From Ariolimax columbianus (taxonomy: Eukaryota > Mollusca > Gastropoda > Stylommatophora > Arionidae), in contig JAVGWX010000012.1 of NCBI GenBank assembly GCA_036924085.1, positions 3,093,099 through 3,157,098 of the forward strand: a DNA stretch of 64,000 nt, in the 5' to 3' direction. The notes beneath the pieces were generated by a model. It made no database searches. It saw nothing but the letters and a program-made list of their open reading frames with translations, and was not told where the DNA came from. Positions within the stretch are counted from its first letter, which is position 1; every line of letters begins with the position of its first letter. A program made the position numbers and the translations under genes. Of this stretch, positions 1 to 64,000 are shown one piece after another.

Positions 1-2040
1 CTCAGTGTTTTTCTGGCTTTTTAGCGCTGTGACTACGGCGAGAGCATCTGTCAGCAGGACTATATGGCTCTCATTTTCACTGTGTGTCACCATTTCTTCC
101 ACTGCCGCCCTCAGTGCCTCTGCCTCCGCTCTGAAATTGCTTGTGTACTTACCAGTAGCGAATGACAGTGTTATTTTTCTGCCATTTGGTAGGTTCAGGA
201 ATGCTCCTGCCCCTCCGTTCTGTGTAGTGTTTGTTACAGAACCGTCGGTGTATGCATGGGTCCAGTCCATGCTTGGGTAGCTTTTCGTTATGAAGCTTAG
301 GGTAGTGTCTCTCCTTTCTTTTTCAGTCTGGCAGTTTTTGTTTGCAATACCTGGTATATTTTCTACCACCTCTGGAAATATATCCTGCCTCCAGGTAGGT
401 TTTCGTACAGTAGTGATAGGTTTTGGTGTTGTTAGTGCGTTTATGGGATCTTCGTGCATCTTTGCTTTGGCTATTTCTGCAAAGTTTCTCCGCTTTAGTT
501 TCCCATTTCCCAAATTGTTTAGTCTCTGGTACATTGGATGGTCCGTCAGTCTTCGGAGTTTCTCTGACTGCAGCTGGGCTCTGCAGTCTCTTCTATCGGT
601 CATGGATTGCAGTTTTGTAATCTTTTCAAGTTCTACAATTGGCGTTGACTTCATGCCACCTGTTATAATTCCCATGGCTTGGTTTTGAAGTTTGTTAACT
701 TTATCGAAGTTCGCCTTCGCTGCTGTTGTCCATGCCGCAATGCCATACTCGAGAACTGGTCTCACTCTTCCAGTGTACAGTTTCTTTAGTATGCCTTCGT
801 CTGCTCCCCAGCTTGTGCCAGCAAGTTTCCTCATGATTGCCATTCTTTCTCTGGCTTTCATTCGGTTTCTCTCAATCTGACTTTTCCATGTCATGCGCCG
901 ATCAAATGTGACTCCCAGATAGGTTGGGTTGTCGTTTGGCTGCAGGATTTTGCCATTTAGACTTAATTTGGTACTTTGGGGTTTTAATGAAAGCGAGAAT
1001 ATTGTGCATGTGGTTTTCTCCTCGTTTATTTTGACCAGCCATGAGTTCGCCCACTCTTCCAGCGATGTTAGGGCCGTCTGCATCCGATTTCTTGCTATGG
1101 TGAGATTCTTTTCAGAGGTCCACATAGCCAGATCGTCTGCAAACATTGAGCTATGGACTCTTCTTGGTATATTCTCTGTAATGTCGTTTATATATACCAG
1201 GAAGAGTGTGGGTGACAATACTCCCCCTTGGGGTACTCCCTGCTCGAGTGTCACCTTTTTGCTCATCTGCCCTTGTACTTGGACTCTGGCCGTTCTTTGT
1301 TTGAGGTAGTGGTTGATCCACTTGTACATCTTCCCACAGACATCACTTCTTCTTAGCTTGACTCTAAGTCCGTCCTTCCAGACTTTGTCAAATGCCTTTT
1401 CCAGATCCACCCAAACAGCTACTGTGTGTTTCTGTGCCTGGTACGCATCTTCTATCTCCTGGGCTATGAGGATGACCTGGTCCTCAGTGGATCTGTGCTG
1501 TCTAAAGCCGGCTTGCTGTGGAATTAGTATTCGTTTTTCTTCCAGATGCCACATCAGTCTGGTGTTTATCATCCGTTCCATCAGCTTGCCGACACAGCTC
1601 AGTAGGCTGATGGGCCTGTATCCATTTGGATCTGTTTTATCCTTTCCTGTTTTTGGTACTGGTACCAGTATTGCGTCTTTCCATGCCTGGGGTACAATAC
1701 CCCTTTTCCAGCTTTGGTTCAGGACTGATAGTAGTTTCCTATTCGCTGTTTGGCCCAGCCCCATCAGCATTTCGTTTGTTATCCCGTCTTTTCCGGGAGA
1801 TTTCCTTTTCTTTAGTGTTCTCATAGCCTCTTCCATTTCGCGCATTGTTAGTTTGGCCATCATGTGCTCTTCGGGAGCCGTATTTATGTTTTCGTGTCCC
1901 TTTAGCTCTTCGCTAATGTCTGTATGCTTATCTGCAGGGACCTCGATGTGGTTTGCTCTGGCATAGTGATCGACAAAGGCGTTTGCGGCTTTCTTACCTG
2001 CGATCAAGTTCTCGCCCTGATTGATAGTAATTTGTTTATT
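1..2040 (-). CDS. LINE-A copy 1: reverse transcriptase-RNase H polyprotein, truncated at both window edge and 5' end
   Basis: Read from 2040 down to 1, the minus strand is one uninterrupted frame of 680 codons with no stop. It is not bounded because it runs off the left edge. Landmarks in order: SPGKDGITNEM near 1800; YRPISLLSCVGKLMER near 1620-1570; RT motif A VAVWVDLEKAFDKV near 1420; motif B QGVPQGGVLSP near 1240; motif C MFADDLAMW near 1145; a TYLGVTFDRRMTW segment near 910; and RNase H with AYTDGS near 250, the AEAEAL glutamate near 125 and LLTDALAVV near 50. This is the usual RT then RNase H order of I-group-like LINEs; the exact clade is not determined. The upstream endonuclease is missing, so the 5' truncation ends at 2040 against a 48-bp minisatellite. 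The intact frame suggests a young or recently active family. Related copies occur at 8461, 9491, 20010, 28574 and 59166. Confidence 0.9.
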
Positions 2041-2066
2041 TGTCACGAGATGTGATTGTGATAATA

Positions 2067-2745
2067 AGTATGTGTCGAGATCAGTACTTTACAGGAAAAC
2101 CTTTTAACGAGAGAAGTATGTGTCGAGATCAGTACTTTACAGGAAAACCTTTTAACGAGAGAAGTATGTGTCGAGATCAGTACTTTACAGGAAAACCTTT
2201 TAACGAGAGAAGTATGTGTCGAGATCAGTACTTTACAGGAAAACCTTTTAACGAGAGAAGTATGTGTCGAGATCAGTACTTTACAGGAAAACCTTTTAAC
2301 GAGAGAAGTATGTGTCGAGATCAGTACTTTACAGGAAAACCTTTTAACGAGAGAAGTATGTGTCGAGATCAGTACTTTACAGGAAAACCTTTTAACGAGA
2401 GACGTATGTGTCGAGATCAGTACTTTACAGGAAAACCTTTTAACGAGAGAAGTATGTGTCGAGATCAGTACTTTACAGGAAAACCTTTTAACGAGAGAAG
2501 TATGTGTCGAGATCAGTACTTTACAGGAAAATCTTTTAACGAGAGACGTATGTGTCGAGATCAGTACTTTACAGGAAAACCTTTTAACGAGAGAAGTATG
2601 TGTCGAGATCAGTACTTTACAGGAAAACCTTTTAACGAGAGAAGTATGTGTCGAGATCAGTACTTTACAGGAAAACCTTTTAACGAGAGAAGTATGTGTC
2701 TAGATCAGTACTTTACAGGAAAACCTTTTAACGAGAGAAGTATGT
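2067..2745. repeat. 48-bp minisatellite, about 14 copies
   Basis: The unit begins AGTATGTGTCGAGATCAG and contains ACTTTACAGGAAAACC; it recurs every 48 bp with only a few substitutions (for example at 2403, 2531 and 2701). Because 48 is divisible by 3, the plus strand reads as a repeated 16-residue peptide (MCRDQYFTGKPFNERS). No splice, promoter or flanking coding signal supports a protein. The unit contains the GAGAGAAGTATGTG motif of the degenerate satellite that follows, so it looks like a recent local amplification within that satellite. Confidence 0.95.
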
Positions 2746-3242
2746 GATCTGATTCGTTTATGCCGAGAGAAAACTATAATGAAATAGGTCTATACCGAGA
2801 AAATTATGTAACCATAGAAGAATGTGACGAGAGAAGTCTGTGATGAGAGTAACATGTGACGAGAGAAGTCTTTGATGAGAGAAGTAATGTGATGAGAGAA
2901 TTATGCGATAATAGTACTTTATGATGAGATAAGTCTCTGATGAGAGAATTCTCTCTCTAGATAAATATGTGACAATATAGGTCTGTGACGATAGAAATTT
3001 GCGACGAGAGATATATGTGACTCTTGAAGTCTGTGACGAGTGAATTACGTGACGAAAGAAGTATGTGACGAGAAAAGTATGTGCTGCTAGAAGTCTGTAA
3101 TGAGAGACGTCTGTGGTGAGAGAAGTATGTGATGAGAAAAGTTTGTAATGAGAGACATTTGTGATGAGTGAAGTCTGTGATGAGTGAAGCATGTGACGAG
3201 CACAGTCTGTGAAGAAAGAAGTCTGTGTCGAGATAAGTATAT
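2746..3242. repeat. Degenerate GTGAYGAGAGAAGT satellite, segment 1
   Basis: About 500 bp of imperfect 15-18-bp units of the form (G/T)TGTGA(C/T)GAGAGAAGT(A/C)T. The same family returns at 3605-3882 and at 31555-34450. Open frames here on the minus strand are low-complexity (Ser/His/Thr rich) and are not genes. Confidence 0.85.
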
Positions 3243-3604
3243 GGCTTGGCTTGGCTTCGTTCGTTCTCAATCTGCCGCTCCTAAACCCTGATAGTGCTTA
3301 AGTAGCAGAATGTAGTTCAGAGAACGGAATGCACTGTGTCGTAGTTTACAGCTTGACTGCGATATTTGCACCTTCGGGTTCAACATATCCGACTTCAGTA
3401 ACCATTTTTTGAGTACCCGGTTAGCATTCCCTCTTCGATCCCTTCTTCTTGGCCACTCTGTCCTGTTGCAGCCTATTATCCAGGATCACCGCGTGGAGCT
3501 GTGCACGGTTCTTGTCAGCTCTGGTTTGCTTGCCCTGACGCAAGCAGTCAGCTATGGGTCGCTGACCACTGCAGCTCATGCGCTACTCAGCATCTTGATC
3601 CCAG
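3243..3604. repeat. About 360-bp dispersed repeat, copy 1
   Basis: A non-tandem segment starting GGCTTGGCTTGGCTTCGTTC and ending near CAGCATCTTGATCCC. A second copy with roughly 85-90% identity by eye lies at 13867-14230. Both sit inside unrelated tandem arrays, so the segment behaves as a mobile or seeded repeat. It contains a short palindromic stretch (GTCAGCTATGGGTCGCTGAC). I see no coding domain, poly(A) tail or clear target duplication; family unknown. A SINE or a LINE 3' end are both possible. Confidence 0.7.
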
Positions 3605-3882
3605 ATAAGCATATGACAATATAAGTCTGTGCCGAAAGAAGTCTGTGATTAGAGGTTTGTGATGAGAGAAGTGTGCGATGAAAAAAATATGTGACGAGAG
3701 ATGACTGTGTCGAGATAAGTATGTGATGAGAGAAATCTATTTCGAGATATGTATGTGATGAGAGAAATCTATTTCGAGATATGTATGTGATGAGAGAAAT
3801 CTATTTCGAGATGTGTATGTGATGAGAGAAATCTATTTCGAGATATGTATGTGATGAGATAAGTCTGTGTCGACATACGTGT
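3605..3882. repeat. Degenerate GTGATGAGAGAAAT satellite, segment 2
   Basis: Continuation of the 2746-3242 satellite on the other side of the dispersed repeat. From about 3720 to 3860 it has locally homogenised into a ~32-bp unit (GTGATGAGAGAAATCTATTT followed by CGAGATATGTAT). Confidence 0.8.
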
Positions 3883-3883
3883 G

Positions 3884-5060
3884 TCTTCTTCTTCTTACTT
3901 TCACTTTAAAATATTGTCTATATCTGCAATGTTGTCTCTTGTACAAACTTCACTGTCTCTTGTAGTTCACACACAGGTCCATAACAATTCTCTTCCAGTG
4001 TTGTTTCTATAGGCCAGTGAGATTTTCTCTGTATATCATAATCGGGGCAGTTTTGTAGTATGTGCTCTAATGTCTGGGGCGCCTGTCCGCATGTACACAT
4101 GGCTGAGTTGTCAATCTTCATGTTTGTGTACATGTGGCTCCGGATTCGGTTGTGTCCTGTTCAAAGGCGCAACACAACAGTTTGCTCTTGTCTGTTCAAG
4201 TTATGGTAATCGTCTGGTGTTACTGTTGGTGTCTTTCTGATTGATTTGATCATCCTTATCTTCTGTTGGTATGTAACTGGCACATCTGGTTGCTCGTCTG
4301 CAGCGCCCTCTTTTGCCAGTCGACCTGCTCTCTCGTTTCCTGGTATTCCACAATGAGAAGGTATCCACTGCATGACAATATTGCGCTGGCTGCTCAGTTC
4401 AGACAGTGGAGCCTGTAGATCTGGCAGTTTCTCAAATTTCAGTGCTTGTAGTGCTGATTGTCAGAAATACTAGAGGTTGTGAACTGACACTGGTGTTCAA
4501 CAGTTTCACAGTTGCCACCTTGATTGCCTGTATTTCTGCATCATATATATGACAGAATTTCCCAGTTGGTACTCTGACTGTATCCCTAATGTTGTTTGGG
4601 TATTCTATGTTCACTCCCGCTCCACCATTCTTTACTGCATTCTGTGCTGACCCATCTGTGTATACTCTGATCCAGAGGTCTTGTGGGTATTCTTCATCCA
4701 GGAAATTGAGGATCACTATCCCACGTTGCACACTGTCCTGTTCATCCTTGTCTAGTATCCGTTTCACTTTTGTTTGAATCTATACTGATAGTCCGTGCTC
4801 CTCTCTCTAAGGGGTTTGTTCTGGCACAGACTTTAGGGGGATGTCAACTTCAGGTAGATCCATAATTTGCCTGCGAAGTCGTTTCGCCTGATGCATAAAA
4901 CTACTTCTTTTCAGTCTTCCCATTGCTAAATTTTGAAATCTGTCTTTCATTGGATGGCTCGGCAAACAGAGGAACTTTTCTGCTTGTGTTAATACCTTTG
5001 TGTCTCTGCGCTCTCTTAGTGCTTGTATCCTTCCCATTTTCTCCATCTCTACTATAGGTG
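3884..5060 (-). pseudogene. LINE-B remnant: C-terminal region with RNase H and Cys-His motif, frameshifted
   Basis: Minus-strand frames in series (5046-4807, 4767-4432, 4373-4161, 4133-3918) follow the same architecture as the LINE-A 3' half. They give the pre-RNase H basic segment (HPMKDRFQNLAMGRLKR), RNase H start (RVYTDGSAQNAVKNGGAG), RNase H end (QWIPSHCGIPGNERAGRLAK) and a terminal C-x-C-x8-H-x4-C motif (CTCGQAPQTLEHILQNC). They lie in different frames or are separated by stops, so the copy is dead. Protein similarity to LINE-A is clear but much lower than among LINE-A copies, so this is a separate family of the same group. The 3' end carries a short TTCTTCTTCTT tract (GAA-type tail). 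The 5' truncation point at about 5060 coincides with the start of segmental duplication block A. Confidence 0.8.
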
Positions 5061-5343
5061 TTGTCTAGAAGCTAATTACCAGAAACAGTTACTTGGAGGG
5101 ACCACTTCTAACGCTCAGAATCACTCATATTACAACTCCGTGTATCCACTCACCAATCACTTCACATTCCTGTCACACACGCACTTGGTATTTATGTCAA
5201 TTTTTATACAGACTGAATAGCAGACTTATCACTGGTCACACAGACATTCGAGGCAGAAAGAGGAACAGACAGACACATACACATTTCAATCACATATTTC
5301 CTGGACGTAAAGATACTCTGAACACCAATATCAAGATCATGTT

Positions 5344-5349
5344 TTTATT
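5344..5349 (-). promoter_or_regulatory. Candidate polyadenylation signal of H-lectin gene 1
   Basis: AATAAA on the minus strand, about 425 bp beyond the lectin stop codon. The surrounding sequence, including the downstream ATCTTGATATTGGTGTTCAG, is conserved at 50730-50735 (gene 2) and 27915-27920 (gene 3). Conservation in three paralogues supports a real 3'-end signal. Confidence 0.5.
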
Positions 5350-5639
5350 TGCCATATCATCACCCAGACGTACTTTGTTTCAATTTTAAAATAATAATTA
5401 ACAAAATTAAAAAGTCCATAAAACTTTTAAAAGGCAGAAAACATTTATGTTGTCCATATTAAACTATTGTCAGATTTGGTCTGAGTATGGTGAACAATAT
5501 GGATACAAAGCCATCTCTGATCGATTTCTCAACTGGCATGTTGTGGCTAGAGATATACGAATGACTGTATTATCAGTTGCCATTTTGTGAGTTGGTATTT
5601 CAGAAGGAACGTCTATTTTCTGTTTTCATTTCATTCTTT

Positions 5640-5773
5640 ATATAGGAATAGTTATAGATAGTTTTCTGTTGTGATACAATTTTACATACGGGTATAGTTT
5701 TAGATAGATTTCTGTTGTGATACAATTCTACATACGGGTATATTTTTAGATAGTTTTCTGTTGTGATATCATT
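5640..5773. repeat. About 45-bp repeat in the lectin-1 3' UTR
   Basis: Roughly three copies of a unit containing TAGTTTTAGATAGTTTTCTG and TTGTGATACAATTTTACATA lie directly after the lectin stop codon (in minus-strand sense). The block B gene has about two copies (51015-51113), so the copy number changed after duplication. Confidence 0.7.
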
Positions 5774-6102
5774 TTACATACAGTCATAATCTTCTTCATC
5801 ATCGAAACTGGTCCAGGTGAGTCTCAGTCCATAAATGAAAGTGTGATGCCAGGTAATACAACTGACCTGGAAACCCGTCTTGGTGACAGATGACACACGG
5901 ATTTCGTATCTGAGGTTTTCAGATTGCAGGCTGTCCAGGAAGAACACAGAGGCGGTAATCGTCGGCACAGTTTTGTAAGCTTGTGGAAACGTCACGGAGT
6001 TGGCAGATTGTCGCTCGTTCAATCTGATATTATCATTGTGGCCTGGAATGAGCTGGAAGTTGGAGGATGCTCCACAGTCAACATTTCCTTGCTGTATCAG
6101 TG
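5774..6102 (-). CDS. H-type lectin gene 1, terminal (lectin-domain) exon
   Basis: This exon encodes a complete H-type lectin domain, a family of secreted beta-sandwich lectins (Helix agglutinin, discoidins) that bind GalNAc/Gal-type sugars. It opens after a TTTTTGACAG acceptor with two bases completing a phase-1 codon, then LIQQGNVDCG, and ends TSFDDEEDYDCM-stop. Joined to 10334-10388 it predicts a 127-residue precursor. Cys28 and Cys100 match the conserved disulfide pair. Arg83 and the W103-H104-x4-Y109 pattern match, from memory, the residues lining the Helix agglutinin sugar site (R63, W83, H84, Y89). The acidic tail ending in Cys126 is extra relative to the ~101-residue Helix protein and could make an inter-subunit disulfide (inference). 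The minus-strand ATG at 6124 lies in the intron and is not the start. Confidence 0.88.
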
Positions 6103-6174
6103 CTGTCAAAAATGGTGATAACATAGGTATGGATAGAAGAGGGAGAAATAACGAGATATTGGAAGTAGCACTAT

Positions 6175-6250
6175 AAGTTATGTTGGTGATGGTGTTGGTG
6201 GTGATGTTGGTGATGATGTTGGTGGTGATGTTGGTGATAACGTGATAATG
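6175..6250. repeat. GGTGATGTT-type trinucleotide-derived repeat next to the lectin exon
   Basis: A short imperfect (GGTGATGTTGGTGATG) run 70-150 bp upstream of the lectin-1 exon, in the intron. The equivalent intron position is much longer in gene 2 (51520-51870) and gene 3 (26035-26930, CATCAC in plus sense). Confidence 0.8.
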
Positions 6251-6251
6251 A

Positions 6252-6815
6252 TTTGTGTCTCCTGTAAGTGTGGAAGTTATTTGTGTCTCCTGTAAGTGTA
6301 GAAGTTATTTGTATCTTCTGTAAGTGTAGAAGTTATTTGTGTCTCCTGTAAGTGTAGAAGTTATTTGTGTCTTATGTAAGTGTAGAAGTTATTTGTGTCT
6401 CCTGTAAGTGTAGAAGTTTTTTGTGTATCCTGTAAGTGTAGAAGTTATTTGTGTCTCCTGTAAGTGTGGAAGTTATTTGTGTCTCCTGTAAGTGTAGAAG
6501 TTATTTGTGTCTTCTGTAAGTGTAGAAGTTATTTGTGTCTCCTGTAAGTGTGGAAGTTATTTGTGTCTCCTGTAAGTCTAGAAGTTCTTTGTGTCTCCTG
6601 TAAGTGTGGAAGTTATTTGTGTCTCCTGTAAGTGTAGAAGTTATTTGTGTCTCCTGTAAGTGTGGAAGTTATTTGTGTCTCCTGTAAGTGTAGAAGTTAT
6701 TTGTGTCTCCTGTAAGTGTAGAAGTTATTTGTGTCTTCTGTAGGTGTAGAAGTTATTTGTGTCTTTTGTAGGTGTAGAAGTTATTTGTGTCTTCTGTAGG
6801 TGCAGAAGTTTTGAG
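6252..6815. repeat. 28-bp minisatellite, about 20 copies (lectin-1 intron)
   Basis: Unit TGTCTCCTGTAAGTGTAGAA plus GTTATTTG, with single-base variants (CTTCTG, GTGGAA). Only one or two traces remain in block B (about 52350-52400), so this array expanded after, or was lost since, the duplication. Confidence 0.95.
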
Positions 6816-6859
6816 TGTCTAATGTAGATTTGCGCGTTTCTTGTGTAAGTAAATGTGCT

Positions 6860-7150
6860 GTATGTATCTGGTGTAAGCAAGATAATTCTGATTTGTGTAA
6901 GAGACGAAGTCAGGAACTATGATTTGGTGTAAGCAAGATAATTCTGATTTGTGTAAGTGACGAAGTCAGGAACTATGATTTGGTGTAAGCAATATAATTC
7001 TGATTTGTGTAAGTGATGAAGTCAGGAACTATGATCTGGTGTAAGCAAGATAATTCTGATTTGTGTAAGTGATGAAGTCAGGAACTATGATCTGGTGTAA
7101 GCAAGATAGTTCTGATTTGTGTAAGTGATGAAGTCAGGAACTATGATCTT
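6860..7150. repeat. 56-bp minisatellite, about 5 copies (lectin-1 intron)
   Basis: Unit contains GTGTAAGCAAGATAATTCTG, TTTGTGTAAGTGATGAAG and TCAGGAACTATGATCTG. The GTGTAAGTGATGAAG core also forms the 28-bp array of block B (51890-52350), so the two arrays probably share an ancestor. Confidence 0.9.
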
Positions 7151-7514
7151 ATCTACTATAGGCGACATTATAACACCAAATTTACAAACTATGCTACACT
7201 TACTTACTTCCCCTGTCCTAGGCACCACGTCAGACATCTTGTTTCCAATGTTCAGCCACGTGGGTCACCATTTCATTTCCCCTCAACATGTCATCCATAT
7301 TGTAATTTTCCAGGAGGTTTTGACACCTCAGGTGGTCTATGTCTTGTGTTGCTCTACCAGTCGCATGTTTCATCCTCACTATATCCCTATTTGGCTAAGT
7401 TCTTCATGCATCGTGATACACCCGTTGGGAGCCTAGTTGGTGACTTCCATGTTGGGTGAGGGATGTCCAGGGGCATGTTTCTCCCGCAGTCCAAGGGAGT
7501 CTGTGAGAGCTCAT
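7151..7514. other. Unique intron sequence, no gene seen
   Basis: About 360 bp of non-repetitive sequence in the lectin-1 intron. The 103-residue plus-strand frame here has no recognisable domain and has no counterpart in block B. Confidence 0.5.
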
Positions 7515-8115
7515 TCCATTGACAGGATTAAATCATAAACCTAACCTCGACAAGATTTAATCATAATACTAAACCTCGACATAACTTAATCATGATACTA
7601 AAACTTGAGATGATTTAATCATGATACTAAACATTGACAGGATTTAATCATGATACTAAACTTTGACATCGTTTAATCATGATACTAAACCTTGACATGG
7701 TTTAATCATGATACTAAACCTTGACATGGTTTAATCATGATACTAAACCTTGGCAGGATTAAATCATGATACTAAACCTTGACATCGTTTAATCATGATA
7801 CTAAACCTTGACATGGTTTAATCATGATACTAAACCTTGACATGGTTTAATCATGATACTAAACCTTGACATGATTTAATCATGATACTACACCTTGACA
7901 TGATTTAATCATGATACTACACCTTGACATGATTTAATCATGAAACTAAACCTTGACAGGATTTAATCATGATACTAAACCTTGGCAGGATTTAATCATG
8001 ATACTAAATCTTGACAGGATTTAATCATGATACTAAATCTTGACAGGATTTAATCATGATACTAAATCTTGACATGGTTTAATCATTAAACCAAACCTTG
8101 ACAGGATTAAATCAC
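7515..8115. repeat. 29-bp minisatellite, about 20 copies (lectin-1 intron)
   Basis: Unit GACATGGTTTAATCATGATA plus CTAAACCTT, with G/A variants of the GACAGGATT part. Block B retains a shorter array of the same unit at about 52400-52770. Confidence 0.95.
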
Positions 8116-8460
8116 ATGACTGATATCTGAAGTAGTTGTTCACAGAAGTCACAATAAATAGTAGCCTGTTACATGATTGACAGATACACATGAGAAAACC
8201 ATCACACTAAACAGTGTGTTACGATCAACAATCATCCATTCAATACAAAGAATAACAAAGGACACGATATCTATTGTGGTGATGTGCCTGGACACCTACT
8301 GAGTTATCCTTGTTTTAGATTGTCTACATTTCGTTGTTCTATTACTCTTCGGCCCGTTACGGTTGATCTCTCTAGAGAGCACTGGCATGATGATGTCATA
8401 AGATGTCTTACAGGCGATGATCTTTTGTCTAATAATAATGACACGTGCGCCAGATGAGTT

Positions 8461-9114
8461 TTTCTTCTTTTTTATTCTTCTTCTTCTTCTTCTTCTTCTT
8501 CTTCTTCTTCTTCTTCTTCGTACGCAGTCAGACATTAACCATTATTTTTTCGAAAAAAGCAGCGGTCATCCTGAGGCTGTCGCCACTGCCATAGAGCTTG
8601 TCTTGTGGTTCCACTGGTGATGGCCACATCTGCTCTCTCTAATCCTCGTATGTCGGGCAGTTTTGCAGCAAATGCTCAGCGGTCATCTTCCCGGTACCGC
8701 ACGGGCATTCGTCGGTGCCACCTATCTTCAATTTGTTGAATAGGTGGTACCTCAGTCTATTGTGGCCAGTGCGAAGTCTAAAGACAACGACCTGGTCTCT
8801 TCTGTTTAACTGGTAATAGGCATCGTTTTTGGTGTAACCGGTATTTTCGGTTTCCCATTTGGTCAGGTATCTAGCTCTAATAAGCCGTTTTGACTCTTCG
8901 TATGTCATACTAGTATAGGGTTGTGGTAGTTTTGCACCTTCTTTTGCCAGTCTGTCTGCCTCCTCGGTGCCTTGGATGTTGCAGTGAGATGGGACCCACT
9001 GTACCACTACTCTTTTTGGTGCGGCCTGCTGGCATAGTTGACAGAGTACTGCTCTTAAACCATTAAGTTCAGTATTTTTCTGGCTTTTCAGTGCTGTGAC
9101 TACGGCCAGTGCAT
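8461..9114 (-). mobile_element. LINE-A copy 2, 5'-truncated insertion with 12-bp target duplication
   Basis: The minus strand encodes the RNase H C-terminal half (ALAVVTALKSQ, VQWVPSHCNIQG, EEADRLAKEGAK) and the terminal Cys-His motif (CPCGTGKMTAEHLLQNC). It ends in a long (GAA)n tail, read on the plus strand as (TTC)n at 8461-8519. The 5' truncation is at 9114. The 12-bp GCCAGATGAGTT occurs at 8449-8460 and again at 9115-9126, directly flanking the element: a target-site duplication typical of target-primed reverse transcription. It lies in the lectin-1 intron, antiparallel to LINE-A copy 3. Confidence 0.93.
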
Positions 9115-9126
9115 GCCAGATGAGTT

Positions 9127-9476
9127 CAAACATTGACCGTGTGCCTAAACATTGACAATGATTTCAACAAATTGACACTTTCATGAAACGGATTCAGCCT
9201 TACACACATTTACGTTATGCTTGCAAACTTTCACACAATGACGTCATGGGACCAATCTTTGAAACAATGACGTCATTAAACTATATCTGTGACTGGTTTT
9301 GGTTGAGCGGTTAAGACACATCTGCTTGCCATTAAATCCCGCTTAACATGTAGATTTATTTTTCTGTCGGAGATGAATTTCAAACTGTGACTACAACGAC
9401 ATGAGCCATATTTTTCTCAATCAAATAAATTAGCACAGACAAACAGCAACATTGCTAGTACAGATGTACTGATGTT
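9127..9476. other. Unique spacer between two opposed LINE-A copies
   Basis: About 350 bp of AT-rich intronic sequence between LINE-A copies 2 and 3. I see no gene, RNA or repeat in it. It would form the loop if the two flanking LINE copies paired in the lectin pre-mRNA. Confidence 0.6.
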
Positions 9477-9490
9477 GATAACGTGTGTAC

Positions 9491-10141
9491 CAGTGAAAAT
9501 GAGAGTCACATAGTCTTGCTGACAGATGCTCTCGCCGTAGTCACAGCGCTAAAAAGCCAGAAAAACACTGAGCTTAATGACTTAAGAGCAGCACTCTGCA
9601 AACTGTGCCAGCTGTCCGCACCAAAAAGGGTAGTGGTACAGTGGGTTCCGTCACACTGCAACATCCAAGGCAACGAGGAGGCAGACAGACTGGCAAAAGA
9701 AGGTGCAAGGCTACCACAAACAGATACCAGTATGACGTACGAAGAGTCAAAACGGCTTATCAAAGCCAGGTACATTACCAAATGGGAAACCGAACATACT
9801 GGTTACACCAAAAACGATGCCTATTACCAGTTGAACCGAAGAGAGCAGGTCGTTGTCTTCAGACTTCGCACTGGCCACAATAGACTGAGGTACCACCTAT
9901 TCAACAAATTGAATATAGGGTGTACCGACGAATGCCCGTCCGGTACTGGTAAAATGACCACTGAACATCTGCTGCAGAACTGCCCGACATACGGGGATCA
10001 GAGAGAGCAGATGTGGCCATTGCCAGTGGAACTGCAAGACAAGCTCTATGGTAGTGGCGAGAGTCTCAGGATGACCGCCGCTTTTTTCGAAAAAATAATG
10101 GTTACTGTCTGACTGTGTACGCAGAAGAAGAAGAAGAAGAA
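9491..10141 (+). mobile_element. LINE-A copy 3, 5'-truncated insertion with 14-bp target duplication
   Basis: The plus strand encodes the same RNase H and Cys-His tail as copy 2: TDALAVV at the start, VVVQWVPSHCNIQGNEEADR in the middle, then HLLQNCP, with a stop at about 10112. It ends with ACGCAGAAGAAGAAGAAG. The 14-bp GATAACGTGTGTAC is present at 9477-9490 and 10142-10155, exactly flanking the element. The second motif cysteine is replaced (CPSGTG instead of CPCGTG). A 5' truncation falls inside the codons for HSENESH. The frame is open, but there is no RT, so it is a dead copy. Confidence 0.95.
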
Positions 10142-10179
10142 GATAACGTGTGTACGAACACACATACAGCACCCCATCA

Positions 10180-10345
10180 TATGCTTACCTGAAACACAGA
10201 CACCAGCCTCTTCACATCCTTACCTGAACACACAGACATCAGCCCCTTCACATCCTTACCTGAACACACAGACACCAGCCCTCTTCACATCCTTACCTGA
10301 ACACACAGACACCAGCCCTCTTCACATCCTTACCTGAACACAGAG
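10180..10345. repeat. 36-37-bp tandem repeat carrying the lectin-1 splice donor, 5 copies
   Basis: On the minus strand each unit reads (T)GTGTTCAG followed by GTAAGGATGTGAAGAGG and GCTGGTGTCTG. The TTCAG/GTAAG junction is the true donor of the signal-peptide exon (last exon base 10334). It is repeated with last-exon-base equivalents at 10297, 10260, 10224 and 10189, the outermost reading GTAAGC. Block B has two copies (53070 and about 53033). Confidence 0.9.
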
Positions 10346-10416
10346 ACAGCAGACACACAGCCACTAGGGCCTTAATGATGACGCCCATTTTGTTGGATTA
10401 TTTTTGACAATGAAAT
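10334..10416 (-). CDS. H-type lectin gene 1, signal-peptide exon (ATG at 10388)
   Basis: The minus-strand exon starts after a strong acceptor (TTTTTTTCTTCAG, AG at 10417-10418), has a 28-base 5' UTR ending in CCAACAAA and starts ATG at 10386-10388. The coding part 10388-10334 is 55 nt: MGVIIKALVAVCLLSLCS plus one base. This is a classic secretion signal (short N-region, hydrophobic core, small residues before cleavage). The donor CAG/GTAAGG leaves phase 1, which matches the two leading bases (CA) of the lectin exon at 6102, giving Ala19 at the junction. The intron is about 4.2 kb, against about 1.6 kb in gene 2. The exon is conserved at 53070-53152. I infer direct splicing of the two coding exons; no other exon is visible between them. 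Confidence 0.82.
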
Positions 10417-11198
10417 CTGAAGAAAAAAATTGTTAAGACTTTGTGTTAGTGTTCTACACAATTTATGAATATTGGCCAAACTGTGTCAACAAATGTTGAA
10501 TAATGTATCCATAATGTATTGTTGTTTCGGATGTAGAACAATTGGTACTGGGTGCATTTTTAGACCAACAGTACAGAACGATGTTTGTTGATGTCCTTTG
10601 GTCCATTACAGAATAGGAGTCGATATCGCAGCACTTCCGATAGATCCATGGGTTCGCAACCTCTTTCGGCAGTTGACTAAATCTGTAGATAATGGTGGTT
10701 TTTGTAGCTCTCTTGTTGTACACACTTTGCATTTACCCTCCCCATTATCCCTCCCATGCTCACTTTCGTTCCATTACACATTCTTACCGTCTGTGGAAGA
10801 CTAATTATGTGATACAAGGGACGTCACCTTACACGCGGTCATTGGTTCAGTCCAGTAAGTCCCTCTTGTCTACATCTTATCTCCCCAAAGTGGATGTTCC
10901 CAAAGCCAGGATGTAAGCTATTTCATTGGTTCAACATTTCCTAGAATCAATGACTTCTTGTTAGCGGGGAATTTGAATCAAAGGACACCATTTTGTGTCT
11001 ATTACCGGCAGAAATCGTTTTATTTATTATAATATATTAAAGCAACATCTACAGACTTGAAACAAACACAATAATTTGTTTGTGGATTTGTTAGTTTAGT
11101 CAAACAATGGTTACCGCCTGATAGATGTCTTCACCTTCCCTGATCGTGCCCACGTTAGCAAACTGTCTTATTAGCTCCGTCTATTGAATAAGTATTTG
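10417..11198 (-). promoter_or_regulatory. Upstream region of lectin gene 1: 5' UTR intron and putative promoter
   Basis: This stretch is conserved with 53153-53930 although I see no credible protein in it (the short minus-strand frames are not preserved between blocks). An acceptor at 10417 implies an upstream non-coding exon. A candidate donor, GACG/GTAAGAATG on the minus strand near 10790, is kept in block B. Further upstream are GACGTCAC (near 10830; the full TGACGTCA palindrome in block B at 53532-53539) and two ATTGG (CCAAT on the minus strand) boxes near 10843 and 10925. Function is inferred from motifs and conservation only. Confidence 0.35.
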
Positions 11199-11304
11199 GT
11201 TTTACAACTCACTGTTCATATGTTCATTTGATCTACGCGTATGTTAGTCATGTTTTACAACTCACTGTTCATATGTTCATTTGATCTACGCGTATGTTAG
11301 TCGT
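11199..11304. repeat. 53-bp direct repeat, two copies
   Basis: GTTTTACAACTCACTGTTCA plus TATGTTCATTTGATCTACGC plus GTATGTTAGTCAT, twice. Block B has three copies (about 53931-54090). Confidence 0.9.
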
Positions 11305-11369
11305 GATTCAGAAGTTCAGTCACAGAACTCAGGTATTGACGGAGTGGAATAGCGTTGACCGTCCGCACT

Positions 11370-11575
11370 GTCTTGTGGGATACCTGTACACGGAAAGGCC
11401 TTGTGGGATACCTGTACACGGAAAGGTCTTGTGGGATACCTGTACACAGAAAGGTCTTGTGGGATACCTGTACACGGAAAGGTCTTGTGGGATACCTGTA
11501 CACGGAGAGGCCTTGTGGGATACCTGAACACGGAGAGGCCTTGTGGGATACATATACACGGAAAGGCCTTTCGGA
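11370..11575. repeat. 28-bp minisatellite CTTGTGGGATACCTGTACAC, about 7 copies
   Basis: Unit CCTTGTGGGATACCTGTACA plus CGGAAAGG. All six frames stay open across it, which explains overlapping spurious reading frames on both strands. The block B counterpart (54150-54250 and 55190-55465) is split by a CR1-like LINE. Confidence 0.92.
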
Positions 11576-11694
11576 GTAAACCCTGAGGCAAAATCATGTG
11601 CTGGGGTCGCTAAAGAAGTCTAGTGGTGGCACCATCCCTATTCTGAAAATTCGTACCACGTAGCTAGTACTAGGCTGTTCGAATAATGCACAGC

Positions 11695-12062
11695 ACACAC
11701 CTAGGTGAGATAACTTTAGATCACATACACACATGGATGAGGTAACTGTATGCACATACACACCTGAATGAGATAACATTATGACACAACATAAACCTGC
11801 GTGAGATAATTTTATGACACATTTTACACCAGGATCAGATAACTTTATGACACAGGACACACTTTGATGAGATAACTTGATGACACAAGACACACCTGGA
11901 TGAGATAACTTTATGACACAGGACACACCTGGATGAGATAACGTTACGACACATGACACACCTGGATGAGATAACGTTATGACACAGGACACACCTGGAT
12001 GAGATAACTTTATGACACAGGACACACCTGGATGAGATAACTTTATGACACACGACACGCCT
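11695..12062. repeat. 33-bp minisatellite GATGAGATAACTTTATGACA, about 11 copies
   Basis: Unit ACCTGGATGAGATAACTTTA plus TGACACAGGACAC; outer units are more diverged than central ones. Counterpart in block B at about 55590-55910. Confidence 0.9.
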
Positions 12063-12539
12063 GGACTGTGAAGATAAATAACGATGCCAATGTTTAAGAC
12101 ACCAGATCAAGTCAGAGAATGGCACAGACAGATCTGTTGTCGGTTGATAGGATTACACAGGCACCAACAAAGATCATACTCACATGGAGACGGGACGAGT
12201 CCTTACCTCTATCAGAGCTGATGTTCGGACATACAGACCTGGCCCCGTATTTAAACATTTACTTATGTGGAGCATGACGTTCCATCTATTTAAAATATGC
12301 ACGAATTAAGTGACTTATTGCGAGAGTAGCCTTTGATCCCATAACAGTCTATCATTTACACCTGTAATATCATAAGCTGATCAAGATATTGTGCCCGTAT
12401 TTCTGACTTTTCATACGCGCGCGCTTTTTATGAGGAAATATCACAACGTCGATTATTAACGTTATCTGATATTGCATTGTGGATGATCTATCATGAACTA
12501 TCATGTGGCGTTGTGTATAGTTGTTGGAAGCAACTAATT
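12063..12539. other. Duplicated non-coding stretch
   Basis: Unique-looking sequence shared with block B (55910-56112 and 58401-58712). In block B it is interrupted by the rDNA-derived insertion. No gene or RNA recognised. Confidence 0.5.
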
Positions 12540-12925
12540 ATGGGCTGAATTAAATCCTGAAGTCGTTTATTTAGATTTCGGTTACAGTGGCTTTTTCTAC
12601 ACTTCAATGCTTGTTGGAGACGGTGAAACGCAGTCCTATTGACTGTAGTGTAAAGCATACTCAGTAAGTAAAGGAGATTACATTTTCGATACCCATCTCA
12701 TTGACCAAGCTGCTGTGATACTATTTGTAGAAAATGTTGGCTTACAGGATGGCGCATATGCCCGCTAAAAGGGAATCTTAATCAAAATGTTTGAAGAGAA
12801 GACGTGTGCCTTTGGGTCTTTACACCATCAGATCTGCTTGAAGCATGTCAAGATGTCTCTCTCATTAGCGGCATTGTTCCTTCTGTTGGCATGCGATGAG
12901 TACAGAATGAGAAAATAATGAGCCG
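12540..12925 (+). pseudogene. Broken paralogue of the block B hypothetical ORF (58713-59090)
   Basis: Aligned to the 125-codon frame in block B, this copy keeps segments such as SVSKGDYIFDTHL, DQAAVIL and LHHQICLKHVKMSLSLA. It is interrupted by stops (near 12643-12650 and at the codon after GCATATGCCCGC, about 12766) and by frameshifts. Either the block B frame is a real gene that decayed here, or the frame is accidental. I do not recognise the protein family. Confidence 0.35.
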
Positions 12926-13185
12926 ACAATGAGTACAGAATGAGAAAATAATGAGCCGACAATGATTACAGAATGAGAAAATAATGAGCCGACAATGAGT
13001 ACAGAATGAGAAAATAATGAGCCGACAATGAGTACAGAATGAGAAAATAATGAGCCGACAATGATTACAGAATGAGAAAATAATGAGCCGACAATGAGTA
13101 CAGAATGAGAAAATAATGAGCCGACAATGAGTACAGAATGAGAAAATAATGAGCCGACAATGATTACAGAATGAGAAAAGACTGG
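12895..13185. repeat. 33-bp minisatellite, about 8.5 copies
   Basis: Unit ATGAGCCGACAATGAGTACA plus GAATGAGAAAATA, with GATTACAG variants in every third unit or so. One copy only is left in block B (about 59070-59110). Confidence 0.93.
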
Positions 13186-13450
13186 GTAGAGAATGATTGA
13201 ACAAATAGTAGAGAATGATTGAACAAATAGTAGAGAATGATTGAACAAATAGTAGAGAATGATTGAACAAATAGTAGAGAATGATTGAACAAATAGTAGA
13301 GAATGATTGAACAAATAGTAGAGAATGATTGAACAAATAGTAGAGAATGATTGAACAAATAGTAGAGAATGATTGAACAAATAGTAGAGAATGATTGATC
13401 AATTAGTAGAGAATGATTGAACAAATAGTAGAGAATGATTGAACAAATAG
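13186..13450. repeat. 22-bp minisatellite, about 12 copies
   Basis: Unit GTAGAGAATGATTGAACAAA plus TA, almost perfect. The block B counterpart (about 59125-59165) is short and is interrupted by LINE-A copy 6. Confidence 0.95.
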
Positions 13451-13866
13451 TAGAGAATGAATTAAGAATACTCAGGAAATGTGTAGAGAATACACATGTG
13501 AATAATGAACCAGAATCAAAATATACTGAATATAGAATATATCGAAAATGAGCATACAATGATTTTAGGATTAGGGGACAATGAAAACGAATGAGCAGAT
13601 AATGAGCAGATAATGATTATACAATGAATAAAAAAGAGCATAGAATGAGTACAGAATAAATATAAAATGAGAAAAGAATGAGTAGATGAGCCAAAAATGA
13701 GAAAATATTGAGTTTAGAATGAGTATAGAATGGGACCATTCTAAATAGATAATGAGTAGATAACGTATAATGAATGAGTGAACACTGAGTGTTTAGTGAG
13801 CTGATCAGAAGAAAAGGAGAAGAAAATAAGAAGAGAGTAAGTATAACATAATAAATGAGTATAGAA
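13451..13866. repeat. Degenerate GAATGAGTATA satellite
   Basis: Imperfect, AT-rich ~11-16-bp units (ATGAGTATAGAATGAG-like) leading into the second copy of the 360-bp dispersed repeat. Similar sequence resumes at about 14231-14420. No gene seen. Confidence 0.7.
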
Positions 13867-14230
13867 TGGATTGACTTGGCTTCCTTCGTTCTCAATCTCC
13901 CACTACCAAACCCTGAAAGGGCTTAAGTAGCAGAATGTAGTCCAGACAACGGAATGCGTTGTGTCGTCGTTTACAGCTTGATTGCGATATTTGCACCTTT
14001 CGGTCCAACACATCTGACTTCAGCAAGCATTTTTTTAGTACCGGGTTAGCATTCCCTCTTCGATCCCCTTCTCCTTAGCCAGTCTGCCCTGCTGCAGCCT
14101 GTTATCCAGGATCACCGCGTGGAGGTGTAGAAGGGTCTTGACAGCTCTGGTTCGCTGGCCCTGACGCTAGCGGTCAGCTATGGGTCGCTGACCACTGCAG
14201 CTCATGCGCTGCTAAGCATATTGATCCCGA
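13867..14230. repeat. About 360-bp dispersed repeat, copy 2
   Basis: Second copy of the 3243-3604 segment, same strand, beginning GGATTGACTTGGCTTCCTTC. It is embedded in a different AT-rich tandem array. No coding domain recognised. Confidence 0.7.
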
Positions 14231-14424
14231 ATGGATATATAATGAGTAAATGACAAAAATGGAGGACGAGCAAATAAGGAATAGCGCATATTTAAAAACT
14301 GAATACAAAATGAATATATAATGAGTAACGCTTGAGTATAAACTGCGCGGAGAACGAATAGAGAGCGGGCAAAGAATGAAAGTATAATTATACACTTTAA
14401 GTAGAAATTAAGTGCATCATGTGT

Positions 14425-15750
14425 AGAGGAAGAACGGAGGCTGGATATGGCCAGAGTAAAGACAGTGGAAGAACAAAGGCTGAATATAGCCAGAGTAGAG
14501 ACTTAGAGGAGGAACAGAGGCTGGATATAGCCAGAGTAGAGACTTAGAGGAGGAACATACACTGGATATAGCCAGGGTAGAGACAGAGGAAGAACGGAGG
14601 CTGGATATAGCCAGAGTAGAGACAGAGGAAGAACGGAGGCTGGATATAGCCAGAGTAGAGACAGAGGAAGAACGGAGGATGGATATAGCCAGAGTAGAGA
14701 CAGGGGAAGAACGGAGGCTGGATATAGCCAGAGTAGAGACAGAGGAAGAACGGAGGCTGGATATAGCCAGAGTAGAGACAGAGGAAGAACGGAGGCTGGA
14801 TATAGCCAGGGTAGAGACAGAGGAAGAACGGAGGCTGGATATAGCCAGAGTAGAGACAGAGGAAGAACGGAGGCTGGATATAGCCAGAGTAGAGACAGAG
14901 GAAGAACGGAGGCTGGATATAGCCAGAGTAGAGACAGAGGAAGAACGGAGGCTGGATATAGCCAGAGTAGAGACAGAGGAAGAACGGAGGCTGGATATAG
15001 CCAGGGTAGAGACAGAGGAAGACCGGAGGCTGGATATAGCCAGAGTAGAGACAGAGGAAGAACGGAGGCTGGATATAGCCAGAGTAGAGACAGAGGAAGA
15101 ACGGAGGCTGGATATAGCCAGAGTAGAGACAGAGGAAGAACGGAGGCTGGATATAGCCAGAGTAGAGACAGAGGAAGAACGGAGGCTGGATATAGCCAGA
15201 GTAGAGACAGAGGAAGAACGGAGGCTGGATATAGCCAGAGAAGAGACAGAGGAAGAACGGAGGCTGGATATAGCCAGAGTAGAGACAGAGGAAGAACGGA
15301 GGCTGGATATAGCCAGAGTAGAGACAGAGGAAGAACGGAGGCTGGATATAGCCAGAGTAGAGACAGAGGAAGAACGGAGGCTGGATATAGCCAGGGTAGA
15401 GACAGAGGAAGACCGGAGGCTGGATATAGCCAGAGTAGAGACAGAGGAAGAACGGAGGCTGGATATAGCCAGAGTAGAGACAGAGGAAGAACGGAGGCTG
15501 GATATAGCCAGAGTAGAGACAGAGGAAGAACGGAGGCTGGATATAGCCAGAGTAGAGACAGAGGAAGAACGGAGGCTGGATATAGCCAGAGTAGAGACAG
15601 AGGAAGAACGGAGGCTGGATATAGCCAGAGAAGAGACAGAGGAAGAACGGAGGCTGGATATAGCCAGAGTAGAGACAGAGGAAGAACGGAGGCTGGATAT
15701 AGCCAGGGTAGAGACAGAGGAAGAACGGAGGCTGGATATAGACTTATTGA
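14425..15750. repeat. 39-bp minisatellite, about 33 copies, with 390-bp higher-order repeat
   Basis: Unit GAACGGAGGCTGGATATAGC plus CAGAGTAGAGACAGAGGAA. Because 39 is divisible by 3 and the unit lacks stops in most frames, long frames exist on both strands (plus: LDIARVETEEERR repeated; minus: Ser/Leu-rich). This is a repeat artefact. Diagnostic variants recur exactly 390 bp apart (GACCGGAGG at 15021 and 15411; AGAAGAGAC at about 15241 and 15631), showing a recent duplication of a 10-unit block. Confidence 0.95.
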
Positions 15751-15944
15751 AAGAGAAGAGAATGCAAATATAACGAGCATGACAAGAATAGATATATTGA
15801 TGGAGTGATAATAATGTGACAGACAGAACCAGGTTCCCATTGAAAGCTATTTGTAACCGTCTTAAATCAGTTGTGAAGGAAGTATCTGTGTGAGAAACAC
15901 TGACTAACTTAAGGTCCAGGCAGAGGTTAAATGTGTCTGTCATT

Positions 15945-16155
15945 TCTATGTGCGTGTGTGTGTGTGTGTGTCATTTATATGTGTGTGTGTGTCTGTCATT
16001 TATATGTGTTTGTGTGTCTGTCATTTATATGTGTGTGCGTGCGTGTGTGTGGGTGTGTGTGTGTGCGTGTGTGTGTGTGTGTGCGTGTGTGTGTGTGCGT
16101 GTATGTGTGTTTGTGTGCGTGTGTGTGTGTGCGTGTGTGTGTGTGTGTGTCTGTT
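15945..16155. repeat. (GT)n microsatellite with interspersed GTCATTTATAT units
   Basis: Long imperfect (TG)n/(TGCG)n tract. Val/Cys-rich frames across it are low-complexity and not coding. Confidence 0.95.
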
Positions 16156-16237
16156 AGGGGATGGGGAGAGGGTGGGGATTGTACGTGGTGGCTGTCTTGT
16201 TACCTGGCCAAACCATTTATGTTTATTGGTGTAGACT

Positions 16238-16470
16238 TATACTGGTGTTGTTCCCACCAGTCTCCTAAAGAGGTCGTGCCTGATCCCGCCTTTCCCTGTT
16301 ACACCTATTGATGTGGACTAATCCTGGTGTTGTTCCCACCAGTCTCCTAAAGAGGTCGTGCCTGATCCCGCCTTTCCCTGTTACACCTATTGATGTGGAC
16401 TAATCCTGGTGTTGTTCCCACCAGTCTCCTGATGAGGTCGTGCCTGATCCCGCCTCTCCTTGTTACACCA
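16238..16470. repeat. About 82-bp tandem repeat, nearly 3 copies
   Basis: The GGTGTTGTTCCCACCAG anchor falls at about 16243, 16326 and 16408. Unit also contains AAAGAGGTCGTGCCTGATCC. It adjoins the LINE-C-type RT fragment and may derive from its 3' end. Confidence 0.85.
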
Positions 16471-16519
16471 ATATTTGTCGCAGACAGTTCATGTCTGTTG
16501 TTACGGCTCGTCGTTGTCC

Positions 16520-16860
16520 AATGAATGTTAGTGTTCGGTTCTGACATTGAAAGTGTCGGGGCGATGATCGTGTTGTAAGGCTCTTCTGGTAGTTATTGTC
16601 ACGTGCTTGCAGCTAAATATCGGGGTTAATTGTCCAATAATCTCATGTGCTGTATTACATCTTTGTTTGGTTTCTATTGTGATTCTTACGTCTGTTGATA
16701 ACGTGCTACTTAAATATGTGACATCTTTCAACTGATTTGCTGCTGTTTAAGAAAGACATAAGTTTCTCCTTCTTGTCTAGATATCTTCATGACCACAGTT
16801 TTCTTCTTGGTTGAAGTTCATGTTGTAATCTGTTCTTTCTACTTCCCCCGTCCGGTGAGT
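16520..16860 (-). pseudogene. LINE-C-type reverse transcriptase, C-terminal fragment
   Basis: On the minus strand, two frames separated by a one-base shift near 16735 read KKKTVVMKISRQEGE and then LKDVTYLSSTLSTDVRI followed by ETKQRCNTAHEII. This matches the region after the catalytic core of endonuclease-RT LINEs of the type often mislabelled 'craniofacial development protein 2-like' (Lys-Thr-x-x-Met-x-Ile, then a Y-L-x-S strand and a conserved helix). Only about 110 codons remain; a dead fragment. Confidence 0.6.
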
Positions 16861-17374
16861 TGTGGTTCGATTATATAACGAAATATTTTGTTCTCAGATT
16901 TCACAGAACACTTTCCTAGTGTGGCTCAAGAGCGACAATCCTCTGTATTTTGTAATCTTTTTTACTAACCTTTTTTTCTTATTTGAATGAATGACGCATT
17001 TCTCCGATTTTTAAAATTTTCTGTGTGATCCATTCTAAGTTATATAATCTTTGTAGCAACAATATCACTACCTAATTGCTTGTTTGTTATTCAAGTGGGA
17101 TTGTTTCAAAGTGTATTAGAAGAAATACAAAGCGGATACAAACAATATAAACAAGTGGATGGTGTATGTTGCAAATGTACATCAAGTAAAAGATACGAAG
17201 AAAAGTAGCATAGAAAGGCAAATGAAGGTTGGAGATTATTGATAGAGGATTTCAAATTTCTAGAAATAAAATGGGAAATGGCAGAAGCACTTGTCGAGTC
17301 AAAAGAGTTTCTTAAGTGCATGGCGGATAATTTTTGATTCAACATGTTGAAGAAGTTACCACAGACAAACACAC
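16861..17374 (+). other. AT-rich stretch; one protein-like but interrupted frame
   Basis: No clear gene. From about 17074 to 17334 one plus frame is open apart from a single in-frame TAG at 17206-17208. It contains CCKCTSSKRYEEK before the stop and LLIEDFKFLEIKWEMAEALV after it. The composition is protein-like, but there is no start and no family I recognise. It could be an exon remnant or chance. Confidence 0.2.
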
Positions 17375-18470
17375 TATAGACCTAGTATCTCATACAAAAC
17401 ACACCAGACCTAGTATCTCATACAAAACACACCAGACCTAGCATCTCATACAAAACACACCAGACCTAGCATCTCATACTAAACACACTAGACCGAGTAT
17501 GTCATACAAAACACACCAGACCTAGTATGTCATACGAAACACACCAGACCTAGTATCTCATACAAAACACACTAGACCTAGTATGTCATACAAAACACAC
17601 CAGACCTAGTATCACATACAAAACACACTAGCCCTAGTATCACATACAAAACACACCAGACCTAGTATCTCATACAAAACACACCAGACCTAGCATCTCA
17701 TACTAAACACACTAGACCGAGTATGTCATACAAAACACACCAGACCTAGTATGTCATACGAAACACACCAGACCTAGTATCTCATACAAAACACACTAGA
17801 CCTAGTATGTCATACAAAACACACCAGACCTAGTATCACATACAAAACACACTAGCCCTAGTATCACATACAAAACACACTAGACCTAGTATCACATACA
17901 AAACACACTAGACCTAGTATCACATACAAAACACACCAGACCTAGTATCACATACAAAACACACCAGACCTAGTATGTCATACAAAACACACCAGACCTA
18001 GTATCACATACAAAACACACTAGACTTAGTATCACATACAAAACACACTAGACCTAGTATCACATACAAAACACACCAGACCTAGTATCACATACAAAAC
18101 ACTCTAGACCTAATATCTCATACAAAATACTCTAGACCTAATATTTCATACAAAACACTCTAGACCTAATATCTCATACTAAACACTCTAGACCTAATAT
18201 CTCATACAAAAGAATGTAGACCTAATATCTCATACAAAACACTCTAGACCTAGTATCTCATTCAAAACACTCTAGACCTAATATCTCATACAAAACACTC
18301 TAGACCTAGTATCTCATACAAAACACTCTAGACCTAATATCTCATACAAAACACTCTAGACCTAGTATCTCATACAAAACACTGTAGACCTAGTACCTCA
18401 TACAAAACACTCTAGACCTAGTATCTCACACAAAACACTCTAGACCTAGTATCTCATTCAAAACACACTA
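17375..18470. repeat. 28-bp minisatellite, about 39 copies
   Basis: Unit AGACCTAGTATCTCATACAA plus AACACACC. The right third has switched to a CTCTAGACCTAATATCTC variant. A ~225-bp block of variants (TACTAAACACACTAGACCGA and following) appears twice near 17478 and 17703, indicating higher-order duplication. Confidence 0.95.
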
Positions 18471-18998
18471 TTCCATTTAGAACGGGAAACAATGACCAGC
18501 AATCACTGATTATGGGTTTCTGTATAATGCATATTCCATTTAGAACAGAAAACAATGACCAGCAATCACTGATTATGGGTTTCTGTATAATGCATATTCC
18601 ATTTAGAACAGAAAACAATGACCAGTAATCACTGATTATGGGTTTCTTTACAATGCATATTCCATTTAGAACAGAAAACAATGACCAGTAATCACTGATT
18701 ATGGGTTTCTTTACAATGCATATTCCATTTAGAACAGAAAACAATGACCAATAATCACTGATTATGGGTTTCTGTATAATGCATATTCCATTTAGAACAG
18801 AAAACAATGACCAGCAATCACTGATTATGGGTTTCTGTATAATGCATATTCCATTTAGAACAGAAAACAATGACCAGCAATCACTGATTATGGGTTTCTG
18901 TATAATGCATATTCCATTTAGAACAGAAAACAATGACCAGTAATCACTGATTATGGGTTTCTTTACAATGCATATTCCATTTAGAACAGAAAACAATT
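18471..18998. repeat. 63-bp minisatellite, about 8.5 copies
   Basis: Unit ATTCCATTTAGAACAGAAAA plus CAATGACCAGCAATCACTGA plus TTATGGGTTTCTGTATAATG plus CAT. Two alternating subtypes (CTGTATAATG and CTTTACAATG). The 192-residue minus frame is a product of the 63-bp period. Confidence 0.95.
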
Positions 18999-19044
18999 CT
19001 GGCAACGACACCACGGACCATGATAATAACATAGATGCAGTTTC

Positions 19045-19490
19045 TCACTTGACTTGACAGTGAATGTTTGTATAGACGATGTTAGAGAAGACAAGAGATT
19101 GTAGCATGCCATCAGATAACAGAGCCTTCAAAGTTGTAAAATGTGTAGAAACAATGTGAGCATTGAGACCGGGGATACTATAACCTGGTGGTACAAATCT
19201 AAAAGGGTTGTGAGTTCTGCCCTCATCTACATCCTCAGGTTGTTCCTCAGCAGTGACCTGGGTATTTGTAGTACCGTTTCTTTTACTTGTAGCTGCTCTA
19301 CTAAGACTAGACCAACAACTTACAACTGTTCCCTTCTTAGCCATACACCCTCTGCATTCATAAGGACGAACATGTTCTTGCTGAAGTAGAGACTCTCCTT
19401 CGTCTTCTCTCAAACTACCCTCTTAGGACGACTCATTATTCAAAACAACATACTCATTTGAATCATAAATATCAGTGGATAGTTCGTTTA
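19045..19490 (-). pseudogene. Possible piggyBac-like transposase N-terminal remnant (weak)
   Basis: Minus strand: an acidic stretch (SNEYVVLNNESS, stop, EGSLREDEGES) is followed by a 122-residue frame with FVPPGYSIPGLNA and then LKALLSDGMLQ and IVYTN. The order acidic N-terminus, F-x-P-P, then a short helix ending in a T-N resembles the start of piggyBac-type transposases. No catalytic DDD core is present and inverted terminal repeats were not found. An unrelated chance frame is quite possible. Confidence 0.2.
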
Positions 19491-20009
19491 CGTAAAGTCT
19501 ATCTTGTTCAACCCAAAACTGAATGGACAGGGCGGCCTGCTCAGCTGTGAACCTTACCTTCCGTGTATTAGATGAAGCAGGCATCACTTCTGTTCAAAAT
19601 GATTTAAACAGACAAATAATACAGTTTTTAAACATCGACCTGATGTCTGGAACTGACTGTAATTTTAAAAAATATGCTGTGTATTGGAAACGAAACAATT
19701 GTGTAATCATTTTAAATTCGAAACCTCAATCTGCCTTTTCATGGCGCTAGTAGTTTATTCGGTACCCAATCCGACCCATTCATCGGGCCCGATCGTCCAC
19801 TGAAAGTTAACGTCCCCAAAAAAGTCTGTGGTCGAAGCTAAAATGCCGGAAAAGAACACGTTTCACGTCATTTCTCATTATCTCCTCATATAATATGAAT
19901 TCATTTGTAATACTCTACTCATTGTATGCTCATTTTTCAGACAATGTCTACTCATTCTATATTTTTTATAAAGTCATTCTCTCCTCATTCTACATTCATT
20001 CTCTACAAG
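19491..20009. other. No gene seen
   Basis: AT-rich sequence. Its last 150 bp contain ATTCTCTAC/TCATTCTA motifs that are the reverse complement of the GTAGAGAATGA-type arrays at 13186 and 59125. No RNA, promoter or conserved frame recognised. Confidence 0.4.
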
Positions 20010-20317
20010 ACTACCACAACCAGATTCTAGTGTGACCTACGAAGAGTCCAAAAGGTTTAAAAGGGCCAGATACATGGCCAAATGGGAAATAGAACATATT
20101 GGCTACACACAAAATGCCTACTACCAGCTGAACAGAAGAGAGCAGGTCGTGGTCTTCAGACTCCGCACAAGCTACAACAGACTGAGGTACCACCTATTCA
20201 ATAAATTGAAGATAGGTGGCACTGACGAATGCACCTGTGGAACAGGGAAAATGACCGCTGAACATCTACTGCAAAATTGCCCGACATACGAGGACCAGAG
20301 AAAGCACATGTGGCCAT
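20010..20317 (+). mobile_element. LINE-A copy 4, fragment cut by the LTR element
   Basis: Plus strand encodes TYEESKRFKRARYMAKW and the Cys-His tail (CTCGTGKMTAEHLLQNC). It stops abruptly at GTGGCCAT (20317), where the LTR of the following element begins (TGTAACAG at 20318). It has no 3' tail, so the LTR junction removed or displaced the rest. The sequence is closest to LINE-A copy 5 (28574-30700). Confidence 0.88.
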
Positions 20318-21260
20318 TGTAACAGACCCTCTGCTGCCGTGATCGAACTTAGAACATTCTCACACTCATCCACATCATCATGACCATACTCAGTAAATGA
20401 CATATCACACAGCAGGTGGCATATTTATTATATCATACTCATATCATAGAATTAGTAGAGAAATTACAAACACAATATAAAACATATCTTAACTAAACAT
20501 TCAACTAACACGGGAATTGTAAGCATTAGCTATTGATGGAATTCCCAACTATCTAAAAACCCAGTTCTATTGCCTTGCAATTACATCACACACATCGCCT
20601 TAACTGCGTCTTCAACACACCTTATCAAATACTCTTCCTCACTGAAATCCCCTCAGGCGGGCGATCTCGACATAACTCGTTCACAATGTGTCCTTGCTTA
20701 CAAACACACTTTCACATTATCTATTAATGCAAAACTCATTCACCTATTTGAGCGATCCTGTTCTATCACTAAACATTCGTCCAACAGTCTATCAATCGCT
20801 CCTGTACCTAAGTCGGTGAGTTAAACATACTATCCACATTCAGTCTCTCTCTCTCACACTCTCCTCCATACAGCCTCTCTCTATCCAGCCCGTCTCCATC
20901 CCTCTATCCAGCCTCACTCTCTAAACTTTGTCTCGAGTTATATATCCTCAAGCAAGGCCAGAGCTTGACCAATCAATCTCAGGTAATGGTCATCTTCAAT
21001 CCAATTGGACCGAAACTCTTTGCACACCTGTCACTCCATTTCTCTCGCAGCAAGCCCCGCTGCCAATTTCGTCTGTCAATCAATCTCCCCCTACCAAAAT
21101 CGGAAGGCCAGTGGTCAGTTTCTATCTGTCCACATTCCTTAACCCAACTCTGTTCTCCTTTGCTGAGACTGTGAGTGACCTTGACATGCATTCAGGTAGC
21201 TTTAAGCTTTAACATGTTCATGCATCCTAAACTCCCCTTGCTCCGGCGGGAACTGTTACA
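20318..21260 (-). repeat. 3' LTR of LTR element copy 1
   Basis: Minus sense TGTAACAG...GTTACA. Differs from its partner at 25094-26034 by scattered substitutions and an 11-bp indel near 20778 (ATTCGTCCAAC), so the pair has clearly diverged since insertion. It contains the same TATATAA and ATTGG promoter-like motifs as the other LTRs. Confidence 0.9.
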
Positions 21261-23254
21261 TTACCTCCCTAAACTACAGACCGAAACATGGATGGTCATT
21301 TTTTTCATCTGGCAAATGACCACCATTTTCGTCTCTACTATCCAAAATGTAAACACTACTCCTGTTTACAACTTCACTCACATCGTACATGCATAAAAAG
21401 ACATGTCATTTGATACATATAAACTTTTTGTAATACATACACAATCAATACAAGCAGAAGAAAAACACTGTGGCTGGTCGTTTTTACAAAACAACACTTT
21501 TACATCGTTTTGCAGTCAAATACACCCAAGTCTGTCCCTGCGGGACCTTTAACTCATCAAAACAGAAACACCTTAAGGAATTCTCCTTACTCATTGAGGT
21601 CAACATACCTTGCCCTGTTCTCGTGCCTTCCTCTAAGAACACGAACCTTCATTGTTACACTCGACCAGTTCAGGTCAATTTTCTCCGGTGGTCTCATTAC
21701 ACGCCTCTCCTACGACCCATGTCCGACAATTCACTTCATACTAACTCCTGTGAGGCCACGAACTTACGTGGGTTATCCTCAGGCTAGTTATCACTGTATT
21801 TCTTGACAGCTATCCCCTCTCAAAGAAAACTGCAAAATTCTTTATGTTTCCCACAAAAACGATATTCGACAACATATGTCATAATCAATATTACAACTTC
21901 TGATCAATATAGTCTTCTCTGCAAAGACTTCACATACATGTGATAAAATATACACCATAACAAGTCAGTAACTACAACACTAAGTCAGCCAGCTCAGTGT
22001 TCCAACATGCTATTTCTTGTTCTGGAACTCGTGGTGACTTCTGTTTGCGCAGGCCTACAGTCTGGATGAGATATACTGCTCTGTAGATCACCTTTATAAC
22101 CTGTATCAAATACCTGTAAACATGATGATTCAACAACAACAACAAAAACCAACAAAACACAAGACAAATGCATTGCATACAATGTCGAAACCCAAAACCT
22201 AAATATTTGCACGCATACTTATGAAATCAATATTTCAGTCAGCAAGTATCACACTTTGATACTGTCAGGATATGTAATCATGTTTAAACAACAAAACAAC
22301 AACAAAATAAAGACAAATTCAATGCATACTATATCGACCATACAATACACTAAAAATGCAAGTAATACCATTTGTCAAAATCCAAACACCAAATACAAAT
22401 GTCAAAATATTTGCACGCCTACTCATGATATCAGTATTTCAGTCCGTAAGTATCACACCTTGATACTTATGTAACGACACATAATCATGTTGAAACAAAC
22501 AACAACAATCAATTAAAGTGCAAGTAATACGATTGTCAAAATAAATCCAAATATCAAAATATTTACACACATAAACATGACCAAGTGCCATCAACCTTCA
22601 CTCCTGCTCGTGCCCCAAAGATGAGCACCTGTTAATGCCCCCTATATAAGATACTAAACTATGACTAAGTTCTACTAGACTATGTCACTAAACTATGACT
22701 TAGTTGTAACTTAATCAGATACTAACTATGTCTGAGTCAAAAGTCAAAAACCGAATCGTCCACCTGTCGAATTACGTCATGCTGTAACCCTACTCGTCCA
22801 GGTGCAGTCTTTGTCACGAGGAATCAAAACTGAGTGTTGTGATCTAACTAATTCACCGCTGTTTCCCCACATCAAAAACTCCCTGGTCAGATTTTGACCG
22901 AAACATCACGTCCACGTGTTACCCCGCGTTGCGTAATCATTACCTGGCGCATCCAGCTATCCTGCGTCTCTTGTCCGTTCTGTCCGTTTCTCTAGTCGGA
23001 AATGTCCCTTTGATCTCGGTCAGTCTTCGCTTCAGACTGACCGTCCGCTCATTGTCTGGCGTGTACTTCAGACAACGAATTCAAAGGAATGTTTAACATC
23101 TGGTCATTCCTCCATCTCTATACCCTACCCCCTAATTATCCAAATCTCCGTTTCCCAAGGATAACGGTAGATGAAACAAAATTTATGCAAATGCATACAT
23201 TAACTGGAGTTTCACATGATAGCCCATGTGTGTAAGTACTCCACACGACTTTAC

Positions 23255-23956
23255 CTAATTCCATTTCTGAATTCCATGTTTTTGGCTAGCGTCAGTTAAA
23301 CATTGTATCAACCGTTCCTTATCTCTACTGCTTATTTTAACCAGACTATGCGCTGCCCCATCAGGTGTCTCTGATTGCTGCGCGATTTCCTCCTGTAAAA
23401 CGCGCATCGTCTGATCTGTTTGTTTCACGGTTGTTTGGTTCGTATCCACCGGTTCTCTGGTAGTGTTACGTACACTTACATCGTCCGCTACTTCAGCCTT
23501 CCGTCCATCTGTATTCACTATTTGTATGACAGACCTTTCACACTGTTCGTTTGACTGTTGGCTTATTTCGAACTGAAATCTTTTCTTCTTTGCTTCGATG
23601 ACTGGTTCGCCGTCCTGCCTGTGGTTACACTGTCTTTCCCTTTTCTTCGTTTTCCTTAGAAACTCTGTTCCTCCTTTGTTGGCTGCACGAGTATTCTTAC
23701 CCGGTGCGTCCGTTTCACATTCCAACTGTGCGTCATTCCCACTTCCGTACTCGGTGGTCGAAGGGTTGTCCCATCTTTCGGTTTGTTCAACAACTTCTCC
23801 TACATGGCTAGGCCCTGCCACCGTTCCTCCTCCTCTCATTTCCTCTTTATCTGACGAATCTCCGACTATTTCCTTGTTCGAATCTTCGTCGACTTTAACT
23901 AATGTTCTACCAGGCTTGACCACAAGTTCCTGGTAAACTTGGCACCCTTTCAGCAC
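23255..23956 (-). pseudogene. LTR element copy 1, C-terminal part of internal protein
   Basis: 233 residues, hydrophilic and Lys/Glu/Gln/Thr-rich (VYQELVVKPGRTLVKVDE, GTEFLRKTKKRERQ, QTMRVLQEEIAQQSE). It is in a different frame from 24012-24521, whereas in copy 2 the two parts form one 391-residue frame (46449-47624). Copy 1 therefore carries a frameshift. No enzymatic domain; likely largely disordered. Confidence 0.7.
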
Positions 23957-24011
23957 GCCCGACCATGTTAATCGACGTAATACCCTCTTCCTGAATTATC
24001 GGCCTACACTG

Positions 24012-24521
24012 TCAGATGCTGTTACTTTTCATCAGGACCTTTGAGCGAACGTTTGTCTCGTTTGCATTGCGTAATCTGCCCTCCGTCCCTAACTTTTCTG
24101 GATACACAAAACCTGTATCTCTTTCTTTCTGTCCATCCGCCTCGTGCTTATAGTCTCTTTGATAGCTCCTGTCCTGCCTCTCCATCTGTAACCGTGCAAA
24201 AGGCCTCTTGTGGGCTAAGAATCTGCCCGATTCAAACTTCTGCCCAACCATTCCTCCTCCTCTCATTTGACTTGGCCTCTCCACCTGGGTCAAACTCCAA
24301 TGGTTTTCGCCTCCTCTTTCCAGTCGTCCACTGACGTCCGTCCTGAGATTTCCACCCCTGTCCCTCCACGGATCGGAATGTGGAAGTTGGATGGGCTTCC
24401 TACTCACTTTCCTACCACTCTGTCCCCTTCCAAAATACTGGGCCGTGTTTACTCCTGTGATTTCTTGATTTCTTCTCTCCTTCCTAGCTGGTTTGAAAGC
24501 TCCCTTTTCAAACTGTTGCAA
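24012..24521 (-). pseudogene. LTR element copy 1, middle part of internal protein
   Basis: 169 residues, Arg/Gly/Gln-rich (SQMRGGGMVGQKFESGRF, MERQDRSYQRDYKHEADG), consistent with an RNA-binding Gag-like tail. It overlaps the upstream CCHC frame by 14 bases in another frame (+1 relative). The overlap zone reads FGWKEENDLQWKLRQLLQQF in this frame, which looks like genuine helical protein. The same overlap exists in copy 2, so it predates both insertions. Confidence 0.65.
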
Positions 24522-24816
24522 CAGCTGCCGCAGCTTCCATTGGAGGTCGTTTTCCTCTTTCCAGCCGAATAACTCTGCCTGTTAGTTCTCTTAGCTGGTT
24601 TTGTAGTTGACTTTTGTCCTCCCACTTATCGCTGACTGTAGCTAGTGCCATGAAAGGCTTGTTTTTGACAAACAGTCCTTTTCTCCAGACAACGTTCGTA
24701 TTCCGAATTATATTTGGGCATCCTATAGACAAATGTCCAAAAGCTAGACAATGATAACATTGTTTAACATTGTTTAACCTCGACATATTTAATAAACTCG
24801 TCTGGCCCACCAACAA
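24508..24816 (-). CDS. LTR element copy 1, CCHC zinc-knuckle (Gag nucleocapsid-like) ORF
   Basis: 102 residues. Near the N-terminus lies CYHCLAFGHLSIGC, a C-x2-C-x4-H-x4-C zinc knuckle as in retroelement nucleocapsids, followed by a basic/helical tail (QLQNQLRELTGRVIRLERG). There is no matrix or capsid part upstream, so it is not a complete Gag unless an upstream exon or another start is used. The counterpart in copy 2 is 46020-46325, about 85% identical. Being kept open in both copies suggests it was functional when the element last moved. Confidence 0.7.
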   Translation of the reverse strand: MLVGQTSLLNMSRLNNVKQCYHCLAFGHLSIGCPNIIRNTNVVWRKGLFVKNKPFMALATVSDKWEDKSQLQNQLRELTGRVIRLERGKRPPMEAAAAVATV

Positions 24817-25065
24817 AGTTTATAAGACTGTTAAGTACGCACAAAGTCTTGTCAATAATACAACAATAAGTGGAAGAAAAATGTCACACTTACCAGTCAG
24901 ATGATTGGAAAAGCTGTCTATGGTAACTAACACTCTAACCACTAGCTACTCCTCTATTCCTAACTACACACACAAAAGTTATATATAACTGCAACACTTG
25001 TGTTACACAGGCAAATAAAGATCTGTAGCTACACACACTATATTTATAAAACTATAACTATCCGT

Positions 25066-25079
25066 GGTCACTGGCACCA
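25066..25079 (-). other. Candidate primer-binding site, LTR element copy 1
   Basis: TGGTGCCAGTGACC on the minus strand, starting with the TGG expected opposite a tRNA CCA end and lying 14 bp inside the 5' LTR. Copy 2 has TGGTGCCGTGACC at 45754-45766. The matching tRNA was not identified. Confidence 0.45.
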
Positions 25080-25093
25080 AAATAATAATAACG

Positions 25094-26034
25094 TGTAGCA
25101 GACCCTCTGCTTGCCCTGGCCGTTATTCTAACTTAGAACATTCGGACACTCATCCACATCATCATGACCATACTCAGTAAATGACATATCACACAGCAGG
25201 TGGCATATTTATTAAATCATACTCATATCATAGAATGAGTAGAGAAATTACAAACACAATATAATACATATCTTTACTAAACATTCTACTAAAACGGGAA
25301 TTGTAAGCATTAGCTATTGATGGAATTCCCAACTATCTAAAAACCCAGTTCTATTGCATTCCAATTACATCATACACACATCGCATTAACTGCGTCTTCA
25401 ACACACCTTATCAAATACTCTTCCTCACTGAAATCCCCTCAGGCGGGCGATCTCGACATAACTCGTTCACAATGTGTCCTTGCTTACAAACACACGTTCA
25501 GATTATCTATTAATGCAAAACTCACACACCTATTTGAGCGATCCTGTTCTATCACTAAACAGTCTATCAATCGCTCCTCTACCTAAGTCGGTGAGTAAAC
25601 ATACTATCCACATTCAGTCTCTCTCTCTCTCTCAATCTCCTCCATACAGCCTCTCTCTCTAGCCTCTCTCCATCCCTCTATCCAGCCTCACTCTCTAAAC
25701 TTTGTCTCGAGTTATATATCCTCAAGCAAGGCCAGAGCTTGACCAATCGATCTCAGGTGATGGTCATCTTCAATCCAATTGGACCGAAACACTTTGCACA
25801 CATGTCACTCCATTTCTCTCGCAGCAAGCCCCGCTGCCAATTTCGTCTGTCAATCAATCTCCCCCTACCAAAATCGGAAGGCCAGTGGTCAGTTTCTACC
25901 TGTCCACATTCCTTAACCCAACTCTGTTCTCCTTTGCTGAGACGGTGAGTTACCTTGACATGCATTCAGGTAGCTTCAGGCTTTAACATGTTCATGCATC
26001 CTAAACTCCCCTTGCTCCGGCGGGAACTGTTACA
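25094..26034 (-). repeat. 5' LTR of LTR element copy 1
   Basis: 941 bp, minus sense TGTAACAGTTCCCGCC...GGTCTGCTACA. Partner of 20318-21260. Contains GGATATATAACTCGAG (TATA-like) about 30 bp beyond ATTGG, and AATAAA further on, as expected for an LTR carrying promoter and poly(A) signals. Confidence 0.9.
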
Positions 26035-26930
26035 ACATCATCACTACCATCATCACCAACATCATCAATACCATCACCACTACCATCACCACTACCATCA
26101 CCACTACCATCATCATCACTACCATCATCAATACCATCATCATCACTACCATCATCACCAACATCATCACTACCATCATCACCAACATCATCACCAACAT
26201 CATCGCTACCATCACCACTACCATCATTACCACCATCACTACCATCATCACCACCATCACCACCACCACCATCACTACCATCATCACCACCATCACCACC
26301 ACCACCATCACTACCATCATCACCACCATCACCACCACCACTATCACTACCATCATCACCACCACCACCATCACTACCACCATCATCACCAAGAACATCA
26401 CTACATCCATCACCACTACCATCACCACTACCATCATCACTACCATCATCACTACCACCATCATCACCATCATCACTACCACCATCATCACTACCATCAT
26501 CACTACCATCATCATCACCATCATCACTACCATCATCACTACCACCATCATCACCATCATCAGTACCACCATCATCACTACCACCATCATCACCATCATC
26601 ACTACCACCATCATCACTACCATCATCACTACCATCATCACTACCATCATCACTACCACCATCATCACCACCACCATCATCACTACCATCATCACTACCA
26701 TCATCACTACCATCATCACTACCATCATCACTACCATCATCACCACCATCATCACTACCATCATCACTACTACCATCATCACTACCATCATCACTACTAC
26801 CATCATCACTACCACCATCATCACTACCACCATCATCACCACCATCATCACTACCATCACCACTACCATCATCACTACCACCATCATCACCATCATCACT
26901 ACCATCATCACTACCATCAATACTAACGTG
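26035..26930. repeat. (CATCAC/CATCAT)n trinucleotide-derived array
   Basis: About 900 bp of ATCATCACTACC-type units. His/Tyr-rich plus frames and Asp/Gly/Ser- or Met/Val-rich minus frames are artefacts. The same motif class occurs at the equivalent intron position upstream of the lectin exon in genes 1 and 2, so this is probably the 3' part of the lectin-3 intron. Confidence 0.95.
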
Positions 26931-27017
26931 ATCATCACCAACGTCACTCAAATCGGTATTTTCATCTCTCTCTCTCTCCAACTTTCATTCTCTCTGTTTT
27001 ATCATCATTTCTGACAG

Positions 27018-27325
27018 CATTGATACAACAAGGAAACGTTGACTGTGGATCATCCGCCAACTACCAGTTTATCCCAGGTACCAGTGAACACGTACAGAGG
27101 ATCCAGAAACAATCGGCTAACTACGTCACGTTTCCGAAAGCTCACAGATCTGTCCCGAGAGTCGTCGTGTCTGTCTACTTTCTGGACAGCCTGCAGTCTG
27201 AGAACCTCAGATACAATATCCGAGTATTTGATGTCAGCGACAGGGGGTTCCAGCTCAACTGTATCACGTGGTGGACTACTTATATTTACGGACTGAGGGT
27301 CACCTGGACCAGTTTCGATAACTAG
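27018..27325 (+). CDS. H-type lectin gene 3, terminal (lectin-domain) exon
   Basis: Plus-strand exon after a TTTCTGACAG acceptor, opening CA (phase 1) then LIQQGNVDCGSSANYQF and ending VTWTSFDN-stop. Cys of VDCG and Cys of LNCITW are conserved, as is the Arg of ENLRYN. The sugar-site pattern is W-W-x4-Y (TWWTTYIYG) instead of W-H-x4-Y, so binding may differ. It lacks the acidic, Cys-ended tail of genes 1 and 2. By eye it is about 60% identical to them. No signal-peptide exon was found upstream; an LTR element (20318-26034) separates it from any earlier exon. It could be intact with a distant first exon, or orphaned. Confidence 0.8.
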
Positions 27326-27424
27326 GTGCCCGATCAAACAAGACCAAGTCTAGACCAGACCTCTCAGAGACCACACACGTATCGCTCTACTTGGAATGGT
27401 AACACCACAGAAAAATATATAAAA

Positions 27425-27665
27425 CTAGACTTTCATGTAAAGTGATAACAACCACAGAAAACTATTAAAAAACTATACATGTCCGTAGAGTGATAACACC
27501 ACAGAAAACTATTCATGTCTGTAGAGTGATAACACCACAGAAAACTATTCATGTCTGTAGAGTGATAACACCAAAAAAAACTATACATGTCCGTAGAGTG
27601 ATAATAACCACAGAAAACTATACATGTCCGTAGAGTGATAACACCACAGAAATAAACTGTCCTCC
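27425..27665. repeat. About 35-bp minisatellite, 6 copies (lectin-3 3' UTR)
   Basis: Unit ACATGTCCGTAGAGTGATAA plus CACCACAGAAAACT, with TTC/ATAC variants. Lies 100 bp after the lectin-3 stop. Confidence 0.9.
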
Positions 27666-27914
27666 TCAAATACCAACTCTTAAACCTGATCATACAGACA
27701 TTCAGACATCGTTTGACATCATTCGCCAGTTAAGATGTTGAACACAGCTATACTTACCTTTTTGTTTGGTCTCAGACCAAATCTGACTATCTACTTAATG
27801 CGATCAATAAATCCCACCTGCTAAAAGTTTCTTTGAACTTCTTCATTTAGAATGTTCTTATTATAAAACTGAAACAAACAACGCCTTGTGGGATGTCTGG
27901 GTGATGACATGGTA

Positions 27915-27920
27915 AATAAA
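27915..27920 (+). promoter_or_regulatory. Candidate polyadenylation signal of H-lectin gene 3
   Basis: AATAAA followed by ATCTTGATATTGGTGTTCAG, homologous to the 3' flanks of genes 1 and 2. Sequence similarity among the three genes extends to about 28010. Confidence 0.5.
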
Positions 27921-28028
27921 AACATTATCTTGATATTGGTGTTCAGAGTATCTCTACGTCCAGCAAATATGGAAATGAAGTGTGTATGTGTCTGTCTGTT
28001 CCTCTTTCGGATTGTGTATGCAGATAAG

Positions 28029-28562
28029 TCATCTAGGCTCTCTCTTTGACAGCAAGTTAATGTAGCTAGGCCATTTCGGCTCTCTCTTTGACAGCAAGTT
28101 AATGTAGCTAGGCCATTTCGGCTCTCTCTTTGACAGCAAGTTAATGTAGCTAGGCCATTTCAGCTCTCTCTTTGACAGCAAGTTAATGTAGCTAGGCCAT
28201 TTCGGCTCTCTCTTTGACAGCAAGTTAATGTAGCTAGGCCATTTCGGCTCTCTCTTTGACAGCAAGTTAATGTAGCTAGACCATTTCGGCTCTCTCTTTG
28301 ACAGCAAGTTAATGTAGCTAGGCCATTTCGGCTCTCTCTTTGACAGCAAGTTAATATAGCTAGACCATTTCGGCTCTCTCTTTGACAGCAAGTTAATGTA
28401 GCTAGGCCATTTCGGCTCTCTCTTTGACAGCAAGTTAATGTAGCTAGGCCATTTCGGCTCTCTCTTTGACAGCAAGTTAATGTAGCTAGGCCATTTCGGC
28501 TCTCTCTTTGACAGCAAGTTAATGTAGCTAGGCCATTTCGGCTCTCTCTTTGACAATAAATG
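28029..28562. repeat. 42-bp minisatellite (GCTAGGCCATTTCGG type), about 12.5 copies
   Basis: Unit GCCATTTCGGCTCTCTCTTT plus GACAGCAAGTTAATGTAGCT plus AG, almost perfect. Its right end changes to TTTGACAATAAATGGATTTAG, the type found at 30701-31165, so both are parts of one array split by LINE-A copy 5. Open minus frames reflect 42 = 14 x 3. Confidence 0.95.
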
Positions 28563-28573
28563 GATTTAGTTAA

Positions 28574-30700
28574 CACATATTAGTTCAACAGCAAGCAGGA
28601 TTTAGACAACACAGATCCACTGAGGACTAGATCACTCTTATAGCACAGAAAATAGAGGATGCTTACCAAGAGAAAAAGCATACAGTAGCGGTTTGGGTGG
28701 ATCTAGAGAAGGCATTCGACAAGGTGTGGAAAGAGGGACTTAAAGCCAAGCAAGGAAGAAGTGAAGTATCTGGAAAAATGTATACATGGATCAGCCACTA
28801 CCTCGAAAACAGAACAACCAGAGTTCAAGTACAAGGGCAGATGAGCAAAAAGGTGACACTGGAGCAAGGAGTACCCGGGGAGGGGGGGGGGGGGGTACTG
28901 TCACCCACACTTTTCCTGGTGTATATAAAAAACATCACAGAGAATATACAAAGAAAAGTCAACAGCTCTATGTTTGCAGATGATCTGGCTAAGTGGACCT
29001 CTGAAAAAAAACTCAACGTAGCAAACAATCGGATGCAACAGGCCCTAACACCGCTGGAGGTGTGGGCGAAATCATGGCTGATCAAAATAAATGAAGAACA
29101 AAATCACATGTACGATATTCTGGCTTTCAAATAAACCACAGAACACCAAAATAAGTCTTAACGGCTAATACCTGCGGCCAAACGACAGCCCAAACTACTT
29201 GGGAGTCTCATTTGATCGGCGCATGACATGGAAAAGTCAGATCGAGAGAAACCGAATGATAGCCAGACAAAGAATGGCAATCATGAGGAAACGTGCTGGC
29301 ACAAGCTGGCGAGCAGACAAAAGAATACTCAAGCAACTGTACACTGGAAGAGTGAGACCAGTTCTTGAGTATGGCCTTGCGGCATGGACAACAGCAGCAA
29401 AGGCGAACTTCGATAAAATTAGCAAACTTCAAAATCAAGCCATGAGAGTTATAATAGGAGGCATGAAGTCAACGCCAATTGTGAACTTAAAAAGATTACA
29501 AATCTGCAATCCATGACCGACAGAAGAGACTGCAGAGCCCAGCAGCAAGCAGAGAAACTAAGAAGACTGATAGACCATCCAATGCATCAGAGACTAAATA
29601 GATTTGGAAAAGGGAAACTAAAGCGGCGAAACTTTGCAGAAATAGCCAAAGCAAATATGAGCGAATACTCTATGAACACCGTTACAACACCAAAGCCCAT
29701 CCCTACTGTACGCAAACCCACCTGGAAGCAGCATATCATTCCGGAGATGATAGAAAATATACCAGGTATTTGAAACAAGAGCACGCAGACGGAAAAAGAA
29801 AGAAGAGACATAACCCTGAGGTACATAGCGGAAAACTACACAAGCATGGACTGGACCCATGCATACACTGACGGCTCTGTAACAAACACAACACAGAATG
29901 GAGGGGCAGGGGTATTCCTGAGCCTAACAAATGGTAGAAAAATAACACTGTCAGTGGCAACTGGAACATTCTCAAGCAATTTCAGAGCGGAGGCAGAGGC
30001 ACTGAAGGCTGCAGTAAAAGCAATGCTGACAGGCGAAAGCAATGATAGCCAGATAGTCCTGTTTACAGATGCTTTGGTCGTGGTTACTGCACTAACAAGC
30101 CAGAAAAATACTGAACTTAATGATTTAAGAGCAGTACTCTGTCAACTATGCCAGCAGTCCGCACCAAAAAAGAGTAGTAGTACAGTGGGTTCCATCCCAC
30201 TGAAACATCCAAGGCAACGATAAGGCAGACAGTCTGGCAAAAGAAGGTGCAAGATTACCACAACCAGATTCTAATGTGACCTACGAAGAGTCCAAAAGGT
30301 TTACTAGGGCCAGATACATGGCCAAATGGGAAACAGAACATACTGGCTACACAAAAAATGGTGCCTACTACCAATTGAACAGAAGAGAGCAGGTCATGGT
30401 CTTCAGACTTCGCACAGGCCACAACAGACTGAGGTACCATCTATTCAATAAACTGAAGATAGTTGGCACTGACGAATGCACCTGTAGTACAGGGAAAATG
30501 ACCTCTGAACATCTGCTGCAAAACTGCCCGACATACGAGGACCAGAGAAAGCACATGTGGCCATCATCAGTGGCAACACTAGACAAGCTCTATGGCAGTG
30601 TCGACAGCCTCGGGATGACAGCTGCTTTCTTCGAACAAATTCAAGTTGACGTATGACAGCGTACGAAGAAGAACAAGAAGAAGAAGAAGAAAAAGAAGAA
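28574..30700 (+). mobile_element. LINE-A copy 5, 5'-truncated, with 11-bp flanking duplication
   Basis: Plus strand runs from QQQAGFRQHRSTED through motif A VAVWVDLEKAFDKVW, motif C MFADDLAKW, the TYLGV-like segment near 29200, RNase H (HAYTDGSVTNTTQNGGAG near 29860) to the Cys-His tail (about 30480-30530) and a (GAAGAA)n tail. GATTTAGTTAA flanks it at 28563-28573 and 30701-30711; because the target is an array with this word in each unit, the duplication is partly masked. The copy is dead: a TAG in place of the Q of STEDQ, frameshifts near 29110 and 29500, and a 14-G run (28882-28895) that turns motif B into GVPGEGGGGVLSP. Confidence 0.93.
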
Positions 30701-31165
30701 GATTTAGTTAAGTCATATCCGCTCTGTCTTTGGCAATAAGATGAATTAGTAAAGTCATATTCGCTCTCTATTTGACAATAAGTTGATTTAGTTAAGTTAT
30801 ATCCGCTGTCTCTTTGACAATAAGTTAATTTAGTTAAGTTATATTCGCTGTCTCTTTGACAATAAGTTCATTTAGTTAAGTTATATCCGCTGTCTCTTTG
30901 ACAATAAGTTCATTTAGTTAAGTTATATCCGCTGTCTCTTTGACAATAAGTTCATTTAGTTAAGTTATATCCGCTGTCTCTTTGACAATAAGTTCATTTA
31001 GTTAAGTTATATCCGCTGTCTCTTTGACAATAAGTTCATTTAGTTAAGTTATATCCGCTGTCTCTTTGACAATAAGTTCATTTAGTTAAGTTATATCCGC
31101 TGTCTCTTTGACAATAAGTTCATTTAGTTAAGTTATATCCACTCTCTTTTTGGCAGTAAGGTGGT
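30701..31165. repeat. 42-bp minisatellite (TTAGTTAAGTTATATCCGCTG type), about 11 copies
   Basis: Unit TTTGACAATAAGTTCATTTA plus GTTAAGTTATATCCGCTGTC plus TC. Same period and alignable with the 28029-28562 unit (CTCTTTGACA..AAGTT.AT.TAG.TA), from which it is separated by LINE-A copy 5. Confidence 0.93.
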
Positions 31166-31199
31166 CCACCGAAACCCATTTGACCATCTTCTTTTGACC

Positions 31200-31470
31200 A
31201 AAAGTTGGGTATTCTGAACTCACTTGCTATTATTTCTTTGACAGAAAGATGATTTACATAAACTCACTGACTATTCTTTCTGTGACAGAAAGTTGATTTA
31301 CATAAACTCACTGACTATTCTTTCTGTGACAGAAAGTTGATTTACATAAACTCACTGACTATTCTTTCAGTGACAGAAAGTTGATTTACATAAACTCACT
31401 GACTATTCTTTCAGTGACAGAAAGTTGATTGACATAAACTCACTGACTATTCTTTCTTTAACAGTCAGTT
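31200..31470. repeat. About 44-bp minisatellite, 5-6 copies
   Basis: Unit CATAAACTCACTGACTATTC plus TTTCTGTGACAGAAAGTTGA plus TTTA. Shares TTTGACAGAAAG with the preceding 42-bp array and looks like a further derivative. Confidence 0.9.
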
Positions 31471-31554
31471 CCATATTTTTAATAAACTCTCTGGCCGTAC
31501 TTTATTTCATAGATTCGGATGTGTCTTGTAATACCATCATCCATTCCAACATAA

Positions 31555-34450
31555 TTATGTAGCAGTTCGTGACGAGAAAAACATGTGCCGACAGAAGCAT
31601 TCAACCAGAGATCTTTTGAGGAGATAAGAATGTGACGATAGGAATCTGTGACGAGAGAAACATGTGAAGAGAGAAGTTTGTGACGAGAGAAACATGTGAA
31701 GAGAGAAGTTTGTGACGAGAGAAACATGTGACGAGAGAAGTCTGCGAATAGATGTCTGTGACGAGGGAAATATGTGATGAGAGAAGTTTGTGACGAGAGA
31801 AACATGTGAAAAGAGAAGTTTGTGACGAGAGAAACATGTGAAAAGAGAAGTTTGTGACGAGAGAAACATGTGAAAAGAGAAGTTTGTGACGAGAGAAACA
31901 TGTGAAAAGAGAAGTTTGTGACGAGAGAAACATGTGAAAAGAGAAGTTTGTGACGAGAGAAACATGTGAAAAGAGAAGTTTGTGACGAGAGAAACATGTG
32001 AAAAGAGAAGTTTGTGACGAGAGAAACATGTGAAAAGAGAAGTTTGTGACGAGAGAAACATGTGAAAAGAGAAGTTTGTGACGAGAGAAACATGTGAAAA
32101 GAGAAGTTTGTGACGAGAGAAACATGTGAAAAGAGAAGTTTGTGACGAGAGAAACATGTGAAAAGAGAAGTTTGTGACGAGAGAAACAAGTGAAAAGAGA
32201 AGTTTGTGACGAGAGAAACATGTGACGAGAGAAGTCTGCGAATAGATGTCTGTGACGAGGGAAATATGTGATGAGAGAAGTTTGTGATGAGAAAATAATG
32301 TGAAGAGATAATTCTGAGTCGAGTCAGTAGACGAGAGTGATATGTGTTGATATGAGTTTGCGACGCGATAAGTCTGTGTCGAGATAAGTGTGTGACGAGA
32401 TAAGTATAATACGAAAGAAGTCTATGTCGAGATAAGCATGTAGCTAGATAAATCTTTTTCGAGATAAGTATGTGCCGAGATAAGTCTGTGACGAGAGAGT
32501 ATGGTATGATAGAAGTATGTTGACGAGATAAGTCTGTGACGAGAGAGTATGGTATGATAGAAGTATGTTGACGAGATAAGTCTGTGACGAGAGAGTATGG
32601 TATGATAGAAGTATGTTGACGAGATAGGTCTGTCGGGATAAGTATGTAATGAGACAAATATTTGACGAGAGAAGTTTGTGACGAGAGAAGTCTGAGACGA
32701 GAGAAGCATTTGATGATAGAATTCTGTGACGAGATAGGTCTGTGATGAGAGTAGCATGTGCCGAGATAGGTCTGTGATGAGAGTAGCATGTATCGAGAGA
32801 AATCTTTGATGAAAGTATGTGATGAGAGAAATATGTGATGATATTACTATATGATGAGAGAAGTCTTTATGGAGAGGATTATGTGGCGAGAAAAGCATCT
32901 GACGACGGATGACTGTGATAGAGATATTTTGATGAGATAAATATGTGATGAGTGAAGTCCGTGATGGGAGAGCTGTGTGATGAGAGAAGTCTGTGATGAG
33001 ATATTTATGTGATGAGAGAACTATACGATGGGAGAAGTATGTGATGAGAGTCGTCATTGGCTAGAGAAGCATGAAACGAGAGAAGTTTGTGACCAAAGAA
33101 ATATGTGACGAAACACGTCTGTAAAGAATGAAATATGTGACGAGATAAATATGTGACGAGAAAAGCATGTGACGAGATACATCTGTGTCGAGATAATTTT
33201 GTGACAAAATACATCTGTGACGAGAGAAGTGTGTGATGAAAGAGTCTGTGATGAGAGAATCATATGATGATAAAATTATGTGAAGAGAGACGTTTGTGTC
33301 GATATGACTATGTGACGAGTTGACTGTGTCGAGATTAGTATGTGACGAGATAAGTCTTTTTAGACATTATGAGATGACAGAAGTCTGTGACGAGATAAGT
33401 CTGTGTCGAGAGAAGCCTGTAACGAGATATGTACATAACAAGATAAATTGTGACGTGAGAAGTGTGTGAGGAAATACGCCTATAATGAGACAAGTATGTG
33501 ATGAGAGAAGTCTGTGATGATAGAAACATGTGACGAGAAAATTATGTGAAGAAAAAAGTATGTGTCGTTATGCGTATGTGACGAGATGCCTATGTCGAGA
33601 TAAGTAAGTAACGATAAAAGTCTTTAACGATAGAGGTTTTGACGAGATACATTTGTGATTAGAGAAGTCAGTGACGAGATAAGGATGTGACGAGATGAGA
33701 CTGTAATGAAAGAGATGTGTGACAAGAGAAGTCTGTGACGAGAGAATTATGTGTCGAGAAAAGTATATGGCGAGAGAAGTCTATGCCGAGATAAGTCTTT
33801 GACGAGGTAGTCTTTGATGAGAGAAGTATGTGACGAAAGATGTCTGTAAGGAGAGAAGTCTGTGATGAGAGAAGTATGCGACGAGAGATGTCTGTGTGAA
33901 GATAAGTATGTGGCGAGATAAGTCTGTGACAAGAGAAGCTTATCACAAGATAAGTATGTAGGAAGAGAAGTCTATGACGAATTACGTCTTTGACAAGAAA
34001 AGTCTGTGACGAGAAAAGAATGTGACAAGTGAAGTCGGTGACGAGATAAGTATGTGATAAGAAAACATCATAACAAAAAAGTATGTGACGAGATAGGTCT
34101 GTGATGAGAGTAGCATGTGACGAGAGAGGTATGTGATGAGAGTAGCATGTGACGAGAGAGGTATGTGATGAGAGTAGCATGTGACGAGAGAACTCTTTTG
34201 TGAGAGAAGTATGTGATGAGAGAAGTATGTGATGAGGGAAGTCTGTGATAAGAGAATTTTGTGGCGAGAGTAGCATGGATAAATTTGTGGCATAAGAAGT
34301 ATGTGGCGAAACACGTCTATGAAGAGATAATTATGTGACGAGATAAGGATGTGAGCAGTGAAGTATGTGACGAGAGCACTCTGTGATGAAAGAAGTTTGT
34401 GACGAGATAAGTCTGTGATAAGAGTAGTCCGTGACCGACGACCTCGTTTA
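31555..34450. repeat. Degenerate GTGACGAGAGAAGT satellite, segment 3 (2.9 kb)
   Basis: Same family as 2746-3242. A central 32-bp unit (GTGACGAGAGAAACATGTGA plus AAAGAGAAGTTT) is homogenised over about 17 copies (31790-32220) and bounded by a direct repeat (TCTGCGAATAGATGTCTGTG at 31741 and 32235). A second local unit of ~61 bp (GAGAGTATGGTATGATAGAA...) repeats three times near 32490-32620. Long Ser/His/Thr-rich minus frames are artefacts. Confidence 0.9.
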
Positions 34451-34519
34451 TGAGAGCATTAAATGTGGTTATTTGATAGCGAACGACTGAAAAGGAGTAG
34501 GTTTCTCTTCTTATTTATA

Positions 34520-34770
34520 TATTTCTGGGATTCCGTTGCGAAATGGTTAAGCCGTCGGCCTCGTGATCTGGAGGTGTGGGTTCGACTCCGGATTTCGCCG
34601 TCTTTTTCACGGGTGCTTGAGTCCCCTGCATCTCGTAGTCGCCCCCCAGTCGTCGTGTCCTTGACTTTGCCACTGGGGCTCGAGACGAGAGAGTGTGGAT
34701 AAAAAGTAGCGCAGTTAATCCTTACAAAACATAGCGCTAGCAAATAAATTATGCCATCATCTTCTACGAT
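34520..34770 (+). mobile_element. tRNA-derived SINE-like element
   Basis: GCGAAATGGTTAAGCCGTCG resembles a D-arm/A box. Thirty bases on is GGTTCGACTCC, a perfect B box (GGTTCRANTCC). Between them is TCGGCCTCGTGATCTGGAGG, reminiscent of a tRNA-Thr(CGT) anticodon arm, but the acceptor stem does not close, so it is not a working tRNA. About 200 bp of non-tRNA body follow. No tail or target duplication is obvious. It sits at the junction between the satellite and LINE-C. Confidence 0.6.
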
Positions 34771-34859
34771 GGACAGCGGACTTTCCCTATTTATATACAT
34801 TTAGCTTGTTCTGTTGAGTTCGCTGAAGGGATCGGTTTTTCTAGGTTATATTTAGGAGG

Positions 34860-35265
34860 AGATGGACATCGCCTAGCGACAGCGTCCGAAGTCACACCCA
34901 TCATGAGAGAACCCGTCTACTCTACCGGTTCGGTCAAAGCCCGGGTCAACAATGACCGCGCCTGCCGTCCCACACCAGGGACGGGAGGAGGTAACAAGCG
35001 TGAAACTGGTGACACCATCAAACTCACAAAGGACAACTCCGTCTTAAAAACATGGAATGTTAGAACACTGAATCCGTGCGAGACAATCAAATAGCTGACA
35101 CACTTGATGGACATATATAAATGGAAGGTCCCGGCATATGCGAAAGTAAACCACACAGGAAGGTTACACATTATTTTCCAGTAGCAGAGAAGACAAAGGT
35201 TTATACAGAATGGTGATGCTGGTTCATAAAAGTCACTGCTAGATGTGTCTAGGGCTGTCGACCAA
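34860..35265 (+). pseudogene. LINE-C: 5' end and N-terminal part of endonuclease domain
   Basis: A frame from ATG 34903 gives NNDRACRPTPGTGGGNKRET, then DTIKLTKDNSVLKTWNVRTL, the signature start of the apurinic-type endonuclease of an endonuclease-RT LINE (often annotated 'craniofacial development protein 2-like'). A stop follows at 35092. Beyond it, in other frames, come HLMDIYKWKVP, GYTLF, MLVHK and GCRPRSDRCISTRLKE, all expected in this order. The last segment is the seed of the satellite that follows. Decayed by stops and frameshifts. Confidence 0.82.
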
Positions 35266-38200
35266 GATCTGACCGATGTATCAGCACACGACTCAAAGAA
35301 ACAACATTTAACATCACTATACAAGATCTGACCGATGTATCAGCAGACGACTCAAAGAAACATTTAACATCACTATTCAAGATCTGACCGATGTATCAGC
35401 ACACGACTCAAAGAAACAACATTTAACATCACTATACAAGATCTGACTGATGTATCAGCACACGACTCAAAGAAACATTTAACATCACTATTCAAGATCT
35501 GACCGATGTATCAGCACACGACTCAAAGAAACAACATTTAACATCACTATACAAGATCTGACTGATGTATCAGCACACGACTCAAAGAAACATTTAACAT
35601 CACTATACAAGATCTGACTGATGTATCAGCACACGACTCAAAGAAACACCATTTAACATCACTATACAAGATCTGACTGATGTATCAGCATACGACTCAA
35701 AGAAACATTTAACATCACTATACAAGATCTGACTGATGTATCAGCACACGACTCAAAGAAACATTTAACATCACTATACAAGATCTGACTGATGTATCAG
35801 CACACGACTCAAAGAAACATTTAACATCACTATACAAGATCTGACTGATGTATCAGCACACGACTCAAAGAAACACCATTTAACATCACTATACATGATC
35901 TGACTGATGTATCAGCACACGACTCAAAGAAACATTTAACATCACTATACAAGATCTGACTGATGTACCAGCACACGACTCAAAGAAACATTTAACATCA
36001 CTATACAAGATCTGACTGATGTATCAGCACACGACTCAAAGAAACATTTAACATCACTATACAAGATCTGACTGATGTATCAGCACACGACTCAAAGAAA
36101 CACCATTTAACATCACTATACATGATCTGACTGACGTATCAGCACACGACTCAAAGAAACATTTAACATCACTATACAAGATCTGACTGATGTATCAGCA
36201 CACGACTCAAAGAAACATTTAACATCACTATACAAGATCTGACTGATGTATCAGCACACGCCTCAAAGAAACATTTAACATCACTTTCCAAGATCTGACC
36301 GATGTATCAGCACACAACTCAAAGAAACGTTTAACATCACTATACAAGATCTGACCGATGTATCAGCACACGACTCAAAGAAACATTTAACATCACTATA
36401 CAAGATCTGACTGATGTATCAGCACACGACTCAAAGAAACATTTAACATCACTATACAAGATCTGACCGATGTATCAGCACACGACTCAAAGAAACAACA
36501 TTTAACATCACTATACAAGATCTGACCGATGTATCAGCACACGACTCAAAGAAACATTTAACATCACTATACAAGATCTGACCGATGTATCAGCACACGA
36601 CTCAAAGAAACATTTAACATCACTATACAAGATCTGACCGATGTATCAGCACACGACTCAAAGAAACATTTAACATCACTATACAAGATCTGACTGATGT
36701 ATCAGCACACGACTCAAAGAAACATTTAACATCACTATACAAGATCTGACTGATGTATCAGCACACGACTCAAAGAAACAACATTTAACATCACTATACA
36801 AGATCTGACCGATGTATCAGCACACGACTCAAAGAAACATTTAACATCACTATACAAGATCTGACTGATGTATCAGCACACGAATCAAAGAAACACCATT
36901 TAACATCACTATACAAGATCTGACTGATGTATCAGCACACGACTCAAAGAAACATTTAACATCACTATACAAGATCTGACTGATGTATCAGCACACGACT
37001 CAAAGAAACATTTAACATCACTATACAAGATCTGACCGATGTATCAGCACACGACTCAAAGAAACATTTAACATCACTATACAAGATCTGACTGATGTAT
37101 CAGTACACGACTCAAAGAAACACCATTTAACATCACTATACAAGATCTGACTGATGTATCAGCACACGACTCAAAGAAACACCATTTAACATCACTATAC
37201 AAGATCTGACTGATGTATCAGCATACGACTCAAAGAAACATTTAACATCACTATACAAGATCTGACTGATGTATCAGCACACGACTCAAAGAAACATTTA
37301 ACATCACTATACAAGATCTGACTGATGTATCAGCACACGACTCAAAGAAACATTTAACATCACTATACAAGATCTGACTGATGTATCAGCACACGACTCA
37401 AAGAAACACCATTTAACATCACTATACATGATCTGACTGATGTATCAGCACACGACTCAAAGAAACATTTAACATCACTATACAAGATCTGACTGATGTA
37501 CCAGCACACGACTCAAAGAAACATTTAACATCACTATACAAGATCTGACTGATGTATCAGCACACGACTCAAAGAAACATTTAACATCACTATACAAGAT
37601 CTGACTGATGTATCAGCACACGACTCAAAGAAACACCATTTAACATCACTATACATGATCTGACTGATGTATCAGCACACGACTCAAAGAAACATTTAAC
37701 ATCACTATACAAGATCTGACTGATGTATCAGCACACGACTCAAAGAAACATTTAACATCACTATACAAGATCTGACTGATGTATCAGCACACGCCTCAAA
37801 GAAACATTTAACATCACTTTCCAAGATCTGACCGATGTATCAGCACACAACTCAAAGAAACGTTTAACATCACTATACAAGATCTGACTGATGTATCAGC
37901 ACACGACTCAAAGAAACATTTAACATCACTATACAAGATCTGACCGATGTATCAGCACACGACTCAAAGAAACAACATTTAACATCACTATACAAGATCT
38001 GACCGATGTATCAGCACACGACTCAAAGAAACATTTAACATCACTATACAAGATCTGACCGATGTATCAGCACACGACTCAAAGAAACATTTAACATCAC
38101 TATACAAGATCTGACCGATGTATCAGCACACGACTCAAAGAAACATTTAACATCACTATACAAGATCTGACTGATGTATCAGCACACGACTCAAAGAAAC

Positions 38201-41200
38201 ATTTAACATCACTATACAAGATCTGACTGATGTATCAGCACACGACTCAAAGAAACAACATTTAACATCACTATACAAGATCTGACCGATGTATCAGCAC
38301 ACGACTCAAAGAAACATTTAACATCACTATACAAGATCTGACTGATGTATCAGCACACGACTCAAAGAAACATTTAACATCACTATACAAGATCTGACTG
38401 ATGTATCAGCACACGACTCAAAGTAACACCATTTAACATCACTATACAAGATCTGACTGATGTATCAGCACACGACTCAAAGAAACATTTAACATCACTA
38501 TACAAGATCGGACTGATGTATCAGCACACGACTCAAAAAAACAACATTTAACATCACTATACAAGATCTGACCGATGTATCAGCACACGACTCAAAGAAA
38601 CATTTAACATCACTATACAAGATCTGACCGATGTATCAGCACACGACTCAAAGAAACATTTAACATCACTATACAAGATCTGACCGATGTATCAGCACAC
38701 GACTCAAAGAAACATTTAACATCACTATACAAGATCTGACTGATGTATCAGCACACGACTCAAAGAAACATTTAACATCACTATACAAGATCTGACTGAT
38801 GTATCAGCACACGACTCAAAGAAACAACATTTAACATCACTATACAAGATCTGACCGATGTATCAGCACACGACTCAAAGAAACATTTAACATCACTATA
38901 CAAGATCTGACTGATGTATCAGCACACGAATCAAAGAAACACCATTTAACATCACTATACAAGATCTGACTGATGTATCAGCACACGACTCAAAGAAACA
39001 TTTAACATCACTATACAAGATCTGACTGATGTATCAGCACACGACTCAAAGAAACATTTAACATCACTATACAAGATCTGACCGATGTATCAGCACACGA
39101 CTCAAAGAAACATTTAACATCACTATACAAGATCTGACTGATGTATCAGTACACGACTCAAAGAAACACCATTTAACATCACTATACAAGATCTGACTGA
39201 TGTATCAGCACACGACTCAAAGAAACACCATTTAACATCACTATACAAGATCTGACTGATGTATCAGCATACGACTCAAAGAAACATTTAACATCACTAT
39301 ACAAGATCTGACTGATGTATCAGCACACGACTCAAAGAAACATTTAACATCACTATACAAGATCTGACTGATGTATCAGCACACGACTCAAAGAAACATT
39401 TAACATCACTATACAAGATCTGACTGATGTATCAGCACACGACTCAAAGAAACACCATTTAACATCACTATACATGATCTGACTGATGTATCAGCACACG
39501 ACTCAAAGAAACATTTAACATCACTATACAAGATCTGACTGATGTACCAGCACACGACTCAAAGAAACATTTAACATCACTATACAAGATCTGACTGATG
39601 TATCAGCACACGACTCAAAGAAACATTTAACATCACTATACAAGATCTGACTGATGTATCAGCACACGACTCAAAGAAACACCATTTAACATCACTATAC
39701 ATGATCTGACTGATGTATCAGCACACGACTCAAAGAAACATTTAACATCACTATACAAGATCTGACTGATGTATCAGCACACGACTCAAAGAAACATTTA
39801 ACATCACTATACAAGATCTGACTGATGTATCAGCACACGCCTCAAAGAAACATTTAACATCACTTTCCAAGATCTGACCGATGTATCAGCACACAACTCA
39901 AAGAAACGTTTAACATCACTATACAAGATCTGACTGATGTATCAGCACACGACTCAAAGAAACATTTAACATCACTATACAAGATCTGACCGATGTATCA
40001 GCATACGACTCAAAGAAACAACATTTAACATCACTATACAAGATCTGACCGATGTATCAGCACACGACTCAAAGAAACATTTAACATCACTATACAAGAT
40101 CTGACCGATGTATCAGCACACGACTCAAAGAAACATTTAACATCACTATACAAGATCTGACCGATGTATCAGCACACGACTCAAAGAAACATTTAACATC
40201 ACTATACAAGATCTGACTGATGTATCAGCACACGACTCAAAGAAACATTTAACATCACTATACAAGATCTGACTGATGTATCAGCACACGACTCAAAGAA
40301 ACAACATTTAACATCACTATACAAGATCTGACCGATGTATCAGCACACGACTCAAAGAAACATTTAACATCACTATACAAGATCTGACTGATGTATCAGC
40401 ACACGAATCAAAGAAACACCATTTAACATCACTATACAAGATCTGACTGATGTATCAGCACACGACTCAAAGAAACATTTAACATCACTATACAAGATCT
40501 GACTGATGTATCAGCACACGACTCAAAGAAACATTTAACATCACTATACAAGATCTGACCGATGTATCAGCACACGACTCAAAGAAACATTTAACATCAC
40601 TATACAAGATCTGACTGATGTATCAGTACACGACTCAAAGAAACACCATTTAACATCACTATACAAGATCTGACTGATGTATCAGCACACGACTCAAAGA
40701 AACACCATTTAACATCACTATACAAGATCTGACTGATGTATCAGCATACGACTCAAAGAAACATTTAACATCACTATACAAGATCTGACTGATGTATCAG
40801 CACACGACTCAAAGAAACATTTAACATCACTATACAAGATCTGACTGATGTATCAGCACACGACTTAAAGAAACATTTAACATCACTATACAAGATCTGA
40901 CTGATGTATCAGCACACGACTCAAAGAAACACCATTTAACATCACTATACATGATCTGCCTGATGTATCAGCACACGACTCAAAGAAACATTTAACATCA
41001 CTATACAAGATCTGACTGATGTACCAGCACACGACTCAAAGAAACATTTAACATCACTATACAAGATCTGACTGATGTATCAGCACACGACTCAAAGAAA
41101 CATTTAACATCACTATACAAGATCTGACTGATGTATCAGCACACGACTCAAAGAAACACCATTTAACATCACTATACATGATCTGACTGATGTATCAGCA

Positions 41201-42643
41201 CACGACTCAAAGAAACATTTAACATCACTATACAAGATCTGACTGATGTATCAGCACACGACTCAAAGAAACATTTAACATCACTATACAAGATCTGACT
41301 GATGTATCAGCACACGCCTCAAAGAAACATTTAACATCACTTTCCAAGATCTGACCGATGTATCAGCACACGACTCAAAGAAACGTTTAACATCACTATA
41401 CAAGATCTGACCGATGTACCAGCACACGACTCAAAGAAACATTTAACATCACTATACAAGATCTGACTGATGTATCAGCACACGACTCAAAGAAACATTT
41501 AACATCACTATACAAGATCTGACCGATGTATCAGCACACGACTCAAAGAAACAACATTTAACATCACTATACAAGATCTGACCGATGTATCAGCACACGA
41601 CTCAAAGAAACATTTAACATCACTATACAAGATCTGACCGATGTATCAGCACACGACTCAAAGAAACATTTAACATCACTATACAAGATCTGACCGATGT
41701 ATCAGCACACGACTCAAAGAAACATTTAACATCACTATACAAGATCTGACTGATGTATCAGCACACGACTCAAAGAAACATTTAACATCACTATACAAGA
41801 TCTGACTGATGTATCAGCACACGACTCAAAGAAACAACATTTAACATCACTATACAAGATCTGACCGATGTATCAGCACACGACTCAAAGAAACATTTAA
41901 CATCACTATACAAGATCTGACTGATGTATCAGCACACGACTCAAAGAAACACCATTTAACATCACTATACAAGATCTGACTGATGTATCAGCACACGACT
42001 CAAAGAAACATTTAACATCACTATACAAGATCTGACTGATGTATCAGCACACGACTCAAAGAAACATTTAACATCACTATACAAGATCTGACCGATGTAT
42101 CAGCACACGACTCAAAGAAACATGTAACATCACTATACAAGATCTGACTGATGTATCAGTACACGACTCAAAGAAACACCATTTAACATCACTATACAAG
42201 ATCTGACTGATGTATCAGCACACGACTCAAAGAAACATTTAACATCACTATACAAGATCTGACTGATGTATCAGCACACGACTCAAAGAAACATTTAACA
42301 TCACTATACAAGATCTGACTGATGTATCAGCACACGACTCAAAGTAACACCATTTAACATCACTATACAAGATCTGACTGATGTATCAGCACACGACTCA
42401 AAGAAACATTTAACATCACTATACAAGATCGGACTGATGTATCAGCACACGACTCAAAGAAACATTTAACATCACTATACAAGATCTGACCGATGTATCA
42501 GCACACGCCTCAAAGAAACATTTAACATCACTATACAAGATCGGACCGATGTATCAGCACACGACTCAAAGAAACATTTAACATCACTATACAAGATCGG
42601 ACCGATGTATCAGCACACGACTCAAAGAAACATTTAACATCAC
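35266..42643. repeat. 56/59-bp higher-order satellite, about 130 copies, derived from LINE-C endonuclease
   Basis: Unit GATCTGACTGATGTATCAGC plus ACACGACTCAAAGAAACATT plus TAACATCACTATACAA (56 bp); a 59-bp type has ACAACATTT or ACACCATTT. In one frame the first, 59-bp unit reads SDRCISTRLKETTFNITIQ, the endonuclease segment expected exactly here between GCRP upstream and the rest of the domain at 42644. Diagnostic variants recur at the same spacing: TCACTTTCCA at 36281, 37814, 39860, 41337 (1533, 2046, 1477 bp) and CAGTACACGA at 37101, 39147, 40624, 42157 (2046, 1477, 1533 bp). The array therefore has higher-order repeats of about 26, 27 and 36 monomers. Confidence 0.93.
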
Positions 42644-42972
42644 TAGGAAACAGTGACCAGATAATGATAAGGGTCAAATAGATTCTTCGATGAGCAAAGA
42701 AAGACATGCAGGTGGTACAAGAGGAATGGAATGTCATTGAGGAAGAGGCAGTAAAAGATTGGAGAGGAACCTGCGGACCATGTGGAAACAAATGACCAAG
42801 GACTAAAACTGCTGGAATTTCCATGCTACAACAAGGTACTGTTGGGAAACACGTTGGGACGAATGGACACGGAACAGCCGAGTGAAGAGGTACATAGGCA
42901 AAAAGATTATTTAGTGGTCGAGGAATGATTCAGATCCAGCATCCGGTAGATGCAGGAAGGGACCATGTGGAT
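42644..42972 (+). pseudogene. LINE-C: C-terminal part of endonuclease domain, copy a
   Basis: Directly after the satellite the plus strand reads AKKDMQVVQEEWNVIEEEAV, DWRGTCGPCGN and, after a one-base shift, NDQGLKLLEFPCYNKVLLGN. These match the K-K-D-I-x-V-V-Q-G-D-W-N, D-W-x-G-T-C-G-P and N-x-x-G-L-x-L-L-E-F blocks of the endonuclease, C-terminal to the part at 34860-35265. The general acid/base residues are changed (Q-E-E-W-N instead of Q-G-D-W-N), consistent with decay. Confidence 0.8.
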
Positions 42973-43256
42973 GTGAAGTAAAGTAAAGTAAAGTAAAGTA
43001 AAGTAACCCATAGCATTTCTGCCGTAGGGGTGTAACGTGTTAGTGATCTCACATTTAAAAGGCTCGCCTATATCAGGGCGGTAGCCATCTCCTCTCCCTC
43101 GCCGCTTTTACTTCCCGGTACCCATTTAAGTCTGGGTCGATCCGGCAGCCATTGCGGTCTGAAAAAACATTACCGCCTCAACTATTGAATGAACTCAGGA
43201 CCACTCAGAAACGAAGCCAGCGCGCTAACCACTACGCTACGCGGCTCCAAAACCAT
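42973..43256 (-). mobile_element. tRNA-derived SINE-like insertion with (TTTAC)n tail
   Basis: Minus sense begins GGAGCCGCGTAGCGTAGTGG followed by TTAGCGCGCTGG, an A-box-like tRNA head, with a B-box-like GGTCCTGAGTTC 30 bp on. The body includes TTAAATGGGTACCGGGAAGT, and the element ends in (TTTAC)n, seen on the plus strand as (AGTAA)n at 42977-43005. It is inserted between two tandem copies of the LINE-C endonuclease segment. Confidence 0.65.
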
Positions 43257-43500
43257 TACTTTACCGTGTGGAAACAAGGGAACAAATGACCAACAATTAA
43301 AACTCCGGGAATGTGTATGCTACAATAAGGTACTGTTGTGAAACACGTTGGGACCAAATGGACATGGAACAGCCGAGTAAAGAGGTACATAGACTTCATA
43401 GTGGTCGAGAAATGATTCAGATCTAGCATGTATATTGCTCGGGCAGGAAGCTTCCCCGGGGGAGATTTAGGAAGGGACCATGTTGGCGACTAGCCGTCTC
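43257..43500 (+). pseudogene. LINE-C: C-terminal endonuclease segment, copy b (tandem duplicate)
   Basis: Repeats 42775-42972: CCGTGTGGAAACAAGGGAAC, NDQQLK, CYNKVLL, and the stretch GAATGATTCAGATC. By eye about 85% identical to copy a. The duplication plus SINE insertion added about 500 bp to the element. Confidence 0.75.
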
Positions 43501-43672
43501 CATCTAAGGAAAGTCGTAAGCTAATAGACAACTAGAATAAGATTATACCGTGACAAATTAAAACACTCGGAGATAATAGAAGCTGTCGGTGCCATGACAG
43601 GAGAAATATTTGCACCGCTCACTGTCCTTCTGGAAGAGCCAGATATTGATGACGTACACTTTTGTATGCAGC
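43501..43672 (+). pseudogene. LINE-C: linker between endonuclease and reverse transcriptase
   Basis: Plus frame YRDKLKHSEIIEAVGAMTGE then IFAPLTVLLEEPDID matches the conserved linker (E/D-K-L-x-x-P-x-x-x-x-x-F-Q-A-x-x-G-G-x-F-A-x-L) downstream of the endonuclease in this LINE type. Confidence 0.7.
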
Positions 43673-44296
43673 AGTAATAGACCCAACAAGAGCTATCCTA
43701 GTAATAGACCCAACAAGAGATATCCTAGTAATAGACAAGAGCTATCCTAGTAATAGACCCAACAAGAGATATCCTAGTAATAGACAAGAGCTATCCTAGT
43801 AATAGACCCAACAAGAGATATCCTAGTAATAGACAAGAGCTATCCTAGTAATAGACAAGAGCTATCCTAGTAATAGACCCAACAAGAGATATCCTAGTAA
43901 TAGACCCAACAAGAGCTATCCTATTAATAGACAAGAGCTATCCTAGTAATAGACCCAACAAGAGCTATCCTAGTAATAGACAAGAGCTATCCTAGTAATA
44001 GACCCAACAAGAGCTATCCTAGTAATAGACAAGAGCTATCCTAGTAATAGACCCAACAAGAGATATCCTAGTAATAGACCCAACAAGAGCTATCCTAGTA
44101 ATAGACAAGAGCTATCCTAGTAATAGACCCAACAAGAGCTATCCTAGTAATAGACAAGAGCTATCCTAGTAATAGACCCAACAAGAGCTATCCCAGTAAT
44201 AGACCCAACAAGAGCTATCCCAGTAATAGACCCAACAAGAGCTATCCCAGTAATAGACCCAACAAGAGCTATCCCAGTAATAGACCCAACAAGAGC
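43673..44296. repeat. 27/22-bp minisatellite inside LINE-C
   Basis: Units AGTAATAGACCCAACAAGAG plus CTATCCT (27 bp) and a 22-bp form lacking CCAAC, mixed irregularly over about 25 copies; the last five are homogeneous 27-bp units with CCCAGTAAT. A second tandem expansion inside the same LINE. Confidence 0.95.
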
Positions 44297-44794
44297 TGTA
44301 TTGAAGTGTATAAAGAACACTCCAGATTGGTCCAACACTTATTGCGTGATAAATCGAGAAATATCGTTCAAGGTTAAAGATTCAACATAGTTGTGGATCG
44401 CTGAGCAGTATAAGGTTATTGAGCATGCACATATTAGGCAGACGCGATGCTCACAGCGGTATACAATATTGTCAACAATCTAGTAAGGCCTATACAAGGT
44501 CATAGCACGATAATGCACCATAAGAATAGAAAATACCTTAGAAAGGTATTGATTGGCACGCTGGACGGAATACCGATCGGAACCTGACAATCTTGAGTGT
44601 CAGGGTGAGCCAGAAAATGCAATCGACCCCTGACCTCCTGGGATTGATGAAGACTAACAGATAACTAAAGAAGAGGTGGCTGAATCGGCGAAGACCTTCA
44701 AGAAGGAGAAATCCGCTGGAGTGGATACAATCCAGGCAGAACTCATTCAGATTGGTGGAGATGCAATCATTAACATCCATCTGCAATTGAATAT
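44297..44794 (+). pseudogene. LINE-C: linker and start of reverse transcriptase, cut by LTR element
   Basis: Fragments in order: FKVKDSTxLWIAEQYKVIEH, LARWTEYRSEPDN (near 44560), then the continuous frame ITKEEVAESAKTFKKEKSAG followed by VDTIQAELIQIGGDAI (about 44655-44770). This is the N-terminal RT block (K-S-A-G-V-D-x-I-x-A-E-L). It ends exactly at 44794, where TGTAACAG of the LTR begins. The RT continuation was not found on the far side (50362 onward), because the 3' LTR end is also missing there. Confidence 0.8.
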
Positions 44795-45739
44795 TGTAAC
44801 AGTTCCCGCCGGACCAAGGGGAGTTTAGGATGCCTGAACATGTTAAAGCTTAAAGCTACCTGAATGCATGTCAAGGTCACTCACCGTCTCAGCAAAGGAG
44901 AACAGAGTTGAGTTAAGGAATGTGGACAGGTAGAAACTGACCACTGGCCTTCCGATTTTGGTAGGGGGAGATTGATTGACAGACGAAATTGGCAGCGGGG
45001 CTTGCTGCGAGAGAATGAATGACAGGTGTGCAAAGTGTTTCGTTCCAATTGGGATTGAAGATGACCATACCTGAGATTGATTGGTCAAGCTCTGGCCTTG
45101 CTTGAGGATATATAACTCGAGACAAAGTTTAGCTCAAGAGGGGAGAGAGAGTGAGGCTGGAGAGAGAGTGAGGCTGTATGGAGAGTGAGAGAGAAAGAGA
45201 CTGAATGTGGATAGTATGTTTAACTCACCGACTTAGGTAGAGGAGCGATTGATAGACTGTTGGACGAATGTTTAGTGATAGAACAGGATCGCTCAAATAG
45301 GTGTGTGAGTTTTGCATTAATAGATAATGTGAAAGTGTGTTTGTAAGCAAGGACACATTGTGAACGAGTTATGTCGAGATCGCCCGCCTGAGGGGATTTC
45401 AGTGAGGAAGAGTATTTGATAAGGTGTGTTGAAGACGCAGTTAAGGCGATGTGTGTGTGATGCAATTGCAAGGCAATAGAACTGGGTTTTTAGATAGTTG
45501 GGAATTCCATCAATAGCTAATGCTTACAATTCCCGTTTTAGTTGAATGTTTGGTTAAGATATGTATTATATTGTGTTTGAAATTTCTCTACTCATTCTAT
45601 GATATGAGTATGATTTAATAAATATGCCACCTGATGTGTGATATGTCATTTACTGAGTATGGTCATGATGATGTGGATGAGTGTGAGAATGTTCTAAGTT
45701 AGATCACGGCCAGGGCAAAGAAATAGAGGATCTGCTACA
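44795..45739 (+). repeat. 5' LTR of LTR element copy 2
   Basis: 945 bp, TGTAACAGTTCCCGCC...GATCTGCTACA. Contains ATTGG near 45078, TATATAA at 45109-45115, a GA-rich tract at 45130-45200 and AATAAA at 45617-45622: a plausible promoter and poly(A) layout, inferred from motifs. Confidence 0.92.
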
Positions 45740-45753
45740 CGTTATTATTATTT

Positions 45754-45766
45754 TGGTGCCGTGACC
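45754..45766 (+). other. Candidate primer-binding site, LTR element copy 2
   Basis: TGGTGCCGTGACC, starting 14 bp after the 5' LTR. It begins with TGG as expected for pairing to a tRNA CCA end. Which tRNA it would pair with is not known from this window. Confidence 0.45.
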
Positions 45767-46019
45767 AGGATAGTCGTGGTAGATTTATAAATATAGTGCG
45801 TGTGTAGCTATAGATCTTGATTTGCATGTTTAACACAAGTGTCGCAGTTAAATATAACTTGTGTGTGTAGTTAGGAATAGAGGAGTAGCTAGTGGTTAGA
45901 GTGTTAGAACCATAGACAGCTTTTCCAATCATCTGACTGGTAAGTGTGACATTTGTCTTCCACCCATTGTTGTATTATTGACAAGACTTTGTGCGTACTT
46001 GATAGTCTTATAAATTTTT

Positions 46020-46325
46020 TTGGTGGGCCAGACGGGTTTATTCAATATGTCGAGGTTGGACAATGTTAAACAATGTTATCATTGTCTAGCTTTTGGACAT
46101 TTGTCTATCGGATGCCCTAATATTCTTCGGAATATTAACAGTTCCTGGAGAGGAGGACTGTTTGTCAAAAGCAAGCCTTTCATGGCACTAGCTACAGCCA
46201 GCGATAAGTGGGAGGACAGAAGTCAACTACAAAACCAGCTAAGAGAACTAACAGGCAGAGTTATTCGGCTGGAAAGAGGAAAACGACCTCCAATGGAAGC
46301 TACGACAGCTGTTGCAACAGTTTGA
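46020..46325 (+). CDS. LTR element copy 2, CCHC zinc-knuckle ORF
   Basis: 101 residues with CYHCLAFGHLSIGC (C-x2-C-x4-H-x4-C) near the start and a helical basic tail, ending PPMEATTAVATV-stop. The probable start is the internal ATG of MSRLDNVKQ or the first ATG a few codons earlier. As in copy 1, a second frame overlaps its end (WKEENDLQWKLRQLLQQFEN), suggesting two overlapping products or an ancestral frameshift. Likely nucleic-acid binding. Confidence 0.7.
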   Translation: MVGQTGLFNMSRLDNVKQCYHCLAFGHLSIGCPNILRNINSSWRGGLFVKSKPFMALATASDKWEDRSQLQNQLRELTGRVIRLERGKRPPMEATTAVATV

Positions 46326-46448
46326 AAACGGAGCTTTCAAACCAGCCAGGAAGGAGCTTTCAAACCAGCTAGGAAGGAGAGAAGAAATCAAGAAATCACA
46401 GGAGTAAACACGGCCCAGTATTTTAGAAGGGGACAGAGTGGTAGGAAA

Positions 46449-47624
46449 GTGAGTAGGAAGCCCATCCAAGTTCCACATTCCGATCCGTGGAGGGACAGAG
46501 GTGGAAATCTCAGGACGGACGTGTGTGGACGACTGGAAAGAGGTTGCGAAAAGGGTAGGAGTTTGACCCAGGTGCAGAGGCCAAGTCAAATGAGAGGAGG
46601 AGGAATGGTTGGGCAGAAGTTTGAATCGGGCAGATTCTTAGCCCACAAGAGGCATTTTGTACGGTTACAGATGGAGAGGCAGGACAGGAGCTATCAAAGA
46701 GACTTTAAGCACGAGGCGGATGGACAGAAAGAAAGAGATACAGGTTTTGTGTATCCAGAAAAGTTAGGGACGGAGGGCAGGTTACGCAATGCAAACGAGA
46801 CAAACGTTCGCTCAGAGGTCCAGATAAAATGTTACCGCATCGGACAGTGTAGGCCGAGAATTCAGGAAGAGGGTATTACGTCGATTAACATGGTCGGGCG
46901 TGCTGAAAGGAGCCAAGTTTACCAGGAACTTGTGGTCAAGCCTGGTAGAACATTAGTTAAAGTCGACGAAGAATCGAACAATGAAATAGTCAGAGATTCG
47001 TCAGATAAAGAAGAAAGGAGAGGAGGAGGAATGGTGGCAGGACCAGCTATGGTTTCGTGCCCACCCAAGCCAGGTTCTAGCCATGCGGGAGAAGTGGTTG
47101 AACAGACCGAAAGAAGGGACAACCCTTTGGCCACCGAGGAAGGAAGTGTGAATGACGCACAGTTGGAATACGAAACGGACGCACCAACAGCAGCCAACAA
47201 AAGAGGAACAGAGTTTCTAAGGAAAACGAAGAAAAGGGAAAGACAGGTTAAAAACAGCCAGGACAGCGAACCAGTCATCGAAGCAAAGATGAAAAGATCT
47301 CAGTTCGAAATAAGCCAACAGTCAAACGAACAGTGTGAAAAGTCTTTCCCACAAATAGTGAATACAGATGGACGGAAGGCTGAAGTAGCGGACGATGTAA
47401 GTGTACGTAACACTACCAGAGAACCGGCGGGTACGAACCAAACAACCGTGAAACAAACAGACCAGACGATGGGCGTTTTACAGGAGGAAATCGCGCAGCA
47501 ATCGGAGACAGCTGATGGGGCAACGCATAGTCTGGTTAAAATAAGCAGTAGTGATAAGGAACGGTTGATACAATGTTTACTGACGCTAGCCAAAAACATG
47601 GAATTCAGAAATGGAATTAGGTAA
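46449..47624 (+). CDS. LTR element copy 2, long hydrophilic ORF of unknown function
   Basis: 391 residues from the first ATG; the frame is open further upstream to about 46350. The N-terminal third is Arg/Gly-rich (SQMRGGGMVGQKFESGRF). The rest is acidic/basic and probably disordered (SSDKEERRGGGMVAGPAMV, FLRKTKKRERQ). No protease, RT, RNase H or integrase signature. A 23-bp duplication at about 46335-46378 (CTTTCAAACCAGC twice) changes the frame relation to the CCHC ORF compared with copy 1. The product is unrecognised; by position it would be the C-terminal part of a Gag-like protein. Confidence 0.6.
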   Translation: MSRKPIQVPHSDPWRDRGGNLRTDVCGRLERGCEKGRSLTQVQRPSQMRGGGMVGQKFESGRFLAHKRHFVRLQMERQDRSYQRDFKHEADGQKERDTGFVYPEKLGTEGRLRNANETNVRSEVQIKCYRIGQCRPRIQEEGITSINMVGRAERSQVYQELVVKPGRTLVKVDEESNNEIVRDSSDKEERRGGGMVAGPAMVSCPPKPGSSHAGEVVEQTERRDNPLATEEGSVNDAQLEYETDAPTAANKRGTEFLRKTKKRERQVKNSQDSEPVIEAKMKRSQFEISQQSNEQCEKSFPQIVNTDGRKAEVADDVSVRNTTREPAGTNQTTVKQTDQTMGVLQEEIAQQSETADGATHSLVKISSSDKERLIQCLLTLAKNMEFRNGIR

Positions 47625-49631
47625 AGTCGTGTGGAGTACTTACACACATGGGCTATCATGTGAAACTCCAGTTAATGTCGTGTGGAGTACTTACACACAT
47701 GGGCTATCATGTGAAACTCCAGTTAATGTATGCATTTGCATAACATTTGTTTCATCTACCGTTATCCTTGGGAAACGGAGATTTGGATAATTAGGGGGTA
47801 GGGTATAGAGAAGGAGGAATGACCAGATGTTAAAAATTCCTTTGAATTCGTTGTCTGAAGTACACGCCAGACAATGAGCGGACGGTCAGTCGGAAGCGAA
47901 GACTGACCGAGATCAAAGGGACATTTCCGACCAGAGAAACGGACAAGAGACGCAGGATAGCTGGATGCGCCAGGTAATGATTACGCGACGCGGGGTAACA
48001 CATAGACGTGATGTTTCGGTCAAAATCTGACCAGGGAGTTTTTGATGTGGGGAAACAGCGGTGAATTAGTTAGATCACAACACTCGGTTTTGATTCCTCG
48101 TGACAAAGACTGCAACTGGACTAGTCGGGTTACAGCATGACGTAATTCGACAGGTGGACGATTCGGTTTTGACTTTTGACTCAGACATAGTTTAGTATCT
48201 GATTAAGTTAGAACTTAGTCATAGTTTAGTGACATAGTTTAGTATCTGATTAAGTTACAACTTAGTCATAGTTTAGTGACATAGTTTAGAACTTAGTCAT
48301 TAGTTTAGTATCTTTTGAAGGGGGCATTAACAGGTGCTCATCTGTGGGGCACGAGCAGGAGTGAAGGTTGATGGCACTTGGTCATGTTTATGTGTGTAAA
48401 TATTTTGATATTTGGATTTTGACAAGCGTATTACTTGCACTTTAATTGATTGTTGTTGTTTGTTTAAACATGATTATGTGTCCTGACATAAGTATCAAGG
48501 TGTGATACTTACGGACTGAAATACTGATATCATGAGTAGGCGTGCAAATATTTTGACATTTGTATTTGGTGTTTGGGTTTTGACTAATGGTATTACTTGC
48601 ATTTTTAGTGGGTTGTATGGTCGACATAGTATGCATTGAATTTTTCTTTATTTTGTTGTTGTTTTGTTGTTTAAACATGATTACATATCCTGACAGTATC
48701 AACGTGTGATACTTGCTGACTGAAATATTGATATCATAAGTATGCGTGCAAATATTTTGACATTTGTATTTAGTGTTTGGGTTTCGACATTGTATGCAAT
48801 GCATTTGTCTTGTGTTTTGTTGTTGTAGTTTTTTTTTGTTGTTGTTGAATCATCATGTTTACAGGTATTTGATACAGGTTATATAGGTGATGTACAGAGC
48901 AGTATATCTCATCCAGACTGTAGGCCTCCGCAAGCACAAGTCACCACGAGTTCCAGAATCACATGTATGTGGAGTCTTTGCAGAGAAGACTACATTGATC
49001 AGAAGTTTTAATATTGACTATGACATATGTTGTCAAATATCGTTTTTGTGGGAAACATAAAGAATTTTGCTGTTTTCTTTGAGAGGGGATAGCTGTCAAG
49101 AGAGACAATGATAACTAGCCTGAGGATAACCCACGTAAATTCGTGGCCTCACAGGAGTTAGTATGAGGTGAATCGTCGGACAGGCGTGTAATGAGACCGC
49201 CTGAGAAAATTGACCTGAACTGGTCGTGTGTAACAATGAAGGTTCGTGTCCTTAGAGGAAGGCACGGGAACAGGGCGAGGTATATTGACCTCAATGAGTA
49301 AGGAGAATTCCTTAAGGTGTTTCTGTTTTGATGAGTTAAAGGTCCCGCAGGGACAGACTTAGGTGAATTTGACTGTAAAACGATGTAAAAGTGTTGGTTT
49401 GTGTTGTAAAAACGACCAGCCAGTGTTTTTCTTCTGCTTGTATTGATTGTGTATGTATTACAAAAAGTTTATATGTATCAAATGACATGTCTTTTATGCA
49501 TGTACGATGTGAGTGAAGTTGTAAACAGGAGTAGTGTTTACATTTTGGATAGTGAAGACGAAAATGGTGGTCATTTGCCAGATGAAAAAAAAATGACCAT
49601 CCATGTTTCGGTCTGTAGTTTAGGGAGGTAA

Positions 49632-50361
49632 TGTAACAGTTCCCGCCGGAGCAAGGGGAGTTTAGGATGCCTGAACATGTTAAAGCTTAAAGCTACCTGA
49701 ATGCATGTCAAGGTCACTCACCGTCTCAGCAAAGGAGAACAGAGTTGAGTTAAGGAATGTGGACAGGTAGAAACTGACCACTGGCCTTCCGATTTTGGTA
49801 GGGGGAGATTGATTGACAGACGAAATTGGCAGCGGGGCTTGCTGCGAGAGAATGAATGACAGGTGGGCAAAGTGTTTCGTTCCAATTGGGATTGAAGATG
49901 ACCATACCTGAGATCGATTGGTCAAGCTCTGGCCTTGCTTGAGGATATATAACTCGAGACAAAGTTTAGCTCAAGAGGGGAGAGAGAGTGAGGCTGCAGA
50001 GAGAGTGAGGCTGTATGGAGAGTGAGAGAGAGAGAGACTGAATGTGGATAGTATGTTTAACTCACCGACTTAGGTAGAGGAGCGATTGATAGACTGTTGG
50101 ACGAATGTTTAGTGATAGAACAGGATCGCTCAAATAGGTGTGTGAGTTTTGCATTAATAGATAATGTGAAAGTGTGTTTGTAAGCAAGGACACATTGTGA
50201 ACGAGTTATGTCGAGATCGCCCGCCTGAGGGGATTTCAGTGAGGAAGAGTATTTGATAAGGTGTGTTGAAGACGCAGTTAAGGCGATGTGTGTGTGATGT
50301 CATTGCAAGGCAATAGAACTGGGTTTTTAGATAGTTAGGAATTCCATCAATAGCTAATGCC
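49632..50361 (+). repeat. 3' LTR of LTR element copy 2, truncated
   Basis: Begins TGTAACAGTTCCCGCCGG and is nearly identical to 44795-45520. It then ends where 90 bp of unrelated sequence (CCATCCCGCCTGTGGGGAGT...) lead into duplication block B. About 215 bp of the LTR, including its poly(A) signal, are missing. Confidence 0.9.
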
Positions 50362-50729
50362 CATCCCGCCTGTGGGGAGTCCACGATTCAGTTGAATTAT
50401 ACATAACACTCTTGAGAATCAGGAACCATGTAGGGAGTGTTCCCTCTTGTCTAGAAGCTAATTACCAGAAACAGTTACTTGGAGGGACCACTTCTGATGC
50501 TCAGAATCACTCATATTACAACTCTGTGTATCCACTCACCAATCACTTCACATTCCTGTCACACATGCACTTGGTATTTATGTCAATTTTTATACAGACT
50601 GAATAGCAGACTTATCACTGGTCACACAGACATTCGAGGCAGAAAGAGGAACAATCAGACACATACACATTTCATTCACATATTTGCTGGACGTAAAGAT
50701 ACTCTGAACACCAATATCAAGATCATGTT

Positions 50730-50735
50730 TTTATT
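50730..50735 (-). promoter_or_regulatory. Candidate polyadenylation signal of H-lectin gene 2
   Basis: AATAAA on the minus strand about 380 bp past the stop codon, in sequence conserved with genes 1 and 3. Confidence 0.5.
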
Positions 50736-51113
50736 TGCCATATCATCACCCAGACGTACTTTGTTTCAATTTTAAAATAATAATTAACAAAATTAAAAAG
50801 TCCATAAAACTTTTAAAAGGCAGAAAACATTTATGTTGTCCATATTAAACTATTGTCAGATTTGGTCTGAGTATGGTGAACAATATGGATACAAAGCCAT
50901 CTCTGATCGATTTCTCAACTGGCATGTTGTGGCTAGAGATATACGAATGTCTGTATTATCAGTAGCCATTTTGTGAGTTGATATTTCAGAAGGAAAGTCT
51001 ATTTTCTGTTTTAATTTCAGTCTTTATATCGGAATAGTTTTAGATAGTTTTCTGTTGTGATACAATACTACACACAGGTATAGTTTTAGATAGTTTTCTG
51101 TTGTGATATCATT

Positions 51114-51442
51114 TTACACACAGTCATAATCTTCTTCATCATCGAAACTGGTCCAGGTGAGTCTCAGTCCATAAATGTAAGTGTTATGCCAGGTAATACA
51201 ACTGACCTGGAAACCCATCTTGGTGACAGATGACACACGGATTTCGTATCTGAGGTTTTCAGATTGCAGGCTGTCGAGGAAGAACACAGAGGCGGTAATC
51301 GTCGGCATAGTTTTGTAAGCTTGTGGAAACGTCACGGAGTTGGCAGATTGTCGCTCGTTCAATCTGATATTATCATTGCATCCTGGAATGAGCTGGAAGT
51401 TGGAGGATGCTCCACAGTCAACATTTCCTTGCTGTATAAGTG
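51114..51442 (-). CDS. H-type lectin gene 2, terminal (lectin-domain) exon
   Basis: Paralogue of 5774-6102, with the same acceptor position (TTTTTTACAG), same phase and same length: 329 nt, 108 residues after the split codon. About 95% identical protein. Conserved: both disulfide cysteines (VDCG, VSCITW), Arg of ENLRYE, and W-H-x4-Y (TWHNTYIYG). Differences from gene 1 include His40 to Cys (PGCNDN, a new unpaired cysteine), V64M, T94M, HHTF to HNTY and the last residue M to V. Substitutions are mostly mild and the frame is intact, so gene 2 is probably functional. Role: secreted, probably GalNAc/Gal-binding lectin (family knowledge). Confidence 0.88.
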
Positions 51443-51519
51443 CTGTAAAAAATGGTGATAACATAGAGGTATGGATAGAAGAGGGAGAAATAACGAGATA
51501 TTGGAAGTAGCACTATACG

Positions 51520-51870
51520 TTATGTTGGTGATGGTGTTGGTGGTGATGTTGTTGATAACGTGATAATGATTGTAATCATGATGTTGGTAGTGATGTTGGT
51601 GGTGATATAGGTGGTGATGTTGGTGGTGATATTGGTTGTGATACAGGTGGTGATGTTGGTGATAACGCGATAATGATTGTAGTCATGATATTGGTAATGA
51701 TGTTGGTGGTGATGTCGGTTGTGATATTGGTGGTGATGACGGTGGTGATGTTGGTTGTGATATTGGTGGTGATGTTGGTGGTGATGACGGTGGTGATGTT
51801 GGTGGTGATGTCGGTGGTGATGTTGGTGGTGATGTTGGTGATAACGTGATAATGATTGTAGTGATGATGA
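51520..51870. repeat. (GGTGATGTT)n-type array, lectin-2 intron
   Basis: About 350 bp of GGTGGTGATGTTGGTGATGA-like units next to the lectin exon; expanded relative to gene 1 (6175-6250). Confidence 0.9.
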
Positions 51871-51889
51871 TGACTTTGTAAGTGAGAAA

Positions 51890-52350
51890 TGGGTGTATGT
51901 TATGGTGTAAGTGATGAAGGCGTGTATGTTGGGTGTAAGTGATGAAGGTGTGTATGTTGGGTGTAAGTGATGAAGGCGTGTATGTTGGGTGTAAGTGATG
52001 AAGGCGTGTATGTTGGGTGTAAGTGATGAAGGCGTGTATGTTGGGTGTAAGTGATGAAGGCGTGTATGTTGGGTGTAAGTGATGAAGGCGTGTATGTTGG
52101 GTGTAAGTGATGAAGGCGTGTATGTTGGGTGTAAGTGATGAAGGCGTGTATGTTGGGTGTAAGTGATGAAGGCGTGTATGTTGGGTGTAAGTGATGAAGG
52201 CGTGTATGTTGGGTGTAAGTGATGAAGGCGTGTATGTTGGGTGTAAGTGATGAAGGCGTGTATGTTGGGTGTAAGTGATGAAGGCGTGTATGTTGGGTAT
52301 AAGTGATGAAGGCGTGTATGTTGGGTGTAAGTGATGAAGGCGTGTATGTT
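51890..52350. repeat. 28-bp minisatellite, about 16 copies, lectin-2 intron
   Basis: Unit GTGTATGTTGGGTGTAAGTG plus ATGAAGGC, almost perfect. Replaces the two different arrays (6252-7150) found at this place in gene 1. Minus-strand frames of His/Thr-rich peptide are artefacts. Confidence 0.95.
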
Positions 52351-52399
52351 GGGTGCAAATGTAGAAGTTATGTGTGTCTTCTGTAAGTGTAGAAGTTAT

Positions 52400-52770
52400 T
52401 TAGTCATGATACTAAACCTTAGCATGACACTAAACCTAGGCAGGATTTAATCATGATAGTAAACCTTGACATGATTTAATCATGATACTAAACCTTGGCA
52501 GGATTTAATCATGATAAAAAACCTTGGCTGGATTTAATCATGATACTAAACCGTGGCCGGATTTAATCATGATACTAAACCTTGGCAGGATTTAATTATG
52601 ATACTAAACCTTGACATTGTTTAATCATGATACTAAACCTAGGCAGGATTTAATCATGATAGTAAACCTTGACATGATTTAATCATGATACTAAACTTTG
52701 GCAGGATTTAATCATGATACTAAAGCTTGACATGGTTTAATCATTAAACCAAACCTTGACAGGATTAAAT
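52400..52770. repeat. 29-bp minisatellite, about 12 copies, lectin-2 intron
   Basis: Same TTTAATCATGATACTAAACC unit as 7515-8115, with fewer copies and more variants. Confidence 0.92.
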
Positions 52771-53069
52771 CACATGACTAATATCTGAAGTAGTTGTTCA
52801 CAGGAGTCACAATAAATAGTAGCCTGTTACATGATTGACAGATACACATGAGAAAACCATCACACTAAACATTGTGTTACGATCAACAATCATCCATTCA
52901 ATACAAAGAATAATAAAGGACACGATATCTATTGTGGTGGTGTGCCTGGACACCTACTGAGTTATCCTTGTTTTAGATTGTCTACATTTCGTTGTTCTGT
53001 TACTCACAGACACCAGTCCTTTCGCATCCTTACCTGAATACATATTCACCAGTCCTTTCACATCCTTAC

Positions 53070-53152
53070 CTGAACACAGGGACAGCAGACAGACAACCAC
53101 TAGGGCCTTAATGAGGAGGCCCATTTTGTTGGATTATTTCTGACAATGAAAT
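53070..53152 (-). CDS. H-type lectin gene 2, signal-peptide exon (ATG at 53124)
   Basis: Minus strand: acceptor CAGTTTCTTTCAG, 28-base 5' UTR, ATG at 53122-53124, coding 55 nt giving MGLLIKALVVVCLLSLCS plus one base, donor CAG/GTAAGG. The hydrophobic core and the small residues before the junction fit a cleavable signal peptide. Phase 1 matches the lectin exon at 51442. The intron is about 1.6 kb. A second, unused-looking donor copy (TATTCAG/GTAAGG) lies 37 bp downstream near 53033. Relative to gene 1 the differences (V3L, I4L, A10V) are conservative. Confidence 0.82.
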
Positions 53153-53531
53153 CTGAAAGAAACTGTCCAGATTGTGTGTTAGTGTTCTACACAAAGCATA
53201 AATATCGGCAAACTGTTTGAACAAATGTTGAATTATGTATACAATAAGGTATTGCTGTTTCGGATGTAGAACAATTGGTACTGGGTGCATTTTTAGAAAA
53301 CCAACAGTACAGAACAATGTTTGTTGATGTCCTTTGTTCCATTACAGAATAGGAGTCGATATCACAGCACTTCAAATAGATCCATGGGTTGCCAGCCTCT
53401 TTCAACAGTTGACGAAACCTGTAGATAATGGTGGTTCTTGTAGTTCCCTTTGCATCTACCCTCCCCAATATCCCTCCCATGCTCACTTTCGTTCCATTAC
53501 ACATTCTTACCGTCTGTGGAAGACTAATAAG

Positions 53532-53539
53532 TGACGTCA
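53532..53539. promoter_or_regulatory. CRE-like palindrome upstream of lectin gene 2
   Basis: TGACGTCA, a perfect cAMP-response-element palindrome, about 410 bp upstream of the gene 2 start codon and next to an ATTGG box. Block A has only the partial form GACGTCA at the same place. Regulatory function is inferred. Confidence 0.3.
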
Positions 53540-53930
53540 CCTTACAAGCGGTCATTGGTTCAGTCCAGTAAGTCCCTCTTGTCTACATCTTATCTCCCCA
53601 AAGTGGATGTTCCCAAAGCCAGGATGTAAGCTATTTCATTGGTTCAACATTTCCTAGAATCAATCACTTCTTGTTAGCGGGGAATTTGAATCAAAGGACA
53701 CTATTTTGTGTCTATTACCGGCAGAAATCAAGAGGACGCCTGCATCGTTTTATTTATTATTATATATTAAAGCAACATCTACAGACTTGAAACAAACACA
53801 ATAAATTGTTTGTGGATTTGGTAGTTTTGTCAAACAATGATTACTGCCTGATAGATGTCTTCACCTTCCCTGATCGTGCCCATGTTAGCAAACTGTCTTA
53901 TTAGCTCCATCTATTGAATAAGTATTTGGT

Positions 53931-54090
53931 TTTACAACTCACTGTTCATATGTTCATTTGATCTACGCGTATGTTAGTCATGTTTTACAACTCACTGTTC
54001 ATATGTTCATTTGATCTACGCGTATGTTAGTCATGTTTTACAGCTCACTGTTCATATGTTAATTTGATCTACGCGTATGTTAGTCGTGAT
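53931..54090. repeat. 53-bp direct repeat, three copies
   Basis: GTTTTACAACTCACTGTTCA-type unit as at 11199-11304, with one more copy. Confidence 0.9.
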
Positions 54091-54149
54091 TCAGAAGTTG
54101 TCACAGAACTCAGGTATCGACGGAGTGGAATAGTGTTGACCGTCCGCAC

Positions 54150-54250
54150 TGTCTTGTGGGATACCTGTACACGGAAAGGTCTTGTGGGATACCTGTACAT
54201 GGAGAGGCCATGTGGGATACCTGTACATGGAAAGGTCTTGTGGGATACCT
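54150..54250. repeat. 28-bp GGGATACCTGTACA minisatellite, left part
   Basis: Counterpart of 11370-11575, continuing at 55190-55465 after the CR1-like LINE inserted into the array. Confidence 0.9.
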
Positions 54251-55187
54251 TAACTTAACTTAACATCTTTATACTGGTTTAGAAGACCCTGCAGAGTCTG
54301 TATACAACCAGTTACATTTACATCACCTTGCTCTAAAATCTATGCGCATCCAGTTTATTCTTAAATGCATTAACTGTCCCTGCCTCCACTACCTCCCCTG
54401 GCAATGCATTCCAAGCAGACACCACTCTCTGACTAAAAAAATATTTCCTAATATCTAACCTGGACCTCTCTTTAATCAGCTTGTAGCTATGCCCTCGTGT
54501 TATTGTAGGTGGCTGTATTTTAAAAAACTTGTTATAGTCTAATTTATCGATTCCTCTGATCATCTTATAGACCTGTATTAAGTCACCACGAATTCTTCTC
54601 TCTTCGAGACACGGTAGGCCGGTTTTTCTGAGTCGTTCCTCATAACTGTAATTCTGGAATCCCACTATCATCTTTGTCGCTCTTTTTTGTATTCTTTCTA
54701 GCATGTTTATGTCCCCTCTATGATAAGGACTCCACACCTGTACACAGTACTCCAATCTAGGTCTAACTAAAGCTTTATACAGTTTGACGATCACTTCCTT
54801 GCTCCTATGTTTAATATTTCTTTTTATCATACCTAACATTGCATTTGCCTTTTTCACTGCTACCTTAACTTGCTCACTCACCTTTCCTGTATGATCTATT
54901 ATAACCCCTAGGTCCCTTTCCTTATCTATCTTTCTAATATTGTTTTCTCCCATTCTGTAATTGTGTTCCATATTGGATCTACCCATGTGGATGACTGTAC
55001 ATTTATCTACATTAAACTCCATTTGCCAGCTTACAGACCATTCTCGAATTTATCTAAATCCGACATCAATATATCCACTTCCGCTTTAGATGAGTCACTA
55101 CTGCATAGTTTTGTGTCATCAGCAAATTTTGCAATCATGGATCTCATATCAATGTCCAAATCATTTATATATATCAAGAACAAAATT
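54251..55187 (-). mobile_element. CR1-like LINE, 5'-truncated copy in the minisatellite
   Basis: Minus strand starts inside RT at LFLIYINDLD (55187 downward), with motif C AKFADDTKL. After one frame change near 55025 there is a 229-residue frame with EFNVDKCTVIHMG, RDLGVIIDHTGKV, RPRLEYCVQVWSPY, RATKMIVGF and ERRIRGDLIQVYK, ending KNKLDAHRF. These blocks are typical of CR1-type LINE ends. The 3' end is (TTAAG)n, seen as TTAACTTAACTTAACA at 54251. GGATACCT borders both ends (54243-54250, 55188-55195), but it is also part of the repeat unit, so the target duplication cannot be separated from the array. The frame is nearly intact, so this is a fairly young insertion. Confidence 0.88.
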
Positions 55188-55189
55188 GG

Positions 55190-55465
55190 ATACCTGTACA
55201 TGGAAAGGTCTTGTGGGATACCTGTACATGGAGAGGTCATGTGGGATACCTGTACATGGAGAGGCCATGTGGGATACCTGTACATGGAAAGGTCTAGTGG
55301 GATACCTGTACATGGAGAGGTCATGTGGGATACCTGTACATGGAAAGGTCTTGTGGGATACCTGTACATGGAGAGGTCATGTGGGATACCTGTACATGGA
55401 AAGGTCTTGTGGGATACCTGTACATGGAGAGGTCATGTGGGATACATGTACACGGAAAGGCCTTC
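55190..55465. repeat. 28-bp GGGATACCTGTACA minisatellite, right part, about 10 copies
   Basis: Unit CTTGTGGGATACCTGTACAT plus GGAAAGGT alternating with CATGTGGGATACCTGTACAT plus GGAGAGGT. Expanded relative to block A and bearing a distinct CATGG variant. Confidence 0.92.
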
Positions 55466-55589
55466 TGGAGTAAACCCTGAGGCAAAATCCTGCGCTGGTG
55501 TCACTAAAATACTCTAGTGGTAGTACCATTCCTATTCTGAAAATTCGTACCACGCCGCTAGTTCTAGGATGTTTGACTAATGCACATAC

Positions 55590-55910
55590 ACACCTGGGTG
55601 AGATAACTGTATGCACAGCACACACATGGATGAGCTAACTTTATGCCCATACGCACCTGGATGAGATAACTTTATGACACGACATAAATCTGCATGAGAT
55701 AATTGTATGACACATGATACAGAAGGATTAGATAACTTTATGACACGGGATAAACCTGGATGAGACAAATGTTTGGCACAGGACACACCTGGATGAGATG
55801 ACTTTATGACACAGGACACACCTGGAGGAGATAACTTTATGACACACCTGAAGGGGATAACTTTATGACACACCTGGATGAGATAACTTTATGACACAGG
55901 CCCACCTGGA
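55590..55910. repeat. 33-bp GATGAGATAACTTTATGACA minisatellite
   Basis: Counterpart of 11695-12062, with about 9-10 more diverged copies. Confidence 0.88.
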
Positions 55911-56229
55911 CTGGAACATAAATAACGATGTCAATGTTTAAGACACCAGATCAAGTCAGAGAATGGCACACACCGATCTGTTGTCGGTTGATAGGATTGC
56001 ACAGTCATCAACAGTTACAATACTCACATGGAGACGGGACGAGTCCTTACCTCTATCAGACCTGGCCTCGTATTTAAACCTTTACCTATGTGGAGCATTA
56101 CTTTCCATCTATTTCTTCTTCTTCATCTTACGCTGTTTACAGCGATATTTACGTTGCACTGATTTAATTTGTTAGCCAGTGGCTCAGTGCATCCGATTTC
56201 AACAGGCGTTTCTGTAGGGTTGCCCTCCT

Positions 56230-56740
56230 TAGCCTTTGGCTGTCCCCAGCCTAACTGCAAGGCAGCAGTTGTTTTTGGTCAGAGTTGTCTCTCTTGGGAA
56301 GTTGTCTTGCAGGACTATCGAGTCTTCCCTACTTGTGTCTATAGCGTTTGGCAATGATATGATGGACTATGTACTAGTTTGTACTATCCCGGAAGAGAGG
56401 CAGTCCAGTGTGACTTTTTCCCAGGATGGTCACGTCCTGCCAGAAACGTAGCATATGCATATGAGTGAGGTATCTTTTTGCTCGCTTTATTTTCTCGGCT
56501 CATCTGCAGTGATGGTACGCCTAGCATTCCCCGCCACCCGGGAGCTTGTCACCATAGGACAGGAGGTGCAGTGTCCGCTGGACTGCATCTCTTCTGCGTC
56601 CATTGGAATGACTGATAGCAGACAGATGCAAAGAGTGAGGAAGGAGTGCATTTTACCAGGTGCATTCCTGCGGCTCGATCGGGCCGGGACACAAGCCCCA
56701 ACCATGTCGTAGCCTCCCATCTCAGCGGTGCTGAGATTTT
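56230..56740 (-). other. Spacer-like part of the rDNA insertion
   Basis: GC-rich sequence on the 28S 3' side; by position in minus sense it may be external-transcribed or intergenic spacer. TGAAATCGGATGCACTG on the minus strand near 56195 recurs on the plus strand near 60700, with CAGTGCAACG close by in both, so a short element is shared. No protein support. Confidence 0.35.
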
Positions 56741-57015
56741 GGGCGGGATTCTGGCTTAGAGGCGTTCGGTCGTAATCCCTCAGATGGTAGCTTTATCAGC
56801 CAAGCACGTGGACCAAATGTCAGCGACCTGTGATTCCTCTCGAAATAGTGCATTTGACCAGGTGACAAGCCTAGTCTTGCACGGAGATGTTGTCCGCCTA
56901 GGGAGCGGACATATCTCATGGTCAAGGGTTGAGTCTCAGCAGTTCGCAGTAAGGTAGCTGATCTACTGCTTAGGGCACCCGACCGAGAATTAAGTCTTCT
57001 ACAAATGATTTCATT
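56740..57015 (-). pseudogene. 28S rRNA 3'-end pseudogene, piece 1
   Basis: Minus strand carries recognisable large-subunit landmarks in order: CATTTGTAGAAGACTTAATT, CAACCCTTGACCATGAGAT, GAGAGGAATCACAGG, ACATTTGGTCCACGTGCTTG, GCTACCATCTGAGGGATTAC and GAACGCCTCTAAGCCAGAAT plus CCCGCC. These correspond to the last ~300 nt of 28S rRNA, with many substitutions, so it is not functional. Confidence 0.75.
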
Positions 57016-57064
57016 CCTCATCGCCGTATGGGGTGAATATCGAGCAGCTTCCCGCCCGCTTTTA

Positions 57065-57360
57065 TCAGCGGACGGCAGAGACCTCATTCTGCGGCTTGAC
57101 CGGGCGGGGCTGGAGCGTGGCCCCGAGGTCCCCACCATGTCGAAGCCTCCCTTTGCATTCGTGCTGGGCTGCTTTTGGGCGGGATTTTTGGCTTAGAGGC
57201 GTTCGGCCGTAATCCCTCACCTCCCACCGTTGGCTTATCCGCCTAGTACGTGAACCAAAATGTCTGCGGCTCCTCTCGGGCTTAGCAGGATTACCGTAGC
57301 AAAGCCCTGTCATTAGTAGGGTAAAACTGACCTGTCTTCAGAGGGTCTATTTCCAGCACC
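57065..57360 (-). pseudogene. 28S rRNA 3'-end pseudogene, piece 2
   Basis: A second, differently decayed copy: GAAGACAGGTCAGTTTTACC, CTACTAATGACAGGG, GGTAATCCTGCTAAGCCCGA, GAGGAGCCGCAGACATTTTG, then GATTACGGCCGAACGCCTCT and AATCCCGCCC. The equivalent GAACGCCTCT sites of pieces 1 and 2 are about 440 bp apart, a tandem arrangement. Confidence 0.75.
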
Positions 57361-57439
57361 CGTTCAATATTAGCCAGACCGTATCAATAGAGGGCTTTTA
57401 GTTTGACAATGGCCAAGTTTCTGGAGCCTGCGATTTCTG

Positions 57440-57760
57440 CAGGGTGAAGACCAGATTACCGTAGCAGGCGCTCTTTCATTTGGGGGTTTGGAGACTGACC
57501 TGTCTTCCGTGGGTCTAATACCAGCACATGTTCACTATTAGACCCATCGAAGGTGCTCTCTTTTGACAGTCATTCTACACTATTGGCGTGTTTAGTCAAT
57601 TTTAGCCTCAGGCTCCACTCCTGATAGTGCTCTTCCGTCAGTTCCTTTATCAAACACTGGATGCAGACCAACCGAGCCACAGAGGGCATAACCCCAGATT
57701 TCTGAGGGTCTAAATCCAGCACCAGTTCCATATTAGACCCCAGAAAAGTGGTCTCGGCAT
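57440..57760 (-). pseudogene. Further 28S and 18S scraps
   Basis: Minus strand has a third, weaker 28S piece (GAAGACAGGTCAGT and GGTAATCTGG near 57510-57450) and repeated TAGTG/GGAACTGGTGCTGG-like words (57545, 57740). A degenerate 18S piece at 57655-57592 matches the intact 18S stretch near 57850-57785 at about 80%. Confidence 0.55.
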
Positions 57761-57784
57761 GTCAGTCATTTCAGTGTTGGCCGT

Positions 57785-57804
57785 GTTGAGTCAAATTAAG
57801 CCGC

Positions 57805-57853
<49 letters not shown>

Positions 57854-58400
57854 TTTGCAACCATACTTCCCCCGGAACCCAAACACTTTGGTTTCCCGGA
57901 AGCTGCCCGCAGAGTCATCGAAGCAACTCCTGCGGATCGCTAGTCGGCATCGTTTATGGTCAGAACTACGACGGTATCTGATCGTCTTCGCGCCTCTGAC
58001 TTTCGTTCTTGATTAATGAAAACATTCTTGACAAATGCTTTCGCAGTAGCTCGTCTTGCGGCGATCCAAGAATTTCACCTCTAACGCCGCAATACGAATG
58101 CCCCCGTTTGTCCCTGTTAATCATTACCTCCAGTTCCGAAAACCAACAAAATAGAACCGAGGTCCTATTCCATTATTCCATGCACCATTATTCAGGCAGC
58201 CGAGGCCTGCTTTGAACACTCTAATTTTTTCAAAGTAAACGCGCCGGCCACCCAGGACGCTCAGCGAAGAGCACCCGTGGGAGAGAGCCGACAGACGGTA
58301 GGGCAGGAGACAACAGGCAGTGAACCGGCGCGAGCCGGACCGCCCGCCTGCGCCTGAGATCCAACTACGAGCTTTTTAACTGCAACAACTTTAATATACG
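57785..58400 (-). rRNA. Partial 18S rRNA (internal ~615 nt), apparently undecayed
   Basis: Minus strand starts CGTATATTAAAGTTGTTGCA and AAAAGCTCGTAGTTGGATCT, runs through a variable (V4-like) GC-rich stretch, GGTGAAATTCTTGGATCGCC, GAACGAAAGTCAGAGG, CGATCAGATACCGTCGTAGT, GGGGGAAGTATGGTTGCAAA and AACTTAAAGGAATTGACGGA, and stops within TTTGACTCAACACGG. Both ends are abrupt, so it is a fragment of the small-subunit gene (roughly its middle third). Unlike the adjacent 28S pieces, it shows no obvious damage at conserved sites. The variable region could help identify the species. Confidence 0.92.
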
Positions 58401-58712
58401 GATGTTCGGACATACAGACCTGGCCCCGTATTTAAACATTTACTTATGTGGAGCATTACGTTCCATCTATTTAAAATATGCACGAATGAAGTGACGTATT
58501 ACAAGAGTAGCCTTTGATCCCATAACAGTCTATCCTTTACACCTGTAATATCATAAGTTGATGAAGATATTGTGCCCGTATTTCTGACTTTTCATAATAG
58601 CGTCGCTTTTTATGAGGAAATATCACAACGCCGACTATTAACGATATCTGATATTGCATTGTGGATGATCTATCATGTAGCGTTGTGTATAGTTGTTGGA
58701 AGCAACTAATTA
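58401..58712. other. Block B sequence right of the rDNA insertion
   Basis: Matches block A 12220-12539 (GATGTTCGGACATACAGACC onward). No gene seen. Confidence 0.5.
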
Positions 58713-59090
58713 GTGGCTGATTTAAATCCTGAAGTGATGTATTTAGAAGCCGGTTACAAGGCTCTTCCTACAATTCCATGCATATTGGAAACTGTGAAAC
58801 GCAGTCCTATTTTCTTTAGTGTAAAAGCACACTCAGTAAGCAAAGGAGATTACATTTTCGATACCCACCTCCTTGACCAAGCTGCTGTGATACTAATTGG
58901 AGATAATGTTGGCTTACAGGATCACGCACATGCCCGTGAGAAGGGAATCTTAATAAAAATGTTTGAACAGCTGACGTGTTCCTGTGGGTCCTTACACCAT
59001 CAGATTTGCTTGGAGCATGTCAAGATGTCTCTCTCATTAGCGGACATCTTCCATCTGTTATCATGCAATGAGTTCAGAATGAGAAAATAA
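58713..59090 (+). CDS. Hypothetical 125-residue ORF, paralogue broken in block A
   Basis: Plus frame from ATG 58713 (MADLNPEVMYLEAGYKA) through KGDYIFDTHLLDQAAVILIG and LHHQICLEHVKMSLSLADIF to a stop at 59090. No signal peptide, membrane segment or family I recognise. In block A the same region has stops and frameshifts. The C-terminus runs into the GAATGAGAAAATAATGAGCC repeat, so the true end may be lost. It might be a last exon or a transposon remnant; coding status is uncertain. Confidence 0.3.
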   Translation: MADLNPEVMYLEAGYKALPTIPCILETVKRSPIFFSVKAHSVSKGDYIFDTHLLDQAAVILIGDNVGLQDHAHAREKGILIKMFEQLTCSCGSLHHQICLEHVKMSLSLADIFHLLSCNEFRMRK

Positions 59091-59165
59091 TGAGCCGACA
59101 ATCAATATAGAATGAGCAAAGACTGGGTAGAGAATGATTGTACAAAAAGTAGAGAATGATTGTAC

Positions 59166-60282
59166 TTCTTCTTCGTACGCAGTCAGACAGTAACCATTAT
59201 TTTTTTGAAAAAAGCAGTCGTCATATTGAGGCTGTCGACACTGCCATAGAGCTTGTCTAGTGTTGCCACTGGTGATGGCCACATCTGCTCTCTCTGATCC
59301 TCGTATGTCGGGCAGTTTTGCAGCAGATGCTCAGCGGTCATTTTCCCGGTACCACACGGGCATTCGTCGGTACCACCTATCTTCAATTTATTGAATAGGT
59401 TATACCTCAGTCTATTGTGGCCAGTGCGAAGTCTGAAGACCACGACCTGCTCTCTTCTGTTCAACTGGTAATAGGCATCGTTTTTGGTGTAGCCAGTATG
59501 TTCGGTTTCCCATTTGGTCATGTATCTAGCTCTAATAAGCCTTTTTGACTCGTTGCCTTGGATGTTGCAGTGAGATGTAACCCACTGCACCACTACCCTT
59601 TTTGGTGCGGCCTGCTGACATAGTTGACAGAGTACTGCTCTTAAATCATTAAGTTCAGTATTTTTCTGGCTTTTCAGTGCTGTGACTACGGCCAGTGCAT
59701 CTGTAAGCAGGACTATGTGGCTTTCATTCCTTTTACCTGTCACCATTTCTTCCACTGCCGCCCTCAGTGCTCTCAGTGCCGCTCTGAAATTGCTTGTGTA
59801 TTTTCCAGTAGCGAATGAAAGTGCTATTTTTCTGCCATTTGGTAGGCTCAGGAATGCTCCTGCCCCTCCGTACTGTGTTGTATTTGTTACGGAACCATCG
59901 GTGTATGCATGGGTCCAGTCCATGCTTGGGTAGTTTTCCGTTATGTAACTCTGGGTAGTATCTCTTCTTTCTTTTTCAGACTGGCAGTTTTTGTTTCTAA
60001 TACCTGGTATATTTTCTACCACCTCTGGAAATATATCCTGCCTCCAGGTAGGTTTTCGTACAGTAGGGATGAGCTTTGGTGTTGTTAGTGCGTTCATGGG
60101 GTTTTCGTGCATCTTTGCTTTGGCTATTTCTGCGAAGTTTCTTCACTTTAGTTTCCCATTTCCGAAATTGTTTAGTCTCTGGTGCATTGGATGGTCAGTC
60201 AGTCTTCTGAGTTTCTCTGATTGCAGCTGGGCTCTGCAGTCTCTTCTGTCGGTCATGGATTGCAGTTTTGTAATCTTTTCAA
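59166..60282 (-). mobile_element. LINE-A copy 6, 5'-truncated, inserted in the 22-bp array
   Basis: Minus strand from KITKLQSMTDRRDCRAQ (60282 downward) through RNase H (HAYTDGSVTNTTQYGGAG) to the Cys-His tail (CPCGTGKMTAEHLLQNC), with stop at 59183 and a short (GAA)n tail next to GTACGAAGAAGAA. The frame 60112-59183 is open (309 codons) but a TGA replaces an Arg codon at about 60146. A deletion joins HCNIQGN to ESKRLI, removing the EADRLAKEGA segment that holds the last RNase H aspartate. GTAC occurs at both ends (59162-59165, 60283-60286); the rest of any target duplication is hidden by the array. Confidence 0.9.
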
Positions 60283-60299
60283 GTACAAATAGTAGAGAA

Positions 60300-60620
60300 T
60301 CATTGTAGAAATACATAACTTCCACTGGATCCCCTTAATCTATAATTTTAGTAACCTCATCCATGAATTCTAACAGATTTTCTAAGCACGATCTCCTTCT
60401 AGTAAACCAATGCTGACTATTTATGTTAAGAGTAAACAAGTCTAACTGCATTACAATGTTTTCTTTGATTATGGACTACAACAATTTACAGACTATGCTC
60501 GATAAACTCATCGGTCCATAATTTGATCGATATGATTTTTTGCCGTTTTTTAATGAACGTCTTTAAAATCAAATATCAATTTTTGATAAATGCCATCCTG
60601 ACCTCGATATTTTTCGACGT
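60300..60620 (-). pseudogene. CR1-like LINE fragment, central reverse transcriptase
   Basis: Minus strand, across frameshifts: YGPMSLSSIVCKLL, SIIKENIVMQLDLFTLNINS, QHWFTRRRSCLENLLEFMDE and VTKIID then GDPVEVMYFY. This is the block from the N-Y-R-P motif to the start of motif A of a CR1-type RT (the part missing from 54251-55187). It ends at about 60300 against array sequence and LINE-A copy 6. Confidence 0.7.
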
Positions 60621-60854
60621 TCAACTTCTACAATTTGTTAATGTCCCATTGAAAAATATCTATATATGCAGGAGGAAGCAGACACTTACATAAAATCCAT
60701 GCTGAAATCGGATGCACTGGGCCGACAGGCGCAAAATAAAAACCACAGTGCAACGCACAGCTACTTGGGGATAAGAGAAATAAGGCGAACGAGAAAAAAA
60801 AATCTATGGGCTCAGGGATCTTGAAGAATGAGTTTTTTGTGTTGATCAATCAGG
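60621..60854. other. No gene seen; contains the short motif shared with the rDNA insert
   Basis: GCTGAAATCGGATGCACTGG and CAGTGCAACG lie near 60700-60752. The same words occur, inverted, near 56150-56200. No other signal. Confidence 0.4.
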
Positions 60855-61307
60855 ATACACACACACACACACATCTAGCGGATGGTGTCAATCAGGACAC
60901 ACACACACATCTACAGGATGGGATCAATCAGGACACACACCCACATCTACAGGATGGGATCAATCAGGACACACTCACATCTACAGAATGGGATCAATCA
61001 GGACACACACACACACATCTACAGGATAGGATCAATCAGGACAAACACACACATCTACAAGGTTGGGATCAATCAGGACACACACACACATCTACAGGAT
61101 GGGATCAATAAGGACACATACACACACATCTACAGGATAGGATAAATCAGGACACACACACACATCTACAGGATGGGATCAATCAGGACACATACACACA
61201 CATCTACAGGATGGGATCAATCAGGACACATAAAAACATCCACACACACATCTACAGGATGGTGTCAATCAGGACACATACACATCAACAGGGTGGGATC
61301 AATCAGG

Positions 61308-61338
<31 letters not shown>

Positions 61339-64000
61339 TCAACAGGATTGGATCAATCAGGACACATACACACACACATCTACAGGAAGGGATCAATCAG
61401 GACACACACACACACACATCTACAGGATGGGATCAATCAGGACACACACACATCTACAGGATGGTGTCAAAAAGGACAAACAAACACACACATATACAGG
61501 ATGGTGTCAATTAGGACACACACATACACATCTACAAGATAGGATCAATCGGGACAAACACAAACACACATCTACAGGTTGGGATCAATCAGGACACATA
61601 TACACACATCTACAGGATGGGATCAATCAGGACACACACACACACATCCACATCTACAGGATGGTGTCAATCAGGACTCATGCACACACACACATCTACA
61701 GGATGGTGTCAATCAGGACACACACACACATCTACAGGAAATGATCAATCAGGACTCTCTCAAACACACACACACACACACACACATCTAAAGGAAGGGA
61801 TCAATCAGGACACACACACACACACATCTACAGGATGGGATCAATCAGAACGCACACACACACACACACACATCTACAGGATATGATAAATCAGGACAAA
61901 CACACACACACATATCTACAGGATGGGATCAATAAGGAAACATACACACATCTACAGGATGGGATCAATCAGGAAACACACACACACATCTACAAGATGA
62001 GATGAATCAGGAAACACACACACACATCTACAAGATGAGATGAATCAGGACACATACACACACATCTACAGGATGGTGTCAATCAGGACACACACACACA
62101 TCTACAGGAAATGATCAATCAGGACTCCCACACACACATCTAAAGGATGGGATCAATCAGGACACACACACACATCTACAGGATAGGATCAATCAGGACA
62201 CACACACACACACACATCTACAGGATATGATAAATCAGGACAAACACACACACACACATCTACAGGATGGGATAAATCAGGACCCACACACACACACACA
62301 TCTACAAGATGGGATCAATAAGTACACATACACACACATCTACAGGATGTGATCAATCAAGAAACACACACACACACATCTACAGGATGGGATAAATCAG
62401 GACACATACACACATCCACACACACATCTACAGGATGGTGTCAATCAGGACTCACACACACATCTACAAGATGGTGTCAATCAGGACACACACACATCTA
62501 CAGGATGGTGTCAATCAAAACACACACACACACACATCTACATGATGGGATCAACCCAGGACACATACACACACATCTAGAGGATGGGATCAATCAGGAC
62601 ACACACACACACACATCTACAGGAAGGGATCAACCAGGACACATACACATCTACAGGATGGTCTCAATCATGACATACACACACACACATCTACAGAATA
62701 GTGTCAATCATGACACATACACACACACATCTACAAGATGGGATCAATCAGTACACACACACACACACATCTACAGGATGGGATCAATCAGGGCACATAC
62801 ACACACATCCACACACACATCCACAGGATGGGATCAATCAGGACAAACACATCCACACACACATCTACAGGATGGTGTCAATCAAGACTTACACACACAC
62901 ACATCTACAGGATGGGATCAATCAGGATACACAAACACACACAAACACATCTACAGGATGGTGTCAATCAGGACACATACACACACACACACATCTACAG
63001 GATGGTGTCAATCAGGACACATACACACACACACATCTACAGAATGGTGTCAATCAGGACACACACACACTTCTACAGGATGGTGTCAATCAGGACACAC
63101 ACACATCTACAGAATGGTGTCAATCAGGACACATACACACACATCTACAGGATGGGATCAATCAGGGCACATACACACATCCACAGAATGGGATCAATCA
63201 GGACACACATCCACACACACATCTACAGGATGGTGTCAATCAGGACACACATACACACACACATCTACAGGATGGGATCAATCAAGACACATACACACAC
63301 ATATCTACAGGATGGTGTCAATCCGGACACACACACAAATACAAATTTACAAGATGGGATCAATCAGGACACACACACACACACATCTACAGGATGGGAT
63401 CAATCAGGATACACACACACACATCTACAGGATGTCATCAATCAGGACACACACACATCTACAGGATGTCATCAATCAGGACACACACACATCTACAGGA
63501 TGGTGTCAATCAGGACACACACACACACATTTATACGAGGGGCTCAATCAGGACACACATATACACACATCTACAGGATGGTGTCAATCAGGACACACAC
63601 ACGCACACATATCTACAGGATGGTGTTAATCAGGATACACACACATCTACAGGATGGGATCAATCATGACACACACACACACATCTACAGGATGGGACCA
63701 ATCATGACACACACATCTACAGGATGGGATCAATCAGGACACACACACACACATCTACAGGATGGTGTCAATCAGGAGACACACACACACATCTACAGGA
63801 TGGGATCAATTAGGAGACAGACACACACACACACATCCACAGGATAGTGTCAATCAGGACACACACACATCTACAGGATGGGATCCTTCAGGACACACAC
63901 ACACACCTACAGGATGGTATCAATCAGGACACATACACACACACACACATCTACAGGATGGGATCAATCAGGACACATACACACAAACATCAACAGGATG
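60855..64000. repeat. CA-rich compound VNTR, about 80 copies, continues past the right edge
   Basis: Units of about 34-45 bp: a variable (CA)n run, then CATCTACAGGATGGGATCAA plus TCAGGA. Two core subtypes alternate irregularly (GATGGGATCAATC and GATGGTGTCAATC). Unit length varies with the CA run, so it is a microsatellite nested in a minisatellite. The long Thr/His/Ser-rich plus frames are artefacts. Confidence 0.95.

Follow-up and report, generated by a model that had tools for sequence, protein, structure and literature searches.

Results

The 64,000-nucleotide stretch of Ariolimax columbianus DNA analysed here (the window) contains a head-to-tail tandem array (array 1) whose most likely origin is tandem duplication in place inside a decayed LINE, since the segment from which its unit derives is single in the aligned LINE copies and the array has LINE sequence on either side. 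The same contig carries the locus again in inverted orientation, and each of two arrays within the LINE grew in one copy of the locus and stayed small in the other: as assembled, array 1 has 130 units in the window and 11 in the paralogue, whereas array 2 occupies 0.6 kb in the window and 45 kb in the paralogue. The history that we consider very probable as a whole is one of in-place seeds in a decayed LINE, inverted duplication of the locus, and independent growth of the arrays thereafter. The features of the window locus, and the arrays in other LINE copies, are listed in Table 1.

Table 1. Features of the array-bearing LINE locus in the window, and LINE-segment arrays in other copies.
Feature	Coordinates	Strand	Basis and remarks
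tRNA-like SINE just upstream of the LINE	34512-34803 (limits approximate)	+	By eye; 38 of 40 scored genomic places match at 84-88%
5′ part of the decayed LINE, from endonuclease start to GCRP (TWNVRTLN, LVHK, GCRP), with frameshifts and stops	34840-35262	+	tblastn of P0001; frames
Array 1	35263-42645	+	130 units of 56/59 bp; endonuclease codons (SDRCISTRLKETTFNITI); higher-order blocks
Endonuclease continuation (KKDMQVVQ, DWRGTCGP, LKLLEF...)	42646-42975	+	Frames; tblastn; LINE-copy alignment
Probable SINE insertion with (AAGTA)n tail, shorter in the paralogue	42976-43257 (limits approximate)	-	Sequence reading; TRF (AAGTA x6.2); paralogue alignment
LINE endonuclease end and linker	43258-43672	+	tblastn of P0001; part of 42784-42942 recurs within at 82%
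Array 2	43673-44297	+	27-bp (nine codons, VIDPTRAIL) and 22-bp units, in the LINE linker; TRF
LINE linker to start of reverse-transcriptase region (KSAGVDTIQAEL)	44298-44800	+	Frames; tblastn; 92.3% to paralogue
LINE-segment array, L012			21 bp
LINE-segment array, L015			53 bp
LINE-segment arrays, L022			53 bp and 16 bp
LINE-segment array, L023			15 bp, at the array 2 position
LINE-segment array, L019			69 bp, in the reverse-transcriptase region

The host LINE and the source of the array 1 unit

The host element is a LINE with an apurinic-type endonuclease upstream of the reverse transcriptase in a single ORF, the domains being those of a relative, P0001, which was the sole hit among 2,275 candidates in a broad protein search (E 1.2e-41) and contains Exo_endo_phos (24.5 bits, right at the cut-off) and RVT_1; the joined endonuclease pieces of the window LINE alone gave no Pfam hit. 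The window LINE is putatively RTE-like. It is decayed, and P0001 aligns with it by tblastn in four collinear stretches (34919-35321, 42748-42943, 43267-43656 and 44292-44774), such that LINE matches follow one another in order across the 5′ part, array 1, the middle part, array 2, and the 3′ part. ARAGORN reported no tRNA gene in the window, including at the tRNA-like SINE. A 160-bp stretch of the LINE is present twice at 82% identity (42784-42942 and 43278-43429) with the probable SINE between.

The stretch 35253-35321, across the start of array 1, translates as GCRPRSDRCISTRLKETTFNITI, in which 15 of 23 residues are identical to P0001 residues 128-150; the position of array 1 in P0001 reads GCRPISSRFISLRLRASPFNITI. 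The 59-bp unit also has a match in LINE copy L014 (positions 612-666 of that reference stretch), and when it was compared with L014 and with L053 none of 300 shuffles attained the score in either case. The first-pass annotation had identified the unit as a LINE endonuclease segment, and the P0001 alignment, together with the further P0001 matches ordered on both sides, bears this out. It had also described the array as flanked by the two parts of the endonuclease; GCRP does precede the array and the remainder of the domain does follow it, but KKDMQVVQ does not begin directly at the array end and instead starts ~50 bp beyond. At this 3′ edge the last unit continues into LINE sequence, after which, by reading, ~14 bp of the LINE are absent.

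Array 1 is a higher-order repeat array

Cutting array 1 into units yields 94 that are 56 bp long, 35 that are 59 bp long, and a final unit of 54 bp, and TRF returns the same limits with a period of 56, 130 copies and 95% matches, in agreement with the 7.4-kb array originally described. A 29-base unit pattern with up to three mismatches has 130 matches in the window, all on the forward strand and all within array 1, with none elsewhere in the window and none in 100 shuffles; exact matches to the unit junction number 111 in the window. The autocorrelation of the array is raised at 1477, 1533 and 2046 bp, the three higher-order periods that had been proposed, and has maxima at 3523 and 5056 bp. 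Variant units recur in the same order in blocks of 27, 36 and 26 units (1533, 2046 and 1477 bp), with blocks starting at units 6, 33, 69 and 95 (counting from 0), and the longest same-order run of identical units is 25, at lag 36, compared with at most seven in 500 shuffles of unit order. Array 1 is thus a true higher-order repeat array, with ordered multi-unit blocks beyond chance, and from one block to another the first 13 units show differences of 0-4 nt.

A coding role for array 1 was rejected because 129 of the 130 unit lengths are 2 modulo 3 and there are at least 118 stops in each of the six frames, and nothing points to a function of the arrays as protein or RNA. The term satellite had been applied to this array, but in its genome-wide sense it does not fit, as array 1 was found at two loci summing to ~8 kb (counts being lower bounds). 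Array 1 is better described as a minisatellite known from two loci than as a classical genome-wide satellite, which would be abundant, present at many loci or gathered in large heterochromatic blocks.

The unit is single in other LINE copies

A DNA search of the 2.29-Gb genome with a 301-bp array probe (16 first-look candidates and 53 matches, both lower bounds) recovered array 1 of the window, one 11-unit array on the same contig (C12), and at least 14 single-unit matches. In every one of these 14, once retrieved, LINE sequence extends past the unit. These 14 and the 12 top copies from a P0001 search, which match P0001 nearly throughout at 54-56%, formed a comparison set of 26 LINE copies. 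The endonuclease segment is present once in each of the 20 that can be aligned there, the other six having no usable alignment, and in most of the aligned copies it is ~3 bp longer than the 59-bp unit. The 3-bp loss that characterizes the 56-bp form was seen in none of the 20, and both these copies and the 11-unit array support the earlier suggestion that 59 bp is the older length and 56 bp the derived one.

LINE copies elsewhere therefore do not carry unrelated sequence at this position, as 20 of 26 align with a single segment. Nor does the unit occur at many loci lacking LINE flanks; within the limits of a search whose counts are minimum numbers, it is arrayed in the window and in the 11-unit paralogue, is otherwise found as LINE-embedded single units, and is not dispersed as an array. 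The birth of the array in place, as first proposed, agrees with the single segment in these 20 copies and with the continuation of the LINE on both sides. Array 1 is accordingly a minisatellite derived from a transposable element (TE): its unit equals an internal TE segment, the TE is ordered on both sides, and the segment is single in other copies. The state before seeding would presumably have been that of the LINE relatives, from which, rather than from the locus itself, the single-copy form is known.

The number of junction matches tells against this reading. A junction pattern with up to three mismatches has 157 forward and 39 reverse matches in the genome, of which the window and the paralogue account for 129 and 10, respectively. 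The remaining 57 matches (28 forward and 29 reverse), which are weaker, exceed the 12 and 15 obtained with a reversed-pattern control.

We assign next to no probability to the alternative that the LINE acquired, by insertion or capture, a satellite that already existed. Capture of older repeats has been suggested for some MITEs (PMC12628747, in the portion of that review used here), but the array 1 unit consists of the LINE's own codons, is single in 20 aligned copies, and is matched by P0001 from another record.

An inverted duplicate of the locus

The 11-unit array belongs to a second copy of the entire locus, C12:7251920-7203952 (- strand), which is inverted and lies 4.1 Mb from the window locus. 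Four segments outside the arrays align between the window and the paralogue at 94.2, 92.7, 95.4 and 92.3%, with 119 mismatches in 2,000 aligned columns overall. A search with the 757-bp 5′ flank gave 4,641 first-look candidates, and among 40 that were scored just two, those in the window and in the paralogue, extend over its full length; 38 match in the SINE part only.

The boundaries of array 1 are identical in the two loci, which suggests that array 1 probably already had two or more units when the locus was duplicated. Of the 11 paralogue units ten are of 59 bp, the last is cut at the edge, and none has the 3-bp loss. Array 2 of the paralogue (7204515-7249565; 45,051 bp) consists of 22/27-bp units with LINE sequence on both sides (L065, L024-L027, L009), and the LINE that follows it is, by reading, more complete than its window counterpart. 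As the blocks of the window array differ by 0-4 nt, compared with 119 mismatches in 2,000 columns between the loci, block growth is much younger than the duplication. Alternatively, an array of more recent origin may have been spread by gene conversion between the loci, and the order of events would then be different.

Near-identical blocks are difficult to assemble and the evidence comes from the assembly, such that copy numbers, blocks or the paralogous locus might be assembly artefacts. We regard this as very improbable: there are no N bases in the window or in the paralogue stretches (L009, L024-L032), and the loci differ by ~6% in mismatches and in the form of their arrays, which means that a single locus has not been assembled two times here.

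A second array in the same LINE copy

Array 2 of the window has unit spacings of 27 bp (14 times), 22 bp (eight times) and 49 bp (once). Its 27-bp unit aligns to positions 1288-1329 of L014 with a score of 36, narrowly above the best of 300 shuffles (35), and in a comparison with the more distant copy L053 it scored no better than shuffles, 189 of 300 attaining its score. Its assignment to the LINE linker is supported by its position between stretches that match P0001. These data support array 2 as a probable second in-place array of the same LINE copy.

A proposed history of the two arrays

The position of array 1 in the LINE, the single unit in aligned relatives, the shared boundaries, the block structure and the opposite outcomes at the two loci are all observed directly; from them we infer in what order seeding and duplication took place, and by which molecular mechanism the arrays were seeded and grew. 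A LINE encoding endonuclease and reverse transcriptase would have inserted and then decayed, and ~59-62 bp of its endonuclease (array 1) and 27 bp of its linker (array 2) would each have been tandemly duplicated in place. The locus, with both seeds already tandem, would then have been duplicated in inverted orientation 4.1 Mb away, following which each array presumably evolved independently. In the window most array 1 units would have lost 3 bp and the array would have grown to 130 units via block duplications of 26-36 units, as might result from unequal sister-chromatid exchange or replication-based template switching. In the paralogue, array 1 would have remained at 11 units and array 2 would have expanded to its present 45 kb.

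An alternative to local exchange or replication-based duplication is rolling-circle amplification of excised circles and their reinsertion, which could produce large near-identical blocks of 26-36 units. Excised circles would be expected to seed other sites. Within the reach of the searches, however, the array occurs at two loci only, and at one and the same LINE site in both, and we consider this route unlikely.

Microhomology at the seed junctions is suggestive at most as a cause of seeding. It amounts to 2 bp for array 1, a length that 17% of random junctions equal or exceed, and 0 bp for array 2, and at five other LINE arrays, judged against L014, it is 3, 4, 2, 0 and 0 bp; the phases behind all of these values were picked by best alignment. 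Growth driven by hairpins is unsupported, as paired units, taken from array 1 at both loci and from array 2 of the window, fold no better than dinucleotide shuffles on either strand (z 0.18 to 1.15). With the loci inverted, array 1 grew in one orientation only and array 2 only in the other. Whether a seed grows might depend on how it is oriented relative to the replication fork, or to transcription, a single duplication event then giving rise to the reciprocal pair; that array fate in this repeat-rich genome was partly decided by orientation in this manner seems to us decidedly unlikely.

Arrays in other LINE copies

Five of the 14 LINE copies fetched for their likeness to the unit (L012, L015, L019, L022 and L023) carry arrays of other LINE segments (Table 1). 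Four of these six arrays (L012, L015, the 16-bp array of L022, and L023) have LINE matches on both sides, whereas the L019 array is at the end of the reference-covered stretch and the 53-bp array of L022, a copy holding 903 N, has no LINE match on its 5′ side. Support from shuffles is weak for the L023 unit and the 16-bp unit of L022, the score being attained by one of 300 in each test. The two L022 arrays adjoin one another (2062-3001; 53 bp x9.2 and 16 bp x24.1) and derive from nearby endonuclease codons. L015:2572-2986 and L022:2062-2550 are arrays of one 53-bp segment in identical phase, reflecting either inheritance by transposition or a repeated event.

No LINE-segment array was found among 12 copies chosen by an upstream probe, in six of which the LINE match covers under half of the 1.5 kb retrieved; one of the 12, L072, has a 37-bp array beyond the end of its LINE match. 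Likewise, none was found within the L014-matched stretch of the 12 top copies, a choice that disfavours interrupted copies, and the 20-bp array of L020 and the 32-bp array of L013 lie beyond the last LINE match. With arrays in five of 38 copies, a small and partly biased sample, the process looks recurrent. We do not claim that the LINE is a hot-spot for arrays, given five of 14 among unit-like copies against none of 12 in either of the other sets.

The 53-bp array shared in phase by L015 and L022, which are on different contigs and 82-84% alike, indicates that some arrays may be inherited through transposition, and array 1 itself could already have been present in a LINE copy that transposed and brought the array with it. 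To this we give little probability: array 1 was found at one other place, which is a duplicate of the entire locus together with its upstream SINE, and no array of the array 1 unit is present in the 13 of the 14 single-unit relatives that have LINE on both sides of the unit, or in L021, from which part of the upstream LINE is absent. Tandem duplication in place remains the preferred reading for array 1.

Relationship to known TE-derived repeats

Array 1 belongs to a known kind, since tandem repeats derived from TEs, including LINE ORFs, have been described before. Reviews list satellites formed from TE segments, LINE ORFs among them (PMC12628747 and PMC9659126, in the portions consulted), and the entries of PMC9659126 drawn on here include PROsat (L1 ORF2, Phodopus), Pvc 20 (L1 ORF2, harbour seal), and HinfI/SCR1 of chicken (CR1 3′ UTR and part of ORF2). 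In each, as here, a LINE coding segment has become a tandem repeat, but the link as presented in those entries is the similarity of repeat to ORF, whereas here parts of the LINE flank the array and single-unit copies are present in the same genome.

For human, the sections of Ahmed and Liang 2012 (PMC3389668) used here report that 23% of minisatellites and satellites are TE-derived, with local growth after initiation, and that the extra units of a 17-unit AluJo array arose after the split from other primates. As at the A. columbianus locus, those repeats started inside single TE copies and expanded locally. The differences, judged from the same sections, are that human Alu arrays have a mean unit number of ~2.3-2.4, as against 130 units and higher-order blocks here, and that here there is a duplicated locus with opposite fates of two arrays. 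The Haber-Louis model of minisatellite origin, as outlined in that text, resembles the history proposed here in starting from the tandem duplication of a short segment, on which slippage or unequal exchange then acts; as applied there it calls for flanking direct repeats, with 5-20 bp counted. The seed junctions of array 1 (2 bp) and array 2 (0 bp) fall short of the 5 bp minimum.

We found no report of such a mirror pair in the open-licence literature. How tandem arrays start, and why only some of them grow, is an old question, of which this locus gives an unusually clear view. What is special is the presence in one genome of unduplicated copies, a small array, a large array, and a mirror pair: single-unit LINE copies, an array of 11 units, one of 130 units with blocks, and the mirror case of 0.6 versus 45 kb. 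As the two loci descend from a single duplicated piece, differences in starting sequence are largely controlled for, and copy number, rate and local causes are directly comparable between them with long reads and population samples.

Other repeats and coding pieces in the window

Tandem repeats make up 41% of the window, in 37 merged arrays (period at least 7, TRF score at least 100), and 33% of 20 probes of 601 bp taken along contig C12 (score at least 60); other tandem arrays in the window may be TE-derived too. Searches for relatives of P0001 in a bacterial/archaeal collection, and of the array 1 unit in a viral collection, returned none. The window also contains a 4.2-kb inverted duplicate (22020-26038 and 44791-48958) at 89.7% identity. 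Coding pieces resembling H_lectin are present at 5774-6304 and 26927-27325, both of which pass the Pfam cut-off, and a third at 51114-51512 is similar by eye.
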